DNA of 64,000 bases from Pseudomaricurvus alkylphenolicus (GTDB taxonomy: Bacteria > Pseudomonadota > Gammaproteobacteria > Pseudomonadales > Cellvibrionaceae), in the NCBI RefSeq assembly GCF_011683955.1, contig NZ_JAAQPI010000012.1, forward strand, positions 124,001 to 188,000. The letters are read 5' to 3'. Both the position numbers and the translations under genes were made by a program. The notes under the pieces were generated by a model. The model had not been told where the DNA came from and did no database searches. It was given only the letters and a program-made list of their open reading frames with translations. Of the stretch, positions 1-64,000 are shown piece by piece (positions within the stretch are counted from its first letter, which is position 1; each line of letters begins with the position of its first letter).

Positions 1-50
1 AAGCCCCTAAAATCGCTCTCCAATACAGATTCAAACCGACCGAGGTCACC

Positions 51-1418
51 ATGAACAACAGCAACTACGACTACGATCTATTCGTCATTGGCGCCGGCTC
101 CGGCGGGGTACGCGCCAGCCGCATTGCCGCCAGCCTGGGAGCCAAAGTCGCCGTTGCCGAAGACCGCTATATGGGCGGCACCTGCGTCAACGTGGGCTGC
201 GTCCCTAAAAAGCTCTACGTCTACGCCAGCCAATTCAGCGAAAACTACCGGGATGCCGTCAATTTCGGCTGGGACAAGGTCACCCCCGGCTTTGACTGGA
301 ATACCCTGCGTGATAACAAAACCAAGGAAATCCAACGCCTCAACGGTATCTACGAAAACCTGCTCGACGGCAACGATGTCGACATCGTCCAGGGCCGCGG
401 CCGCATCACCGGCCCTCACCAGGTCGACGTCAACGGCAAGACCTACACCGCCAAACACATCCTGATCGCCACCGGCGGCTGGCCCTATGTGCCGGACTTC
501 CAGGGCAGTGAACACGTCACCACCTCCAACGACGTCTTCGACCTGGAACAATTCCCCCAACGCGTCATCGTCGTGGGCGGCGGCTACATCGCGGTGGAAT
601 TTGCCGGCATCTTTAACGGCCTCGGCGCCGACACCCGCCTCCTCTACCGCGGCGAACAAATCCTGCGCGGCTTCGACCAGGAAGTGAGAGACTTCGCCGC
701 CCATGAAATCGCTGCAAAAGGCGTCGACATCCGCGTTAAGTCCAACATCGAACGCGTCGAAAAACTCGACGACGGCAGCCTCCGCGCCACCCTCATCAGT
801 GGCGAACAGCTCGATGCTGACCTAATCCTCTACGCCACCGGCCGGGTTCCCAACACCCAGGGCCTGGGCCTCGAAAACGTCGCCGTCAACACCAACGACA
901 AAGGTCAGATTCTCGTCGACGACCACTTCCAGACCGACCAGCCCGGCATCTACGCCCTCGGCGACGTCACCGGTGGCATGGAACTCACCCCCGTCGCCCT
1001 GGCCGAAGGCATGGCCCTGGCCAAACACCTCTGCGGTAACCAACCCGTGAACATGGACTACGACAACATCGCGACTGCGGTATTCTGCCAACCCAACATC
1101 GCCACCGTGGGCCTGACCGAAGAACAGGCCAGGGATCGCCATGACAACGTCGACGTCTACCGCAGCGCCTTCCGCCCCCTGAAAAATACCATCAGTGGCA
1201 GCCCTGAGCGCACGCTTATGAAACTGCTGGTAGACCGGGACAGCGACCGCGTTCTCGGCGTGCACATGGTGGGCCCCGAGGCCGGCGAAATCATCCAGGG
1301 CATTGCCATCGCCATCAAAGCCGGCGCCACCAAAGCCATCTTTGACAGCACCATTGGCATCCACCCCACCGCCGCCGAAGAATTCGTCACCATGCGCACG
1401 CCGGTCACTGCGGACTAG
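51..1418 (+). CDS. gor: Glutathione-disulfide reductase
   Basis: Cytosolic NADPH-dependent flavoenzyme that reduces glutathione disulfide. The 455-residue length is normal for the family. The N-terminal FAD-binding GxGxxG loop (G14-G19) is followed by the redox-active disulfide in [13 protein letters not shown] (C45 and C50). A second Rossmann motif ([13 protein letters not shown]) near residue 176 binds the pyridine nucleotide. The C-terminal dimerisation domain ends with HPTAAEE (H438, E443), the base that acts at the partner subunit's disulfide. The ATG follows a GAGG at 41-44. A small membrane-protein gene starts 15 bases downstream. Lipoamide dehydrogenase or mercuric reductase are the alternatives, but the VNVGCVPKK context and the ending favour glutathione reductase. 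Confidence 0.93.
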
Positions 1419-1433
1419 AAGGAACCGGGCCCC

Positions 1434-1832
1434 ATGTTGATACGCTACCTCGGACAACTGCCACTCGCCAAACAGATCCTCTGGTGTTACCTGATCTGGT
1501 ACCTGTGCATAGCGGCCCTGTACCTCGACACCAGCGCCTCGCTGTGGCTCAACTCCCTGGGCATCTCACTGCTGGTGGGCTACGCGCTGTTTCTGAGCAC
1601 CGGCCCCGGCACCCTGCAACGAATCAAACAGCAGTTTTGGCAATCTCTGCGCCTGTTCCTTTGCCCGTTTCTGGTGTCGAGCTTTTCGTCACTGGTAAAG
1701 GGCAAAGGATTTTTTTTGCTGTTCTCCCCTCACCTGTTCGACAACCTGACGGGTTTTGCCGCCTGTCTGACCTTCCTGATCACTGTCCAGGGCGCCACGC
1801 TGCTGCATCGAAACAAGGCTCCCGCCTCCTGA
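1434..1832 (+). CDS. Small multi-pass membrane protein, unknown function
   Basis: A 132-residue hydrophobic protein with about three to four predicted membrane segments (roughly residues 13-33, 38-56, 68-86 and 104-122) and few charged residues outside one short basic stretch near residue 65. No family was recognised. It begins 15 bases after the gor stop with an AGGAA upstream, so the two are probably co-transcribed. A role linked to redox balance would be guesswork. Confidence 0.7.
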   Translation: MLIRYLGQLPLAKQILWCYLIWYLCIAALYLDTSASLWLNSLGISLLVGYALFLSTGPGTLQRIKQQFWQSLRLFLCPFLVSSFSSLVKGKGFFLLFSPHLFDNLTGFAACLTFLITVQGATLLHRNKAPAS

Positions 1833-2110
1833 TTCCTGTCGCGCTCAGAGCGCGCTGCTACGGGTGGGGTGATCTGTAGCAGCCCCACCAAATAAGGCTG
1901 TACAAGCCCAAATTTGTTGGTACAGTAGCTGCATACTCAGTGTGGTTAAGATTCAAAGCAAACTGCATTCATATAAGGATGATGAACAGAGATGTGGACA
2001 CCCCTACATCCTCCGCTGAAGATAATAAACTTTGCGAATTCTCTTGCAGCTACACCCCCTCCCCCCATCGTCCCCCCAGACGAATACATCGATGTCCCCA
2101 GCAGTAAGGT

Positions 2111-3616
2111 ATGACTATGGTTCCAAAAGAAAAAACCTCGTCCAACGCCTGGAACGACTACCAACCCGGCGACTTCTACGACGAACTTATCAGCAGCCCC
2201 GGCAACGCCCGCAAACCCGCACAAAAACTCTACTCCTACCTTAAATCACTCAGCCCCGACGACATCGCCTCGCGCAAACAAGCCGCCGAATCGGCCATCC
2301 GCGAAATGGGCATCAGCTTCACCGTCTACACCGATGAGGGCAACATCGACCGAGCCTGGCCCTTCGACATCATCCCCAGAATCATCACCAAGAAACAATG
2401 GGACAAAACCGACGCCGGCCTCAAACAGCGCCTCCAGGCCCTTAACATGTTTATCGATGACCTCTACCACGACCAGAAGATCATCAAAGACGGCATCATC
2501 CCCGAATACGTACTCAAACAGTCCGCCAACTACCGTCCCGAATGTGAGGGCATCTCGCCCGCTTTTGGCGTCTGGGCACATATCTGCGGCACCGATTTGG
2601 TGCGTGACAAAGACGGCGAGTTCTACGTCCTGGAAGACAATCTCAGGGTTCCCTCCGGCGTCTCTTACATGCTGGAAAACCGCTCCATCATGAAACGGGT
2701 GCTGCCCGAAGTCTTCGAAAAGATCCATATTGCCCCTGTGGGTGACTACACTTCGCGACTGTTCGAAACCCTGACGAGCCTGTCACCTCGAAAAATCAAA
2801 AAACCCGTGGTAGCGGTACTGACTCCAGGCATCTTTAACTCGGCCTACTTTGAACATGCCTTTCTGGCTCAGAAAATGGGCGCCGAACTGGTGGAAGGCA
2901 GCGACCTGGTGGTACAGGATGACGACTGCGTCTATATGAAAACCATTGGCGGCCTGGAACGGGTCGATGTCATCTACCGCCGCATCGACGACCTCTTTAT
3001 CGACCCCGAAGTCTTCCACAAAGACTCCGTTCTCGGTGTGGCCGGACTGATACGCGCCTGGCGGGCGGGTAATGTGGCACTGGCCAATGCCCCGGGCGCC
3101 GGTGTCGCGGACGACAAAGTGGTCTATGCCTACGTACCGCAGGTGATCAAATACTACCTGGACCAGGACCCACTGATATCCAATGTTGAGACCTACCTTT
3201 GCTATGACGACAAGCAGCGCCAACATGTGCTGGCCAACCTGGACAAACTGGTGGTCAAACCCGCCAACGAATCCGGTGGTTATGGCATGCTGATCGGCCC
3301 CCACTCCACCAAAAAAGAGCGCGACACCTTCGCTGATCTGATCAAGGCCAATCCCCGCAACTATATCGCCCAACCGACCCTGGCCTTATCCACCGCGCCG
3401 GCATTTATCGGCAAGAATAATGTACCGGAACCCAGGCACCTGGATCTGCGCCCGTTTGTATTGCAGGGCAAAGACAGCTACGCCACCACCGGTGGTCTGA
3501 CTCGGGTGGCCATGAAAAAGGGCTCCCTGGTGGTCAATTCCTCCCAAGGCGGGGGCAGTAAAGATACCTGGATTGTGGACACCAGTTCCTCGACCAATGT
3601 TTCGGAGGGCCAGTAA
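2111..3616 (+). CDS. Circularly permuted ATP-grasp protein (DUF404/DUF407 type)
   Basis: A 501-residue protein of the circularly permuted ATP-grasp type 2 family, predicted to form an amide or peptide-like bond using ATP. Family hallmarks visible include DIIPRIITKKQW near residue 75, DLVRDKDGEFYVLEDNLRVPSG near 165, VVAVLTPG near 233, DVIYRRIDDLFIDP near 287, LDKLVVKPANESGGYGM near 378 and the C-terminal GGLTRVAMKKGSLVVNSSQGGGSKDTW. It is followed after 2 bases by an alpha-E gene, the usual partner, and is the first of five genes in this system. The start could be ATG 2111 or ATG 2117; the AAGG at 2106-2109 is spaced better for 2117. The real substrate is unknown. Confidence 0.88.
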   Translation: MTMVPKEKTSSNAWNDYQPGDFYDELISSPGNARKPAQKLYSYLKSLSPDDIASRKQAAESAIREMGISFTVYTDEGNIDRAWPFDIIPRIITKKQWDKTDAGLKQRLQALNMFIDDLYHDQKIIKDGIIPEYVLKQSANYRPECEGISPAFGVWAHICGTDLVRDKDGEFYVLEDNLRVPSGVSYMLENRSIMKRVLPEVFEKIHIAPVGDYTSRLFETLTSLSPRKIKKPVVAVLTPGIFNSAYFEHAFLAQKMGAELVEGSDLVVQDDDCVYMKTIGGLERVDVIYRRIDDLFIDPEVFHKDSVLGVAGLIRAWRAGNVALANAPGAGVADDKVVYAYVPQVIKYYLDQDPLISNVETYLCYDDKQRQHVLANLDKLVVKPANESGGYGMLIGPHSTKKERDTFADLIKANPRNYIAQPTLALSTAPAFIGKNNVPEPRHLDLRPFVLQGKDSYATTGGLTRVAMKKGSLVVNSSQGGGSKDTWIVDTSSSTNVSEGQ

Positions 3617-3618
3617 TC

Positions 3619-4554
3619 ATGTTGTCACGAGTCGCCGAACGCGTTTATTGGGCCGCCCGTTATCTGGAGCGCGCCAGCAGCACCGCGCGCCTGGTCAGCA
3701 GCTACGAAAACCTGCTCTACGACCTGCCCGTGGACTACAAGATGAGCTGGTACAACCTGATTGTTATCAACGATCTGGAGGAAGCGTTTAACGAGCGCTA
3801 CAGTAACCGTACCGAACGCAATGTCATTAAATTCCTGCTGGCGGACGAAGAAAACTTCTCCTCACTGGTAAATTCGCTCAAGGCCGTCAAGGAAAACGTT
3901 CGCACCACCCGCGACGTGGTACCCGAAGAAGCCTGGGAGTTGATCTGCGAACTCAGCCTGTTCGCCAAAGAAAACCTGGAGCAGGGGCTCAAACGCCGCA
4001 GTCGCCATGAGTTTCTCGACGAGATTATGAAGGGCTGCCTGCAGATTACCGGGCTGCTTGGCGCCAGCATGCCCCGGGATGCTGCTTGGGAATTTCTGCA
4101 GCTGGGTTTGAATATTGAACGGGCCGACATGACCACCCGTTACCTGGAGGCCGGTCTCACCGCCATCCTGGCCCTGGAAGAAGACCAGAAGATGGTCAAC
4201 GCCCAGCAGATCATCTGGGGCAGTGTGCTGCGTTCGCTGGGTGCCACCCAGTACTATCTGCGCACGACCCGCACGCCGGTAAAAGGGCATGAGGTGCTTC
4301 CTTATTTATTACAGGACCCGCACTTTCCAAAGTCCATTGCCCACTGTCTGCGGGCCATCGTCAGCGCTTGCGAAAAATTGCCTCAATCCGAGCAGGCTGT
4401 CACTAAATTGAAAGCGGTTGAGCGCAAGCTGGCCACCGAAGTGGATTATGAAAACCCTGGTGAAGTGGTGCTGGAACATCTGAACCAACTCCAGATACAG
4501 CTGACCGGCAGCCACTTTGTGATCAGCGAAGCCTGGTTTCCCGCTGAGGTCTGA
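3619..4554 (+). CDS. Alpha-E domain protein
   Basis: A 311-residue, mostly alpha-helical protein of the alpha-E family. It opens with the family signature MLSRVAERVYWAARYLERASSTARL and has the later conserved segment AAWEFLQLGLNIERADMTTRYLEAGL. Alpha-E proteins accompany circularly permuted ATP-grasp enzymes and are thought to assist amide-bond formation, though their exact role is unproven. The gene starts 2 bases after the ATP-grasp stop with GGAGG 9 bases before the ATG, so it is translationally linked to it. A homologous domain is fused to the second ATP-grasp protein at 8226-10796. Confidence 0.88.
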   Translation: MLSRVAERVYWAARYLERASSTARLVSSYENLLYDLPVDYKMSWYNLIVINDLEEAFNERYSNRTERNVIKFLLADEENFSSLVNSLKAVKENVRTTRDVVPEEAWELICELSLFAKENLEQGLKRRSRHEFLDEIMKGCLQITGLLGASMPRDAAWEFLQLGLNIERADMTTRYLEAGLTAILALEEDQKMVNAQQIIWGSVLRSLGATQYYLRTTRTPVKGHEVLPYLLQDPHFPKSIAHCLRAIVSACEKLPQSEQAVTKLKAVERKLATEVDYENPGEVVLEHLNQLQIQLTGSHFVISEAWFPAEV

Positions 4555-4623
4555 ACACCCGGCTTAACGATAACGCCCGGCCCCGAGCAGGTTTAATCTA
4601 CGACGTACGGACACACCACGAAC

Positions 4624-7600
4624 ATGACGATTCGCGTTGCCCTTAACCACAATACCTATTACGAATTCGACCGGCCGGTAAGCCTGTCGCCCCATACCAT
4701 TCGCCTGCGACCGGCACCCCACAGCCGCACCCCCATCCACAGCTACAGCCTGAAGGTGGAACCGGCCAACCACTTTATCAACTGGCAACAGGATGCCTTT
4801 GGCAACTTCCTGGCGCGGCTGGTGTTCCCGGAAAAAACCACCAAGTTCTCCGTGGAAGTGGAAGTCCAGGCGGATATGACCGTCATCAACCCCTTTGACT
4901 TTTTTGCCGAAGACTACGCTGAACACTTCCCCTATAAGTACCCGGCCCAGTTAAAGAAAGAACTGGGACCCTACCTGGAAAAGGGCAAGCACGGCGAGCG
5001 ATTTAAAAAACTGCTCAAGTCCATCGAAGAACCCTTGAAAAAGCTTCAAAAGGACGAGAAAGCCGCTGCCAAAAAGGCCAAGGACAACAAGGAGGAGCGG
5101 GAAGAAACCCTGCTGCCACGCACCATCGATTTCTTCGTCCAGGTCAACCAGCAGCTGGAACAAATGATCGAATATTGCGTGCGCCTGGAACCCGGCGTAC
5201 AAACCCCCGAGGAAACCCTGACACTGGCCAAGGGTTCCTGTCGGGACAGCGCCTGGCTGCTGGTGCAGCTGTTCCGACACCTGGGGCTTGCCGCCCGCTT
5301 TGCCTCCGGCTATCTGGTGCAGCTTAAACCCGACGAAAAGTCACTCGACGGTCCCTCCGGTGCCGAACAGGACTTTACCGATCTACACGCCTGGTGCGAA
5401 GTGTTTCTCCCCGGCGCCGGCTGGGTCGGCCTCGACCCCACCTCGGGTCTGTTTGCCAGTGAGGGCCACATCCCCCTGGCGTGCACGCCTGACCCGGTTT
5501 CCGCAGCACCGATCGAAGGATTCACGGACAAGTGTGAAGTCACCTTCGAACATGAAAACGAAGTCTCCCGCATCCTGGAGGACCCCCGGGTTACCAAACC
5601 CTATAGCGACGACCAGTGGGCAGAGGTGATCGAGCTTGGCGATCGGGTTGACCGGGAACTGGACGAGATGGATGTGCGCCTGACCATGGGCGGCGAACCC
5701 ACTTTCGTGTCTATCGACGATATGGAATCGGAACAGTGGAACACCGGCGCCCTGGGTGAAGACAAACTGAGCCTGTCCAAAACCCTGCTGTTGCGACTGC
5801 GGGACCACTTTGCCCCCAATGGTCTGCTCCATTACGGCCAGGGTAAGTGGTACCCGGGTGAAGAAGTCCCCCGCTGGGCCCTGGGCGTTTTTTGGCGCAA
5901 GGATGAAGAACCCTTTTGGCAAAACCCCAGCTTGTTGGCTCGGGTCGATACCAACTACGGCCACAACATCAAAACCGCACAGAAATTTGCCTGCGAACTG
6001 ATCAGCCTTCTGGGTGTAAAAAAGAAGTTTGTGCAGGCGGCTTACGAAGACGCCATGCATTACCTGATGCAGGAGCGCAAGTTGCCCACCAATATCGATA
6101 AGGCGATTGCCAACGCCAAGGACGATATGGAACGGGCCCGGCTGGCGCAAATTCTGGAACGCGGTTTAAAAGTCCCGACCGGCTACCTCCTGCCCCTGGA
6201 GTGGAATTCCGTCGCCGAAGTCTGGAACACCTGTAAATGGGAAACCCGCCGCGACCGTATCACCTTGATCCCCGGGGATTCCCCCATGGGGCTGCGTCTG
6301 CCCCTGGGCGACCTGCCGGTATCGGCGGAATCGGAATTGCCCCCCGAGCGCGACCCCTTTGACGAGCGCGAGCCCCTGCAGAAACGCAGCAACATGCACT
6401 TCCCGGTCTCCGCGTTTGAGGAAGCCAAGCTCTATAAGAAAGTCCAAGTCACTAGCGACCAGCGCGACGACGACGGCAAAAAGATCAAAAAGAAAGAAAA
6501 GGTGCTGCAGCGCCCGGTGATTCGCACTTGCCTGTGTATAGAGCCGCGCGACGGTCGTCTGCACGTATTTATGCCACCGGTCTACAGCCTCGACAACTAT
6601 GTGGAGCTGATTGCCGCCATTGAGGAAACCGCCAAAAAGCTGGGCGCCCCGGTCATTATTGAGGGCTACGAGCCGCCCAAAGATCCGCGCCTGCAAAAAC
6701 TGTTGGTGACACCGGACCCGGGCGTGATCGAAGTCAATATCCATCCGGCCGGCAGCTGGCGGGAGTTGGTGTCCAATATGACCGAACTCTACGCCGCAGC
6801 CCGCGAGAGTCGCCTGGGCACCGAGAAATTCATGCTCGATGGTCGTCACACCGGCACCGGCGGCGGTAACCACATCACTCTGGGTGGCAAAACCCCGGCC
6901 GACAGCCCGCTGCTGAGACGCCCCGATCTGCTGCGCAGCCTGGTGACCTTCTGGCAACATCACCCCAGCCTCTCCTATGTGTTCTCCGGCGCTTTTGTGG
7001 GGCCCACCAGTCAGGCGCCCCGCGCCGATGAAGGCCGGGATGAAATGCTCTACGAAATGGAGACCGCCTTCCAGCAAATGCCCGAAGGTCTGGCGGACCA
7101 GCCCTGGCTGATTGATCGCATTATGCGCAACCTGCTGATCGACATCACCGGTAATACGCACCGGGCGGAATTCTGCATCGACAAACTCTATGCCCCGGGC
7201 AGCTCCAGTGGACGCCTGGGTATTCTGGAATTCCGCGGCTTTGAAATGCCGCCCCACAGCCGTATGGCACTGGTCCAGGCGCTGCTGATCCGCACCATGA
7301 TTGCCCGCTTCTGGAAACAGCCCTATAACAAACCTCTGGTGCGCTGGGGCACCCAGTTGCACGACAAGTTTATGCTGCCCCACTATCTATGGGCGGATAT
7401 GCAGGAGGTGGTGCAGGACCTCAATGACCACGGTTTCCCCTTTCAACTGGAGTGGCTGCTGCCATTCGAGGAGTTCCGCTTCCCCCATTACGGTCGCACG
7501 GAACTGCGCAATATGGAAATCGAGCTGCGCTGGGCGGTGGAACCCTGGCACGTGCTGGGCGAAGAGGCCGGCAGCTTTGGCACCGCCCGCTATGTGGACA

Positions 7601-8103
7601 GCTCCGTCGAGCGCCTGCAGGTACGGGTTAGCGGCATGACCGAGGGCCGCTATGTGCTGGCCTGCAACGGCCGCCGGGTTCCCCTGACCAATACCGGCCG
7701 CCAGGGCGAGAGTGTGGCCGGCGTGCGCTATAAAGCCTGGGCACCGCCCTCGGGCCTGCATCCCACCATCGATGTACACACGCCACTGGTGTTCGATCTG
7801 ATTGACACCTGGAATGGGCGCTCTATTGGTGGCTGCACCTACCATGTGTCGCATCCCGGCGGACGCAGTTATGAGACCTTCCCGGTCAATGCCTTTGAGG
7901 CGGAGTCCCGGCGGGGTAATCGCTTTGACACCCTGAGTCATACCAGCGGCCCCTATACGCCGAGGCCCGAGGTCGACGCCCTGAGGGAGTTTTTCCCGAT
8001 CGGTAATCCGCCACGGCCGATGGAGCCACCACCGGAGGAATCGCCGGATGAATATCCGCATACGCTGGATTTACGCCGCAAGGTCAATTGGGCAGGAGGA
8101 TAG
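4624..8103 (+). CDS. Transglutaminase-like / DUF2126 putative amidoligase fusion
   Basis: A 1159-residue two-domain protein. Residues 1-100 form the beta-rich transglutaminase N-terminal region. Residues ~103-162 are a lysine- and glutamate-rich helical insert. The transglutaminase-like papain-fold core carries the triad C206 (KGSCRDSAW), H255 (LHAWCEV) and D271 (GLDPTSG). From about residue 345 to the end lies DUF2126, annotated in the family as a putative amidoligase, starting near MGGEPTFVSIDD and including GRHTGTGGGNHITLGG and EFRGFEMPPH. The combination suggests it both makes and cleaves, or rearranges, amide bonds. ATG 4624 has no strong ribosome site, but the MTIRVALNHNTYYEFDRPV beginning fits the domain start. 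It lies between the two ATP-grasp/alpha-E sets. Substrate unknown. Confidence 0.88.
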   Translation: MTIRVALNHNTYYEFDRPVSLSPHTIRLRPAPHSRTPIHSYSLKVEPANHFINWQQDAFGNFLARLVFPEKTTKFSVEVEVQADMTVINPFDFFAEDYAEHFPYKYPAQLKKELGPYLEKGKHGERFKKLLKSIEEPLKKLQKDEKAAAKKAKDNKEEREETLLPRTIDFFVQVNQQLEQMIEYCVRLEPGVQTPEETLTLAKGSCRDSAWLLVQLFRHLGLAARFASGYLVQLKPDEKSLDGPSGAEQDFTDLHAWCEVFLPGAGWVGLDPTSGLFASEGHIPLACTPDPVSAAPIEGFTDKCEVTFEHENEVSRILEDPRVTKPYSDDQWAEVIELGDRVDRELDEMDVRLTMGGEPTFVSIDDMESEQWNTGALGEDKLSLSKTLLLRLRDHFAPNGLLHYGQGKWYPGEEVPRWALGVFWRKDEEPFWQNPSLLARVDTNYGHNIKTAQKFACELISLLGVKKKFVQAAYEDAMHYLMQERKLPTNIDKAIANAKDDMERARLAQILERGLKVPTGYLLPLEWNSVAEVWNTCKWETRRDRITLIPGDSPMGLRLPLGDLPVSAESELPPERDPFDEREPLQKRSNMHFPVSAFEEAKLYKKVQVTSDQRDDDGKKIKKKEKVLQRPVIRTCLCIEPRDGRLHVFMPPVYSLDNYVELIAAIEETAKKLGAPVIIEGYEPPKDPRLQKLLVTPDPGVIEVNIHPAGSWRELVSNMTELYAAARESRLGTEKFMLDGRHTGTGGGNHITLGGKTPADSPLLRRPDLLRSLVTFWQHHPSLSYVFSGAFVGPTSQAPRADEGRDEMLYEMETAFQQMPEGLADQPWLIDRIMRNLLIDITGNTHRAEFCIDKLYAPGSSSGRLGILEFRGFEMPPHSRMALVQALLIRTMIARFWKQPYNKPLVRWGTQLHDKFMLPHYLWADMQEVVQDLNDHGFPFQLEWLLPFEEFRFPHYGRTELRNMEIELRWAVEPWHVLGEEAGSFGTARYVDSSVERLQVRVSGMTEGRYVLACNGRRVPLTNTGRQGESVAGVRYKAWAPPSGLHPTIDVHTPLVFDLIDTWNGRSIGGCTYHVSHPGGRSYETFPVNAFEAESRRGNRFDTLSHTSGPYTPRPEVDALREFFPIGNPPRPMEPPPEESPDEYPHTLDLRRKVNWAGG

Positions 8104-8143
8104 AAACTGTTACGGGGTGATGCTACATATAGATAGAAAAACC

Positions 8144-8172
8144 AGGGTGGTGGACGCCGCGCGTCCCGCCCT
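8144..8172 (+). terminator. Possible stem-loop after the transglutaminase/DUF2126 gene
   Basis: GGACGC (8152-8157) and GCGTCC (8161-8166) can pair around a 3-base loop, and the flanking AGGG-GG and CGCCCT extend the stem imperfectly. A T run occurs only ~20 bases later (8189-8193), so this is a weak terminator at best. A small palindrome GACATAATGTC follows at 8173-8183, just before the next gene. Confidence 0.3.
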
Positions 8173-8225
8173 GACATAATGTCGCCCCTTTTTCCGCGCC
8201 GTCGACAAAAGACACAGGTAAATCC

Positions 8226-10796
8226 GTGATGCAGTCACAGTCCGCCAGCCAGTTTCAGCTTGTCGAGCCCTCTGAGCTGACCTACCAGCACAGCGATACC
8301 GCTCGTGACGAAGTCTTTGACGCCGACGGCAACCCCAAACCCCATTGGGACAAGCTGCTGGGCAGCCTCAAAACCATGGGGCCGCGGGCCTTTAACGACC
8401 GTATCACCAAAGCGCGCCGGATCCTGCGAGACGACGGCGCCACCTACAATATCTACAGCAACAAAGCCTCCCCCAGCCACACCTGGGGTCTGGATCTGGT
8501 GCCCTCGCTGATCAGCAGCGAAGAGTGGGCGCAGATCGAGGCGGGGCTGCTGGAACGAGCCGAACTGTTCAACCTGATGCTAAGGGACCTCTACGGCCCC
8601 CGCGACCTGATTCGCCAGCGCGTGATTCCCCCCGAGGCGCTGTTCTGCCACCAGGGCTTCCTGCGCGCCTGCCAGGGCATACAGGTACCCGGTGAACACG
8701 AGCTGATCCTGCACGCCGTCGATCTGATGCGCGGTGAAGACGGCGAAATGTGCGTGTTGACCGACCGCACCCAGTCGCCCAGTGGCGCAGGTTATGCCCT
8801 GGAAAACCGCACCGTGATGTCGAGGGTGCTGCCAAGCCTGTTTCGCAACAGCCAGGTGCACCGATTGGCCAGCTTCTTCCAGCAAATGCGGGCGAAACTG
8901 ACCTCCCTCTCCCCCAACCAGGACCAGCCAAGGGTGGTGGTGCTGACTCCGGGCGCCCACAACGAGACCTACTTCGAGCACGCCTACTTCGCCAACTACC
9001 TGGGCTTTCATTTGGTCCAGAGTGGCGACCTGGTCGTGCGCAACGGCTATGTCTGGATGAAAGCACTGGACGGACTCAGCCGGGTAGACGTAATCCTGCG
9101 CCGGGTGGATGACCTGTTCTGTGATCCTGTGGAACTGCGCAGTGATTCCCAGCTTGGGGTCGCCAATCTGCTGGAAGTGGCCCGCGCCGGTCGCGTCGTT
9201 ATTGCCAATCCCCTGGGGTCCGGTCTGTTGGAGAATCCGATCTTCCTGAAGTATCTACCGGAAATTTCCAAAGAGCTGCTGGGCCGCGAACTGCGCTTAA
9301 AGTCCGTGGAAAACTGGTGGTGCGGCGACCCCAAAGATCTCCAATATGTGCTCGCACACCTGGACTCCCTGGTAATCAAACCCATCTTCCGGGCGCCGGG
9401 ACGCACCAGTGTCTATGGCGGAACCCTGACCAAGGAAGAGCTGGGCGAACTGCGCCAGCGGATTCTGCAGCGCCCCATGCAGTACGTGGCGCAACCGTCA
9501 CTGGAGGCCGGCCTGCTGCCCAGCTATTGCCACCAGCAGTTAGCCCCCAGGCCCTCTATATTGCGCAGCTTCGCCGTGGCCGGTTCCGGCTCCTATACGG
9601 TAATGCCGGGTGGGCTTACACGGGTGGGCGTCGAAGAAAGCTCCTTTGTGATTTCCAACCAGGTGGGCAGTCAAAGTAAGGACACCTGGATCATCAGCTC
9701 CGAACCCATGGACCCGGCCTACCAGACCGACATCAGCGATGCGGCGGCGCCGACTCGCGATGCTGACCTGATCAGTCTGCCCAGCCGGGTGGTGGAAAAC
9801 CTGTTCTGGATGGGCCGCTACGCCGAACGTGCCGAAGCCTCGCTGCGCCTGCTGCGCACCGTGTTTATGATGCTCAATGGCGAGGAACCCATCTCCCGCG
9901 CCTGTCAGCGCCAATTGCTGGAGACGGTCACCAGTGTCACCGCCACTCGGCCGGGGTTTTTGAATGCCAGCGAGGAACTGATCGCCAATCCAGACGAACA
10001 ACTGTTGCGAGTGGTGGAGGACGCCGACCTCAGCGGCAGCGTGCGCTCCAACCTCAACGCCATGCTCTATTGCGCCGACGAATCCAAGGAGCTGCTGTCT
10101 TCCGATACCTTGCGGGTCATCAACGACGTGCGAGATGCGCTCTCGGAACTCGAAGCCTCCCTGTCCGGTGGCCTGGCCGCTGCTCCGGAGGAAGCCCTGG
10201 ACCCATTGGTTACCGCCCTGATGGCGCTATCAGGCCTGGCCCACGAAAGTATGGTACGAGACTTCGGTTGGCGTTTTATGGATATCGGCAGACGTCTGGA
10301 ACGCTCGCTGCAAACCACCAATATCATCAATAACCTGGTAGTACCCGAAGCGGCGCCTGCCGACCAGCACATCTTGCTGGAAAGCCTGCTGTTGTCTGTC
10401 GAAGGCCTGATCAGCTATCGCCGCCGCTACCGCGCTCGCATTGGCGTGCAATCGACGCTGGATCTGGTGATGATGGACACCACCAATCCCCGCTCCCTGC
10501 TGCACCAGCTGGAACGACTGCATCAGCACATTGACAAGTTGCCGCGGGCGCCGGAGGCCCGCCACGAACTGTCACCGGAAGAGCGCACCATCCTGCAGGC
10601 GGAAACCCAGGTGAAACTGTCACTGCTCACCGAACTTAATGCCCGCGAAGATGGCCAGCGTACCCAGTTGCAGCAGACGCTGGCCAATGTCTCCCAGGCA
10701 CTGGGCGGACTCAGCGAGCTGATCAGCGACAAGTACTTCAACCACAGAGAAACCTCGCGCCAGCTGGTCAGCAACAGCAACTGGGAGAACAATTAG
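8226..10796 (+). CDS. Fused circularly permuted ATP-grasp / alpha-E protein
   Basis: An 856-residue fusion of the two activities that are separate at 2111-4554. Residues ~50-490 are the ATP-grasp half: LDLVPSLISSEEW, DLMRGEDGEMCVLTDRTQSPSG, VVVLTPGAHNETYFEHAYF, DVILRRVDDLFCDP, LDSLVIKPIFRAPGR and the terminal GGLTRVGVEESSFVISNQVGSQSKDTW. From ~residue 516 to the end is alpha-E: SLPSRVVENLFWMGRYAERAE and FGWRFMDIGRRLERSLQTT. Start is GTG 8226 or the adjoining ATG 8229, with AGG at 8216-8218. The last gene of the set starts 4 bases downstream. The pair seems diverged rather than recently duplicated, so the two sets may act on different substrates. Confidence 0.88.
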   Translation: MMQSQSASQFQLVEPSELTYQHSDTARDEVFDADGNPKPHWDKLLGSLKTMGPRAFNDRITKARRILRDDGATYNIYSNKASPSHTWGLDLVPSLISSEEWAQIEAGLLERAELFNLMLRDLYGPRDLIRQRVIPPEALFCHQGFLRACQGIQVPGEHELILHAVDLMRGEDGEMCVLTDRTQSPSGAGYALENRTVMSRVLPSLFRNSQVHRLASFFQQMRAKLTSLSPNQDQPRVVVLTPGAHNETYFEHAYFANYLGFHLVQSGDLVVRNGYVWMKALDGLSRVDVILRRVDDLFCDPVELRSDSQLGVANLLEVARAGRVVIANPLGSGLLENPIFLKYLPEISKELLGRELRLKSVENWWCGDPKDLQYVLAHLDSLVIKPIFRAPGRTSVYGGTLTKEELGELRQRILQRPMQYVAQPSLEAGLLPSYCHQQLAPRPSILRSFAVAGSGSYTVMPGGLTRVGVEESSFVISNQVGSQSKDTWIISSEPMDPAYQTDISDAAAPTRDADLISLPSRVVENLFWMGRYAERAEASLRLLRTVFMMLNGEEPISRACQRQLLETVTSVTATRPGFLNASEELIANPDEQLLRVVEDADLSGSVRSNLNAMLYCADESKELLSSDTLRVINDVRDALSELEASLSGGLAAAPEEALDPLVTALMALSGLAHESMVRDFGWRFMDIGRRLERSLQTTNIINNLVVPEAAPADQHILLESLLLSVEGLISYRRRYRARIGVQSTLDLVMMDTTNPRSLLHQLERLHQHIDKLPRAPEARHELSPEERTILQAETQVKLSLLTELNAREDGQRTQLQQTLANVSQALGGLSELISDKYFNHRETSRQLVSNSNWENN

Positions 10797-10800
10797 TACT

Positions 10801-11679
10801 ATGCGATACCGGGTTAAACACATCACCGAGTACCTGTACAGCGACAGCGTCTCCCACTGCTACAACCTGGCCCATATGATCCCTCGCAGCAGTCTGCGCC
10901 AGACCTGTCTCCACAGTGATGTCAAAATCTCTCCCATGGCCGCCCACTCCTCCCGCCGTGAGGATTATTTCGGCAATCAGGCCTACCACTTTGAGATCCA
11001 GCGCCCTCACAAAAAGCTGGTAATCACCGCCACCAGTGATGTAGAGACCCAGGAACAAAGTGCCTCCGTGGACCTGGACCTGGGCATCACCTGCGCAGAA
11101 GCCCGCGAGCAGTTAGCCCAGTCCACCCGCCCGGACCTGTTGCTGTCCAAGGAGTTTATACTCGACTCCTCCATGATCCGGGTCAACGACGAGCTGCGTG
11201 ACTTTGCCACCCCCAGTTTTGAGGATGATCGCCCCCTGCTGTCAGCCACTATGGAGCTGACGCGACGAATCTTTAAGGAATTCACCTACTGTCCCGAGTC
11301 CACAACCATCGCCACCCCCCTGGCCGATGTGCTGAAGAATCGCAAGGGAGTTTGCCAGGATTTTGCCCACCTGCAGATTGGCTGCTTAAGAGCGCTGGGG
11401 TTTCCGGCCAAGTATGTGTCCGGCTATCTGGAAACACTGCCGCCGCCGGGAAAAGAGAAGCTGGTGGGTGCCGACGCCAGTCACGCCTGGTTGTCGGTCT
11501 ATTCGCCTACGGAAGGCTGGTTTGAATTTGATCCGACCAATAATTGCCTGGCATCCGAGCAGCATATTATTACGGCCTGGGGACGGGATTTTTATGATGT
11601 GACGCCGCTGAAAGGGGTCATTTTCGGCGGCGGTGAGAGCCCGGTGTTGAATGTCTCGGTTGATGTTGCCCGGGTATAA
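10801..11679 (+). CDS. Transglutaminase-like cysteine peptidase (BTLCP type)
   Basis: A 292-residue single-domain protein with a beta-rich N-terminal region (MRYRVKHITEYLYSDSVSHCYN) and a transglutaminase-like core. The expected triad is complete: C185 in KGVCQDFAH, H228 in DASHAWLSV and D244 in FEFDPTNN. It ends the five-gene amidoligase set. In related systems such proteins are predicted to cut or transfer amide-linked products. It begins 4 bases after the fused ATP-grasp/alpha-E gene. Confidence 0.88.
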   Translation: MRYRVKHITEYLYSDSVSHCYNLAHMIPRSSLRQTCLHSDVKISPMAAHSSRREDYFGNQAYHFEIQRPHKKLVITATSDVETQEQSASVDLDLGITCAEAREQLAQSTRPDLLLSKEFILDSSMIRVNDELRDFATPSFEDDRPLLSATMELTRRIFKEFTYCPESTTIATPLADVLKNRKGVCQDFAHLQIGCLRALGFPAKYVSGYLETLPPPGKEKLVGADASHAWLSVYSPTEGWFEFDPTNNCLASEQHIITAWGRDFYDVTPLKGVIFGGGESPVLNVSVDVARV

Positions 11680-11709
11680 AAAGCGGGCTTCTAGAGCGGA
11701 AGCGGAAGC

Positions 11710-13068
11710 CTAAGCTTCCACCGCCGCCACAGAGTGACCTCGCCCTATGGCGTAATAGGTAATTCCCTTGCTCTCCAGACGATCCGGTTCATAAAGATTG
11801 CGACCGTCGAAAATCACGGGCTGGGTTAAAGTGCTTTTGATCAGTTCAAAATCCGGCGCTCTGAAATTTTGCCATTCGGTACAGATGACCAGCGCATCGG
11901 CCCCCTGCAGAGCAGCCTCCTTGGTCCCCATCAGCACCAGATCGTCTCGTGTGCCATAAATTCTCTGGCATTCCTCCATCGCTTCGGGATCAAAGGCCTG
12001 CACTTTTGCGCCCCTGGACCAAAGCGCTTCCATGACTGAACGACTGGGCGCCTCACGCATGTCGTCCGTTTTCGGTTTAAACGACAGCCCCCAGAGTGCA
12101 AAGGTTTTGCCCGACAGATCGTCGCCAAAATGGCTGTTGATATAGTCTGCCAATTTCTGTTTCTGGCGCTTGTTAATCGCTTCGACCGCCAATAACAACT
12201 CTGGCTCATAGCCAATCACTTCTGCGGTACGCCCCAGCGCCTGCACATCTTTTGGAAAACAGGAACCGCCGTAACCGCACCCCGGATAAATAAAGTGGTA
12301 ACCAATCCGCTCATCCGAACCGATTCCCTTACGCACCATTTCGATGTCCGCACCAACCCGTTCGGCGATATTGGCCATCTCATTCATAAAGCTGATTTTG
12401 GTGGCCAGCATGCAGTTAGCCGCATACTTGGTGAGTTCCGCACTGCGGGCATCCATAAACACCATGCGATCACGGTTACGGTTAAACGGTGCATAGAGAT
12501 CGGTAAATTGTTCCCGGATTCTGGCATCGTCGTCCTGGGTACGGACACCAATGATAATTCGGTCGGGGCGCATGCAATCGTTCACCGCGGCGCCTTCTTT
12601 CAGGAACTCCGGATTCGAGACCACCGCATACTCCAGGTCGGAACCTCTGCTTTCCAGGCAGGCAGAGATCGCTTTGGCGACGCGGTCGGCACTGCCCACA
12701 GGTACCGTGGATTTGTTAACCACGATTTTGGGCACCTGCATATGAGTCGCAATGGATTCGGCAACCGACAGCACATATTTAAGATCGGCGGAGCCATCCT
12801 CGTCCGGAGGCGTGCCCACCGCAATAAACAGAATCTCGCCGAATTCCACCCCTTCCTCGGCGGAGGTGGTGAAAACAATCCGACCCGCTTCAGTATTGGA
12901 TTGAACCAGGGGGGTCAAGCCGGGCTCAAAAATTGGAATATGGCCTTCCTTCAATCTGGCGATTTTATCTGCGTCCACATCCACGCAACACACATCGTGG
13001 CCGACTTCAGCCAACACCGCCGCCTGCACCAAACCAACGTAGCCAATACCAAATACGGTAACCTTCAT
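11710..13068 (-). CDS. ugd: UDP-glucose 6-dehydrogenase
   Basis: Cytosolic NAD-dependent enzyme oxidising UDP-glucose to UDP-glucuronate, a common acidic precursor for exopolysaccharides. The 452-residue chain has the N-terminal GIGYVG nucleotide loop (residues 7-12), the central SNPEFLKEG motif near 151 and the catalytic cysteine C270 in [10 protein letters not shown]-terminal UDP-binding domain includes [26 protein letters not shown] precedes the ATG. It is convergent with the transglutaminase gene (30 bases apart) and is far from the exopolysaccharide locus, but it is the likely source of uronic acid for it (inference). Confidence 0.93.
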
Positions 13069-13110
13069 TTAATCCTGCTCCCTGGGTTCAGAGGGCAAAC
13101 CATAATGTGC

Positions 13111-14007
13111 TCAGCCGTCGCTGTCGAGTACTTGTTTGATCAGAGTTCGCATCCACTGATTGGCCGGATCATCACCCGCGCTTTTGCTCCAAAACAGATT
13201 CCAACTCAAGGGTTCCATATCAAAAGGCACCTGCTTGATCGACAGCCCCGTACGCTCCGCCATGACCCTGGGTACCGTCCAGACCAGGTCGTTGTGTAAG
13301 GCAATATCAGCGGCCACCAGGTAGTTATGTACCCGTACGGTGATATCGCGTTTCTCCCCCCGTGCGTGGAGGGCGACATCAGCCTGCCCCCGCCCTTTTT
13401 TGCGGCTTGATACGTGCAGATGCTGCGCCTGCACGTAGTCTTGAAGCGTGATGTCCCGACCCGCCAGGGGGTGATCGGGACGCATCGCCAGTACATAAGG
13501 CAGGCTGATCAAACGCCGGGTCGACAACTCCCGGGCATTAAACTCCGGCGCGTCCAACAGCAGATCCAGCGCCCCCGATTTAAGATCCTCTGCGGCGCTT
13601 TGCCGGTCGACGTAGTAGCTGTGGATGCCAACCCCCGGCGCGTCGAGCGCGATCTGCTGGCGCAGCCTTGGCAGCAGTAGTGACTGGGCCAGATCATTCA
13701 TTCCCAGACGGAAAGTCTTTTCCGAGGTGGCCGGATCAAAGCGGGCATTCACCCCCACGCTCTTGCTCAGTAAAGCAAGCGCCTTGCGAACATCACCAAT
13801 AACATTGTCGGCGACCGGGGTCGGAACCATACCCTCGGGGGTACGAACAAACAGCTGGTCGTCGAAGGTCTGTCGCAACCGACTCAAGGCGTTGCTGACC
13901 GCCGGTTGAGTCAAGTGCAGCAGCTGCGCGACCTTGGTCACGCCTCGCTCGCGATAGATAGCATCGAAGACCACAAACAAGTTCAGATCCACCTTATCCA
14001 GTCGCAT
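13111..14007 (-). CDS. LysR-family transcriptional regulator
   Basis: A DNA-binding regulator with an N-terminal winged helix-turn-helix (MRLDKVDLNLFVVFDAIYRE, then TQPAVSNALSRLRQTFDD and the FVRTPEGMVPTPVA wing) and a C-terminal substrate-binding-like effector domain. Start is placed at ATG 14007 because AGGGG lies 7-11 bases upstream, whereas the in-frame ATG at 14028 has no ribosome site and sits inside a perfect palindrome. It is divergent from the acyl-CoA dehydrogenase operon, which it probably regulates in response to an acid or acyl-CoA. The effector is unknown. Confidence 0.88.
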   Translation of the reverse strand: MRLDKVDLNLFVVFDAIYRERGVTKVAQLLHLTQPAVSNALSRLRQTFDDQLFVRTPEGMVPTPVADNVIGDVRKALALLSKSVGVNARFDPATSEKTFRLGMNDLAQSLLLPRLRQQIALDAPGVGIHSYYVDRQSAAEDLKSGALDLLLDAPEFNARELSTRRLISLPYVLAMRPDHPLAGRDITLQDYVQAQHLHVSSRKKGRGQADVALHARGEKRDITVRVHNYLVAADIALHNDLVWTVPRVMAERTGLSIKQVPFDMEPLSWNLFWSKSAGDDPANQWMRTLIKQVLDSDG

Positions 14008-14025
14008 GACCCGACCCCTGTATAA

Positions 14026-14042
14026 CATTGATTAAATCAATG
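14026..14042. promoter_or_regulatory. Perfect 17-bp palindrome, likely LysR operator
   Basis: CATTGATT-A-AATCAATG is a perfect inverted repeat in the divergent intergenic region, 19 bases upstream of the chosen LysR start and ~145 bases before the acyl-CoA dehydrogenase gene. It contains the T-N11-A pattern typical of LysR-type regulator boxes. Its position suits autoregulation and control of the divergent operon. Confidence 0.6.
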
Positions 14043-14185
14043 CTAACACATCACTTAAATAAATTAGGATGATCAATTCCTGAATTTTACAATTGCCCTG
14101 TGCAGCTGGCCGTGAGTTCGGAGAATCAAAACCCGTGACCCTCTCATAGCCGTATTTCAACAGAGTTACAGCGCCGGAGTACCAC

Positions 14186-15409
14186 ATGTTCGAATTCAGC
14201 GACAAATCGAAACAACTGCAGACACAACTGCTCGCCTTTATGGACGAGCACATCTACCCCAATGAACACAACTACGCCCAACAGCTGGCCGACGCCGAGA
14301 ACCGTTTTGCCCCCCTGCCACTGATGGACGAACTCAAACAGAAGGCCAGGGCCGCCGGCCTCTGGAACCTGTTTGTGCCGGAAGACCACGCCGAATACTG
14401 CGATCACGGCGGGTTGTCGTTCTTTGACTATGCCCCCCTGGCGGAAATCATGGGCCGGGTAATCTGGTCGCCCGAGGTGTTTAACTGTAACGCCCCGGAT
14501 ACCGGCAATATGGAAGTGTTTATGAACTACGCCACCAAGGCCCAGCAGGAACAATGGCTCAAGCCACTGCTGGCCGGCGAGATCCGCTCCTCCTACGCCA
14601 TGACCGAACCCCAGGTAGCCTCCAGCGACGCCACCAACATTGAACTGCTTATCGAGAAAGACGGCGATGAGTGGGTACTCAATGGTCGCAAGTGGTTCAT
14701 TACCGGCGCCATGTACGAGCGCACCAAGATCTTTATCGTTATGGGCAAGTCCGACCCGGACAACCCCAGCCGCCACCTGCAGCAGACCCAGGTGCTGGTG
14801 CCGCGAGACACCCCGGGCATTCAGATAATTCGCCCGCTCACCACCCTCGGTTACGACGACGCCCCCATTGGCCACGCTGAAATCGTGTTCGACAATGTGC
14901 GCGTGCCTCTCGACAACGTGCTGCTGGGTGAAGGTCGCGGTTTTGAAATCGCTCAGGGCCGCCTGGGGCCAGGCCGTATGCACCACTGCATGCGCCTGAT
15001 TGGCAGCGCCCAGCGCTCCCTGGAACTGGCCTGTAAACGCGCCAATTCCCGCACCACCTTCGGTCGCCTGATCAGCAAACACCAGTCCGTGCGTGAAGAC
15101 ATTTCCAAGAGCTTCTCCGAGATCGAAATGGCGCGCCTGCTGGTGCTAAAGACCAGCAACAAGATCGACACCGAGGGTGTGCCCGCCTCTGTGGATATGA
15201 TCGCGGCCACCAAGACCACCGTGCCCCTATTGGTTCAGAATGTCATAGATCGCTGCATGCAGATGCACGGTGCCGGCGGCCTGACGGAAGATTATTTTAT
15301 GGCCGAGGCCTTTAACTACGCACGCTGGTGCCGCCAGGCGGACGGTCCGGACCAGGTGCATCAGATGGCGCTGGGCAAGAAGATCATCGACCGTTACAGT
15401 GCCGAATAA
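14186..15409 (+). CDS. Acyl-CoA dehydrogenase family protein (ACAD10/11-like)
   Basis: A 407-residue flavoprotein with the acyl-CoA dehydrogenase fold. The N-terminal helical domain is followed by SYAMTEPQVASSDATN (FAD/substrate region), the middle beta domain (WVLNGRKWFITGA) and the C-terminal helical domain with QMHGAGGLTEDY. It is followed after 14 bases by a kinase-like gene of the APH fold. In ACAD10/ACAD11 these two domains are joined, and in the bacterial levulinate pathway (lva genes) a similar pair phosphorylates and removes the 4-hydroxyl of 4-hydroxyacyl-CoA. A role in 4-hydroxy-acid breakdown is therefore favoured over ordinary beta-oxidation (inference). Confidence 0.85.
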   Translation: MFEFSDKSKQLQTQLLAFMDEHIYPNEHNYAQQLADAENRFAPLPLMDELKQKARAAGLWNLFVPEDHAEYCDHGGLSFFDYAPLAEIMGRVIWSPEVFNCNAPDTGNMEVFMNYATKAQQEQWLKPLLAGEIRSSYAMTEPQVASSDATNIELLIEKDGDEWVLNGRKWFITGAMYERTKIFIVMGKSDPDNPSRHLQQTQVLVPRDTPGIQIIRPLTTLGYDDAPIGHAEIVFDNVRVPLDNVLLGEGRGFEIAQGRLGPGRMHHCMRLIGSAQRSLELACKRANSRTTFGRLISKHQSVREDISKSFSEIEMARLLVLKTSNKIDTEGVPASVDMIAATKTTVPLLVQNVIDRCMQMHGAGGLTEDYFMAEAFNYARWCRQADGPDQVHQMALGKKIIDRYSAE

Positions 15410-15423
15410 ACAGGACTCGCCCC

Positions 15424-16452
15424 ATGTCGGATACCAAACAGAGCTTTGACTTTGATGCCGCCGCACTGGCGGCCTACCTGGAACAACAGGTGGAGGGGTT
15501 CAAGGGGCCGCTGACGGCGGAAAAATTTGCCGGCGGCCAATCCAACCCCACCTTTTTGATCGTAGCGGCCAGCGGCAAGTATGTCCTGCGTCGCAAACCC
15601 CCCGGCGAGTTGCTTAAATCCGCCCACGCCGTGGATCGGGAGTTTCGGGTCATGGCCGCCCTGGCCAATACCGATGTACCTGTGGCTCGCGCTTACCATC
15701 TGTGTGAGAACGACAGCATCATCGGCAGCATGTTCTACCTGATGGAATTTATCGACGGTCGGGTGATGTGGGATCCGGCCCTGCCTGAAGCCAGCAACGA
15801 AGAACGCACTGCCATCTACGACGAAATGAACCGTGTGCTGGCCGCCCTGCACTCAGTGAATATCGACGCAGTGGGACTCAGTGATTACGGCAAACCCGGC
15901 AACTATTTCGAACGCCAGGTGGGTCGTTGGACCAAGCAATACCGTGCCGCACAAACCGAGGCCATTCCCGAGATGGAGAAGCTGATGGAATGGCTGCCCG
16001 CCAATATGCCCGACGACGACGGACGGGTGGCTCTGGCTCATGGGGATTTCCGGCTCGACAATATGATGTTCCACCCCAACGAGCCAAGAGTATTGGCCCT
16101 GGTGGACTGGGAACTGTCGACTCTGGGGCACCCGTTTGCCGATCTGGCCTATCAATGCATGCAGCTGCGCATGGCCCACGGTGGTGTTATGTCCGGCCTC
16201 GGCGGCGTCGATCGCAGCGCCCTGGGCATCCCCTCGGAACAGCAATACGTGGCGCAATACTGCCAACGCATGGGACTGACCGAGATCCCTCATTGGCACT
16301 TCTATCTGGCCTTCAGCTTTTTCCGCTTTGCCGCCATCTTACAAGGGGTGAAAAAACGCGCTCTGGATGGCAATGCCTCCAGTGAAAAAGCCCTGCAGAT
16401 GGGTGCACTGGTGGAGCCGCTGGCAAAAATGGCCGCGGAACTGATCGATTAA
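15424..16452 (+). CDS. APH-fold phosphotransferase (ACAD10/11-type kinase domain)
   Basis: A 342-residue aminoglycoside-phosphotransferase-fold protein. It has the Brenner-type catalytic loop HGDFRLDN (H206, D208, N213) and the metal-binding D229 in VDWE. The segment KFAGGQSNPTFLI near residue 37 matches the glycine loop seen in ACAD10/11-associated kinases. ATG 15424 is chosen since AGGA at 15412-15415 precedes it; an upstream in-frame start would overlap the dehydrogenase by 82 bases. Likely role: phosphorylating the hydroxyl of a hydroxyacyl-CoA for the adjacent dehydrogenase. True antibiotic resistance is unlikely in this context. Confidence 0.85.
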   Translation: MSDTKQSFDFDAAALAAYLEQQVEGFKGPLTAEKFAGGQSNPTFLIVAASGKYVLRRKPPGELLKSAHAVDREFRVMAALANTDVPVARAYHLCENDSIIGSMFYLMEFIDGRVMWDPALPEASNEERTAIYDEMNRVLAALHSVNIDAVGLSDYGKPGNYFERQVGRWTKQYRAAQTEAIPEMEKLMEWLPANMPDDDGRVALAHGDFRLDNMMFHPNEPRVLALVDWELSTLGHPFADLAYQCMQLRMAHGGVMSGLGGVDRSALGIPSEQQYVAQYCQRMGLTEIPHWHFYLAFSFFRFAAILQGVKKRALDGNASSEKALQMGALVEPLAKMAAELID

Positions 16453-16471
16453 GTCCTACTATGCACTATTC

Positions 16472-16489
16472 ATAGGGGTAAACACCTAT
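16472..16489. promoter_or_regulatory. Imperfect inverted repeat upstream of the SDR gene
   Basis: ATAGGGGT-AA-ACACCTAT pairs at 7 of 8 positions in the 77-base gap between the kinase gene and the SDR gene. It could be an operator or a weak stem-loop; no T run follows. Confidence 0.25.
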
Positions 16490-16529
16490 TACCATGCAGA
16501 GCAACCAACAGAGATAACGCGAGGCAGTC

Positions 16530-17294
16530 ATGCAAGAACACAATCTCCAGGGCAAAGTCGCCCTCGTTACGGGCGCTTCCAGTGGTCTGGGCGCGCATTT
16601 CGCCAAGACCCTGGCAACCGCAGGTGCCAATGTTATTGTCGCTGCCCGCCGCGCCGATCGCCTGCAAAGCCTGGTTGACGACATTCAGACCGCTGGCGGT
16701 AAAGCCCATGCGGTATCCATGGATGTCACCAACAGCGACAGCGTCAAGGCGGCGGTCGACGAGGGAGAAGCCACCTTTGGCACTATTGAAGTCTTGGTCA
16801 ACAATGCCGGCGTGGCGGATTCCAGACGTTTTATCAACGTCGATGAAGACAGCTGGGACTTTGTCATGGAGGCCAACCTCAAAGGCGCCTGGCGCGTGGC
16901 CAACGAGGTAGCCCGCCGCATGATCAGCAACGATATCGCCGGTGCCATCGTCAATATCGCCTCGATTCTGGGACTGCGACAGGGCTTTGGCGAAAGCACC
17001 TATGCGGTATCCAAGGCCGGGGTTGTGCAGATGACCAAGTCCATGGCACTGGAGCTGGCCAGCAAGGGCATTCGAGTCAACGCCATTTGCCCCGGCTACT
17101 TCAAAACCGAAATGAACGCCGACTACTTCGATTCGGACAAGGGCCAGACCTTTATCAAAGGCACCCCCTCCCGTCGCCTCGGCGAACTGCAAGAGCTGGA
17201 AGGGCCGCTGCTGCTGCTGTGCGGTGACGCCGGCACCTTTATCAATGGCGCCGCGATACCGGTAGACGGTGGGCACCTGGTCAGCTCACTGTAA
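16530..17294 (+). CDS. Short-chain dehydrogenase/reductase
   Basis: A 254-residue classical SDR with the NAD(P) loop TGASSGLG (14-21), NNAG at 91-94 and the catalytic set N116, S145, Y158 and K162 (YAVSK). It probably oxidises or reduces a hydroxyacyl or related carbonyl. Its position after the dehydrogenase and kinase suggests it belongs to the same hydroxy-acid pathway, although a 77-base gap with its own inverted repeat allows independent expression. Start ATG 16530 is preceded by GCGAGG. Confidence 0.9.
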   Translation: MQEHNLQGKVALVTGASSGLGAHFAKTLATAGANVIVAARRADRLQSLVDDIQTAGGKAHAVSMDVTNSDSVKAAVDEGEATFGTIEVLVNNAGVADSRRFINVDEDSWDFVMEANLKGAWRVANEVARRMISNDIAGAIVNIASILGLRQGFGESTYAVSKAGVVQMTKSMALELASKGIRVNAICPGYFKTEMNADYFDSDKGQTFIKGTPSRRLGELQELEGPLLLLCGDAGTFINGAAIPVDGGHLVSSL

Positions 17295-17376
17295 CGGACA
17301 TCTGGCGCGCGATAGCGCTTACGGGATCTCTGGGGTAGACTGGCGAGCATAATAAGGAGACGCTTGTAGGATACTA

Positions 17377-19116
17377 GTGACCTCAGAACTCGCCGCCGCT
17401 TGGGTAGCTATCAATTTAATCGGCATATTGGGGCTGCTGGTGTTTACCCGGCTCAAACCCTGGGTGGTGTTTATCTCCTCCAGCGCCCTGCTGTACCTGA
17501 CCGGCATCCTGCCTCTGGAAAAGGTGGCCGCCGGTTATACCAATCCCTCCCTGCTGGTACTGATACTGCTGTATTTTGTCTCCATCCCACTGGAAAGGAC
17601 GACATTGGTCAGGCGTACCGTCAGCGCCATCGTCAACAGCGGCAGACGGCGCTCCATTCTGCGGCTGGGAATGTTCAGTGCCTGCATCTCCTCGATCATT
17701 AACAACACGGCAGTGGTTGCCGCCATGCTGGCCCCGCTCAAGAAACAGCAATACATAGCACCTTCCAAGCTTCTGCTGCCTCTCTCCTATGCTTCCATCG
17801 TTGGCGGCACGGTGACACTGATCGGCACCTCCACCAACCTCATTGTCAACGGCTTTGTGCAGCAGGCCGGGTACCCCTCTCTCAACTTCTTTGAGTTTTC
17901 GGCCATTGGCATACCGGTGATGCTGGGGTGCCTGATCACCATGGTATTGATCGCCCCCCGTCTGCTCCCCGACCGGGAAACCCAGGTCAGCAGCGCCACC
18001 CAGGAATATTTTCTGGAACGGCAAATCCTCAATGATTCACCGCTGATCGGCCGTTCCGTTCAGGAAAATGGGCTGCGGCAACTGGAAAAAATCTTCCTGG
18101 TGGAAATCATCCGCAGCCACCACACCATGGCTCCGGTCAGCCCTCAAATGACCCTGGAGGAAGGCGATATCCTGGTGTTTTCCGGAGATGTTTCCGCCTT
18201 CGAACTGCTCGATGACTTTCAGGGTCTGGCGTCACCCGAACACTTTGATCAAACCGTGCGCGAAAACCTGGTGGAAGTCATCGTCTCGCCAACCTCCGGT
18301 GTCGTGGGGCGTACCATTAAAGCAGTGGACTTTCGCTCCAAATGCGACGCCGCCGTTGTCGCCGTCAGACGCGGCAGCGAGCGCCTGCAGGGCGGGCTCG
18401 GCAACCTCGCCCTCAAGGCCGGTGACTCGTTGATCCTCGCCGCGGGCCACGACTTCTCCCGCCGCAACGAAGCCGCGGCGGATTTTATTGTGGTCGGCGG
18501 CATAGAAACCAACCGCTCCCTCAGCAGCACCCGCGAAAAGGCAGTGTTTGCTGGCTTTGGCGTGATCGTGGCGCTGGGTGCAACCGGATTTGTACCCCTG
18601 CTCAAGGGCCTGGTGGTGCTCACGGGCATCCTGCTGGTCACCAGAATCCTGACCGTGGACGACCTCAGGGCCCGCTTCCCCTACCAGCTGTTGATCGTGA
18701 TCGGCAGCGCCCTGGGTCTGTCCCAGGCGATGTTTGATACCGGCCTGAGCCAGTGGATCGGGGATTTCGCTTCCACCTACCTGAGCGGCCTGCCACTGCT
18801 GGGCGCCCTTATCGGTGTCTTCGCCCTGACCTGGCTACTGACCGAACTGGTGACCAACAATGCCGCTGCGGCCATTATGTTTCCTCTGGCGATGTCTATT
18901 TCGGCTCAGTGGGGGGGCGACTACCTGCCCTTTGTCATGGCCGTCGCCTTTGGTGCCAGCGCCAGCTTTATGTCGCCCTACGGTTACCAGACCAACCTGA
19001 TGGTCTACAGTGCCGGCAATTATCGTATTACCGATTACTGGCGCTTTGGCCTGCCTGTGCTGGTGGTCTACAGCATTACCGCCCTTACCATGATTACCTG
19101 GGTTTACGGGCTCTAG
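17377..19116 (+). CDS. SLC13-family permease with two TrkA-C domains, probable sulfate transporter
   Basis: A 579-residue inner-membrane transporter. Two hydrophobic halves (about residues 5-190 and 390-579) flank a soluble middle with two TrkA-C/RCK-C-like domains (roughly 215-290 and 295-370). The motifs SIINNTAVVAAML and GGTVTLIGTSTNLIVNG in the first half, and TELVTNNAAAAIMFPLA and GASASFMSPYGYQTNLMVY in the second, are the paired anion/Na-binding motifs of SLC13 (SAC1-like) permeases. The substrate is not readable from sequence, but the next gene uses sulfate, which favours sulfate. Start is GTG 17377 with AGGA 5 bases upstream; no in-frame ATG fits. Confidence 0.82.
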   Translation: MTSELAAAWVAINLIGILGLLVFTRLKPWVVFISSSALLYLTGILPLEKVAAGYTNPSLLVLILLYFVSIPLERTTLVRRTVSAIVNSGRRRSILRLGMFSACISSIINNTAVVAAMLAPLKKQQYIAPSKLLLPLSYASIVGGTVTLIGTSTNLIVNGFVQQAGYPSLNFFEFSAIGIPVMLGCLITMVLIAPRLLPDRETQVSSATQEYFLERQILNDSPLIGRSVQENGLRQLEKIFLVEIIRSHHTMAPVSPQMTLEEGDILVFSGDVSAFELLDDFQGLASPEHFDQTVRENLVEVIVSPTSGVVGRTIKAVDFRSKCDAAVVAVRRGSERLQGGLGNLALKAGDSLILAAGHDFSRRNEAAADFIVVGGIETNRSLSSTREKAVFAGFGVIVALGATGFVPLLKGLVVLTGILLVTRILTVDDLRARFPYQLLIVIGSALGLSQAMFDTGLSQWIGDFASTYLSGLPLLGALIGVFALTWLLTELVTNNAAAAIMFPLAMSISAQWGGDYLPFVMAVAFGASASFMSPYGYQTNLMVYSAGNYRITDYWRFGLPVLVVYSITALTMITWVYGL

Positions 19117-19146
19117 TGAGTGACCTGTGCAGATGGCACGCAATGC

Positions 19147-19175
19147 TGCACAAAGTGGATATTCACCGTTATACT
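19147..19175 (+). promoter_or_regulatory. Putative sigma-70 promoter of sat-cysC
   Basis: TGCACA (4 of 6 matches to the -35 consensus) and TATACT (5 of 6 to -10) are separated by exactly 17 bases and end 46 bases before the sat-cysC start. Confidence 0.45.
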
Positions 19176-19221
19176 GCGGGCTGGGAATAACAATCACGAC
19201 ACCTTTTGGGATCTCTGAAGT

Positions 19222-20928
19222 ATGGATACAAGCTCGGCCCACGGCGGCTCTCTGATCGACCTGTATGTTACCGGCGATGCACTTCAGGAGGCGAAAAAGC
19301 GGGCGGAACACAATCGCTCCTGGGACCTCAATGACAAGCAGCTGCTGGACTTGGAGTTGCTGCTCAATGGGGCATTCTCTCCCCTGACCGGCTTTCTCAA
19401 CCAGGAAAACTACCAATCCGTACTGCAAACCATGCGCCTGCAGGACGGTACCCTCTGGCCCATGCCCATCACCCTGGATGTGTCCCGGGAATTTGCCGAC
19501 GCCACCAGCATCGGAGAAGAAATCACCCTGCGCGACGCCGAGGGCGTGGTCATTGCCAACCTGCGAGTCAATGACAAGTGGGAGCCAGATCGCCAGAAGG
19601 AAGCCCAACAACTGTTTGCCACCCTCGACGAAAGTCACCCGGGCGTCAACAGAGTCCTCAATATCAACCACCCGGTGTGCCTGGGCGGCACCCTGGAAGG
19701 CGTCACTCCCCCGCTTCACTACGACTTCAGTCAATACCGCAAGAGCCCAAAGCAACTGCGCCAGCACTTCGCGGAAAGAAACTGGGAGCGGGTCATCGCC
19801 TTCCAGACCCGCAATCCGATTCACAAAGCCCACGTCATCATGATGAAACGCCTGATGGCCCGCAACCAGGCAAACCTGGTCATACACACCGCGGTCGGCA
19901 AAACCAAACCGGGCGATATCGACCACTTCTGCCGGGTGCGCTGCTACGAAAAAGTGCTGTCACATTTCCCGGCCGACAGTGCCGAAATCGAAATCCTGCC
20001 ACTGGCCATGCGCATGGCCGGCCCCAGAGAGGCGCTGTGGCAAGCCATCATTCGTCAAAACTACGGATTCAGCCACTTTATTGTCGGCCGCGACCACGCC
20101 GGCCCCGGCCGCAACAATAGGGGCGGCCTTTTCTATGGCGCTGTCGACGCCCAGGAACTGGTGTCATCATTTCAAAACGAACTCAATATTAAAATTCTCA
20201 AGGCACCCTTTCTGCGCTACGTGGAAAGTCGCGGCGAGTTTGTGGAAGAACACGAACTGCTGTCTGGCGAAGCCGGGCTCTATATCTCCGGCGCGGAGCT
20301 GAAACAGCTGCTGCTGAAGGGAGAGGAAGTTCCATCCTGGTTTGCCTTTCCGGAAGTGGTGGAAGAACTCAATCGCACGCTGCCCCCTCGCCACAAACAG
20401 GGCTTTACGGTATTTTTTACCGGCCTCTCCGGTTCGGGCAAATCCACCCTGGCCAACGGTGTGCGAGTCAAGCTGGAAGAACTGGGTGGCCGGCATGTTT
20501 CGCTGCTGGACGGCGACGTGGTGCGCAAGAACCTGAGCAGCGAGCTGGGGTTCTCAAAAGAACACCGCGACCTGAACATTCAGCGCATTGGCTATGTGGC
20601 CAGTGAGATTGCCAAGAACGGTGGTATTGCCATCTGCGCGCCGATTGCCCCCTACGCCCAGACCCGGCGTAAAGTGCGGGACCTGATTGAGGAAGTGGGG
20701 GCGTTTGTGGAGATTCATGTGGCTACCCCCATTGAGGTGTGTGAGGCGCGGGATCGTAAGGGGTTGTATGCTATGGCGCGAGCCGGGAAGATTAAGGGCT
20801 TTACCGGGATTGATGATCCTTATGAAACGCCGGAGACGCCGGAGATGCGGATTGATACTTCGGAGCTGTCGATGACGGAGGCGGTGGAGGCTGTGGTTGA
20901 GCGGTTGGGGGAGATGGGGTTGATATAG
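19222..20928 (+). CDS. sat-cysC: Fused ATP sulfurylase / APS kinase (PAPS synthase)
   Basis: A 568-residue bifunctional enzyme making 3'-phosphoadenylyl sulfate from sulfate and ATP. The N-terminal ATP sulfurylase domain (about 1-385) has the QTRNPIHKAH motif with the HxxH pair H201/H204 and the GRDHAGPG motif. The C-terminal APS kinase (about 390-568) has a Walker A GLSGSGKST (401-409), the DGDVVRKNLS motif and FSKEHRDLNIQRIGYVA. Such sulfurylase-kinase fusions provide PAPS for sulfate transfer as well as assimilation. Four sulfotransferases lie at 55-64 kb. Codon use in the last ~230 bases shifts from C-ending to G/T-ending codons. Confidence 0.93.
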   Translation: MDTSSAHGGSLIDLYVTGDALQEAKKRAEHNRSWDLNDKQLLDLELLLNGAFSPLTGFLNQENYQSVLQTMRLQDGTLWPMPITLDVSREFADATSIGEEITLRDAEGVVIANLRVNDKWEPDRQKEAQQLFATLDESHPGVNRVLNINHPVCLGGTLEGVTPPLHYDFSQYRKSPKQLRQHFAERNWERVIAFQTRNPIHKAHVIMMKRLMARNQANLVIHTAVGKTKPGDIDHFCRVRCYEKVLSHFPADSAEIEILPLAMRMAGPREALWQAIIRQNYGFSHFIVGRDHAGPGRNNRGGLFYGAVDAQELVSSFQNELNIKILKAPFLRYVESRGEFVEEHELLSGEAGLYISGAELKQLLLKGEEVPSWFAFPEVVEELNRTLPPRHKQGFTVFFTGLSGSGKSTLANGVRVKLEELGGRHVSLLDGDVVRKNLSSELGFSKEHRDLNIQRIGYVASEIAKNGGIAICAPIAPYAQTRRKVRDLIEEVGAFVEIHVATPIEVCEARDRKGLYAMARAGKIKGFTGIDDPYETPETPEMRIDTSELSMTEAVEAVVERLGEMGLI

Positions 20929-21038
20929 CCAATTCCAACCATCTAAAATGCCGCGCACCGATGCTGAATTGAGCACAACAGGGTCATCCCTATTTGCGAA
21001 GTTAAATGGAATAACAGTAGATTCCTGAGAGAAAAAAA

Positions 21039-22616
21039 ATGAAAAATATTGCTGAAATGTTACGCTGGCGTGCCCTGCAGACACCGGACAAAGCAGCTGT
21101 AAAGTTTTTGCAAACTGAACTTACCTGGAAAGAGGTTTACCAGCAGGCTTTCGAGCTGAGCCAACGCCTTGGCGATGCAGGTGTAAGACGAGGTGACGTT
21201 GTCGGTATCTATCTAGATCACAGCCTGGGGCAAGTGATTTCTATTTTTGCCATTGCGCTGCGTGATGCGGTTTTTACAATCGTCAACCCTCAGTTGGTAC
21301 ACGACCAGGTCAAGCACCAGGTTCAGGACGCCTCTATGACGGCGATCCTAGGCTCCGATGAGATGCTGCGTCCTCTGCAGGACTTCTTTGCAAACCGAAT
21401 GATGCACGTGGAATACATTTCCTCAGCTGGACTTGAAGTACGGGATGGGGAAAACCCTGTCGACCTGACAGTCGACACCACCGGCAACATTCCCGCCGAT
21501 GTGTCTAATTACATCTATACGTCGGGCTCGACAGGCCTGGCTAAAGGCGTGGTAGTGCCCCACCGCACACTGCTGGACGGTGCCCGCATCGTTAGCCAGT
21601 ATCTGAAAATAAACGCCGAAGACAATATTCTCAGCATTCTTCCATTCAGCTTCGACTACGGCTTAAACCAGCTGATGAGTGCGGTCCACGCCGGTGCAAA
21701 GATCACACTGCATCATTTTATTTTCCCCAAAGAGCTGGTGGAGATTCTGCAGTCCGAGGAAATAACCGCGCTTGCCGTGGTCCCTTCCGTATGGCCAAAA
21801 ATTCTCAAACCCAAACTGCTGGGCAATGTAACGTTTCCTCGGTTACGCTACATCACCACCGCGGGCGGCTTTCATTCCCCGGAATTATTGCACGACGCCT
21901 CCAGCTATTTTCCGAACACCGAGATCATCGTGATGTACGGATTAACCGAATCTTTCCGTTCCACTTACCTGCCATTTTCAGAAATATTCAACCGCCCCGG
22001 TTCAATAGGTCGGGCGGTGCCAGAGGTGGAGATTCTAGTGCTGAATGAGCAGGGTCAACCCTGTGCACCCGGCGAGAAAGGGGAACTGGTTCACCGCGGC
22101 GCCTTTGTGACCTATGGCTATCTCAATAATGCAGAGCTGAATGAAAAGAAGTTTATCCGGCTCAATCACAGTAACGAGTCACGCCTGCCTGAGTTGGCGG
22201 TACGGTCTGGCGACCAGGTATCGCTGGACAAAGACGGCTTTATATATTTTCACGGCCGTATGGACCAACAGATCAAGAGCAGTGGCTTTCGCATCAGCCC
22301 CGACGAAGTGGCGCAGGCTGTGCTGACTACGCCCGGCATCGGCCAGGCAGTGGTGTTCGGCATGCCAGACAAAGCCCTGGGTGAAGCTATCCACGTGGCT
22401 TACGAGAGCTTTAACAACGAACCGGTCGACATTCTTGAAATCAAGCGGCATGCTAAAAATTCGCTGGCGACTTACGCCATCCCGCACCACTACCATTATT
22501 ACCCTCAAATCCCACTAAATCACAATGGTAAGACGGACTTTACCCGCTTGAAAAACAATGTAATTGCGCAGGCTGCATCTCGCGAAGGACAGGATAAACG
22601 CAGCCATGGCCGATAA
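21039..22616 (+). CDS. AMP-dependent acyl/aminoacyl ligase, exosortase-A-associated type
   Basis: A 525-residue member of the adenylate-forming (ANL) superfamily. It activates a carboxylic acid as acyl-AMP and passes it to CoA or a carrier protein. The P-loop-like motif TSGSTGLAK spans 161-169, MYGLTESFRSTYL is the A5 motif and NHNGKTDF ends with the catalytic lysine K498. It is a clear paralogue of the protein at 48309-49910 (shared FSFDYG, GLTE-FRSTYL, RPGSIG and GELVH segments). First gene of a five-gene operon with a glutamate mutase and an ACP, so its substrate may be an amino-dicarboxylic acid (inference). GAGAGAAA precedes ATG. Confidence 0.87.
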   Translation: MKNIAEMLRWRALQTPDKAAVKFLQTELTWKEVYQQAFELSQRLGDAGVRRGDVVGIYLDHSLGQVISIFAIALRDAVFTIVNPQLVHDQVKHQVQDASMTAILGSDEMLRPLQDFFANRMMHVEYISSAGLEVRDGENPVDLTVDTTGNIPADVSNYIYTSGSTGLAKGVVVPHRTLLDGARIVSQYLKINAEDNILSILPFSFDYGLNQLMSAVHAGAKITLHHFIFPKELVEILQSEEITALAVVPSVWPKILKPKLLGNVTFPRLRYITTAGGFHSPELLHDASSYFPNTEIIVMYGLTESFRSTYLPFSEIFNRPGSIGRAVPEVEILVLNEQGQPCAPGEKGELVHRGAFVTYGYLNNAELNEKKFIRLNHSNESRLPELAVRSGDQVSLDKDGFIYFHGRMDQQIKSSGFRISPDEVAQAVLTTPGIGQAVVFGMPDKALGEAIHVAYESFNNEPVDILEIKRHAKNSLATYAIPHHYHYYPQIPLNHNGKTDFTRLKNNVIAQAASREGQDKRSHGR

Positions 22617-24534
22617 TCCAAAGCAGACTATTCTGCTGGGAGGCATCGGCGGAGACTCCCACTCGGTCGGCCTGAGCATTCTCCGACAGGCACTGGCCGA
22701 GCGCTATCAGGTCTTTTATCTTGGCACCCAGAATGCATTGGAGACATTTTTTGAGCACGCGCCACTCTGCAACGCAGTGATGATCTCCTGCATGGACGGG
22801 CATGCAAAACGTTACCTGACAAAGTTTCCTGAAATGCTGCTGGCAAATCAGACGCTGGAATGCCGCTGGTATCTTGGTGGCAACCTTACCATTGATGAGG
22901 GTATCGGCTATGAAGAACAGTTTCTGCAAATGGGATTTAGCGGAGCCTTCCCAAAGTATGTGGACCTGCAGATCGTAATTGAGCTGCTGGAGCGTGATCT
23001 CTTCGGCCTCGATCCAATCCGAAACAACACCAAGATATGGGAACGCGCTCGCGCGATCAATATCAGCGCCTTCAAAGAACAATCTGAGGAGCCTATTCGG
23101 CGGGAAGACTTCGACCACATGCGCAAGAGCGTGTTGACCAGCTGGAAAACTGGCCACGCCGCCTCACAAATGCAGGCCAACGCCGATTTCCTTCGAGAGC
23201 AGCCTTCGTTCCCTGCGCTGCAACGTGAGGTCCTTGAGGGTGAACGGAAAATGCTGTTGCAGCCACGCTGTGGTGTTGCGTTGGTCGACCAACAAATCGA
23301 GTACTTTAAAGCCTTTAATGCTCTAGGGGCACCAGTATTGTCCTATCAGGTGGACTCCTACACCCGCAACAATAATTATGTGGCAGCGGAAGAAGAAATC
23401 CGCCACAGTAGCCTGTTTGAGTGCACAATCAACGGTTTCCCCGTAATTAATCACGGTGTAGAGGCTCTTCGAAGAACAATCAGTGAGAGCAAGGTACCTC
23501 TTCAGACCCGTCACAGCACGCGCGAGCCCAGACTGCTTGCAGAGGTATCTTACGCCGGCGGTGTCACCAGCTTCGAAGGCGGAGCGATCTGCTATAACAT
23601 CCCCTACTACAACGACTACCAATTGACCGAATCGATACCCGTGTGGCAGTACGTCGATCGCCTGACAGGACTGTACTATGAGGAGTTCGGAATCGTGCTT
23701 GATCGGGAGTTTTTCGGAACCCTGACAGCTACGCTGATACCACCCTGCCTCGCTATCGCTACGGGCATTCTCGAGGCCTTGCTGGCAGTGCAGCAGGGCG
23801 TTCGCTGCGTCAGTATCGGCTATGCGGAACAAGGCCACCGATCCCAAGATATCGCAGCAATACGCACCATCCACAAAATAGCTAAGATTGTGCTTGAGAA
23901 CGCGGGATTTAGCGGCATCCAGGTTAACTCCATTTTTCATCAATACATGGCTGCGTTCCCACCAACGCCGCATATGGCAGAGCAATTGATTCGCGAATCC
24001 GCAGTTACCGCTGCCCTCTCGGGAGCGACACGCATGCTCACTAAGACCCCCGTGGAAGCCTATAAGATTCCCACTATGCGAGACAATATCGAGGGACTGC
24101 AGCTCAATTTTATCGGCATTCGCGAGGCGCAAAATCATTTGGTCGACGAAAAAGCAGTAGCCATGGAGTGCGAGCAGATAGAACGGGAAGTGTGGTCGAT
24201 TATTGAGGGCGTCATTCAAGCAGGCCATGGCAACATCGCATCGGGCATAGTAAAGGCGTTTCTCAATGGGACACTGGATATCCCCTTCGCCCCCAGCATT
24301 CATAACAGAGGGGAAGTGATGACTGCCCGAGACTGCGACGGAGCGGTTCGCTTTCTCCGCACCGGCAATTTGCCATTCGACAACCTGTCGCGCGAGTTTC
24401 ATCGCGACAAGATGAACGATCGCAGACGGCAGGAAGGGTTCATGACCGAGGGTAAAAATGATAACGCCCTGGTGGAGCGAGATGTGTTACGCATTGCGCG
24501 CGGACAATACGAACAGTGGCCGCTATTTAAATAG
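22606..24534 (+). CDS. B12-dependent glutamate mutase, S and E subunits fused
   Basis: A 642-residue chain. Residues ~7-140 match the small cobalamin-binding subunit: ILLGGIGGDSHSVG holds the DxHxxG motif (D17, H19, G22), with GG at 91-92. Residues ~165-642 match the large catalytic subunit. The three arginines that hold glutamate's carboxylates are conserved (R221 in QPRCGV, R254 in YTRNNNY, R302 in QTRHST), as are E324, Y330 and Y334 in FEGGAICYNIPYY. Predicted reaction: L-glutamate to (2S,3S)-3-methylaspartate with adenosylcobalamin. ATG 22606 overlaps the ligase stop by 11 bases; an upstream in-frame TTG (22564) is less likely. Known enzymes are mostly two separate subunits; here they are one, in an operon with a ligase and ACP rather than fermentation genes. 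The residue correspondence relies on recalled family sequences. Confidence 0.88.
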   Translation: MADNPKQTILLGGIGGDSHSVGLSILRQALAERYQVFYLGTQNALETFFEHAPLCNAVMISCMDGHAKRYLTKFPEMLLANQTLECRWYLGGNLTIDEGIGYEEQFLQMGFSGAFPKYVDLQIVIELLERDLFGLDPIRNNTKIWERARAINISAFKEQSEEPIRREDFDHMRKSVLTSWKTGHAASQMQANADFLREQPSFPALQREVLEGERKMLLQPRCGVALVDQQIEYFKAFNALGAPVLSYQVDSYTRNNNYVAAEEEIRHSSLFECTINGFPVINHGVEALRRTISESKVPLQTRHSTREPRLLAEVSYAGGVTSFEGGAICYNIPYYNDYQLTESIPVWQYVDRLTGLYYEEFGIVLDREFFGTLTATLIPPCLAIATGILEALLAVQQGVRCVSIGYAEQGHRSQDIAAIRTIHKIAKIVLENAGFSGIQVNSIFHQYMAAFPPTPHMAEQLIRESAVTAALSGATRMLTKTPVEAYKIPTMRDNIEGLQLNFIGIREAQNHLVDEKAVAMECEQIEREVWSIIEGVIQAGHGNIASGIVKAFLNGTLDIPFAPSIHNRGEVMTARDCDGAVRFLRTGNLPFDNLSREFHRDKMNDRRRQEGFMTEGKNDNALVERDVLRIARGQYEQWPLFK

Positions 24535-24558
24535 CAATCGAGATAAGGGGAAAATACT

Positions 24559-24807
24559 ATGGCCTTGGTTGACGACATTAGAGACCTTCTTTGCAACACT
24601 TTGGTGTTAGAGGCAGAAACAGCAACCATGGGTTCGGACTCACCGCTTTTAGGGGCGGTTCGGGAACTCGACTCTGTTGGTGTAATGGCCGTTGTGACAG
24701 CACTGGAAGATCAGTTCGACATTGAAATTGATGACGATGAAATCTCCACCGAGGTATTCAAGACCTTGGGCAGCCTGACCTCATTCGTCGCGGAAAAAGT
24801 GGGATGA
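24559..24807 (+). CDS. Acyl carrier protein (operon copy)
   Basis: An 82-residue acidic helical protein. The phosphopantetheine attachment serine is S39 in ELDSVGVMAVV. It is similar throughout to the ACP at 55947-56192 (PLxGA, xLE, DxExxxExFxTxGSL). AAGGGG precedes ATG. It lies between the mutase and a hydrolase gene, overlapping the latter by 4 bases (ATGA), so the ligase, mutase and ACP are probably made together and the ACP may carry the ligase product. Confidence 0.88.
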   Translation: MALVDDIRDLLCNTLVLEAETATMGSDSPLLGAVRELDSVGVMAVVTALEDQFDIEIDDDEISTEVFKTLGSLTSFVAEKVG

Positions 24808-25676
24808 ATACAGACGGCTTAAGCCCGATACAGGAATCCATTCACGAGACTACCGCGTCAGCTTCCGACACTCTAATGGAACCCGGCTTTATTGGTCCGC
24901 CTGGACAGCAACTGTTCACGCTGGATTTTAAACCAGCCGGCGTGGTGCGCGGCCACATTATCTATATTCCACCATTTGGCGAGGAGATGAACCGCAGCCG
25001 TACACTGGCAGCGGAACAGGCTCGCAGATTTGCCCGGAATGGTTACCACTGCACGGTGCTGGATCTCTTCGGCACAGGTGACAGCGATGGAGAGCTGGTT
25101 GATGCGACCATTTCCACGTGGCTGGAGAATATCGAAGGGGCGGCTGCAAATTCGGAAACAGAAGGGCTGCCGAAAATTTTATGGGGTTTGCGGCTGGGGG
25201 CCCTGCTGGCAATGCACGCGGCTGCCGCAAACCCGGGGCGTTTTCAGCGTTTGGTTCTGTGGCAGCCTGTAACCTCAGGAAAGCGTTTTATGACACAATT
25301 GCTGCGCTTGCGAGTGGCGTCCCTGGCGAGTCGTGGTCTTCCTGCGGAATCAACACAGGACATTCGACGTAATTTGGATAACGGCGAAACCGTTGACGTC
25401 GCGGGGTACCCACTTGTCGATGCGCTGGTCAGTGATATAGAAAAAATGGATGCAGGGAGTGTACAAGGTTTGGATTCCATAAAGCTGGATTGGTTTGAAT
25501 ATCTGCCTGAGGAAGGGGCGAAACCAGCAATCGGCGTGCAGAAGGCACTGGACGCACTGCGTGAACAGTGCGAGACCGTGCGACTTCACAGTTTCTCTTC
25601 ACCACCTGTCTGGCAACTTCAGAAACGCTATTTTTCTCATGAGCTGGTCGCTAAGACCACGGGACTGCTGCAATGA
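24804..25676 (+). CDS. Alpha/beta hydrolase-fold protein, exosortase-A-associated hydrolase 2 type
   Basis: A 290-residue alpha/beta-hydrolase-fold protein of the hydrolase 2 kind found in exosortase-A polysaccharide loci. It has IIYIPPFGEEMNRSR at the oxyanion-hole position and VLDLFGTGDSDG after strand 4. The nucleophile elbow reads GLRLG (128-132), with arginine R130 where a serine is expected, so normal serine-hydrolase chemistry is not possible at that position. It overlaps the ACP stop and the next gene's start by 4 bases each (ATGA twice), which indicates translational coupling. It may move or bind an ACP-linked group rather than hydrolyse esters (inference). Confidence 0.83.
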   Translation: MNTDGLSPIQESIHETTASASDTLMEPGFIGPPGQQLFTLDFKPAGVVRGHIIYIPPFGEEMNRSRTLAAEQARRFARNGYHCTVLDLFGTGDSDGELVDATISTWLENIEGAAANSETEGLPKILWGLRLGALLAMHAAAANPGRFQRLVLWQPVTSGKRFMTQLLRLRVASLASRGLPAESTQDIRRNLDNGETVDVAGYPLVDALVSDIEKMDAGSVQGLDSIKLDWFEYLPEEGAKPAIGVQKALDALREQCETVRLHSFSSPPVWQLQKRYFSHELVAKTTGLLQ

Positions 25677-26557
25677 ATTCTGCGTGCCTACAGAAAGCAG
25701 TGACCTTCGACTGCGAAGGTGATCGACTGGTTGGCGTGCTCCATTTGCCTCAAGAGGCCAAAGATTGGGGTGTTATTACTGTGGTCGCGGGAGGACCTCA
25801 GTATCGGGCCGGTTGCGGACGACAGCTGTTGCTGATGGGACGAGAACTGGCGGCTCAAGGAATCCCGGTCATGCGCTTCGACCAGCGCGGCGTGGGCGAT
25901 AGCGAGGGAGACTTCCTTGGATTTCACCGCATGACAGAAGAGTATCGCGCGGCGGTGAAGGCCTTCAAGGAACACGCCCCATCAGTGCGCCATATCGCGT
26001 TATGGGGAGGCTGTGACGCAGCGGCGAGCGCCCTGATCCACGGTTGGAAAATCGATGGAATAGACGGCTTAATGCTGGCAAACCCCTTTCTCACCTATCC
26101 CTCCAGCAGGGCTAACCTCCAAAGAAAACACTACCTGAAACGACTGGGAGAGCGTTCATTTTGGAAAAAAGTGCTGACCCTACAATACAACCCACTCGAA
26201 TATGCGGGTGCTCTGCTTGGCCGCCCTACCGCAAAGCCTAAATCCGTAACATCACCCGCCGGCGATGGCGACCAGCAGCTTGTTCATGTTCCGGAGGACT
26301 TTGGGGATCACATGTTGAAGGGCTTGAACCAATTTCAAGGTCAAGTGCTGTTTGTGATGAGTGAACACAGCCCCACTCGCCGAGAATTCGACGAGATTAT
26401 TGCGGATCATCCCGGCTGGGGCAAAGCTTACCGGGATTGCAATGCCAAACGGGTAGACCTACCAGAAGCCGATCAGACTTTTTCCACAGAGGGCTCTCGT
26501 GCAGCGGCGAGCGAGGCGGCACTGGAGTGGTTAAATCTGCTTTGTGCGAAGCAGTAA
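25673..26557 (+). CDS. Alpha/beta hydrolase, exosortase-A-associated hydrolase 1 type
   Basis: A 294-residue alpha/beta hydrolase. VVAGGPQYRAG gives the oxyanion-hole loop, MRFDQRGVGDSEGD the strand-4 loop, and the nucleophile elbow reads GGCDAA with C114 in place of serine. A cysteine nucleophile would suit thioester or acyl transfer from the operon's ACP (inference). Last gene of the coupled operon; its start overlaps the preceding stop by 4 bases. No terminator is evident in the 183 bases that follow. Confidence 0.83.
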   Translation: MNSACLQKAVTFDCEGDRLVGVLHLPQEAKDWGVITVVAGGPQYRAGCGRQLLLMGRELAAQGIPVMRFDQRGVGDSEGDFLGFHRMTEEYRAAVKAFKEHAPSVRHIALWGGCDAAASALIHGWKIDGIDGLMLANPFLTYPSSRANLQRKHYLKRLGERSFWKKVLTLQYNPLEYAGALLGRPTAKPKSVTSPAGDGDQQLVHVPEDFGDHMLKGLNQFQGQVLFVMSEHSPTRREFDEIIADHPGWGKAYRDCNAKRVDLPEADQTFSTEGSRAAASEAALEWLNLLCAKQ

Positions 26558-26740
26558 CTGACAAATAGCAATCTCTGCTTTCCGGCTCTGCAAGCCCAAT
26601 GCGGGGAAATTAAGAGTTAGTGAGAATTTGGGGCGGCCATTCAAACGAACCTGAACGACTTACTGTCTCGTTGGACATGTATCATTCCTTTTGAACTGTA
26701 AATATAGGCTTTCTAAACAGTCACCAGCCCCCCAATTGGA

Positions 26741-27433
26741 CTAGTCACCAGCCAAGGTTATTTCCAAGTATTCCCATTGACTCACAATATATTCTGACAG
26801 TGCATAAATAAAAATAGCGACCCCAAGCATCTCTAAAAGCTCTTCACATGTATAGAAAATAGCATAGAGGAGCCCTTTGGAGCCTTCAGTCTCAGCTCGC
26901 CACCCTCCTAGCATTTCGAATCCTACCGCACCCGATACAAATATAAATCCAGAAACTAGAAACAGGACTCTCGTTTTCCCTGGCAACTCCCGCAAAAACT
27001 TTAAATACCCAATCAAAAAAAACATCAACGCCACTCCATAAGGAATGACCCAGGCATAGTAAAAAAGCCCTGAAGTGGCTACCACACTTTTAGTGGGTCC
27101 CGAAAATTGTTCATGAATTGATGACGCTTCATCAATGGACAAAAACAGAAATATGAAGGCCAGCAACCCCCACAAACGAAAAGTCTGCTGCGAGCTCCTA
27201 TGCATAAGAGTAATGATTACCAACAAGACGCTCGCGAACATCAATGCTATCGACGAGTAAAGCGTTGGGATATTCTTTTCGGCCCTAAAGTCAAACAAAC
27301 GAACAAGCCCGAAAACGTGATCGTGGTCAAAATAAAATCTGGATATCAATCCCACAACGTTAGCAACGAGCAGAAAGAGAATGACCACCAGGAACACAGT
27401 CAACAATTTCTTGGGACTAAACACTAGCCTCAT
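26741..27433 (-). CDS. Multi-pass membrane protein, unknown function
   Basis: A 230-residue protein with about six to seven hydrophobic segments. Conserved-looking acidic/histidine motifs near membrane boundaries are FLSIDEASSIHEQ and FEMLGGW, with EELLEMLG near the C-terminus; these could be catalytic or metal-binding, but the family was not recognised. Start is ATG 27433 because a consensus AAGGAG lies 9 bases upstream; an in-frame ATG 30 bases earlier lacks one. It is AT-rich compared with the genes to its left and lies between the mutase operon and integrase debris, so it may be acquired DNA. Confidence 0.75.
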   Translation of the reverse strand: MRLVFSPKKLLTVFLVVILFLLVANVVGLISRFYFDHDHVFGLVRLFDFRAEKNIPTLYSSIALMFASVLLVIITLMHRSSQQTFRLWGLLAFIFLFLSIDEASSIHEQFSGPTKSVVATSGLFYYAWVIPYGVALMFFLIGYLKFLRELPGKTRVLFLVSGFIFVSGAVGFEMLGGWRAETEGSKGLLYAIFYTCEELLEMLGVAIFIYALSEYIVSQWEYLEITLAGD

Positions 27434-27892
27434 CGGCACCCTCTCCTTGTGCAGCTCAAACAAGCCTGTAGGTTTTCATTCGACCAAAAGAACCTTCACA
27501 TACTCAAAAAAGTCATTCAGCGCAGGCGCCAGCGGTCTCATGCCCAAACATAAAGCAACCAGCGAAGATAGCGAAGCGTGAAGTAAACCTCATCCTCTAC
27601 TTTCCAGTCAAGGCGCAAGGCGGTCGGGTTTGGAACACGGAAATCGTTATCGGCATTAAACCTGGCTGGAAGGCACGCATTTCGAGCGATATTGAACCAA
27701 GAGTCAGCCAGGAAGACACTCTGGGATGGCTTTGGATGAAATACTAACACGGGGCCTGCGTCATTCTCCATAGCGACAACACTCTAGCGCTCGATATTCA
27801 ACCAACTTGCTCTGAAGAGTACGTCAGTGCATTCCCCGCTTCTCGATCTCCTTTTCTCCGCAACAGTAATCCTCAAAGATCTCTTCACCTAA
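27434..27892. other. Gene-poor stretch, probable decayed insertion DNA
   Basis: No supportable gene. Short open frames exist on both strands between 27480 and 27780, but none has a ribosome site or recognisable family. The stretch leads into an integrase remnant and is best read as debris of an older insertion. Confidence 0.4.
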
Positions 27893-27895
27893 CTT

Positions 27896-28243
27896 ATGCT
27901 TTTTGCACCAAAAGGCGATCACGCCTGCCCTGGCTGCTGGAGCGAGCTGGACGAACTTGTAAACCCTTACTCAGTGCGACACACAATAGCAAAGAGGCTG
28001 AGAACTTGCGGCGTGCAGCCGGGGCGTATATCCAGTCTACTGGGGCACAAACGACAAGACAGTGAGATCACAGAGATCTATGCCTCATTCGACCCCGAAT
28101 ATCTCGCCGATACGCTCGAAGCAATTGAAGCGTACTTCGCAACAATTTACGACCGATACTCAAGGCTGAGAAGCGTTGATTGGCTGAGCGAATATCAGCC
28201 TCGTTGCGATCTCATTGCGAAATTTGAAAGGTGTGCACGGTGA
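27896..28243 (+). pseudogene. Tyrosine recombinase (phage-type integrase) C-terminal remnant
   Basis: Encodes 115 residues matching only the catalytic C-terminus of a tyrosine recombinase: NPYSVRHTIAKRLR (the RHxxR arginine), SLLGHK (histidine) and ITEIYASFDPEYL (nucleophilic tyrosine). The core-binding domain and first catalytic arginine are absent, a stop lies just upstream and no ribosome site precedes the ATG. It points toward the attachment-like repeat at 28319 and is unrelated in detail to the intact integrase at 28658, so it records an earlier integration at the same place. Confidence 0.7.
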
Positions 28244-28272
28244 GCACGGAAATTATGCGCACCCCAAAACGA

Positions 28273-28310
28273 CGAAACCCCCGCAGCATGTGGCTTGCGA
28301 GGGTTTCATA
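28273..28310 (-). terminator. Rho-independent terminator beside the left tRNA fragment
   Basis: Read on the minus strand, AAACCCTCGCA and TGCGGGGGTTT form an 11-bp stem with one G:T pair around a 10-base loop, followed by TTTCGTCGTTTT partly overlapping the stem. It sits just 3' of the tRNA-Ala-like fragment at 28319-28358, where a tRNA gene's own terminator would be. Confidence 0.6.
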
Positions 28311-28318
28311 TTTGGTGG

Positions 28319-28358
28319 GCCTAGCGGGATCGAACCGCTGACCTCAACACTGCCAGTG
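28319..28358. repeat. Left attachment-site copy (tRNA-Ala 3' fragment)
   Basis: Identical over 40 bases to 38271-38310 and covers the T arm, variable loop and part of the anticodon arm of tRNA-Ala. Beyond the repeat the tRNA 5' half is missing. On the acceptor side the match continues with a one-base deletion (TGGTGG-GCC here, TGGTGGAGCC in the intact gene). Confidence 0.88.
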
Positions 28359-28377
28359 CGCTTCCGGCTCAAGCACC

Positions 28378-28490
28378 ATACACCTGAATACCCGCTAATA
28401 CACCAAAATAGGCCTTTAAAATCAATGAGTTGTGATGAGCTGCAATTCACTTTGAGTTAAAGAGGTGTATTGAAGTGTATCTCAGTGTAT
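28378..28490. promoter_or_regulatory. Inverted arrays of 10-bp-phased hexamers between att and integrase
   Basis: ATACAC, ATACCC and ATACAC occur at 28378, 28388 and 28398. Their reverse complement GTGTAT occurs at 28465, 28475 and 28485. Both triplets have an exact 10-bp period, and the two arrays face each other across ~60 bases. Helical phasing between an attachment core and an integrase gene suggests cooperative binding of a recombination-directionality factor or the integrase itself. Confidence 0.6.
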
Positions 28491-28497
28491 GAATTTG

Positions 28498-28517
28498 GGA
28501 CTTAATAGGGACTTAAG
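28498..28517. repeat. 20-bp repeat, left copy (probable integrase arm sites)
   Basis: GGACTTAATAGGGACTTAAG, built from two tandem GGACTTAA units 11 bases apart. The identical 20-mer recurs at 38180-38199 in the same orientation, inside the right end of the element. Tandem short repeats inside each end are typical of arm-type integrase binding sites. Confidence 0.7.
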
Positions 28518-28657
28518 CTGAAATTGCCCGGGAGCCCCTATTAGCACCATCCCCTATGGTTCAGTTAATCCTGAATACCAGGAATTAACCGTACCGCATA
28601 TTCCCCTTCTGCTCTTTAGCCTCTCTTCCCATTATCCACAACGAAGAGATGCTCATC

Positions 28658-29899
28658 ATGCAACTTAAATTCACCGAAAAAGCTCTTAAATCGCTACAAG
28701 TCAATAGTAAACCCTACGAAGTGGTCGACCTTGCGCTTCCAGGTTTTCGCCTCAGAGTACAACCGACAGGTGTAAAGACTTTCGTCTATTGCTACAAGGA
28801 CCGAACTGGCACTAAGGAGCGCTACACCATTGGACGCTTTGGAGTCCTGACTCTGAGTCAAGCCAGAGAAAAGGCAACTGTGCTAGCAGGGCAGGTCGCC
28901 GACGGACGATCTCCTCAACAGGAGAAGCGGGAGTCCGTTCAGAAGGCCAAAACAGAACAGGGCCTAACCCTGCAGTCATTTGTGGACAAGCACTATAAAC
29001 CATGGGTATTAAAAAACATGAAAAGCGGCGAAAACACTCTTAAATTGCTTGAACGCCACTTTTCTGAATTTGTTGATAAACCCATGGCCAAGATTAGCCC
29101 AACACAGCTGGAGAAATGGCAGCTTAAAGAGATGGACCGTGACATCAAGCCTGTCACGATCAATCGAAACTTGGCGGCACTGCGTAGCGTCTTTTCCAAA
29201 GCACTCTCGCTGCACCTTATCGACAGCAACCCATTAAAATCTATTAAAAATATCACCGAGATAAAGGAAGACTATAACCGCTATCTCGATTCCGCTGAGA
29301 TGTCTCGCTTAATGGCCGCCCTTGCAGACAGAGATGGTGAGCTGCGTGAAAAACGCAGCCGAGGTAATCAGTGGCGCAAGGACAGGGGCTATAACCTTAG
29401 GGTGCAAATAGGGGGTGAGGAATACCCAGATCACATTTCACCAATGGTGCTATTGGCCATGTATACCGGCCTACGTAAAGGCGAAATCTTCCGCCTTGAA
29501 TGGAGCGATGTGGATTTTGACGGTAATTTAATCACCGTCCGGGGCGTCAATGCAAAGTCTAAAAGAGTTCGGCGGGTACCAATGCACCCCAAGGTGCAAC
29601 GCATGCTTGAGTCATGGCACCGACAACGCCAAACCCAATATGCACTGGTGTTTCCCAATCGCAATGGAAACCGTTTCAAGGACATCAAAAAGGCATGGTA
29701 TAGCCTCCTAGAACGAGCCCAGATCAGTAATTTCAGGTTTCATGATCTTAGGCATCACTTTGCAAGCCATCTGGTAATGAAAGGGACACCAATCAACACC
29801 GTTCGCGAATTACTAGGTCACGCAGATATTGGCACTACCTTGAGGTACGCGCATTTGGCTGATGAACACAAATCTGATGCGATATTGGCCTTAGACTGA
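28658..29899 (+). CDS. Tyrosine recombinase / integrase (DUF4102 N-terminus)
   Basis: A 413-residue site-specific recombinase. The N-terminal arm-binding DUF4102-like domain (LKFTEKALKSLQV, then DLALPGFRLRVQPTG and YTIGRFGVLTLSQAR) is followed by the SAM-like core-binding domain and a catalytic domain with R273 (YTGLRKGEI), H362 and R365 (FHDLRHHFAS), H388 (LLGHADI) and nucleophile Y397 (TLRYAHL). All expected catalytic residues are present. ATG 28658 is preferred over ATG 28649, because GAAGAG directly abuts the latter but is 9 bases from the former. It lies 300 bases inside the left repeat and should catalyse integration at tRNA-Ala. Confidence 0.93.
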   Translation: MQLKFTEKALKSLQVNSKPYEVVDLALPGFRLRVQPTGVKTFVYCYKDRTGTKERYTIGRFGVLTLSQAREKATVLAGQVADGRSPQQEKRESVQKAKTEQGLTLQSFVDKHYKPWVLKNMKSGENTLKLLERHFSEFVDKPMAKISPTQLEKWQLKEMDRDIKPVTINRNLAALRSVFSKALSLHLIDSNPLKSIKNITEIKEDYNRYLDSAEMSRLMAALADRDGELREKRSRGNQWRKDRGYNLRVQIGGEEYPDHISPMVLLAMYTGLRKGEIFRLEWSDVDFDGNLITVRGVNAKSKRVRRVPMHPKVQRMLESWHRQRQTQYALVFPNRNGNRFKDIKKAWYSLLERAQISNFRFHDLRHHFASHLVMKGTPINTVRELLGHADIGTTLRYAHLADEHKSDAILALD

Positions 29900-30008
29900 C
29901 CTTCAGGAGGGGTAGACCAGTTAATTCTTCCAGCGGGAATTTAACTGGCCCTACCTCCTGCTTGCACATCCCTACCATGGCCACTCAATTCATTAATTGG
30001 AAACAACC

Positions 30009-30239
30009 ATGGAACAGTTCAATACCCCCCTATTTAGCACATCAGTAGCCGCTCTATATCTAGATGTGAGCACTGAATGGTTAAAACGTAAACGAATAAC
30101 CGGAAACGTCGGTGGGAATACAGCAGGCCCCAAATACATTAAGATCGGCAGACTAGTGAAGTACCGAAAGGTCGATCTAGATCAATATATCGCCGACATG
30201 CCTAGTTACTGTCATGTCGCCGAGGAAACAATGATGTAA
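30009..30239 (+). CDS. AlpA/MerR-like small DNA-binding protein
   Basis: A 76-residue protein with an N-terminal helix-turn-helix region (FSTSVAALYLDVSTEWLKRKR) and a following beta-wing-like YIKIGRLVKYRKVDLDQYI, the pattern of AlpA/excisionase-type helix-turn-helix proteins. Such proteins beside integrases often activate excision or repress early genes, so it is a candidate ligand for the phased hexamer array at 28378-28490. ATG 30009 is used; the TTG 12 bases upstream is less likely. Confidence 0.75.
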   Translation: MEQFNTPLFSTSVAALYLDVSTEWLKRKRITGNVGGNTAGPKYIKIGRLVKYRKVDLDQYIADMPSYCHVAEETMM

Positions 30240-30251
30240 TGGAGTCCAACC

Positions 30252-31103
30252 ATGAATGACGCTATCAAGGGTTTTTCAGATGACAGTTTGAGAGAGTTCA
30301 TGGATATCGCCTCAATGGGCAAGCTCGACTCGGACTTGCCCGATTTCAGCATCTTCCCCAACCAGGATATTCTCTATGCCTATCCAAGGAAGGACCCGGT
30401 ATTTCCTCTCATAAAGCCTCAACAGTATTTCAGCGACTGGAAGCCTCAGATGGCACGAGCCAAGAGGCACTTCATCTATGAAGCCCTATTTGCAGCCCCT
30501 GAAATCCAAGAAACTGTAGAAAGGTATCTTCTTCTGTTTCCAACCTACCAACATTCTTTGCTCGATGAATTTGAAAAGGGTGCCTATCTTGAGTACGGGA
30601 AGCTACAGACCTTTGCGGAGCTGACCTACTATTACCGGTTACACACTCGAGATGTTTCGGTGGCCAGCGGGAATTTTGACAGTAGCTTCCAACCTAAGGT
30701 CAAAAGAGCCCGTGAAAATATTGAGGAACTTGAAGACGCAGTTGAATCGCTGCAAGAGAGCCTCTCGGGGGTAGATTTTTCCCTGCTGCAGATGAAAGAT
30801 GAGGAGGAAGTGTTCCTTCAGCAACTTATGACCTTCCGATCAACTTTCAAATCGCGAAAAAATGACCTCGGGATTGTCCGCCGCACCTCAAATAAGACTC
30901 ACCCAGACCGGTTGCTTGTTGCCCGGGTTGGATACAGCTTAACCAGAGGCTACGGTAAAGAGATTCCAGATTTTACTGATCTTGTGCACAACCTCTGCAA
31001 ACCTGCGCTTGAGAACGCCAAGATAAAACCGGGGAAAATCGAAGAATACCTAGAAACAATTCCGGTGCTGGTCAGTCAGGCAGAATCCAACAAGAACAGA
31101 TAA
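30252..31103 (+). CDS. Unknown protein encoded before the DUF927 ATPase
   Basis: A 283-residue, mainly helical soluble protein with no recognised domain. Residues ~150-185 (KVKRARENIEELEDAVESLQESLSG begins the stretch) look like a coiled coil. GGAG lies 9 bases before ATG. It is sandwiched between the AlpA-like gene and the DUF927 ATPase on the same strand and may be a replication or regulatory partner; nothing in the sequence fixes a function. Confidence 0.7.
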   Translation: MNDAIKGFSDDSLREFMDIASMGKLDSDLPDFSIFPNQDILYAYPRKDPVFPLIKPQQYFSDWKPQMARAKRHFIYEALFAAPEIQETVERYLLLFPTYQHSLLDEFEKGAYLEYGKLQTFAELTYYYRLHTRDVSVASGNFDSSFQPKVKRARENIEELEDAVESLQESLSGVDFSLLQMKDEEEVFLQQLMTFRSTFKSRKNDLGIVRRTSNKTHPDRLLVARVGYSLTRGYGKEIPDFTDLVHNLCKPALENAKIKPGKIEEYLETIPVLVSQAESNKNR

Positions 31104-31207
31104 TCTCGTCATTTAGATTTTAACTGAACCTGGAAAAACCTCCTCCTCCCATATTCTCCTTTCTAGCGGCAATGGTGCCGTGAATTTAAAATTTTTTAGG
31201 AGAATAG

Positions 31208-33049
31208 ATGATGAATAATCCTACTATTTCGCTGCCAGATGGCAGCACTATTAACATCCCACAGTCAGAGGGCTATATTGCCGACACTACTGGCATTTAT
31301 GAAGGCTACTCCGTGATGGAGTCCCGTATTTGCGACCCGATCTGGCTGGATTGCAATATTCGCTACCTTGAAGACCGCTTGACCCTAGCTCGCATCAAGT
31401 TCATCGACACGGCAACTGGTGAAGTTCAAGTTCACGATTGTCCGAGATCCCAGCTGATCCCGGACTACGCTGTGGGCCTGATCAAGACTTTGGCTGATTA
31501 CGGTTTCAATATTGAACCTGGCAAGCAGCAGAAAGTCCTGAAGTACCTTCTAGCCCAATCAAGTGTCAACCTAAAGATGGCCGTTAAGAAAACTGGATGG
31601 TACGAAACACCAGAGGGCCTGCGTGGCTTTGTCTTGCCGGGTAAAACCTTCAGTCCTGACACCACACCTCCCCTATTTGTCCCTGACTGCCCGAGCCCAG
31701 TACACCGAAACATGGGGGCTAATGGGGCTCTGGCTGATGAGGTGAGGCACATTAACACCATCATTAAGGGAAACCCCTATTTGATATTTCTTCGCGGAAT
31801 TGGCTTGGCCGCCCCCTTTATGGAACCCATGGAAGTAGAAGCTGGAGGATTCCACCTGTACAACCATAGCTCACGTGGCAAAACCACTATGGCTCAGCTT
31901 GCAGCATCGGTGTGGGGCAAAGGATCTGACCCGCAAATGGACTCCAGAGGTACGATCTTGCAGCGCTGGAATACCACTGCCAATGCGCTAGAGGGCACTG
32001 CCCAGTCCTTCAACGATTTGCTGTTACCGATGGACGAGATTGGTACCAACAACACTAAGAACTTCGGTGCAGCAATTTACAATCTGATTGGTGGAAAAGG
32101 AAAAGCCGCGATGACAGCTAACCGCACCATGAGACAGGAGTATACGTGGCGCAACCTGATTGTAAGTACAGGAGAATATTCCATTGCCGACCACGTGGCC
32201 GGTAGCAGTGGTTCCGAGCCTGCCACCGGTCAAAAAATACGCATGTTGGATATTCCTGTTCCAGATGACATATTCTTGCAGACTGGAGGTCTATCGAACA
32301 GAGATTTTGCCGACAAAATCAAGATGATCAGCTCCAACTACTATGGTGCTAGCGGAGAAGCCATTGCTGAGCATCTGGTGTCTGTAGTCAATGATCCGGA
32401 AAGGCTGTTTGAGCTGAAATTAGAATACCGCGACATCACCGAAAGACTTGTTGGTAGCATCCAACCCCCTGAGCAACAGAGAGCAATCAAGCGCTTTGCT
32501 CTAGTGCTGTTGGCTTTGGTCACTGCCGCCAAGCTCGGGATTGTTGATATCACCGAAGAGGAGGCTCACATGGCAGTAAAAATGATCCAAGACAGCTGGC
32601 TAGAAAACTCCCCTCTGCTTTCTGATGTCGATGCGGCGCTCTACAACTTGGCGAAAAGGCTGCGCACTGAGCGTGGTTTATTCGCTGACGCAGAAGATCC
32701 CAATCCAAGAACCACGGGCCGCATCGTAGGCTACTATGATCGCCGCACAAGACGACATATGATTCTGACTTCGGAGATTACTAGTCTGTTTGGGAATAAG
32801 GCAGGCAAGAACAAGGTTCTTCACAAGTTACGAGACCTCGGCTATCTGCACCAGAACAATACTGACCGAGGCAAACCACGCCTCACTAGCAAGCATAATA
32901 TTGGGAGCGTAGGAACCATAAGTGCGTATTGTATAGAGCCAACCTTCTTGGAGCACTTTGAGGTGGAAGCAGCACCAATAGAAGAAGTGACTGCATACAA
33001 GCCTACAGCTGCAAACGACGACCTTCCTTCGGAAGCGTTTGCGGGATAG
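31208..33049 (+). CDS. DUF927-family ATPase (helicase/primase-like)
   Basis: A 613-residue protein. The central DUF927 domain has a Walker A-like YNHSSRGKTT (K225, T226) preceding MAQLAASVWG, and a Walker B PMDEIG (D276, E277). DUF927 proteins are replication-type ATPases of plasmids, satellites and islands, often linked to primases; no primase motif is visible here. The C-terminal part from ~520 (YYDRRTRRHMILTSEITSLFG) could be a winged-helix DNA-binding tail. Two adjoining ATGs (31208, 31211) follow AGGAG. Likely drives replication or stabilisation of the excised element (inference). Confidence 0.85.
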   Translation: MMNNPTISLPDGSTINIPQSEGYIADTTGIYEGYSVMESRICDPIWLDCNIRYLEDRLTLARIKFIDTATGEVQVHDCPRSQLIPDYAVGLIKTLADYGFNIEPGKQQKVLKYLLAQSSVNLKMAVKKTGWYETPEGLRGFVLPGKTFSPDTTPPLFVPDCPSPVHRNMGANGALADEVRHINTIIKGNPYLIFLRGIGLAAPFMEPMEVEAGGFHLYNHSSRGKTTMAQLAASVWGKGSDPQMDSRGTILQRWNTTANALEGTAQSFNDLLLPMDEIGTNNTKNFGAAIYNLIGGKGKAAMTANRTMRQEYTWRNLIVSTGEYSIADHVAGSSGSEPATGQKIRMLDIPVPDDIFLQTGGLSNRDFADKIKMISSNYYGASGEAIAEHLVSVVNDPERLFELKLEYRDITERLVGSIQPPEQQRAIKRFALVLLALVTAAKLGIVDITEEEAHMAVKMIQDSWLENSPLLSDVDAALYNLAKRLRTERGLFADAEDPNPRTTGRIVGYYDRRTRRHMILTSEITSLFGNKAGKNKVLHKLRDLGYLHQNNTDRGKPRLTSKHNIGSVGTISAYCIEPTFLEHFEVEAAPIEEVTAYKPTAANDDLPSEAFAG

Positions 33050-33077
33050 CTTAACTTTCACTCCCACATAACAAGAA

Positions 33078-33135
33078 CGGGAATAGCGGGAATAGCGGGA
33101 ATTCGTCCCGCCCTTCCCGTAGATCCCGCTTTTTT
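33078..33135 (+). terminator. Triple-nested hairpin terminator after the DUF927 gene
   Basis: Three copies of CGGGAA/GCGGGA on the 5' side (33078, 33087 and 33095) pair in order with TCCCG (33124-33128), TTCCCG (33114-33119) and TCCCGC (33106-33111), followed by a TTTTTT run. A strong rho-independent terminator 28 bases after the stop. Confidence 0.85.
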
Positions 33136-33264
33136 GAAACCACCCTCGCTACACAGGTCAGTGTGTGCTAATGGCACGTAGGGATATACGAGAATATTCC
33201 AACGCTCTCCTTCAGGAGGGCTATGCTTGCTCACATAGCTTGCCCCCCCTATTAGGAGACTATA

Positions 33265-33507
33265 ATGGCTATTGCCGCATTATTATCCACCCCCGCTGCG
33301 GCGGCATTATTGTCGAATCCACCAGCAGCAATGGTGGGACTTCTCGCATACGGCTTTTATGCCGCATCTAGAGCTAATATTGAGCGCTGTGCGGCAGAGA
33401 ATGTAATGGCCATCATACAAACTGCAAGTAAAGCAGGAGCGAAGCCAAAACGATTATCAATGCGCGTAACAAGTGAAGAGACTCACATTGAAATTGAATT
33501 CGATTAA
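33265..33507 (+). CDS. Small Ala-rich hydrophobic protein
   Basis: An 80-residue protein with a hydrophobic N-terminal half (residues 1-34, possibly one or two membrane helices) and an acidic end (TSEETHIEIEFD). AGGAG lies 6 bases before ATG, which supports translation. It is isolated between the DUF927 terminator and a long non-coding region. No family recognised. Confidence 0.6.
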   Translation: MAIAALLSTPAAAALLSNPPAAMVGLLAYGFYAASRANIERCAAENVMAIIQTASKAGAKPKRLSMRVTSEETHIEIEFD

Positions 33508-34330
33508 ATTTACTGCTGATTAAGAACTGAAAAAGAGGCTTGATTTGTATAGCCTTGCTCGCTTTATAAAAAATTTGGCTGTACGGGTCCTCTAGACCAA
33601 ATATAAATGCCCTCTTGAACGTGCATTTTTGTATATATCACATATTGACGGCCTTCTATTAACATTCCGGTAGAACAATCTGCTTTCTCATTGGGGTCCT
33701 TGCACCTTGGAGAGCTTTACCTGCCCTCCAGGTGTAACCCTAGCCCTTAGCCTATTAACGGGGTAGGGTCTTGAAATTGCCCCCTGGTTGTAAATCTACA
33801 CAGGGATTTCTAATCAACCGATGATTGGAGTTGCCTGCATATTGATATTGACCTCTTTATTCCCCTATTAGCCCATGATTCGAAGGTTCAACGCCAAAAG
33901 AACATACCATCTCCGTACTGATAATGTGCCGTCACAACATCTACCTTCGGTTTTCACAATATTGCCATAACCCTATGGAGGTGCTTCCCCCAAAATTTGG
34001 CTTGCTAAAAAACATCTGTGAAATCATTCCCTCTGATGACGATCTTGGACCTTGCTGCATCGCCTCCTGATATCTACGAACGGCGGAAGAATACGCGTGA
34101 TAGGTTTCTCAGTGTCTCTGAGAGGCCTTTACAATAGGTCTGATTAGCAGCAGTGGAACAAGAACCCCTGACGCCGGTTGTAGGCAAATAGGAGGAGGTA
34201 CTTCACCTCTAGCATTGCCCTCTGCAACATCGTCTCCTCTGTCTCGTCCTGAGGCGCCTACAACCGCCCTCAGCGGTTTGCAGTAAACCCCGCCACCCTT
34301 TTGAATACTATTCACAATCTGGAGGACATC
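33508..34330. other. Non-coding stem-loop-rich region inside the island
   Basis: No convincing gene in 820 bases. Three imperfect hairpins follow one another: CACC-TGGAG with CTCCAGGTG (33703-33734), ACCCTA-CCC with GGG-TAGGGT (33737-33769), and GAAAT-CCCTG with CAGGG-ATTTC (33773-33810). Further stems are CGAAGGT/ACCTTCG (33881-33949), TCTCAG/CTGAGA (34107-34123), GAGGT/ACCTC near 34191-34207 and CTGAGG/CCTCAG (34249-34273). Such density suggests a structured RNA or a replication/transfer origin of the element; which one cannot be told from sequence. Confidence 0.5.
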
Positions 34331-34606
34331 ATGAAAGTTTATAGCCCCTTGCAATTCCTTTGGCTACTGATCAAAAGCAAAGCCCTGTCATCCAGCCTGT
34401 GGGACTGGATTCTACTACTCCTAATTTCCCTATTAGCGGTCTGGATCTTCGATATTGTTATTCAGATCCTGATCTCGGTGACTGTATTGGTATTAGCATT
34501 CAGTGTCTTCAAGAAGGCCTTGATCTGGATAATGGGTCAATATTCCACCTCAGGTCGTCATGCAGAGCTGTATAGCGGCCTATATTCACAGAATTCAGTA
34601 ATATGA
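34331..34606 (+). CDS. Small two-helix membrane protein
   Basis: A 91-residue protein with two hydrophobic stretches (about residues 22-38 and 42-66, e.g. WDWILLLLISLLAVWIF). Start ATG 34331 has GGAGG 6 bases upstream; the reading frame extends back to a TTG with no ribosome site. It is followed by the methyltransferase gene 216 bases later. Function unknown. Confidence 0.6.
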   Translation: MKVYSPLQFLWLLIKSKALSSSLWDWILLLLISLLAVWIFDIVIQILISVTVLVLAFSVFKKALIWIMGQYSTSGRHAELYSGLYSQNSVI

Positions 34607-34822
34607 CCTACCTTCTCAGTTGCACCCGCCCACAAAGGGCAAATCTCGACCACCCTGGTTAATCGTTGACCACCTCCTATGCATTCTTAATAAAACCTAA
34701 GAATCCGTCTTTGAGACACCCAGTCTTGTTTTAGGGTGAACGGCAAATAATAGTGGATCTTCTCTAGATCTCGACTTCTCCATGTTAGAATGTTGCACTG
34801 ATTGAAGAGGAAGGTAACAAGA

Positions 34823-35848
34823 GTGACCATATCAGCCGTTGACCTATTTTGTGGAGTTGGAGGCCTAACCCATGGACTTCAGCAGAGCGGCGTAAAAGTG
34901 ACTGCGGGTTATGACACCGATGCATATTGCCAACTGCCCTATGAAGCTAATAACGAAGCTCAGTTCCTCAATCAAGATGTTTCTGAATTGTCCGCTGAAG
35001 ATCTGAATAAACATTACGATGAAACGAAAATACGGCTTCTTGCTGGATGCGCCCCATGTCAACCTTTCTCAAAATACACTCAAGCTCTCCCGAGAGATGA
35101 ACGATGGGGCTTGCTTTACCATTTTGGTCGCTTAGCAATTGAACTTCGTCCAGAACTCATAACAATGGAAAATGTCCCCGAGCTAGATCGGCATGAAGTC
35201 TTTGCCGAATTTGTAAAGACCCTCACTGACCAAGGATATAGAGTTTGGCACCGAGTTGTTTTTTGTCCAGATTATGGTGTTCCCCAAAATAGGAAAAGAC
35301 TGGTCTTACTAGCATCCTTGCTCGGAGAAGTAGAGCTTATACCAGCGACTCATTCCAAGGATGAGTATGTCACATTGAAAGAAGCCATTGGTTCACTGCC
35401 TCGCCTCCAAGCGGGCAAGACCAACAAAGATGATCCATTACATCGCTGCGCCAACCTTTCAGATATCAATTTAAAACGAATCAAAGCCTCCAAACCAGGA
35501 GGCACTTGGAAAGACTGGCCTACAGAACTCCAAGCAGCCTGCCACAAAAGAGACAGCGGAAAGAAATATACCAGCGTTTACGGTAGATTGAAGTGGAGCG
35601 AACCAAGCCCAACCATCACAACACAATTCTATAATTATGGAAGCGGGCGATACGGCCACCCGACACAGGCTCGTGCACTGAGCCTTCGAGAAGCCGCTGT
35701 CTTACAATCTTTCCCTAAGGATTACAAATTTACGGAAGCTGGTGAGGATTATTCGATCACAAACATCTCACGAATGATAGGCAATGCAGTGCCTGTAGCG
35801 CTAGGAAAAGCCATTGGTGACAGCCTCCTGAAGCACATCAAGGCCTAA
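34823..35848 (+). CDS. DNA (cytosine-5)-methyltransferase
   Basis: A 341-residue C5-cytosine methyltransferase with motifs in canonical order: I (DLFCGVGG), IV (GCAPCQPFSKY, catalytic cysteine), VI (TMENVPEL), VIII (PQNRKRLVLLA), IX (SLREAAVLQSFP) and X (IGNAVP). The target-recognition region between VIII and IX is short, so the recognised site is probably short. Start GTG 34823 follows AGGAAGG by 8 bases; a TTG 21 bases upstream is in frame but poorly placed. It converges with the HEPN gene, overlapping its end by 11 bases. It is likely the self-marking arm of the defence cargo, or a solitary modification enzyme. Confidence 0.92.
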   Translation: MTISAVDLFCGVGGLTHGLQQSGVKVTAGYDTDAYCQLPYEANNEAQFLNQDVSELSAEDLNKHYDETKIRLLAGCAPCQPFSKYTQALPRDERWGLLYHFGRLAIELRPELITMENVPELDRHEVFAEFVKTLTDQGYRVWHRVVFCPDYGVPQNRKRLVLLASLLGEVELIPATHSKDEYVTLKEAIGSLPRLQAGKTNKDDPLHRCANLSDINLKRIKASKPGGTWKDWPTELQAACHKRDSGKKYTSVYGRLKWSEPSPTITTQFYNYGSGRYGHPTQARALSLREAAVLQSFPKDYKFTEAGEDYSITNISRMIGNAVPVALGKAIGDSLLKHIKA

Positions 35849-36509
35849 GATACGTCCGACTTTCTAGGCTGTCGACAATATTGTCTGATATTTCGTAGAT
35901 GTAAGAAATGACCTCATCGCTGAGCTCACGCAACTCTTCAATTGTGGTCCCACTACCAACTACTGAAAATGTTTTATTGCCGTGAGCCAAGTCATTTCTA
36001 TTCTGCTTAACTGCTGAGAGGTGTCTTCCATGCCCTGTAGCCGGAAAATGAGTATTACTCGAAAAACCGTAGACCTCTGCTACTTTTTTTATTTCACCCC
36101 CGTCAATATTTCCCGAAAACAAGTCCTTACTATTCAGAGTAGCCTCATGTAGATTGAGAGCGAGATCACCTCTTGTCCCTGAGATTATAGACTTAATACT
36201 AATTTTGTCCCGCTTTGCTCGATACAAAATCTTCGACTGGAGCGTCTCCCTGAGATCATTGAAGGTCGCGCCTGATGAACTAATGTTGTCATGTATAGCG
36301 ACAACCGCCCCTCTCATTGTAGCCTCAACCAAATTGTATAAAAGCAGATAGACAGAACCTTTCGTGGTTTTCACCAATAAGGAAGAAACCTCCAACTCTG
36401 CTCCCTGGTCATTTGAAAGAGATCTACTAGCATTCAGAAATTCGATTAAGCGCAGATACTCATCTAGCTCGCTTTTTCGATCATCCAGATCTTCTATAAT
36501 CTGATCCAA
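35838..36509 (-). CDS. HEPN-domain protein (MAE_28990/MAE_18760-like), putative nuclease
   Basis: A 223-residue helical protein with the HEPN RxxxxH motif RNDLAH (R171, H176) and a fitting C-terminal helix pair. The layout (N-terminal LLVKTTKGSVYLLLYNLVEATMRG, then the RxxxxH near the end) matches the MAE_28990-like HEPN family, whose members are predicted ribonucleases in defence loci. It starts at TTG 36509 with AGGAG 9 bases upstream and only 4 bases after the DUF262 stop, so the two are co-translated. Its 3' end overlaps the methyltransferase tail to tail. Confidence 0.8.
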   Translation of the reverse strand: MDQIIEDLDDRKSELDEYLRLIEFLNASRSLSNDQGAELEVSSLLVKTTKGSVYLLLYNLVEATMRGAVVAIHDNISSSGATFNDLRETLQSKILYRAKRDKISIKSIISGTRGDLALNLHEATLNSKDLFSGNIDGGEIKKVAEVYGFSSNTHFPATGHGRHLSAVKQNRNDLAHGNKTFSVVGSGTTIEELRELSDEVISYIYEISDNIVDSLESRTYLRP

Positions 36510-36513
36510 ACTC

Positions 36514-37665
36514 TTAATCTCCTGACAGCAGCTGATCTCTTACATACTCTATCCTTGCCTTAACTCTTGGCCTGCTGTTTGCTGCATCAGCAGTAGTGTG
36601 CTGCTTGAACTCTTCTGAAAACAACCAATCCGAAATATTTGTTGGCTGAAGATCAGGCTTTTCCATTAGGGCTAGTGCTATTCCAACCGCCAGCGCCTCA
36701 AATCTAACCCTTGGAGTGGTTTTCGATCCTTTTGTCTTTTTGAACCCATAAGGAAAGTACTGTTTGGCAAAGAGCATTGTCTTATTGAAAATCTCAAGCA
36801 TGTCGCCGATTTCCGCATCTTCCAGATCTGCGTTGTTTTCCAAGTATTCATTCAGGAACTCGCGGACCGAATGCTCAAAGCCCTGATAATTTGAGAGATA
36901 AGCAAAAAAACGAAGTGAGAACTCTAGGTCTTCTCCTCTCTTCAATTTCGTCGGACTCAGAGGGACAACCTCTTTGAAGTCAGCATTATCTGCACAAACC
37001 GCTATAACTTTAGAATAGAGCTTGGAACTGCCATACGCTGAACCCTTGCGAACCTCCATGTCCTTCAACTCGTCCGTACCAGTATTAATTCGCTCAAATA
37101 GGTCACGACGCGTAGCCTCAGTACAATCACTCAACTCAATGATTCGAATTGAGATTCTATTGAATCGACGCTGCCGTGAAGCAGGTAAATCGCTGAACCT
37201 GAACCCATTAAGTTCAGGGATCAGCTTTAGGCCTTCGAGTTCAAGGTCATTAGACAGAAATGCATGGAGAGTTCTAATTCGTTGAGAGCCATCAACAATT
37301 TCTATGCGGCCATCTAGATCAGGGTCTTGAGACTGCACATCTGCAATAAAAATATAGGGTATCGGAAGACCAATAAGCAGGCTTTCAATCAGTCTACTTT
37401 GATTATCCTCCTTCCAGACGAAATCCCGCTGATAGTCTGGAACAAAAAGCTCGTTGGTATCATCGGCCAACCCCTTAGAGTATTTGTTGACCACCATTTC
37501 AACTGTAAACTCTTTGGTATCGTAATCAACAACCCTTTGATGCTGGCGTATAGCATTATCGGCCTCTGTTTGGTATTGCTCAATCTGACTTTTGAGCTCA
37601 ACTTTTACCGCATCACTATTTGCAGCATTAAGCTCCTGCTTCAACTGAGATATCGTTTTCGTCAT
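36514..37665 (-). CDS. DUF262-domain protein (ParB/Srx-like, GmrS-type)
   Basis: A 383-residue protein with an N-terminal coiled coil (residues ~1-45) and a DUF262 domain: VPDYQRDFVWKEDNQSRLIESLLIGLPIPYIF, IVDGSQRIRTL (DGxQR motif) and LFERINTGTDEL. DUF262 proteins occur in phage-defence systems such as the type IV restriction enzyme GmrSD, where the domain binds and hydrolyses nucleotide. The usual DUF1524 HNH nuclease partner is missing; the HEPN gene 4 bases downstream may replace it as effector (inference). Confidence 0.87.
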   Translation of the reverse strand: MTKTISQLKQELNAANSDAVKVELKSQIEQYQTEADNAIRQHQRVVDYDTKEFTVEMVVNKYSKGLADDTNELFVPDYQRDFVWKEDNQSRLIESLLIGLPIPYIFIADVQSQDPDLDGRIEIVDGSQRIRTLHAFLSNDLELEGLKLIPELNGFRFSDLPASRQRRFNRISIRIIELSDCTEATRRDLFERINTGTDELKDMEVRKGSAYGSSKLYSKVIAVCADNADFKEVVPLSPTKLKRGEDLEFSLRFFAYLSNYQGFEHSVREFLNEYLENNADLEDAEIGDMLEIFNKTMLFAKQYFPYGFKKTKGSKTTPRVRFEALAVGIALALMEKPDLQPTNISDWLFSEEFKQHTTADAANSRPRVKARIEYVRDQLLSGD

Positions 37666-37781
37666 TCCAAGGGGCCTTATCCAGTAAGATCACAAAAATC
37701 AACAAATAGAAGCTTACATAGATTAATAGCCAAAAGCCACGCGACACCGTGCATTGATATACAAAGTCATACTAGAGACTC

Positions 37782-37949
37782 CTACAGCCTCCTCTGAAAC
37801 GGTGCCTGCTGCACCTTGAATACGCCTGAAACGCGCACTCGTGCCGGATCAGACTTGGTTATCCAGAATGCCATAGGGAATGACTGATGGGCTTCGGCTG
37901 GAACATGCACAGGAATAATATTTGCCATGGCGAGTACGTTAACCATGCC
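37782..37949 (-). CDS. Possible small protein, low support
   Basis: A 55-residue open frame from ATG 37949 (MVNVLAMANIIPVHVPAEAH), with balanced codons but a poorly spaced ribosome site. An in-frame TTG at 37982 would extend it. No family recognised; it may be a remnant. Confidence 0.25.
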   Translation of the reverse strand, partial: GMVNVLAMANIIPVHVPAEAHQSFPMAFWITKSDPARVRVSGVFKVQQAPFQRRL

Positions 37950-38179
37950 GTAAGCGGCTACCTTTGTAGCAACCTCAACCAATAGGAGTTATCCATGACC
38001 ACCTACAACATCGATTGACGAAAAAATAGTAAGCACCAACTCAAACGCCCCACCTCGAAAAGACAATACTGCAAATTGCTGTCCTGCATGTAGGAAGTGT
38101 CAAAGCCTATTGGATTTGCTACGAAGTGGGGTTAGGGTTAAACCCGAATCAAATCAAAAAGAGAGCTATGGAGACTGAA
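37950..38179. other. No gene; right inner end of the island
   Basis: Contains an apparent 7-codon open frame with a good ribosome site (AGGAG before ATG 37995) that stops at once, possibly a truncated gene start, and the palindromic GGGTTAGGGTTAAACCC near 38133. Nothing else was supportable. Confidence 0.3.
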
Positions 38180-38199
38180 GGACTTAATAGGGACTTAAG
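38180..38199. repeat. 20-bp repeat, right copy (probable integrase arm sites)
   Basis: Identical to 28498-28517 and in the same orientation; 71 bases from the right attachment repeat. Confidence 0.7.
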
Positions 38200-38210
38200 G
38201 TGGAGAACAC

Positions 38211-38236
38211 AAAAAAGCCCGCTGTTAGGCGGGCTT
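38211..38236 (-). terminator. Terminator of tRNA-Ala
   Basis: On the minus strand AGCCCGC-CTAACA-GCGGGCT followed by TTTTT: a 7-bp perfect stem and U run, 28 bases past the tRNA 3' end. It lies on the element side of the junction, so the tRNA now uses a terminator brought by the element. Confidence 0.88.
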
Positions 38237-38263
38237 CTATGTCGTTGATTTAACAACGGTATT

Positions 38264-38339
38264 TGGTGGAGCCTAGCGGGATCGAACCGCTGACCTCAAC
38301 ACTGCCAGTGTTGCGCTCTCCCAGCTGAGCTAAGGCCCC
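38264..38339 (-). tRNA. tRNA-Ala (anticodon GGC)
   Basis: A complete 76-base cloverleaf with encoded CCA. The acceptor stem GGGGCCT/AGGCTCC contains one G:U pair, the D arm is GCTCAGCTGGGAGAGC, the anticodon stem is CAACA/TGTTG with loop CTGGCAG, and the T arm contains GGTTCGATCC. A strong promoter precedes it and a terminator follows. Its 3' half is the integration site of the element to its left. Confidence 0.97.
38271..38310. repeat. Right attachment-site copy within tRNA-Ala
   Basis: A 40-bp stretch identical to 28319-28358, lying wholly within the tRNA gene from acceptor base 69 to the anticodon arm. Integration here regenerates a complete tRNA. Confidence 0.88.
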
Positions 38340-38372
38340 ATATTCGGGTGCTTTCCGTCGAAAGCGGGGCGC

Positions 38373-38400
38373 ATTGTAGCACCCAGATTGAGAGTGTCAA
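38373..38400 (-). promoter_or_regulatory. Sigma-70 promoter of tRNA-Ala
   Basis: On the minus strand TTGACA (perfect -35) is followed after 16 bases by TACAAT (5 of 6 to -10). A GC-rich discriminator (GCGCCCC), typical of stringently controlled stable-RNA promoters, follows. Confidence 0.88.
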
Positions 38401-38442
38401 CCCATTATTTTTCAATGGCTTAGAATTTATGACATTTCCATG

Positions 38443-38462
38443 TCGGCGCTTTTGAGCGCCGA
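38443..38462 (-). terminator. Hairpin after the 38475 gene
   Basis: TCGGCGCT and AGCGCCGA form a perfect 8-bp stem with a 4-base loop just past the minus-strand gene's stop. A second small hairpin GACAT-TTCC-ATGTC adjoins it. No T run, so it may be a processing or weak termination signal. Confidence 0.45.
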
Positions 38463-38474
38463 TCTTCCATTGAC

Positions 38475-39452
38475 TCAGCGGGGGGAGCTTCGCCCGCCCT
38501 GAATCTCGCGCAAACGGTCTTTCAGTGGCTTTTTGGCCTTGGACTGTGGTGAGTCAGTCTCCTGCTCCTCAAGTTCATCCGTCACAATATACCCATCATC
38601 CTCAGGCTCAGGTGGGCGATAGTTGCAGACCTTCTCCCGGATTCTCCGTTTGACCTCCTCATCATCGGCAGGAGCTCGCTCAAAGGGCAGGACATTATCC
38701 GTCTCGATCTTCAGCGTCCGATACTCCTCCGGCTGGCCTTGGGTGATCGGTGGCACTGCCAAATCGAACTGCGCATCAAATTCCTGCTGCATGCCTTCGA
38801 ATTCACGGGTCATAGGGGCCAGGTACACACTGTTTGCAGTTGGGTAGCTCTGGTTCCGAGCAGGACTGGGGTCACTCACTCTGATGGTAAAGGATTGATT
38901 TGCCACCCCATTGGGCCGCAGTCGAATAATCAAACGGTTCCACCAGGATTTTGGCACCGCTCCGATGGCCAGTGCCAGTATCGCCGCAGCTGCCACCCAC
39001 CAACCCCAGAGATTCGATTTTGAGACAACTCCTGCCTCCACTGCAGTAACTTCTCCCGGCCTTGTGATCGGCGCGCTAAAGTCCACCCGTTGCTGAGCCA
39101 GCGACCTAAGCTCCTTGATCTGCTGCCCCTGAAGTTCTACCAGCTCCTGCATATTGATCAAGTGCTGCGAGTTTTCCAAAGCCTTCAGTCGAGTTTGCAA
39201 CTCCGTATTCTCCCGCCGCAGGCGATCCATTTGTTGTTGCGATGACTGCAGGTGCAACTCCAGCTGCGCCCTTGAAGCCTTACCGGGAGATCGAGTGTCC
39301 TCAGTTGGCAATGCCCCACCCGCACCAGGGGGAGGCAAGGCCTCAATGGTACCAACATCATCAAGATCGATAAGATTTACGGCCGCCAATTCAGCTCCAT
39401 AGAGAAACAAAATCGGCAGAATGAACAGTTTTTTCCAGATTCGAGGTAACAT
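38475..39452 (-). CDS. Membrane-anchored coiled-coil protein with shared C-terminal motif
   Basis: A 325-residue protein: N-terminal signal-like helix (1-23), coiled coil (~60-125, repeated Q/L/R heptads), one transmembrane helix (~147-167, WGWWVAAAAILALAIGAV) and a long acidic tail. Residues 253-292 (NVLPFER ... DDEEVKRRIREK ... NYRPP ... YIVTD) closely match the C-terminal part of the protein at 39784-40626. The tail probably faces the cytoplasm, with the coiled coil in the periplasm (inference). No family was recognised. It is upstream of tRNA-Ala on the same strand. Confidence 0.78.
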   Translation of the reverse strand: MLPRIWKKLFILPILFLYGAELAAVNLIDLDDVGTIEALPPPGAGGALPTEDTRSPGKASRAQLELHLQSSQQQMDRLRRENTELQTRLKALENSQHLINMQELVELQGQQIKELRSLAQQRVDFSAPITRPGEVTAVEAGVVSKSNLWGWWVAAAAILALAIGAVPKSWWNRLIIRLRPNGVANQSFTIRVSDPSPARNQSYPTANSVYLAPMTREFEGMQQEFDAQFDLAVPPITQGQPEEYRTLKIETDNVLPFERAPADDEEVKRRIREKVCNYRPPEPEDDGYIVTDELEEQETDSPQSKAKKPLKDRLREIQGGRSSPR

Positions 39453-39783
39453 GCGCTGGCTCTCTCTTGAACGTCACGTTATCCCTTCCATGGTGCCCGC
39501 AATAGTCCAGCAAGAGGGGTCGGCTCCTCCCTGAACGGCCGTGGGCCGGTCGGGTAACTCCTGCAGGAATTGGTTCCCATTTCTCCCGACGCTTACTAGA
39601 AAGATTAGCGCGCCATGATTGAGACGACAGTTTTTTTTGAGAATAAGCTGCTATTAAACGACTTCGGCTTAGTCGTTCTTTTCGACAACAGCCTGCCTGG
39701 CCCCTAAAGACCAATGACGGGCTGCTCAATTGGACGCCAGCAGGTTCACTCCCTGTGAAAGGCCTACCGGCTGGGATTAGACG
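39453..39783. other. Intergenic, nothing supportable
   Basis: No gene with a ribosome site or family match. It presumably carries the promoter of the 38475 gene, but no clear -35/-10 pair was found. Confidence 0.4.
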
Positions 39784-40626
39784 TCAGTCCTGACTTTCAT
39801 CCAGTTTGATTTTTGACAGATCTGGCAAGTCCAGCTCTACGTACAGATTCACATCATCGGTACCGTCGCTGACGATATAGGTCTCCTCTTCCTTAGCGGG
39901 TGGTGTGTAATTGGCTGTTTTGTCGCGGATGCTGCGTTTGACATCGTCATCATTGCGGCGAGGCCTGCCAAACGGAATTACATTGGAAGCCGCTTTGACC
40001 TGCGCAAAATGGGGATCCTGGCCGGTAACGCGGCACTGTGCATCGCCCCTCTGAATCTGCTGCTCGTCAACCTGAACATCCTGCACCACTTCTGGCTCCT
40101 GATGCCGCACAAGGCCTTCATTCCTGGTTGCCTCGGGCGCGTCATCAACCTTGGACTCATCACGTTCGGCGGGCACAGCGTTTTGGCGGGGGCCGTACTG
40201 CCAGTCCACCTTTTTGTGCAGCTTGAGATCCATACGCGCACGATAGGCGCGATGACGCTCTACTTTGGCCTGCAGGCGCTCCGTGCGTTCGTGCTCATGG
40301 CGCCCACGAATAACCCCTCCCAGAATGGCGGATAACATAGCAGCGAGAACAGAAGCCGCCAGAATAGCCTCAGGACTTGAGAGAAGACGTTTGGCATCAG
40401 CGATCAATAATTCGCGGGATTCAAATGCCAGGCGCGATTCCTGAGCAGCCTGAAGGCGCTGCAGGTCATTAAGGTTGTTCATAATCTGCGTGCGAGAATT
40501 GGCGGTCGCACCATCGGCAATCGTAAACGCCGACACAGACGAAATTTGAGCGAAGGAGGCGATCAAGCCACCCAGCCAAACAGCCAGGCACATGGCCCAC
40601 CGCCTGTTCCTTTTACCAGCGAACAT
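39784..40626 (-). CDS. Membrane protein with shared C-terminal motif (paralogous tail)
   Basis: A 280-residue protein with an N-terminal signal-like helix (~10-34), a helical stretch, a second hydrophobic segment (~88-106, AILAASVLAAMLSAILGGVI), then a highly charged basic region and acidic tail. Residues 215-254 (NVIPFGR ... DDDVKRSIRDK ... NYTPP ... YIVSD) match residues 253-292 of its neighbour, while the remainders are dissimilar. The conserved tail may be a docking site for a common partner. The ribosome site before ATG 40626 is weak. Family not recognised. Confidence 0.75.
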   Translation of the reverse strand: MFAGKRNRRWAMCLAVWLGGLIASFAQISSVSAFTIADGATANSRTQIMNNLNDLQRLQAAQESRLAFESRELLIADAKRLLSSPEAILAASVLAAMLSAILGGVIRGRHEHERTERLQAKVERHRAYRARMDLKLHKKVDWQYGPRQNAVPAERDESKVDDAPEATRNEGLVRHQEPEVVQDVQVDEQQIQRGDAQCRVTGQDPHFAQVKAASNVIPFGRPRRNDDDVKRSIRDKTANYTPPAKEEETYIVSDGTDDVNLYVELDLPDLSKIKLDESQD

Positions 40627-40997
40627 AACAACTATCCCAGCTTTCAGTTATACGGTGTTTCACTCTAAACAAGCCCTGGGCAATATTCTGTGAAGGGCTT
40701 CTCAAGGTTCAGATGTAAAATCGTCTGACACCTCTATATGTTGATTATAGTGCCACTGACGCCTCAATCCACGTAGAATCCGCTTAAAGCTTAAACAGAT
40801 TGGTCATAAAAAATGAAAAAGGTGCCATTTTGGGAATATGACCGCCGGCTCAGTCCATGTAGTTATAAGAAATCGAGAATGGCCGTTTTGACCCTATAAC
40901 CACTACTCGTTGGCAGGGATAGGCAGGATATGGTCAGGCAACCTTCCCCATTCACATGGAGAGGCTGCCCGATCATTTGAAGAAGATGAAGTCTGAG
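40627..40997. other. Intergenic, nothing supportable
   Basis: AT-rich 371 bases between the gltX stop and an unknown membrane-protein gene. No gene, RNA or clear hairpin terminator was identified. Confidence 0.4.
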
Positions 40998-42491
40998 TCA
41001 GGAGCGACCCAGCGCTGCGTAGGCTTTTTCCAGCTTTTTAAGCTGCTTCTTTCCAAGTTCGCCGAAGCGCACCGTCAGGGCGTGGCGCAATCGGGCTCGG
41101 CTCATATCGGGCCCCATCAGTACCATCGAATCGAATACGGAGAAAGAGGCCGTGGTGCCGGCAATGGCAATAAACAGTGGCGCCAGAAAATCCTTGAGCT
41201 TGATATCCATCTCACCGGCCAACTGCTTGAGCGTATTAAAGACTTCGTCGCGGTTCCAGTGGCGTAGCTCCTCCAGGCGCCAGAGGGCAAACTGCAGCAC
41301 CTGCTTGAGCTGCTCTTCTTCCAGTTTCACTTCGGCAAAGCTGCCCTCGCTCAGTGGCAACTGCCCGGAAGCAAGAAAGGCGGTCAAGGGCGCAAAGTCG
41401 CTCAAGGTCTGCATCCGGGTCTGCGCGTGTGGCAACACCGCCATCAGACTGTCACGGTTTAACATCCACTGCTGCAAGCGGTCGGCCAGCTGTTCCAGGT
41501 TAAGATCTTCGCGAATCCAGAGGCTGTTAAGCCAGGACAATTTCTCCACATCGAAAATAGGGCCACCCAGGGAAACCCGCTGTACATCAAAGTTGTCCAT
41601 CATCTGCTGAAGAGAGAATTTCTCGCTCTCATCAGGCATGGACCAGCCCATACGACCCAAATAATTGACCAAGGCTTCTGGCAGATACCCCATCTTCTGA
41701 TAATAAAGAATGGAGGTCGGGTTCTTGCGCTTACTGAGTTTGGATTTATCCGGGTTGCGCAACAGCGGCAGATGGCACAACTGCGGCATATCCCAGCCAA
41801 AGTACTCATACAGAAGTTTGTGCTTGGGCGCCGAGTTGATCCATTCCTCTCCGCGCAGCACGTGGGTGATTCCCATAAGATGATCATCCACTACGTTAGC
41901 CAGGTGGTAGGTGGGCATACCATCGGACTTGAGCAAGATTTGCGCATCCACCTGCCCCCAATCCAACTCGATAGTCCCGCGCAGCAGGTCATCCACCGGG
42001 CAGGGCCCTTCGCCTTCCGGTACGTTCATACGCACCACATAGGGCATACCTTCGGCCTGACGACGAGCCACTTCCTCTTCAGACAGTTTCAGTTCACTGG
42101 GTTTGAGGGCGGCAAATCCACCTGCCTCGCGTCGAGCCGCCCGCAGCTCATCCAGTTCCTCGGGTGTGCGATAGCAGTGAAACGCATGACCTTTCTCTAC
42201 CAGCTCCTGCGCGTATTTGGCATAGATATCTTTGCGTTCACTCTGCCGGTAGGGGCCGAAATCACCACCCTTGTCCGGACCTTCATCCCAATCCAGCCCC
42301 AGCCAGCGCAGACTATCCAGAATCGCCTGCTCGGATTCCGGAGTAGAGCGTGCCTGGTCGGTGTCCTCAATTCGCAGGATAAACTGCCCGCCATGCTGGC
42401 GGGCAAAGCAGAGATTGAACAGGGCAATATAGGCGGTACCAACGTGAGGATCACCGGTGGGGGATGGAGCTATGCGGGTACGAACGGTCAT
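40998..42491 (-). CDS. gltX: Glutamyl-tRNA synthetase
   Basis: A 497-residue class I aminoacyl-tRNA synthetase that charges tRNA-Glu in the cytosol. The HIGH-type motif is in [15 protein letters not shown], the KMSKS-type motif reads [10 protein letters not shown], and a C-terminal helical anticodon-binding domain follows. Start is set at ATG 42491, since family members begin a few residues before TRxAPSPTG; a TTG 21 bases earlier is possible but unneeded. No zinc-type cysteine cluster was noticed. Single gene with its own promoter. Confidence 0.95.
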
Positions 42492-42565
42492 TGAGGGCAA
42501 AGTCTCACTCAAGGGTTAAAATAGGTTTGTGATTCAATAGGATAGCTGAATCCGGAAAGGCGCCG

Positions 42566-42594
42566 ATTATACGCCTATGCGAAGGGTACTGGAA
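42566..42594 (-). promoter_or_regulatory. Putative gltX promoter
   Basis: On the minus strand a perfect TATAAT (-10) stands 17 bases after TTCCAG (3 of 6 matches to -35), giving a leader of about 70 bases. Confidence 0.5.
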
Positions 42595-42608
42595 TACAGG
42601 AAGTGGAA

Positions 42609-42632
42609 CCGGGCAGCCTGAAAACTGCCCGG
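42609..42632 (-). terminator. Hairpin after the 42642 small gene
   Basis: CCGGGCAG and CTGCCCGG form a perfect 8-bp stem with an 8-base loop, ending 10 bases past the stop; only a short TT follows. Confidence 0.55.
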
Positions 42633-42641
42633 TAGAGGCAC

Positions 42642-42923
42642 TCAAGCGCCGTAGTAGTTAGTGGGGCCCGCTGTGGCTGCAGCCGCCACGGGGTCGTAGC
42701 CGTGATTCAGCCAATCTTCATCCCGGTAGTGAGGGTCCACCCAACATTTCGGCAGATGCTCGCCGGACAGGAAAGCCAATTCGGCTTTAAGAAAAGGTTC
42801 GGGGTCTTGCTGCTCCTCCCCCGCCAATCGGCTTGCCATTACCCTATGCTCATAAGGGTTCCAGAGCCCTTCCGGGTGACTCAACTCCACCAGCGCACCA
42901 CTTTGTTTGATCATCATCAACAT
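42642..42923 (-). CDS. Small conserved-looking protein, unknown
   Basis: A 93-residue soluble protein with many W, H and P residues (HPEGLWNPYEHRV, PKCWVDPHYRDEDWLNHGYDP) and an Ala/Gly tail. GGAGG lies 8 bases before ATG. No recognised family; followed by a hairpin. Confidence 0.65.
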   Translation of the reverse strand: MLMMIKQSGALVELSHPEGLWNPYEHRVMASRLAGEEQQDPEPFLKAELAFLSGEHLPKCWVDPHYRDEDWLNHGYDPVAAAATAGPTNYYGA

Positions 42924-42980
42924 AAAACCACCTCCACCTCAGGTTTGGTTGTGGGTCTATGCAAGTATAGATCAGCGCTG

Positions 42981-43244
42981 CTAGTGAGCGTCGAAATCCC
43001 TCATATTCCTCTCACAGCGAAGTACCGAAAACACGGCCGCCGCTCGGGAAGTGGCCTCTTGACTGGCACAGTTGCTACCCAGTTTTCGAAAAGATCGCTC
43101 ATACAGCGAACGTTGCTGTGGTGATATGACGCCATCGGATTCGACTTCGTTGAGAATGTCTCCCACTTCCAGGGGCCGATATTCCAACTGATTATCCGGC
43201 AGGTGAGTCAGAGCTGGCGAAAGATTGGTATCCGGTCTGTACAT
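42981..43244 (-). CDS. Small unknown protein
   Basis: An 87-residue protein starting MYRPDTNLSPALTHLPDNQ, with GAGGGA before ATG. The segment LEVGDILNEVESDGVISPQQ resembles in flavour the N-terminal domain of type II secretion ATPases, but the match is too short to assign. It may be a fragment. Confidence 0.5.
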   Translation of the reverse strand: MYRPDTNLSPALTHLPDNQLEYRPLEVGDILNEVESDGVISPQQRSLYERSFRKLGSNCASQEATSRAAAVFSVLRCERNMRDFDAH

Positions 43245-43430
43245 AATCCGTTCCCTCTTGGATGCATATTGCAGTTACCACCGTGGTGGCGCATTAATCT
43301 ACATGCGAAAGCTGTTCCCAAATCGGAAACTTATTAAGAGTCAACAACTTACTGCTCACCAGAAGAAATGGCGCCAATTTCATTGTATGAAAAACTGACA
43401 CTTAAATCATCTTGCACTCAGAATTATCGC

Positions 43431-44882
43431 CTATGCGGATGTTTGCTCAGTAGCAGCAAGACCATGCATAAACCAAGTAATGGAACGACGGACCACCCGA
43501 GAGTCCGTCATTCTTGACTGCCTTCCCAAACGATGAATCAAGCTCATATGGTGAGGGGACAAATAAAGCTTGGAAGACATAGAAAGCTCGGAGATTTGCT
43601 TGCCCTCCTGCGCTCTGAGAATGGCACGCAGCTGTTGATTATCCAGCTGCGCGGTTATGTCTTCCAGCTGATCCAGAATGCGAGCCAGGACGCCAGATTG
43701 GTCTGTTTCCATCTCCTGGGCGACTTCATCCAGGAAGGACACCTGCTCGACCGAAAGATTTGCCCTGACATAGGCCATATCGCCACGATCTTGATCATCA
43801 GATTGCGGCGCCGCCTTCTTAACTGGCGCCTTGACCTGACGCAGGAACAGGTAAACACCAAACGCCAGTAGTAACACTCCTGCAAATTGCAGCAGGCTCC
43901 ACCTTAGCGCCAGTTCGGGCACCGAAACCAGCTCCGATCGATCGGGGCCCAGCAGGAAATCCACCCCCGAAAACTGGTAACCTTCTTTATAGATCACGTC
44001 GGCCATGGCGGCGTTTAAGAGCCACCAGGTAAATGGCACCCCGCCCACGAGGATAAGAGCGCTGTAACCTGCCCGGTGCAACCGGTTCTTGGCCCCGAGT
44101 CCGCCTGAATCCATGCCTGCGCAAATATAGGCCACACCGAACACCATGCAGGCCAATAGTGTTATCAACAGATACAGAGACAGAATGCCTCCCATACCCC
44201 CCAGGGATTCGTCGTCTATCAAGCCGCTGATATTGTCGGTGGAGGCCCAATGGTAGGTCAGAATATGGGACAGGATTATCCAGGGCAACGCATAGAGGCA
44301 ATAGCGACCAACCCAGTATGAGAATGAGTGTGTCTCGTATTTAATCAGCGGTCGTGGGGACTGGAATCGGCGGTAATTGGCCGCTGAACCCACGCTAATC
44401 AACAAGAGCAGTGGTGCAATCAAGCTACCGACACGGATCATGGATTCAATGGGGTTGAGAATCAGCTTTAGATTATCTTCACCGGACTTGCCCAATCCAC
44501 CGGCCGCAGCGATGTTCTCCGCCCATATTTGGGTGCCGGTAATGTCCTTCATGCTCTCTTCCGTGACGGAGAAGCTCAGTAGGGTAAACAGAACGATAGA
44601 GCAGGCACACGCAAGGACTGGAAAGACAATACCTGGATACATACTGCGCGCAGAGCGCCACCCCGCCCAGGCGGCGCCGAATCCAATCCAGAGAATAGCC
44701 AGTGAGAAAGTTAACAGGTCCAGAAAATTGCCGCCGGACCGAAACAGTTCCTGCACATTGGACGGCACCCCTGGCAGATTCAGCAGCAGGTACAAGAGTC
44801 CACTGGTGAAAAGACAAAAAGCCGCGGCCAATATCGCCGTGGAAGTCATCTCTGGAGAGACGGCAATCTTCTCCCTGTTCAT
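43431..44882 (-). CDS. Multi-pass membrane protein of the exopolysaccharide locus
   Basis: A 483-residue protein with about eight to nine membrane segments in the first 350 residues, then a soluble C-terminal region (about 360-483) of helices that may bind a partner (NLSVEQVSFLDEVAQEMETD). GGAGG precedes ATG. It follows the polymerase/beta-helix gene by 26 bases on the same strand and is probably in its operon. Family not recognised, so its role in polysaccharide export or regulation is inference. Confidence 0.75.
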   Translation of the reverse strand: MNREKIAVSPEMTSTAILAAAFCLFTSGLLYLLLNLPGVPSNVQELFRSGGNFLDLLTFSLAILWIGFGAAWAGWRSARSMYPGIVFPVLACACSIVLFTLLSFSVTEESMKDITGTQIWAENIAAAGGLGKSGEDNLKLILNPIESMIRVGSLIAPLLLLISVGSAANYRRFQSPRPLIKYETHSFSYWVGRYCLYALPWIILSHILTYHWASTDNISGLIDDESLGGMGGILSLYLLITLLACMVFGVAYICAGMDSGGLGAKNRLHRAGYSALILVGGVPFTWWLLNAAMADVIYKEGYQFSGVDFLLGPDRSELVSVPELALRWSLLQFAGVLLLAFGVYLFLRQVKAPVKKAAPQSDDQDRGDMAYVRANLSVEQVSFLDEVAQEMETDQSGVLARILDQLEDITAQLDNQQLRAILRAQEGKQISELSMSSKLYLSPHHMSLIHRLGRQSRMTDSRVVRRSITWFMHGLAATEQTSA

Positions 44883-44908
44883 TTTATCGCCTCCATGTGG
44901 TTTTATTA

Positions 44909-47900
44909 TTAGTTGGCGTCAACCGATAGTGTTGGAATAGTGTCTTTTGGTAACTTATTGGGCATGGGATATTGACCTAGACGCGGAACGTTGGGCGCCA
45001 CCTCCAGGCCTGCCTGCTCCCGACTTTCGAATACTGTATTGTAATCATCATCGATCCCCCAAATATTACCCACAACGACGTTGTTTTCAATTCGGGTCAG
45101 TTCCGGCTCATCTCCGGTTGACAAGAGATTGGCAACCGGTTTATCTGAAACAATGATATTGTTTTCGATGATCACGTCTCCAGTGTACTTGGATTTTTCC
45201 ACCGACCAACTGAAGAGATCTGCATTCTGACTGGCTACCCCCTCCACAAATACATTATCACGCATGATCACATCCCCGCCATTGGGAATATCGACCAAGC
45301 GACTGTCGTCGCCGATCGAGGCCGCTATGACGGACCCTGTAATCTCGGTGTACTTGCTGCGGGATTTAATTTCGTGACCACCACCACGCTGATTGAGAAA
45401 CACCGAATTCCTGACTATCAGTTTTGAACCGGAACTGTAAATAGCATGCGCATAGGGGTTATCTCCCAGATTCTCGAAGCGACTGTTTTCAACAACAAGC
45501 TCTCCAGCACCCGGAGTTTGCAGAACACCACTTTGGGCATGGTGAAAGTAGACTCGATTTAAACTCAAACTCCCCTTTTCCATGCGGATACAGGCGCCGT
45601 TTCTATCCGCGACCTTAACCGAATGACACTCTAGTCCGTCGATATAAATGTTACGTCCCTTCGTGACAATGGCCGCTTTCCCCTTGGCTGCTTTTCCAAA
45701 GATCACCGCTCCTGGCGATGCTATGAGCTTGACATTGTCTGCTTTGAGAACTGCAGCTTCATTGTAAGCCCCTGCACCAATCTGAATTAAACTGCCATCT
45801 TTAACCCCTCTAAAGGCTTCACGTAGGCTGTTAGCCTGCACACCATCCACCAGAATCGTTCCTGGAGCATGCGTTCCAGACACAAAAGCCGGTCCATGAT
45901 CAAGTGACTGTGTTTCATCGGCAACGACACTGTTCCATGCCCACATCCAGTGCCGATGATGAACAAAGCGCTCTATGAATACGTACAAGATCAAGCCAAT
46001 CACTGGAACAAGACACAGAAATATATAGATCCCATAAGGGTGGCTGCGAAGTCCGAATACCCTGGCCCGCGTTGTCTCGATGCACATTCGGATCTCTGCC
46101 ATTGTCCAATTTTTCATTAATGTCGTCGTAGTTGGAGAAACAAGCAAGTTATAAGCCTGCGAGTTCAATGCAATCCAACATAGCAGGAAAAACAACAGTG
46201 TAATTTTGGGATCATCAAACAAACTATCAAAGAGGCCAACCATTAAACCACCCACCAGAGCAGAAGCGGCCGCACCTGCCAAGAAGTTACCTCGCGATAT
46301 CTGAATCCACAACTTAGCTGTCAGCCCAAGTAATAAAAGCAAGAAGCTAGCCAAGCCTAGCCAGCCTCCTTCAAAATAAGCATCAACCCAGATGTTTTTC
46401 ACATGCCACGCCAAGTGATCTCCTGAATACACACTCCAATGGTCCAAACCACTGGAAAAATCGGTATTGCTAAACAATTGCTTACCACCAGGGGTAAGCA
46501 ATTGCACTTGTTTGATATCAATACCCTGTTTGATACCTCGGTTCAGAATGGCAATTTCAACCGGTCGAGTACCGTACCAGTAGGTTTTCCCCAGGCGATT
46601 TATATTTATATTGCGGCTGTGCTCTTCCCACGTAGTGTTATCCGCAGAAGTTTTAACTTTGTACCAACGACACTCTCGAAAAGCCTGAAAAACCAACCTT
46701 TCACAAACCTCCATTAGAAGGCTCTCTTTTCTGGCCTCTAAGGGTTTCAGCTGAATATGCAGGCGGTAAGGACCAGGCTCTGTGATGACGAAGCGCTGAC
46801 GTAAAAACAGATTGCCAGCTGTTCCGCTTCTGGAAAGACGGACAAAAGTTTCATCATTGGTTATCTCGTGAGTCAGTTGAGGGTAGTGATCACCTTTTGG
46901 CCGATTCCAGTAGTAAGTAATAGGAAAGCGCCCCTTACCCATTCCAAACATTTGGGTGGAGACATCTGAATCCATGATGTTAGCTACATGTGACCAATGC
47001 TCAAAACGTGTATTGAGGTCATCAAACGTGGTAGTAAAACGGGACTGTATGTAGGGCGCTGAAAATATCGCCAACATGATAACGCCGCCTGACATTATCG
47101 CCCCTCCCATTAGCCAGGATTTTGATGGTCGCCAGCTGCGCCGGTTGGCGTATATCCAACTCAACACCAAAATTAGCAAACTGGCCAGGGCAGCTGGATA
47201 GTTTGCTCGGCTAAAAGTGATAAAACTGCCATACAAACCTGCAACAAGTATCAATGCTGCGAAGATGTATACCCAAATTCGCTTCCAGACAACTGGCAAA
47301 AGCAGAACAAATGGTAGTGTGAGCAATAAATGAGCATCAACCGCAGCCCCACCAATAGAAGTGCCGGAAAATAGTCCCGTGGCACGGTAAGGAGTAGAAA
47401 AGTTAAACAAGCCCGTAAATAATGCCCGCTCCCAAATTAGCGCCAGAGCACCTACGGCAAAGCTCCCTGCCATACCTGCCACGACCCATCTGTGCAACGC
47501 GGAATCACGTTCAAGTGCTTGGCCCAGGGGTACCAGCAACAACAGAGCTTCGAAATATCCCTTGGCAAGTCGCAGACCATTATAGGGACTATAAAAACTC
47601 GTAAAGCTATTGGAATCAATAGGTTGTAGCGGAAGCAGACCTCGGCATGTCACCACAAGCTGCCAACCAGTTACCAGTGCAATCAACAACCAGGCTCGCT
47701 TGCGAAGTTGCAATGCCCGTAGCCAGGGTTCAGCTCGGATAAGACTGACTGCCACGGTGGTCAGAATGAGAAAATCGAACTCTCCCCAATACACTCTCCC
47801 GGTCCAGAGGGTAAGATCCAATACTGGCAGAGCAGCAGGAATAACAAGCAACCAGACAGAGGGCAAAAAACAGAGAACCACGGCGTAGGCGCATAGCCAG

Positions 47901-48013
47901 AAAACCAGCATCTCAATATGTGAAGGGAATTGCACCAGGCTCCATCCGACAATCCCCAACAGAGTTAGCCCAAGACACCGCATCACGGCGGTTCCCAGCA
48001 GGCTCGTTTTCAT
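44909..48013 (-). CDS. O-antigen ligase/polymerase-like protein fused to a right-handed beta-helix
   Basis: A 1034-residue protein. Residues ~1-640 carry the many membrane helices of a Wzy/WaaL-type polymerase or ligase, with a large soluble loop at ~340-530 that reads like a beta-sandwich (LRQRFVITEPGPYRLHIQLKP). After a last helix near residue 665, residues ~706-1034 are beta-helix-like repeats (GNIYIDG-, ENSRFENLGDN-, DVIIENNIIVSDK-type rungs) of the pectate-lyase/NosD/epimerase fold. Membrane topology would put both the loop and the beta-helix in the periplasm. It could polymerise the repeat unit and trim or epimerise it (inference). It begins the minus-strand pair facing the ligase gene at 48309. 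Confidence 0.8.
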   Translation of the reverse strand: MKTSLLGTAVMRCLGLTLLGIVGWSLVQFPSHIEMLVFWLCAYAVVLCFLPSVWLLVIPAALPVLDLTLWTGRVYWGEFDFLILTTVAVSLIRAEPWLRALQLRKRAWLLIALVTGWQLVVTCRGLLPLQPIDSNSFTSFYSPYNGLRLAKGYFEALLLLVPLGQALERDSALHRWVVAGMAGSFAVGALALIWERALFTGLFNFSTPYRATGLFSGTSIGGAAVDAHLLLTLPFVLLLPVVWKRIWVYIFAALILVAGLYGSFITFSRANYPAALASLLILVLSWIYANRRSWRPSKSWLMGGAIMSGGVIMLAIFSAPYIQSRFTTTFDDLNTRFEHWSHVANIMDSDVSTQMFGMGKGRFPITYYWNRPKGDHYPQLTHEITNDETFVRLSRSGTAGNLFLRQRFVITEPGPYRLHIQLKPLEARKESLLMEVCERLVFQAFRECRWYKVKTSADNTTWEEHSRNININRLGKTYWYGTRPVEIAILNRGIKQGIDIKQVQLLTPGGKQLFSNTDFSSGLDHWSVYSGDHLAWHVKNIWVDAYFEGGWLGLASFLLLLLGLTAKLWIQISRGNFLAGAAASALVGGLMVGLFDSLFDDPKITLLFFLLCWIALNSQAYNLLVSPTTTTLMKNWTMAEIRMCIETTRARVFGLRSHPYGIYIFLCLVPVIGLILYVFIERFVHHRHWMWAWNSVVADETQSLDHGPAFVSGTHAPGTILVDGVQANSLREAFRGVKDGSLIQIGAGAYNEAAVLKADNVKLIASPGAVIFGKAAKGKAAIVTKGRNIYIDGLECHSVKVADRNGACIRMEKGSLSLNRVYFHHAQSGVLQTPGAGELVVENSRFENLGDNPYAHAIYSSGSKLIVRNSVFLNQRGGGHEIKSRSKYTEITGSVIAASIGDDSRLVDIPNGGDVIMRDNVFVEGVASQNADLFSWSVEKSKYTGDVIIENNIIVSDKPVANLLSTGDEPELTRIENNVVVGNIWGIDDDYNTVFESREQAGLEVAPNVPRLGQYPMPNKLPKDTIPTLSVDAN

Positions 48014-48192
48014 AATGCAACACCACCCATAGTCAAGATATAAGAGTGAGAATAAATGAGCTACCGAAGCACAATCAATAGCGAAATATTTGCGCCCGTT
48101 CGGCCCCGAAAGTGATCAGAGTTCACCAGTTAATTCCACACCCGAACCAAACTTCGGCACAAGAATCTGTAAAATATCCTGACAGTCGAGCG

Positions 48193-48220
48193 GTGGCCTT
48201 TTATCCCGTAAAATGGCCAC
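48193..48220. promoter_or_regulatory. Inverted repeat in the divergent exopolysaccharide promoter region
   Basis: GTGGCCTTTTA and TAAAATGGCCAC pair over 11 bp with a single bulge around TCCCG, 88 bases before the ligase start in the gap between divergent genes. A good operator candidate. Confidence 0.5.
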
Positions 48221-48308
48221 AAATGAATCACTCGTTATAAGTTATCATGGTTTGCCGTTCATATGTCGCGGAAAGACCTGATCGAATCTGCAAACACAGG
48301 ATGTGGGG

Positions 48309-49910
48309 ATGCCGGAACAGCTCCATCAGCTCATAGAAAACAGTGCAGCACGATACCCAGATTCTACCGCACTGGTTTCTAAAGCGACTCAGTTGAATTA
48401 CCGTGAGCTTTGGCAAGCTGTCCAGGCAGCGGCTTTTGGTCTAGCGAACAGTGGACTGCAGGAAAACCAGCGCGTCGCACTTTACCTTCCCAAAGTTTCT
48501 GAGGCCGTTGTTGGCTGCTTCGGAACAAGCCTTGCCGGTGGTGTTTTCGTACCAATCAATCCATTACTAAAACCGGCACAGGTCAAACACATACTTCTCG
48601 ACTGTAACGTCCATACGTTCATAACCTCTACTGATCGCCTGGTCAACTTACAAGATACGCTCTCGGGCTGTCCGGCTCTCAAAAACATCGTCTATATCGG
48701 CAGAAACCCAACTGATGAGAAAATCGAGCAACCGCATAGCTCAAAGTTCATTCCATGGGAAGAAATCGCAGGAACACAGCCTGACTCCTACCACAGCTCA
48801 GCCAGAATTGATACTGATATGGCGGCCATACTCTACACCTCTGGTAGCACAGGAAAACCAAAAGGCGTGGTCCTGAGTCATCGCAATATGCTATGTGGCG
48901 CTGACAGCGTGGTGCAATTTTTACAAAATACACGAGATGATCGTCTGCTAGCAGTAATGCCGTTCAGTTTTGACTATGGTTTTAGCCAGCTCACCACCGC
49001 GTTTCTGGTCGGCGCCCAAGTGATCATGTTGGACTACCTGTTCCCAAGAGACTTGATAAAAGCTGTGACGAAACACCGTATCACCGGATTGGCTGCGGTG
49101 CCCCCCCTATGGAACCAATTGGTAAAGTTAGACTGGCCGGAGGAAGCGCAGTCCAGCCTTCGATACCTGACCAATACCGGCGGAGCAATGCCTAAAGCGA
49201 CTACGTCCAAACTGATACAGGCCTTGCCCAACACCTCAATTTACCTGATGTATGGTCTCACGGAGGCGTTCCGCTCGACCTATCTATCACCAGAAGAGAT
49301 ACACCACCGACCTGGCTCCATTGGAAAAGCGATCCCCAATGCGAAGGTCATGGTGGTGCGAAAAGATGGCAGTCCCTGCCTCCCCAATGAGCCTGGCGAA
49401 CTTGTACACATGGGGTCTCTGGTGACTCTTGGGTACTGGAATGACCCGGCAAAGACGGCAGAACGATTCAAACCGGCTCCTTCTCAACCGGGTGAACTGC
49501 CTTTGGCAGAGACCGCAGTCTGGTCTGGAGACCGTGTCTACAAAGACGAAGACGGGTTTTTTTACTTTGTCAGCCGCAACGATGAGATGATCAAAACCTC
49601 GGGCTACAGGGTAAGCCCCTCAGAGCTTGAAGACGTATTACACCAATCCGGATTGGTTGAGGATGTTGCCGCACTGGGGATACCCCACCCGGAATTGGGA
49701 CAGGCTATTGTTGTGGTCGCCTCCTCAACTTCCGCCACAGCAGATGATATCAAACAGGCCTGCTTGAGAGAGCTACCCAGTTACATGCAACCACATATCA
49801 TTGAGTTGATGAGGCAGCTGCCGAAGAACACGAACGGCAAATTGGATCGCAGTGCACTGAAAAAGCAGTATTCCAAGCGCTCACGGGAAGAAAATCCGGA
49901 GACCAAATGA
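48309..49910 (+). CDS. AMP-dependent acyl-CoA ligase, exosortase-A-associated
   Basis: A 533-residue adenylate-forming enzyme. The AMP motif TSGSTGKPK spans 177-185, A5 reads MYGLTEAFRSTYL, and the terminal lysine motif is NTNGKLDRSAL. It is a paralogue of the ligase at 21039-22616. The ATG at 48309 has AGGA 8 bases upstream; a GTG at 48303 is an alternative. It overlaps the PLP decarboxylase by 4 bases (ATGA). This ligase-decarboxylase order is the one seen in exosortase-A polysaccharide loci. Confidence 0.87.
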   Translation: MPEQLHQLIENSAARYPDSTALVSKATQLNYRELWQAVQAAAFGLANSGLQENQRVALYLPKVSEAVVGCFGTSLAGGVFVPINPLLKPAQVKHILLDCNVHTFITSTDRLVNLQDTLSGCPALKNIVYIGRNPTDEKIEQPHSSKFIPWEEIAGTQPDSYHSSARIDTDMAAILYTSGSTGKPKGVVLSHRNMLCGADSVVQFLQNTRDDRLLAVMPFSFDYGFSQLTTAFLVGAQVIMLDYLFPRDLIKAVTKHRITGLAAVPPLWNQLVKLDWPEEAQSSLRYLTNTGGAMPKATTSKLIQALPNTSIYLMYGLTEAFRSTYLSPEEIHHRPGSIGKAIPNAKVMVVRKDGSPCLPNEPGELVHMGSLVTLGYWNDPAKTAERFKPAPSQPGELPLAETAVWSGDRVYKDEDGFFYFVSRNDEMIKTSGYRVSPSELEDVLHQSGLVEDVAALGIPHPELGQAIVVVASSTSATADDIKQACLRELPSYMQPHIIELMRQLPKNTNGKLDRSALKKQYSKRSREENPETK

Positions 49911-51139
49911 AGAAGTCACAGCGAACCCACGTCAAGATGCGCCAGTTTCCGGTTAGAAACAATGTTCTCTGTGTCAATGACACACCTATCACTGAGATCG
50001 CACGTCAAATTGGACATACCCCTTTTTATGTTTACGACAAGCGTTTAATAACGAGTAGAATTCAGGAGCTGCGGAAGGCGCTCCCTCCACAGCTGCAGCT
50101 CCACTACGCCATAAAGGCAAATCCCATGGCTGCTCTGGTAAATCACATCAGCACTCTCGTCGATGGACTGGACATTGCTTCTCTAGGGGAAATGCGCATC
50201 GCCGAGGGCGCATCCACGTCAGCAGAAAACGTAAGCTTCTCCGGCCCTGGCAAAAGTAACGAGGAACTTCGGGAGGCGCTAGCCTCCGGAATCACCATAA
50301 ACATAGAATCACAGTGGGAACTGCAGCGTTTGCTTAGAATGAGCCAGGACGCCGGTAAAGTGCCCAGCATAACTATTCGTGTTAATCCTGACTTCGAGGT
50401 TATCGGCTCCGGCATGCGAATGGGAGGTGGCGCACGACCATTTGGTATTGATACTGAAAAAATACCCCAGGTCGTTCAAGAGGTTGAGGCTGCGAACGTC
50501 AACTTCCTCGGCTTTCACATTTACTGGGGATCACAAAACCTCTGTGTTGAGCATATTCTCGCCGCCCAAAAATCTACGCTGGATCTCGCCAGACGTCTTT
50601 CACAATTTTGCTCCAAACCTATCCGGTTGCTCAATATCGGGGGAGGACTCGGCATTCCATACTTCCCTGGAGACCAACACCTGGATCTAGAGAGCATCGG
50701 CAGTGGACTGGGAAAGATTCTGCAGCAATACCCTGAATTCAACGAATGTAATATTATTATTGAATTGGGCCGATATATTGTCGGCGAGGCAGGCTTATAT
50801 GTTTGCGAAATTATTGATCGAAAAGAGTCGCGTGGCGAAACCTTCCTGATTACCAATGGCGGCCTGCACCACCACTTGGCCGCTTCCGGTAATTTCGGGC
50901 AGATAATTCGTAAGGATTATCCCGTATGCATCGGCAACAGAATGCAGGATAGCAACAAAGAAAAGGCCGTTATAGTTGGCCCTTTGTGTACACCTCTAGA
51001 TATATTGGCCAATAAAATCGAGCTGCCAAAAGCAGGGCCTGGGGACTTAGTGGTTGTATACCAATCAGGCGCTTACGGGCTAACTGCTAGCCCACAGGAC
51101 TTTTTAAGCCACCCACGAGCCGGCGAAGTGCTACTGTAG
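49907..51139 (+). CDS. PLP-dependent decarboxylase, exosortase-A-associated (fold-type III)
   Basis: A 410-residue member of the ornithine/diaminopimelate decarboxylase family. The PLP lysine is K70 in YAIKANP; the phosphate loop GGGLGIPY follows near 245, and the C-terminal GPLCTPLDIL gives the partner-subunit cysteine C361 and D365. It probably decarboxylates an amino-acid-like substrate that the neighbouring ligase activates. It overlaps the ligase by 4 bases. Confidence 0.88.
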   Translation: MKKSQRTHVKMRQFPVRNNVLCVNDTPITEIARQIGHTPFYVYDKRLITSRIQELRKALPPQLQLHYAIKANPMAALVNHISTLVDGLDIASLGEMRIAEGASTSAENVSFSGPGKSNEELREALASGITINIESQWELQRLLRMSQDAGKVPSITIRVNPDFEVIGSGMRMGGGARPFGIDTEKIPQVVQEVEAANVNFLGFHIYWGSQNLCVEHILAAQKSTLDLARRLSQFCSKPIRLLNIGGGLGIPYFPGDQHLDLESIGSGLGKILQQYPEFNECNIIIELGRYIVGEAGLYVCEIIDRKESRGETFLITNGGLHHHLAASGNFGQIIRKDYPVCIGNRMQDSNKEKAVIVGPLCTPLDILANKIELPKAGPGDLVVVYQSGAYGLTASPQDFLSHPRAGEVLL

Positions 51140-51170
51140 CCACCAAGTTCAAAGTAAAGAGTACTATTCT

Positions 51171-53021
51171 GTGAACGACATCAAGACCCAGGATCTATTT
51201 GGTTGGATTCAATTCGATTCAATGCCCCAAAAAGGAGCCGAAGGCATCACCGCCATGAAGCTGGCAGTTTCGTCTTCCGCTTTGGAAACCAGAATCGATC
51301 CCCAATTTTCACTTGCGACCAACGGCAGCACGCACTCATGCAAGGACACGCTGATTGTGGCTGCTATTGTGGGCTCTCCCTTTTGGAGCGATCCAGCGCT
51401 GCAAGACCTTCACGACCAATATGACGCTGCCCACAGCCTGGTACAAGCCTACCAGGCTTATGGTGACGAATGCCTCTGCAAACTACGAGGGAGTTATGCT
51501 CTGGCGCTTGTCGATCCCGTTAATAAACGAGCGCTGGTTGCCACTGATCGTTTCTGCCAGCACAGCCTATATTATCAAGTTATCGATCGGCAATTAATCT
51601 TTGGGACTTCAGCCAGGGTTGTAGTTGCACACCCTGACGTCAATGTGGCTCTCAATGCCCAAAGCATCTACGACTACATCTTCTTTCATATGATTCCCAG
51701 TCCTGTCAGTATTTATAAAGGGCTACATAAACTGCAGGCCGCCTCCGTGCTGACGCTGGAACAGGATTCTGTCTCTAGCCGCAGCCACTGGTCCCCGACA
51801 TTCACTGAAACCAATAACCAACCCTTTGAGTCCAAGCAAGACTCCCTTCAGTCCGCCCTCAGACAATCCGTTAAACGCCAACTGCAACAGTACGAAGGCA
51901 AAAAGATAGGTTCCTTTTTGAGTGGGGGGCTGGACAGCTCCACAGTTACCGGACACTTGGCCGAACTCACCGAGAGAAGCGCTCCAGCTTTTTCCATCGG
52001 TTTTTCGGCCGAGGGCTACGATGAGATGGCCTATGCCAGAACAGTTTCCCGCCACTTCGGCGTTGAACTCCACGAGTATTACGTGACACCACAAGATGTC
52101 ACCGACGCTCTACCGAGCATTGCCACCAGCTATGATGAACCTTTTGGGAATTCATCCGCGCTACCCGCGTGGTTTTGCGCTCAAATGGCCTCCAGGGAAG
52201 GCATGGATCTGCTGCTGGCCGGCGATGGCGGTGATGAGTTGTTCGGCGGAAACGAACGTTACGCAAAGCAGCTGGTATTTGAACGTTTTTATCATTTACC
52301 ACCTATTGGAAGAAGTGCACTGGAATGGACTATTAATCGTCTCCCTACGTCGCCCAAATTGCTGCAGAAAGCGAAAAGCTATATTCAACAGGCGAAGATT
52401 CCGCTTCCAGACCGTTTGCAAACCTACAACTATCTTCAAAGGCATAACCCATCTGAGGTCTTCACTTCAGACTTTTTGGCAAATATCGAGACTGAGCATC
52501 CTTTTGCATTATTGCGGGACAATTATTTTCAACTTACTGACATTCATCAGCTTAATGCCATGATGCGCCTTGATTGGCAATTTACTTTGGCTGACAATGA
52601 CATCCGCAAAGTAAGCCATATGTGTTCTCAATCAGGTATAGAAGTAGCTTACCCTATGCTTGACGATGACCTTGTAGACTTTTCATGCAAAATACCGAGC
52701 AGGGAAAAGCTGCTCAAAGGTAACTTAAGAGACTTCTATAAGCGGTCTCTACGGGGCTGGTTGCCTGACGCAACTATCGACAAGACAAAACAGGGCTTTG
52801 GTCTTCCCTTTGGGGTATGGCTCAAAGAACACACGACCCTGCGCAATCTGTCAGACGACTTACTTGAGTCGCTCAAGACGCGAGGCATCATCAGAATCAA
52901 ATTTATTGATGAAATCAAACGACTACACCGATCGACCCACGCTCATTATTACGGTGAGCTTATTTGGGTCTTGATTATTCTTGAAGCATGGCTTAACTCT
53001 CAAGAGAACCTCAAAACCTAA
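51171..53021 (+). CDS. Asparagine-synthase-like amidotransferase lacking the catalytic N-terminal Cys
   Basis: A 616-residue AsnB-type protein. The N-terminal glutaminase-like domain (about 1-210) begins MNDIKTQDLFGWI rather than MCGI, so the nucleophilic Cys2 is missing. The synthetase domain has an intact PP-loop SGGLDSS (251-257) and the GDGGDELFGG motif near 350. It should adenylate a carboxylate and use ammonia, or an amine as in beta-lactam synthetases, rather than glutamine. The GTG start 51171 is used. It follows the decarboxylase by 31 bases, and might join the decarboxylated amine to a uronic acid (inference). Confidence 0.85.
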   Translation: MNDIKTQDLFGWIQFDSMPQKGAEGITAMKLAVSSSALETRIDPQFSLATNGSTHSCKDTLIVAAIVGSPFWSDPALQDLHDQYDAAHSLVQAYQAYGDECLCKLRGSYALALVDPVNKRALVATDRFCQHSLYYQVIDRQLIFGTSARVVVAHPDVNVALNAQSIYDYIFFHMIPSPVSIYKGLHKLQAASVLTLEQDSVSSRSHWSPTFTETNNQPFESKQDSLQSALRQSVKRQLQQYEGKKIGSFLSGGLDSSTVTGHLAELTERSAPAFSIGFSAEGYDEMAYARTVSRHFGVELHEYYVTPQDVTDALPSIATSYDEPFGNSSALPAWFCAQMASREGMDLLLAGDGGDELFGGNERYAKQLVFERFYHLPPIGRSALEWTINRLPTSPKLLQKAKSYIQQAKIPLPDRLQTYNYLQRHNPSEVFTSDFLANIETEHPFALLRDNYFQLTDIHQLNAMMRLDWQFTLADNDIRKVSHMCSQSGIEVAYPMLDDDLVDFSCKIPSREKLLKGNLRDFYKRSLRGWLPDATIDKTKQGFGLPFGVWLKEHTTLRNLSDDLLESLKTRGIIRIKFIDEIKRLHRSTHAHYYGELIWVLIILEAWLNSQENLKT

Positions 53022-53180
53022 GAAGATAGAACTGAATTGCTTTTGTCGGGATTGATACTAGAAAATAGAATAATTACCCACAAAATGATCACAATTCTTT
53101 GAATTAGACCTCGTGTGGCAGTTGACTGATCAAGAGATGGTGAGGATTCACAGCAATCTGGGGATTAAAAGGACAAACTT

Positions 53181-53954
53181 ATGCTAAAGGGCATCAACTA
53201 CTATTATTCTAGATTTGGTATTTCTGGAGTAATTAGCGCCATCAAATCAAAATTAACAGATTCCCACGACCTGTTGAAAGTTGAACTGGAGGACATCAAG
53301 GCTCCGTTTTATTTAAGACTAAGAACTAGCGATTTCCCAACCTTTGAGCAAGTCTTCATTCAGAAAGCCTATTCGTTCGATATAAATCGCCCTCCCCAAA
53401 TTATAATAGACGCCGGAGCAAATATCGGTTTAGCCTCAATTTACTTCGCAAACAAGTTTCCAAAGGCGACAATTATTGCACTCGAACCAGAGAAAAAAAA
53501 CTTTGAGCTACTTAAATCAAATACATCCACATACCCGAACATAACTCCTGTTCATGCAGCCTTGTGGCACAAGAATGAAGAAATAGATCTTATAGACCCC
53601 GGGCTCGGCAATTGGGGCTTTATGACTGAAATGAAAGCTGCGCCTCACAAATTGAAGGGCAGCACTTGCCACTCTGTTAAAGCATTAACCGTAGATAAAA
53701 TAATGCAGATCTTTGAATTAGAGAGAATTGATATTCTAAAGATTGACATTGAAGGCGCAGAAAAAGAAGTGTTTAGCGACTCTGCCGCCTGGATAGAATG
53801 CGTGGACTCAATTATCGTAGAATTACATGAACGAATGAAACCGGGCTGCAACCGTAGCTTTTATAATGGCTCGAATGGCTTTAAAGATGAATGGGTACAG
53901 GGCGAGAATATATATCTATCAAAAGGAAATTGTTTGGCCATGCACTCTGGCTAG
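53181..53954 (+). CDS. FkbM-family SAM-dependent methyltransferase
   Basis: A 257-residue methyltransferase with SAM motif I IDAGANIG (76-83), ALEPEKKNFELLKSN and the FkbM-specific LKIDIEGAEKEVF. Likely O-methylates a sugar of the polysaccharide. It lies 159 bases after the asparagine-synthase gene, is markedly AT-rich and converges with a glycosyltransferase gene. Confidence 0.85.
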   Translation: MLKGINYYYSRFGISGVISAIKSKLTDSHDLLKVELEDIKAPFYLRLRTSDFPTFEQVFIQKAYSFDINRPPQIIIDAGANIGLASIYFANKFPKATIIALEPEKKNFELLKSNTSTYPNITPVHAALWHKNEEIDLIDPGLGNWGFMTEMKAAPHKLKGSTCHSVKALTVDKIMQIFELERIDILKIDIEGAEKEVFSDSAAWIECVDSIIVELHERMKPGCNRSFYNGSNGFKDEWVQGENIYLSKGNCLAMHSG

Positions 53955-54064
53955 CTAGCATACAGCCGTCTCAGTTTGGAATACCCGTGACTCTACTGAT
54001 ATCCCACAAGGAAATTGAGAGGGGCCCGAGAATATAGATTTACATTCTCATTTACTGCTATTAG

Positions 54065-55000
54065 CTATTTGGCCATATCCGAATAAATTTTCTTCATCAG
54101 CGAGCTGAGCTCAAATTTATTACCCTTGGGCAGTGATGTAAAATATGTACTACAAAGCTCATATTCTTTGGAGGCAAAACATCTATCAAAATAATCTTTT
54201 TTCCATTCGGATAGTGCGTTCTTCGTCTTCTCCATATAACGCGATGGTATTTGTTCGTTATCAACTAGCATTTCCAAAATCTCAATTCTGTGCAGATAGT
54301 TCTTTAGAGCATTGGAGGACATATTTGAGCCATGCTTCCTGATATTGACAGTCACTTTTTTGTCACAAACCACCCTACCATATATCGCCAGACGCCTCGC
54401 AAAGTGCGCATCCTCAGATTGCCGCCTACCAACCCTGAGATCCATCCCCCCTATTTCATCATATGCCTTCCTGGAAAAAGCCATGGCGGAAGCGTAGCCC
54501 GGCTGAAATTCTAAAAACGCCAAATAACAGTGTTCATTCATGAGGTACAAGTCCTTTGATTCCGACTCCAGGTATCTCTCCCAATAGCCGGCGGGGGCGG
54601 CCTGGTGCCGTTCGTAGCCGGTCAAACCCTTGTCATCAAAATCCACGAAATTGGAAACCACAAAATTTACATTGTCAAAGGACTCTATTGCACTGCTCAC
54701 ACGTTTAAGATGATCGGGGAGCCATATATCATCACTATCCAAAAGCGCCAACCAGTCTGAACTTGAATTCTGAATTGCATTAAATCTGGTAGCTACAAGC
54801 CCTTGATTCTCCTGTTTAAAATACTTGATGCGAGCATCACCAATCTCTTCAATCAAGCCTTGAATATCATCCACCGAACCGTCGTCTTGTACAATAATTT
54901 CGACCGGCTGGTGGGATTGTCCCAAAGCAGAATTAATGGCCTCCCTTAGCCAATCAATTTGATTGAAGGTTGGAATAATGACGGAAAAGGTTGTATTCAT
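54065..55000 (-). CDS. Glycosyltransferase family 2
   Basis: A 311-residue GT-A-fold enzyme: FSVIIPTFNQIDWLREAINSALGQ, QDDGSVDD and the metal-binding LLDSDDIW. Adds a sugar to the repeat unit at the cytosolic face of the inner membrane. Its start overlaps the end of the sulfotransferase gene by 4 bases. Last gene of the large minus-strand operon. Confidence 0.9.
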   Translation of the reverse strand: MNTTFSVIIPTFNQIDWLREAINSALGQSHQPVEIIVQDDGSVDDIQGLIEEIGDARIKYFKQENQGLVATRFNAIQNSSSDWLALLDSDDIWLPDHLKRVSSAIESFDNVNFVVSNFVDFDDKGLTGYERHQAAPAGYWERYLESESKDLYLMNEHCYLAFLEFQPGYASAMAFSRKAYDEIGGMDLRVGRRQSEDAHFARRLAIYGRVVCDKKVTVNIRKHGSNMSSNALKNYLHRIEILEMLVDNEQIPSRYMEKTKNALSEWKKDYFDRCFASKEYELCSTYFTSLPKGNKFELSSLMKKIYSDMAK

Positions 55001-55773
55001 TCCGATTTCCCTTGAGTTGAGAGACTATTTCTGACCAAGTTCCGCTTGACTTCCGTGTACAGGCTCTCCAACTCCCCAAGGAGATGGCTATCAAACGCAA
55101 AACCGGAATAGTCCGTAGTTTCCCGTTTGACCGTTGAGAATTTCAAATTCCCAGAAAGGTCACCCGTGTTTCCCACCCCCGTGAGCTTCTGTGTCTTGAA
55201 ATTGGGCTCTAGGGGTTCATCCAAATCTAGGAAGTTCGTTATATCTGACAAGCACTGATCCGTTTCTTCACGAAGGGATTCTGCGTTGTAATATAGAAAT
55301 TCATTAAGGTTCACTGAAAAGTCATTGAGGTACTTTAGTCTCCGAGAATAGTATTCAGAAGCTCCTCTGACCGTGCAGAATTCATGAGACGGATCTACCT
55401 GTTCATACAGTTTTATGATACTTGGTATAGTGGTATTGGGCTTTCGAAGCGTCAGAATAACTTTACACTTTGAATTGTTCAGCAAGCTTGAGCTGACAAA
55501 ATGACCATTATGTAACACTTTATCGAACATGTACTTAGCCCCTCCGGATATTTTATGTTGAGAGGCATAGCGCAATCTCTGTCGCACAAAGCTTTTCCAG
55601 CTATAGTAGCCAATGTGCATTTCAAAATACCCTTCAATTTGGGGATTGCTCGCCAAAATATGTCCTATTAAGCTTGTATTTGCTCTCATATGACTAAGCA
55701 GCAAAATGGGCTTCAACGGCTTTAACACCCTTGGTTGACGAACAATCGTTTTGAAATGTTTGACTATCTCCAA
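54997..55773 (-). CDS. Sulfotransferase-like protein (paralogue of 56201 protein)
   Basis: A 258-residue protein with LLSHMRANTSLIGHIL in the position of the PAPS 5'-phosphate loop and KVILTLRKPNTTIPSI in the position of the 3'-phosphate site. It is colinear with the protein at 56201-56968 (shared HMRANTSL, YYSWKSFVRQ, FDKVLH, GDLSG and FLYYNAE). Predicted to transfer sulfate from PAPS to the glycan, though the P-loop differs from the textbook GTTW pattern. Confidence 0.75.
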   Translation of the reverse strand: MEIVKHFKTIVRQPRVLKPLKPILLLSHMRANTSLIGHILASNPQIEGYFEMHIGYYSWKSFVRQRLRYASQHKISGGAKYMFDKVLHNGHFVSSSLLNNSKCKVILTLRKPNTTIPSIIKLYEQVDPSHEFCTVRGASEYYSRRLKYLNDFSVNLNEFLYYNAESLREETDQCLSDITNFLDLDEPLEPNFKTQKLTGVGNTGDLSGNLKFSTVKRETTDYSGFAFDSHLLGELESLYTEVKRNLVRNSLSTQGKSE

Positions 55774-55946
55774 CGCTCAACCCGTCCAGCATGAAGTATG
55801 TTGATGAAAGAAAGCTCTGATGAGTAATCTACATCACCGCTGAGCCAATCCACGCCCCGCTACACCTGCCAATGTTTAAGCTACATGCGATCCCATTTTC
55901 GCCCCAGGCCTTATGCTCTCCAAACTGATGTATATATCAATATCTC

Positions 55947-56192
55947 TCACATTTTGGATTCTATAAATTTAGCCAAGCTACCCACCGTTTCGAATATCTC
56001 AGCTTCGAGTTCCTCATCAAATATTTCGCAATCAAGCCGCTCTTCAAGAGTAGTGACTATGGCAACAATCGTCAGGGAATTAAACTCCGGCATCGCTCCC
56101 ATCAAAGGAGTCTCGGGTACGAAACTGTCTGCCCTGTCTCCCTGTTCGAGACAGACTTTCACTACGTCTTTTGCTATTGCTAAGGCGTTCAT
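55947..56192 (-). CDS. Acyl carrier protein (exopolysaccharide locus copy)
   Basis: An 81-residue ACP with S39 in FNSLTIVAIV. The usual DSL is NSL here, which phosphopantetheinyl transferases may still accept. Colinear with the ACP at 24559-24807. It begins 8 bases after the neighbouring sulfotransferase gene on the same strand; 173 AT-rich bases without a gene separate it from the next gene. Confidence 0.8.
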   Translation of the reverse strand: MNALAIAKDVVKVCLEQGDRADSFVPETPLMGAMPEFNSLTIVAIVTTLEERLDCEIFDEELEAEIFETVGSLAKFIESKM

Positions 56193-56200
56193 TCTATTGC

Positions 56201-56968
56201 CTATGGTACTTTGTGGGTTGCATGGAATGACAAGAATTCGATCGTTTTTTCGTATTCTTCTGTCGCTCGGCCAATCAGATCATCCGTTAGTTCAATTTCA
56301 GTGTAATCCGTCTTTTTTGTTTCAATTTTTCCTAAACTCAGCTTTCCAGAAAGATCGCCAGCGTCATTTTTGCCACTAAAATGGAAGTTACTGAATCGCG
56401 ACGACAACGGACTTGATAGATCCAACCAACGAGTCATACTTTCCAGTAGTGCATCGGTGTCACTGCGAAGCTGATCGGCATTGTAATAAAAGTATTCATT
56501 CGCTGTCGCAGCTATAGCCCGCAATGATTCGAGCCGAGTGCAGTAATATTCACCAACTGTGGCAACATCACAATACTCGTGACCCGGCCTCTCTCTTCTA
56601 AACTGGCTTACTGCACTTTTGATCGTTTGAACAGGCTCACGAACAGTAAACATGATCTTAGCCCCTCTTTGATTCAGCAGATCCATATTGACATGATAAT
56701 AGTCGTGCAAAACTTTATCGAAGATGTAAAGCGCATCAGACTTTATGGGGTGATGCCTGTAAAATAAGAGCTTCTGCCGAACAAAGCTCTTCCAACTGTA
56801 ATATCCGTTGTGCATTTCATAATATCCGGAAATCTCATCATGAGAGCCCAATATGTGCCCACAAAGACTGGTATTGGCTCGCATGTGGCCGAATAAGAAC
56901 AATGGGCGGTGATGCCGAAAAACAGCTGGCTTTGTCACAGCTGTATATAAATGATCTAATAGCTCCAT
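56201..56968 (-). CDS. Sulfotransferase-like protein (paralogue of 54997 protein)
   Basis: A 255-residue protein with FGHMRANTSLCGHIL and MFTVREPVQTIKSAV at the two PAPS sites. The ATG at 56968 is chosen because its N-terminus then aligns without gaps to its paralogue (the HMRANTS methionine is residue 29 in both); an in-frame GTG at 56992 would overlap the upstream glycosyltransferase. It is followed after 8 bases by the ACP. Confidence 0.75.
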   Translation of the reverse strand: MELLDHLYTAVTKPAVFRHHRPLFLFGHMRANTSLCGHILGSHDEISGYYEMHNGYYSWKSFVRQKLLFYRHHPIKSDALYIFDKVLHDYYHVNMDLLNQRGAKIMFTVREPVQTIKSAVSQFRRERPGHEYCDVATVGEYYCTRLESLRAIAATANEYFYYNADQLRSDTDALLESMTRWLDLSSPLSSRFSNFHFSGKNDAGDLSGKLSLGKIETKKTDYTEIELTDDLIGRATEEYEKTIEFLSFHATHKVP

Positions 56969-56975
56969 CTGCCTG

Positions 56976-57974
56976 TTACTCAAATATTGCACGCAGCGTC
57001 AAGTAAGTCGACTTCGCCAGCCAGGGGAGGGTCGGCAAAATTGCAAACCCCTGCCAAGCATAACGAGCCGCCAGTTTATAACGTTTTTCAGATTCTAGTA
57101 ACTGCGCCAAGTGCTTTAGTTGATAGCCTTTACCCCTGGAGCAAAACTCCCTGATTTCAGAGGATTTGGCGGTTAGGGCGCCCTTTTCATAGACCGACAA
57201 CTGATAGATTCGTTTCCTATATTGAGGAAGCTTCGTCGATACGTTCTCAGATTTCTGCAAATCCGGCACCCGGTGATATGAGACCACGGCTGGGTTCAAT
57301 AGAATGTGCTCAGCCACATCAATCCCCCTGAGATAGGCGTCCCGATCCTCTTCGTAGCCAAGGTTTTCATCTATTCCCCCAATACTTGTGTAAAAGTCTC
57401 TCCTAAATATTGTACAGTTTAAATGAGGAAAACCTCGACTTGTTAGTAAGAAAGGAGGCTGAACAACCCTCGTGCCTTCACTATCAATAGCTACTGGCAG
57501 CCGCGCCGTGAGATCATTAATCCATGGATTTGGTAAGATCTGAGTCCCCTGGACGTCAAAGGCCTCTTGATTGGTCAAAAAAAGATCAACCTCACCCTCG
57601 TAGTTCTGTATTGACCGTTTCGCTCTGGACAGGTGTCCATGATCGCTCCAGTAGTCATCATCGTCGAGAAAACACAGGTAGCGACCACTAGCTTGGGCTG
57701 CACCATAATTCCTGGAGTAGCCAGGTCCATGGCCGTTGGCACGATGAACCAAGTAGTGGAACTGCGCATTCTCGTACTTTTTTTCCAATTTCCGATATTC
57801 GGCCAAAGTCTCATTAGTGGCCCCATCATTCACCACGATGATCTCCGTGTCCGAACAGTCTTGGCCTATGGCCGACTCCAAAGCCTCACAGAAAAGTGAT
57901 ACGCGATTTCGAGTCGGAATGATAATCGAGAAAAAAGGTACTCGGGAGACATCATTTCTATAGCTTTTAGTCAC
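56976..57974 (-). CDS. Glycosyltransferase family 2
   Basis: A 332-residue GT2 enzyme with FFSIIIPTRNRVSLFCEALESA, VVNDGATNE and CFLDDDDYW. The start is GTG 57974, which shares one base with the upstream stop (TAGTG), so expression is coupled to the ATP-grasp/phosphatase gene. A C-terminal helical tail follows the catalytic domain. Confidence 0.9.
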   Translation of the reverse strand: MTKSYRNDVSRVPFFSIIIPTRNRVSLFCEALESAIGQDCSDTEIIVVNDGATNETLAEYRKLEKKYENAQFHYLVHRANGHGPGYSRNYGAAQASGRYLCFLDDDDYWSDHGHLSRAKRSIQNYEGEVDLFLTNQEAFDVQGTQILPNPWINDLTARLPVAIDSEGTRVVQPPFLLTSRGFPHLNCTIFRRDFYTSIGGIDENLGYEEDRDAYLRGIDVAEHILLNPAVVSYHRVPDLQKSENVSTKLPQYRKRIYQLSVYEKGALTAKSSEIREFCSRGKGYQLKHLAQLLESEKRYKLAARYAWQGFAILPTLPWLAKSTYLTLRAIFE

Positions 57975-59731
57975 TATAATGGTCCAATTGGAGAGTCTTT
58001 TTGGTAAGTCAGCGTCTTACCTGCTATAGCTTTGACGCAAGATTTTACACGGTTATAACACAGAATATAGTCCTGCTTCGATTGCCCATATGGATCTGAT
58101 ATCTCTATGTCTGCCGATTTATGACAATCCCCACCTCCCAACAGAAACGTATAGCCACGAGCCCACGGCTGATCCCTGATTATTTCCTCATAATGGGATT
58201 GTTCCATTACGAATATCAGATCTGCTTGGGCGATACCCTCTTTCGTCAGTACTGATGATTTGAATTTCTGAGTGGATAGCCCATCGCCTTGCGCGATCTC
58301 GCACATAGTCGAATCGATACTTCTACCTCCTGGGGAGTGAAAACCAAAAGACAACTGGGAAATTTCTGAACCCCTAGGTAATGCGCGGTCGAAAAGCAAA
58401 CCCGCAATCGCACTTCTATTTATATTGCCATAACATACAAAGACAATATTCTTGGCTCTCGACAGAGCAGCCTCCACCTCCCCAGTGCGCCATCGCCTGA
58501 GCTGCCAACTAAGCCTTCTTCGCGTAGACAACAACGCACGCAGCCTTTCCACATACGAAACGAAAATGTCTATCACTTCTCTGATACCCGGCAGAGGATC
58601 GGTGTAACGCTGAACATCAAAGCGATGTCGGCGTGAAAAGATCAGGCGGAGGCTATCGTATAAATCATTCTTGGTCGGTAGGACATCTAGCGCTTTAGGG
58701 GCAGCCTTTCTGAGCACAAGTTCATGCCAGTGAATGTCACTGGTCAAACGCCGTCCAAAGACACCTGTAGAATAATTTTGGGGGAAATCGGTTTCGCCAT
58801 TTACCCAATAGCGATATAGCATTAAAGGGAAATTGGCGCCAGAGGCCTCAGCCAGTGGAAGGGAGCCCCAAAATCGACCATTTACCTCCATAAAGTGCGC
58901 GCTTCCGGAGTTTCGATCTAGCTTATACTCCACCATTGCCACCCCATCCCATGACAGTCTGTCAATCAGCTTGGCAGTCTGTTGATAAAGTAATGGATCG
59001 AGATCTACACTCTTTCTTAGACTACTTCCCCCGCCAGTCAGTGGTACCTCATGAACACGTTCATGTTGAAAAGCGTAGAGAATACGCCCTTTGTCCGCCA
59101 ACACCTCAACCCCGACACCAGTACCTTGCACATATTCCTGGAGAATGACTTCGCCATACTTCAACGCAGCGCCACTCAAGTTATGGAGATCAGCTGGAGA
59201 AAAAGCGTACTCGACCTTCAATTGGGAACGGTGATCAAAGGCTGCTCCCATTGAGCGCCCCGGTTTGACTACTACGGGAAATGAGAGTTTGTTCTCTATT
59301 GGCTCCAATTGGTTGATATTGGTGATCGAGTGATGCCTCGGCACCTCCATCCCAAGTTCTTGAGCGATGGTAAAAGTGACCTGCTTATCAAGTACGCTAG
59401 AGAGAGCTTCGCTCTTAGCCATCGCGATTGGAAAGGGAGAAAACTGCTCTCTCGAATCATGAATAAGATTTAGAGTTCTTTCTGTAACCGGTATAATCAA
59501 GTCATAAGCGTGTTGCTTTAAGTGACTAAGTAGCCAAAGCACAAAGCATTCCGGACTTGCCAAAGGGTTAGGATATTGCCATGAAAAGTGGCAATATTTA
59601 GACCGTGAGGCTATGGATTTGTCGATGTGAGATCCAACTTCTACTTCAGACACCTGTCCTGCAAATGACCGCACAATAGAGAGAGCGGATACCATGTCGC
59701 CATCTAAGACAAGAACTTTGCCGTTTGTCAC
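57974..59731 (-). CDS. ATP-grasp ligase fused to low-molecular-weight tyrosine phosphatase
   Basis: A 585-residue two-domain protein. The ATP-grasp part (about 1-345) has VVVKPGRSMG (K156), ILQEYVQGTGVGVEV and MEVNGRFWGSLP (E282, N284 for Mg). The C-terminal part (~428-585) is a low-molecular-weight tyrosine phosphatase with the CxxxxxR loop CYGNINRS (C433, R439) and the general acid D546 in SDPYG. Such phosphatases regulate Wzc-type kinases in capsule export; the ATP-grasp part probably ligates an amino acid to a sugar. Start GTG 59731 has AAGGAG 10 bases upstream. Confidence 0.85.
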   Translation of the reverse strand: MTNGKVLVLDGDMVSALSIVRSFAGQVSEVEVGSHIDKSIASRSKYCHFSWQYPNPLASPECFVLWLLSHLKQHAYDLIIPVTERTLNLIHDSREQFSPFPIAMAKSEALSSVLDKQVTFTIAQELGMEVPRHHSITNINQLEPIENKLSFPVVVKPGRSMGAAFDHRSQLKVEYAFSPADLHNLSGAALKYGEVILQEYVQGTGVGVEVLADKGRILYAFQHERVHEVPLTGGGSSLRKSVDLDPLLYQQTAKLIDRLSWDGVAMVEYKLDRNSGSAHFMEVNGRFWGSLPLAEASGANFPLMLYRYWVNGETDFPQNYSTGVFGRRLTSDIHWHELVLRKAAPKALDVLPTKNDLYDSLRLIFSRRHRFDVQRYTDPLPGIREVIDIFVSYVERLRALLSTRRRLSWQLRRWRTGEVEAALSRAKNIVFVCYGNINRSAIAGLLFDRALPRGSEISQLSFGFHSPGGRSIDSTMCEIAQGDGLSTQKFKSSVLTKEGIAQADLIFVMEQSHYEEIIRDQPWARGYTFLLGGGDCHKSADIEISDPYGQSKQDYILCYNRVKSCVKAIAGKTLTYQKDSPIGPL

Positions 59732-59798
59732 CCCAATCTTCTCCTTCTACATTTAAGATGTGCTCTATTGCAGCATCGAATCATATGGCAACGGTGTT

Positions 59799-61301
59799 CT
59801 AACTCCGAGCTCGAAATCGTGCACGTAGCTTCTCGAATCTTTCCTGGACCACTTCCAGACAGAAGAACTCTATTGATTTTGGTCTGCCTACCAGTATCCA
59901 AAGTATCAATAGCAACCCAACATATACTGTTCCACCGACCATCACTGCGCCCGCCAGCATCAGAATTAAATTGAGCTCCGGCAATAGATTTTGCGCCAAA
60001 TCTATATAGTATCGCACGGTTACCGCCATAATCAGCGATGCAAGTAGTGGCCTGGATACTACCTGAAAAAAATCATATACCGATAGAGATAGTCGCTTTG
60101 AGACCGGAAAAAACACAAGAGGTAAAACCACGAATGAGGTAATCGCGTAAGCCCAAACCACACCCTCAATGCCATTTAAAGGTAAAAGATACAGGCTCAA
60201 AGGCACAAATATCAAAAGCTTGATTGCCGTCAGGCGAGCCAACTTTGATATCGCACCTATGGCTACGTAGATGCCATATACCTCAGATAATGCAGTTAAT
60301 CCTGCGGCAAAAGCTAGAACTTCCATTAACGGAATAGTCTCACTCCAAGCATCTCCTAGAGCTAGCGGAACAAGTAAATGAGTTATTGAATATAGTCCAA
60401 ATGAAGCTGGAAGAACGATGGCCACAATGCCGGAAAATGTGCCAAGAAAGCTCTGTTTTAACTTCATGAGGTTGTTGCTCAACTTCGCGTAGCCAGGAAA
60501 AGCTGCCCTATTAATCGGCACAACAATGGCGGTGGTGGCGGCAGAACAGATATCTTTTGTAACAGTAAGGTGCCCCAGGGCAGCGGTCGGCAGAAATCTC
60601 CCAACGATAAATTGAGGTGCACTATTGTAAGCGAAGTTCAATAAATTATTTGCGAACATCCATAATGAAAAAGAGGTCAACTCACGATAACTCGCAAGGC
60701 TTAGTCTTGGCCGATAGTGATGCATATAATAGCTTAATGCGACAGTGTAAAAATTAGTCAATACAGAGCCAATGACCAGGGCCCAATAGCTCCTGAGGAT
60801 TACTGCAGATAATACCGTCACCGTAAAGCTGACTAATTTACGACTGACCATGAAGGTGAAGTCCTTATTGAACCTCATCTCCTTTCTAAACGCTATAATT
60901 CCTATATTTTCAAAACCCGTAACTGCCATGCCAATGGCTAAGAATCTGAGAACCTCTGCCAGACGGGGTTCATTAAAAAATGATGCCGCTGAATCGGCAA
61001 CAAGAGCCAACATGCTCGCGGCGAGCAATGCCATGATGATCTTGAATGTCCATGCTGTATCGTATAAGTTTCTGCCTGCATTTTGATTCTGGATTAATGC
61101 AGCGTCCACTCCAATGGCTCGAAACACATCAATAAAGCCTACGACCACCATGCCAATCGCGATAATCCCAAAGTCAGCGGGGATCAGCAGCCTGGCTAGT
61201 ATTATGGTGGAAAATACACTGATAAATTTTTCAACAAAACGAAAGAGTACAGTCCAATAGGATCCCTTAGCTATTTGCTGATTAACGCTAACATCGGTCA
61301 T
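59799..61301 (-). CDS. Polysaccharide flippase (Wzx-like, MOP superfamily)
   Basis: A 500-residue integral membrane protein with 12-14 hydrophobic segments. The amphipathic N-terminus (GSYWTVLFRFVEKFISVFSTIILARLLIPADFG) is typical of the lipopolysaccharide-flippase branch. It would move lipid-linked repeat units to the periplasm. The ATG 61301 start is used; an in-frame TTG (61325) lies upstream. AT-rich like the rest of the operon. Confidence 0.88.
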   Translation of the reverse strand: MTDVSVNQQIAKGSYWTVLFRFVEKFISVFSTIILARLLIPADFGIIAIGMVVVGFIDVFRAIGVDAALIQNQNAGRNLYDTAWTFKIIMALLAASMLALVADSAASFFNEPRLAEVLRFLAIGMAVTGFENIGIIAFRKEMRFNKDFTFMVSRKLVSFTVTVLSAVILRSYWALVIGSVLTNFYTVALSYYMHHYRPRLSLASYRELTSFSLWMFANNLLNFAYNSAPQFIVGRFLPTAALGHLTVTKDICSAATTAIVVPINRAAFPGYAKLSNNLMKLKQSFLGTFSGIVAIVLPASFGLYSITHLLVPLALGDAWSETIPLMEVLAFAAGLTALSEVYGIYVAIGAISKLARLTAIKLLIFVPLSLYLLPLNGIEGVVWAYAITSFVVLPLVFFPVSKRLSLSVYDFFQVVSRPLLASLIMAVTVRYYIDLAQNLLPELNLILMLAGAVMVGGTVYVGLLLILWILVGRPKSIEFFCLEVVQERFEKLRARFRARS

Positions 61302-61333
61302 TCCGCTTTTTCTTTGCCTCAGCAACTTTAGAT

Positions 61334-62074
61334 TTACTGATTATTTTTATTTTTTAACAGTTTCGCCAAGCCGTCCAAAGGATAATTTAGCGACTTTGCG
61401 CGGCTCGCATAGGATGAGGCCAGCTCGTAGTTACCTAATTTATAGGCTGCTAATCCAGCAAAATACACGTTCTCTGCCACCTTTCCTTTTGCGAACTCAT
61501 CAGCCTGTTGGAAATATTCTAGCGCCGATTGAAACTCACCACTGCTGTATGCAAGCATACCTCGAGTAGCGGCAATACGGTGGTGGTGAGGATGAAAGAC
61601 AGCAATGCTATCCAGCACCTCAGAAGCTCCACCATATTTCCCAAGCTCCGAGAGCGCTATCGCCAGAGAACTAACCATTTCAACCGTCCACCAGTGGCTG
61701 GGATCCATCTTGCTGAAACTGTATTGTATATCCCGAATCGCTTTTTCCATTAGACTGCGCTTTTTCTCAAGCTCGGGTGTACTCTTTGCGCGCAGTATTC
61801 TGATTGCTCCCCCGCAGTAGTGCCACCCGCCCACCAGGGCGATTACGTGCATGTCTTCTTCGGGTAAATTTACTGCATACCCCCGGCGCACTGCCGGATC
61901 CTCAACTCGAGAACTCAAAGCGGCCCTGCACATTGGAGTCGATGCCATGTACTCCATAGAAGTTGGAGTAAACTTGTATGCATGCGCGGAAATTGTAATG
62001 CTTGACAGAAGTATCATTAGCACTGCATGTAGTTTTTGAGCTTTGACGGCTTTAAGACATATCCAGGTATGCAT
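61334..62074 (-). CDS. Exported TPR-like protein
   Basis: A 246-residue protein with an N-terminal signal sequence (cleavage probably after ISAHA, residue ~32) and C-terminal TPR-like helical repeats (about 130-240: ALSELGKYGGASEVLDSIAV, AYSSGEFQSALEYFQQA, AAYKLGNYELASSYASRA). Probably a periplasmic scaffold for polysaccharide assembly. It follows the acyltransferase gene by 2 bases. Confidence 0.75.
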   Translation of the reverse strand: MHTWICLKAVKAQKLHAVLMILLSSITISAHAYKFTPTSMEYMASTPMCRAALSSRVEDPAVRRGYAVNLPEEDMHVIALVGGWHYCGGAIRILRAKSTPELEKKRSLMEKAIRDIQYSFSKMDPSHWWTVEMVSSLAIALSELGKYGGASEVLDSIAVFHPHHHRIAATRGMLAYSSGEFQSALEYFQQADEFAKGKVAENVYFAGLAAYKLGNYELASSYASRAKSLNYPLDGLAKLLKNKNNQ

Positions 62075-62076
62075 AA

Positions 62077-63093
62077 TTAGACCCCAAGCACGGTTCTGCT
62101 CCTGCTTCCAAGGAGCAGTCTACCTAGTGATAGAATTTGGACACAGGCCACACTGACCAGTGCAACCAACAATATATATATCCAGAGTTCACCTGGAAAA
62201 TGACTGGGAAGCCCTATTACCGGCAAACCCAATTTCAGGGCTGCAAGTACATAACCATGTATAAAGAAAATCCCAAAACTCAGATCGCCAAGCTTTCGAA
62301 AACTGCTCCTGACCTGCTGGTCGAATTTGAATAATGAAACCAGCAATACGGGTATAAATAGTATTTTGAACAAAAAGATGAAGTGTACTTGCTCTCGAAA
62401 ATAAATGATGTTCATCGAGAAGCATAAAATTGATGCCCCCCAGAAAAATACAACTGACTTTCGAAAGAAATCCATGAACTCATCATGAAACTTACCAACC
62501 ACCATTCCAAGCCAATACACTGAAAACAAGTAAAGCGCTTTTGATGGAACCGACGCGAACAACGGATCACCTATCATTGCCTGTAATCCACTTCTGCCTA
62601 ATAAAGCCGAAAGCAGCAGAAATACGGGCAACAATAAATACACTTTTGGCCTTTTATCCAACCATAACAATACTGGCGCCAGCAAATAGAATAAGCTAAT
62701 CGTTGGTACAAACCAAAATGGCGCCAAATGCTTGCCGGTAATAAGGAAAGCTAATGCTTGCTGCCACTTCTGGTATTCATAAAGGTACTCAGGTACATCT
62801 TGACGAATTAAGTAGATCGATGCGTACAAGGCAGGGATAGAGAGAATCAGGTAAGGTAAGATGACGTTTTTGAGTTTGTTAATATAGTATTTCTTCAATG
62901 TCACCTTTGCGGACAGATGCTGAAACAATAGTCCTGCGATAAAAAAGAACCAAATTGAAGACTGGTTAAACAAGGTGTCAAATAGCTTGTATTCAATAGC
63001 AGATGCATCCCAATCTAACGAGTGAATACAATGCGCACCAACAATACCAACAATAGCAAGACCGCGAAAGCTATGTACGTGAGATAAAAACAT
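62077..63093 (-). CDS. Acyltransferase 3 family protein (OatA/NodX type)
   Basis: A 338-residue protein with about ten membrane segments. It begins with SFRGLAIVGIVGAHCIHSL, containing the family's conserved RGLA and a histidine proposed as catalytic, and WFFFIAGLLF. Likely adds acetyl or another acyl group to the polysaccharide across the inner membrane. Starts 4 bases after the sulfotransferase gene. Confidence 0.87.
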   Translation of the reverse strand: MFLSHVHSFRGLAIVGIVGAHCIHSLDWDASAIEYKLFDTLFNQSSIWFFFIAGLLFQHLSAKVTLKKYYINKLKNVILPYLILSIPALYASIYLIRQDVPEYLYEYQKWQQALAFLITGKHLAPFWFVPTISLFYLLAPVLLWLDKRPKVYLLLPVFLLLSALLGRSGLQAMIGDPLFASVPSKALYLFSVYWLGMVVGKFHDEFMDFFRKSVVFFWGASILCFSMNIIYFREQVHFIFLFKILFIPVLLVSLFKFDQQVRSSFRKLGDLSFGIFFIHGYVLAALKLGLPVIGLPSHFPGELWIYILLVALVSVACVQILSLGRLLLGSRSRTVLGV

Positions 63094-63097
63094 GGTC

Positions 63098-63862
63098 TTA
63101 TACTCTTTGCTCTGCTGTGACGCAAACTGAATCCTTGGGACTCACTACTCTATAATCCTTATCGTATCCGAATGTATCGAAATCCGGCTTAAAACGAGTA
63201 TAGATTTGATCGGATACCTCAGGGCTCAAATATTCCGCCAACTTCCCCCTACGTGACCTATTTTCCTGTGGTAGAGCAACATCCGAGAGACCAATTGCGC
63301 TCAATATGTCGCGCAGCTCGTCATCCATATCCATTTCCATGTATAGCAACCTATTTACCACCAAATTGTCCTTGTGACTGATAGCTTCGGTTTGCAATTG
63401 AGTAATATGAACCCAATCATGAAGAGAACTGGGCTGAGGAAGCTTCTTCAGCACTTCTCCGATGGACAAGTGCTGGAGTGACTTTAGATACTTCCAGGAA
63501 GAAATGAATTTATCATAGGGGTTACGAACTATTGCAAACCTGTCACACTCATAGAAGAAGTCCGGATACTTAGACGCGATAAAATCGAGGGGCCTAAAAG
63601 GTACTCCAGCTCTCGATCTCAAGCGATAGAGCAACGTTGATGCACTATTTAGTTCGTAAACATTGTTTTCCTGCTTTATTGGTGTTTTTCCGTACGGGAA
63701 AAGTGCCTCCCTCACGCAAATCACACGATTGTTTGGGTCTTCCAATTCAGCAAGAGAAGTTCTGGGGTGAACATAGTAAATAGCGCCTCTCTCCTTCAGA
63801 ACACTCTCCAAGGATGTTCCGGCACATTTCGCCTTTTTTATCCAGATAATTTTCTTATTCAT
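63098..63862 (-). CDS. Sulfotransferase (Sulfotransfer_2-like)
   Basis: A 254-residue protein with a clear PAPS 5'-phosphate loop WIKKAKCAGTSLES (K10-S17) and 3'-phosphate motif FAIVRNPYDKFISSW (R113, S121). Predicted to transfer sulfate from PAPS to the polysaccharide. It belongs to a tight cluster with the acyltransferase and another sulfotransferase fragment upstream. Confidence 0.87.
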   Translation of the reverse strand: MNKKIIWIKKAKCAGTSLESVLKERGAIYYVHPRTSLAELEDPNNRVICVREALFPYGKTPIKQENNVYELNSASTLLYRLRSRAGVPFRPLDFIASKYPDFFYECDRFAIVRNPYDKFISSWKYLKSLQHLSIGEVLKKLPQPSSLHDWVHITQLQTEAISHKDNLVVNRLLYMEMDMDDELRDILSAIGLSDVALPQENRSRRGKLAEYLSPEVSDQIYTRFKPDFDTFGYDKDYRVVSPKDSVCVTAEQRV

Positions 63863-63869
63863 GAATCAC

Positions 63870-64000
63870 CTAGAGGTATTCTTTATAGAAAACGCCAAAC
63901 TGGTTTCGAAGGTTTCTTTGATCTTCACAGAACTGATGTTTTAGCGATGCTCGTACATCTGGCTCAAGTTTGGGGATGGGTTTCGTTATAAGGCGCTTTG
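63870..64000 (-). CDS. Sulfotransferase C-terminus, cut by window edge
   Basis: The minus strand encodes 42 in-frame residues ending at a TAG at 63870-63872. The sequence PIPKLEPDVRASLKHQF, then CEDQRNLRNQFG, has the closing pattern of sulfotransferases (P-L-P-R-L-F-ED-L-G). It lies 7 bases upstream of the intact sulfotransferase gene. The rest lies outside the window. Confidence 0.6.
   Translation of the reverse strand, partial: KRLITKPIPKLEPDVRASLKHQFCEDQRNLRNQFGVFYKEYL

What the first reader, a model, noticed from the sequence alone, without database searches (positions are those of the whole stretch)
21039..26557. Glutamate mutase in a ligase-ACP-hydrolase operon: possible 3-methylaspartate polysaccharide or lipid modification
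Ligase, single-chain glutamate mutase, ACP and two alpha/beta hydrolases overlap or nearly touch (11-base overlap, 24-base gap, then two ATGA overlaps). The mutase keeps the DxHxxG cobalamin motif and all three glutamate-binding arginines plus the catalytic E/Y residues, so it looks active. Glutamate mutase is known from fermentation and antibiotic pathways. Here the partners are of exosortase-A-associated type, suggesting that 3-methylaspartate (or its product) is activated, loaded on the ACP and attached to a surface molecule. A fused S-E chain is also uncommon.
Basis: partly seen in the sequence, partly recalled or inferred. Interest (0 to 1): 0.88.

Follow-up and report, generated by a model that had tools for sequence, protein, structure and literature searches.

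The report
B12 mutase feeding surface-sugar decoration
A bacterial gene cluster appears to use a vitamin-B12 enzyme to turn glutamate into an unusual amino acid that is loaded on a carrier protein, probably to decorate surface sugars, a kind of route so far known mainly from antibiotic making.

Summary
The operon is real and exactly where stated: AMP-ligase, fused S-E glutamate mutase, ACP and two exosortase-A-type hydrolases, spaced -11, 24, -4 and -4 bases. The mutase keeps 13 of 16 checked MutE positions, including all three arginines. Five relatives (53-76% identical) all lie beside an ACP and a ligase, and the six ligases form one clade (100/100). They share the Asp230 and Arg331 positions of VinN, which activates 3-methylaspartate as a beta-amino acid. 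Two of five relatives have a TIGR03099-type decarboxylase next to the mutase; the window has one 25 kb away, closest in the PDB to BtrK, an aminoacyl-ACP decarboxylase. The contig carries an XrtA polysaccharide locus, and a separate catabolic mutase sits beside methylaspartase. Best reading: glutamate -> 3-methylaspartate -> 3-methylaspartyl-ACP -> (probably) 3-aminoisobutyryl-ACP -> surface glycan: vicenistatin-like starter chemistry in a polysaccharide setting, a new variant of a known kind. Product and attachment are inferred; nothing was assayed.

The parts
21039..22616 (+). AMP-forming ligase, probably aminoacyl-ACP ligase (TIGR03098-like; VinN-like positions D206, Y207, R307)
22606..24534 (+). 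single-chain glutamate mutase: S (B12) domain about residues 6-132, linker, E barrel about 166-612
24559..24807 (+). acyl carrier protein, LDS motif (Ser39 by count)
24804..25676 (+). exosortase-A-associated hydrolase 2 (TIGR03101); elbow G-L-R-L-G without Ser
25673..26557 (+). exosortase-A-associated hydrolase 1 (TIGR03100); Cys at the elbow (G-G-C-D-A)
48303..49910 (+). second ligase, TIGR03098 over cut-off (747.5 bits)
49907..51139 (+). PLP decarboxylase, TIGR03099 over cut-off (579.6 bits); closest PDB chains are BtrK aminoacyl-ACP decarboxylases; overlaps the second ligase by 4 bases
55947..56192 (-). second acyl carrier protein
51171..53021 (+). asparagine-synthase-like amidotransferase (TIGR03108 283.9 bits, below cut-off)
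59799..61325 (-). MOP/Wzx-type flippase (best NCBIfam match 167.4 bits, below its cut-off)
19222..20928 (+). bifunctional sulfate adenylyltransferase/APS kinase just upstream (sulfate activation)

Best explanation
The operon is the supply module of a surface-polysaccharide locus. Step 1 (strongly inferred): the fused adenosylcobalamin-dependent mutase turns free L-glutamate into 3-methylaspartate. Step 2 (inferred): the ligase adenylates 3-methylaspartate at its side-chain (beta) carboxylate, as VinN does, and loads it on the operon's ACP. Step 3 (inferred; direct gene neighbour only in relatives): a BtrK/VinO-like PLP decarboxylase (window 49907-51139) removes the alpha-carboxylate, giving 3-amino-2-methylpropionyl (3-aminoisobutyryl)-ACP. 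Step 4 (guess): the acyl group is moved onto an amino or hydroxyl group of an XrtA-type polysaccharide or glycan, perhaps with help from hydrolase 1, which has a Cys in its nucleophile elbow.
For: Mutase family and residues; predicted fold matches MutE 6h9e_B (TM by target 0.89) and MutS 1i9c_A (0.80) (mean pLDDT 74.3). Ligase and ACP in the cluster in 6 of 6 fused-mutase loci; ligase near 0 of 5 ordinary E-chain loci, three of which have only about 1.5 kb of flank. The six ligases are one clade, 100/100, in a 38-row tree. VinN (3wvn_A, 156.5 bits) is the first PDB match below multi-domain synthetases; the printed alignment pairs D206-Y207 with VinN D230-F231 and R307 with R331, without a gap in the loop; VinN's use of these residues is described in PMC11253843 (passages read). 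A TIGR03099 decarboxylase (583.9 bits) is convergent with the Nitrosomonas mutase, 32 bases apart; one of 442.6 bits, below the 478.45 cut-off, follows the mutase on the same strand in G071, 45-base gap. The window decarboxylase matches BtrK at 271 bits against 182 for the next family. XrtA locus on the same contig: exosortase A, O-ligase, stp1, stp2, amidotransferase, chain-length protein. The catabolic mutase sits elsewhere beside methylaspartase.
Against: No biochemistry. In the window the decarboxylase is 25 kb from the mutase and coupled to its own second ligase. Three of six fused-mutase genomes (G452, G453, G073) have no TIGR03099-type enzyme: their best scores, 207-234 bits, are at diaminopimelate-decarboxylase level. 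The window ligase is below the TIGR03098 cut-off. VinN S299 aligns with Ala275 and K330 with Phe306. VinN is not a unique best match: with a profile of eight ligases an excised NRPS domain (4d4g, 273.9 bits) scores above it (265.7), and with the pocket fragment alone 4-coumarate ligase (30.9), HitB (30.9) and VinN (29.8) score alike. The mutase has T94Q and K322R in all six fused chains, and L007 has Tyr at H291. No GlmL-type reactivase was matched among the operon genes. By eye, L005 is flanked by ectoine-type genes and L006 shows no glycan genes in its 12 kb; L007 has a second, NRPS-like adenylation protein 7 kb downstream.
Confidence: 0.55

Rival explanations
1. 3-Methylaspartyl-ACP itself, not decarboxylated, is the donor; the window's decarboxylase serves only the second ligase (for instance aspartate to beta-alanyl-ACP).
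For: The decarboxylase overlaps the second ligase by 4 bases and is 25 kb from the mutase; three of six fused-mutase genomes lack a TIGR03099-type enzyme; L006 and L007 instead share a weakly GNAT-like gene and a PALP-fold enzyme.
Against: In L005 and L032 the decarboxylase is the mutase's direct neighbour.
Confidence: 0.27
2. The mutase belongs to glutamate catabolism and the ligase is an unrelated fatty-acid ligase; the operon is accidental.
For: NCBI names the ligase family acyl-CoA ligase; glutamate mutase is classically catabolic (recalled).
Against: A ligase of one clade lies near all six fused mutases across three named phyla; no methylaspartase was matched among the seven proteins scanned from 17377 to 26554; the genome has a separate mutase with methylaspartase (TIGR01502, 529.8 bits), a CoA-transferase-family and a CitE/RipC-like gene; 38 of 38 ligases keep Asp206 and Arg307.
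Confidence: 0.06
3. The module makes a beta-amino-acid unit for a small secreted natural product or lipid rather than for a polysaccharide.
For: The same enzyme set makes macrolactam starters (PMC5785472, passages read); L007 has a second adenylation protein 7 kb downstream; L005 and L006 show no obvious glycan genes by eye.
Against: No polyketide synthase or modular NRPS among the window proteins scanned; the window locus has glycosyltransferases, a flippase and, past its end, XrtA genes; glycosyltransferases lie in L032 and an O-antigen ligase in L033.
Confidence: 0.12

Closest known systems
Vicenistatin/sceliphrolactam starter module (VinH-VinI mutase, VinN ligase, VinL ACP, VinO decarboxylase)
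   Same: Same four activities: glutamate mutase, 3-methylaspartate ligase, ACP, decarboxylase (PMC5785472 passages)
   Different: Mutase is one chain; no polyketide synthase found among the window proteins scanned; setting is an XrtA polysaccharide locus; decarboxylase adjacent in only 2 of 6 loci; ligase only distantly similar (156.5 bits)
Exosortase A (XrtA/PEP-CTERM) ligase-decarboxylase-ACP-hydrolase set (TIGR03098/03099/03100/03101)
   Same: Hydrolases over cut-off; ligase and decarboxylase over cut-off elsewhere in the window; XrtA locus on the contig
   Different: A glutamate mutase and a divergent ligase clade are added; a mutase lies beside 1 of 30 TIGR03098-like ligase loci examined (30 of the 46 places found; flanks about 1.5 kb), and that one is G071
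Glutamate mutase of Clostridium cochlearium (MutS + MutE)
   Same: All three arginines and 13 of 16 positions checked; same predicted fold
   Different: Single chain; T94Q and K322R in all six fused proteins; no methylaspartase neighbour matched
BtrK, L-glutamyl-[BtrI ACP] decarboxylase of butirosin
   Same: Best PDB relative of the decarboxylase
   Different: Glycan rather than aminoglycoside setting; substrate untested

Membership tests
Glutamate mutase (EC 5.4.99.1) | E-chain family over curated cut-off | tested here: met
   TIGR01503 441.7 bits, cut-off 390.1
Glutamate mutase (EC 5.4.99.1) | Cobalamin-binding S domain with DxHxxG | tested here: met
   D17xH19xxG22, invariant in all six fused chains; the S models score under their own cut-offs (63.3 of 110 and 47.7 of 135.8)
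Glutamate mutase (EC 5.4.99.1) | Arg66/100/149, Glu171, Tyr177, Tyr181, Lys326, Glu330 | tested here: met
   These eight kept in 6 of 6 fused chains; T94 and K322 changed in 6 of 6; list and roles recalled
Glutamate mutase (EC 5.4.99.1) | Activity on glutamate with adenosylcobalamin | not testable with these tools
   needs assay
TIGR03098 exosortase-A ligase | Score over curated cut-off 592.35 | tested here: not met
   466 bits; a separate clade from the window's canonical second ligase
VinN-type beta-aminoacyl-ACP synthetase | Asp230, bulky residue at 231, shortened beta13-beta14 loop with Lys330/Arg331 | tested here: inconclusive
   Asp, Tyr and Arg present, no gap in the loop alignment, Lys330 is Phe
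VinN-type beta-aminoacyl-ACP synthetase | Ser299 | tested here: not met
   Ala275
XrtA/PEP-CTERM polysaccharide locus | Exosortase A and companion genes on the same contig | tested here: met
   TIGR03109 334.4 bits, and TIGR03097, TIGR03087, TIGR03088, TIGR03108, TIGR03007 over cut-off in the 20 kb past the window
Methylaspartate (catabolic) pathway | Methylaspartase beside the mutase | tested here: not met
   not matched among the seven proteins scanned at 17377-26554; present at the other mutase
Vicenistatin-type starter module | Mutase, ligase, ACP and decarboxylase in one cluster | tested here: inconclusive
   All four in L005 and L032; in the window the decarboxylase is 25 kb away; none in L006, L007, L033

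The most novel reading that the evidence does not exclude
The XrtA-associated ligase, ACP, decarboxylase and hydrolases are in general a beta-aminoacyl-ACP pathway that decorates the XrtA polysaccharide (for example aspartate to beta-alanyl), mislabelled as acyl-CoA ligase; in this lineage a fused B12 mutase switches the decoration to the branched beta-amino acid 3-aminoisobutyrate, a radical-enzyme-derived building block in a surface glycan.
Probability: 0.4. Interest if true: 0.85.

Novelty: new variant of a known kind. Interest (0 to 1): 0.74.

Why it matters
If true it places adenosylcobalamin radical chemistry in surface-polysaccharide biosynthesis, gives the orphan XrtA ligase, decarboxylase and hydrolase families (labelled hypothetical equivalogs in NCBIfam) a testable substrate class, and offers natural single-chain glutamate mutases, which may be easier to study than the two-component enzyme.

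Tried and rejected
Catabolic role: rejected because a separate mutase with methylaspartase exists and the fused form pairs with a ligase in 6 of 6 loci. Ordinary fatty acyl-CoA ligase: disfavoured by Asp206 and Arg307 in 38 of 38 ligases; I did not run the same count on known fatty-acid ligases. A first motif table and tree had 10 truncated ligase rows of 28 and was redone with full rows; L045 (the window's second ligase) and L069 (the same gene as L032) were dropped as duplicates from the 30 loci. The mutase tree carries a long-branch warning, and the non-fused rows lack the S-domain columns; I use it only to say that the fused chains group together (100/99).

Paper searches: searches found none; one search listed six papers, none on polysaccharide decoration by title; one search found 397 papers with two of three terms, and the 15 listed hold no mention of glutamate mutase; one search listed one unrelated paper; one search found 766 with two of three terms, and the 12 listed hold no 3-amino-2-methylpropionate. 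All by listing only, in the held open-access library; (17 listed) gave nothing on these ligases by title. Craig et al. 2011 on XrtA-linked N-acyl amino acid synthases is not held; I saw only its citation.

Full report
Observation. Family scans give an AMP-binding ligase (best NCBIfam match TIGR03098, 466 bits, under its cut-off of 592.35), a methylaspartate mutase E chain (over cut-off) with a MutS-like N-terminal domain (its models under their own cut-offs), an ACP, and the two exosortase-A-type hydrolases TIGR03101 and TIGR03100 over cut-off. Against C. cochlearium MutE the window protein is identical at 13 of 16 positions that I chose from memory, including Arg66, Arg100, Arg149, Glu171, Tyr177, Tyr181, Lys326 and Glu330; A67C, T94Q and K322R differ, the last two in all six fused chains. 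An AlphaFold model made with six fused sequences (mean pLDDT 74.3) matches MutE 6h9e_B (TM by target 0.89) and, for the N-terminal part, MutS 1i9c_A (0.80).

Relatives. A scan of the species collection, limited by its peptide patterns, found three further fused mutases: in a Nitrosomonas MAG (L005, 76% identical), a MAG labelled Deltaproteobacteria and placed in Myxococcota (L006, 59%), and a Magnetobacteriaceae MAG of Nitrospirota (L007, 53%). Whole-genome searches added G071 and G073 (55 and 53%). In samples: 3 of 398 genomes of the window's phylum including its own, 1 of 58 near relatives, its own, 1 of 329 in the phylum of L006, that genome itself, 1 of 345 in the phylum of L007, itself. 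The form is rare and patchy, which suggests transfer of a module; MAG binning errors are possible.

Context. All six fused mutases have a TIGR03098-like ligase upstream on the same strand (in G073 with an AAC(3)-like gene and a further reading frame between them) and an ACP in the cluster; the ACP of L032 is divergent, and that of L033 was seen only with a profile of the other five (30.0 bits, E 2.4e-8). Three split-type loci (L014, L034, L035) have the ligase but no detected ACP; five ordinary E-chain loci (L016 and L036 with wide flanks, L038-L040 with about 1.5 kb) have neither. The six fused-mutase ligases are one clade with 100/100 support in a tree of 38 ligases, 28 of them from a TIGR03098 search of 299 genomes that matched 42 genomes at 46 places, of which 30 came as loci. 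Of those 30 loci, with flanks of about 1.5 kb, 21 show a decarboxylase like the window's (one is the window's own), 7 a hydrolase of this kind, and 1 a mutase, which is G071 itself. The mutase is therefore an addition to the usual XrtA set.

Chemistry of the ligase. In the PDB search the first match below multi-domain synthetases is VinN (156.5 bits), which activates 3-methylaspartate as a beta-amino acid. A review gives Asp230, Phe231, Ser299, Lys330, Arg331 and a shortened loop as the basis (PMC11253843, passages). In the printed alignment the window ligase pairs Asp206, Tyr207 and Arg307 with Asp230, Phe231 and Arg331 without a loop gap, but Ala275 with Ser299 and Phe306 with Lys330 (VinN numbers counted as chain number minus 16). 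Asp206 and Arg307 are present in 38 of 38 ligases, Tyr207 in 35 of 38. HitB, a beta-phenylalanine enzyme, has Ala at the Arg position in the same output. Against a special VinN link: with a profile of eight ligases an excised NRPS domain scores above VinN, and with the pocket fragment alone 4-coumarate ligase, HitB and VinN score alike. The pattern argues for amino acids with a second carboxylate and against the label acyl-CoA ligase; it does not prove 3-methylaspartate.

Decarboxylase. A TIGR03099 enzyme is over cut-off in the window at 49907-51139 and in L005, convergent with the mutase and 32 bases from it; one of 442.6 bits (cut-off 478.45) follows the mutase in G071 after 45 bases. The window enzyme is closest in the PDB to BtrK, an L-glutamyl-ACP decarboxylase (271 bits; next family 182), and is 51.6 and 38.5% identical to those of L005 and L032. 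The genomes of L006, L007 and G073 have only lower-scoring relatives, 207-234 bits. L006 and L007 share a weakly GNAT-like gene, ACP, PALP-type enzyme, ligase and mutase in that order, and G073 has an AAC(3)-like acyltransferase between ligase and mutase. These could be transferases onto amino sugars; that is inference.

Setting. In the window, downstream, lie the second ligase and decarboxylase, an amidotransferase, two glycosyltransferases, sulfotransferase matches, a flippase and a second ACP; past the window end come the XrtA O-ligase, amidotransferase, stp2, exosortase A, stp1, FemAB and the chain-length protein. A roughly 10 kb integrated element (28309-38310) with a direct repeat of about 50 bases at tRNA-Ala(ggc) and an integrase lies between the operon and this locus, so the two were probably closer before its insertion. 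Among relatives, L032 has glycosyltransferases and L033 an O-antigen ligase; L007 looks like a glycan locus by eye, with an NRPS-like adenylation protein 7 kb downstream; L005 is flanked by ectoine-type genes and one protein with a PEP-CTERM-like end, and L006 shows no glycan genes, both by eye only. The glycan link is therefore good in the window and mixed elsewhere. Hydrolase 2 has Arg where the nucleophile would be, in 7 of 7 rows including the window; hydrolase 1 has Cys in 5 of 6 rows, the sixth gapped.

Control against a catabolic role. The same genome carries a separate MutS-MutE pair beside methylaspartate ammonia-lyase (529.8 bits), a CoA-transferase-family gene and a CitE/RipC-like gene, the company expected of glutamate breakdown.

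Judgement. By step: the mutase is a glutamate mutase, about 0.85; the ligase loads its product on the ACP, about 0.7; decarboxylation in this organism, about 0.5; glycan attachment, about 0.55. On checking, I lowered the overall confidence from 0.57 to 0.55 and the novel reading from 0.42 to 0.40, and raised the natural-product rival from 0.10 to 0.12, because L005, L006 and L007 had been told too favourably. I found no report of glutamate mutase in polysaccharide decoration in the held library (listings only). The chemistry is known from macrolactams (PMC5785472, passages); setting, fusion and partners differ, hence a new variant of a known kind.

Noticed in passing
window 28309-38310: About 10 kb integrated element at tRNA-Ala(ggc) 38264-38339 with a direct repeat of about 50 bases (left copy 28309-28358), integrase 28649-29899 and, by eye, a DNA cytosine methyltransferase-like gene 34802-35848.
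   Followed up: partly
L014 11713-16277 (own genome, C45); also L034, L035: A second, split mutase (S, E, GlmL-like) in one operon with a TIGR03098-like ligase, without a detected ACP, conserved in three genomes; its product is unknown.
   Followed up: partly
window 24804-26557: Hydrolase 1 has Cys (5 of 6 rows, one gapped) and hydrolase 2 has Arg (7 of 7 rows) at the nucleophile elbow; hydrolase 1 could be an acyltransferase and hydrolase 2 a non-catalytic partner.
   Followed up: partly
window 17377-20928 and 54997-63862: Sulfate-activation enzyme and a CitMHS/sulfate-symporter-like protein just upstream of the operon, and three sulfotransferase matches in the glycan locus (one over, two just under the Pfam cut-off), hint at a sulfated polysaccharide.
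   Followed up: no
L042-L071: Asp and Arg at the VinN 230/331 positions are invariant in the TIGR03098-like ligases aligned (38 of 38), suggesting that the name acyl-CoA ligase is wrong for the family.
   Followed up: partly
L006 1976-7905, L007 5947-11905: Five-gene order weakly GNAT-like gene, ACP, PALP enzyme, ligase, fused mutase shared between a Myxococcota and a Nitrospirota MAG.
   Followed up: partly
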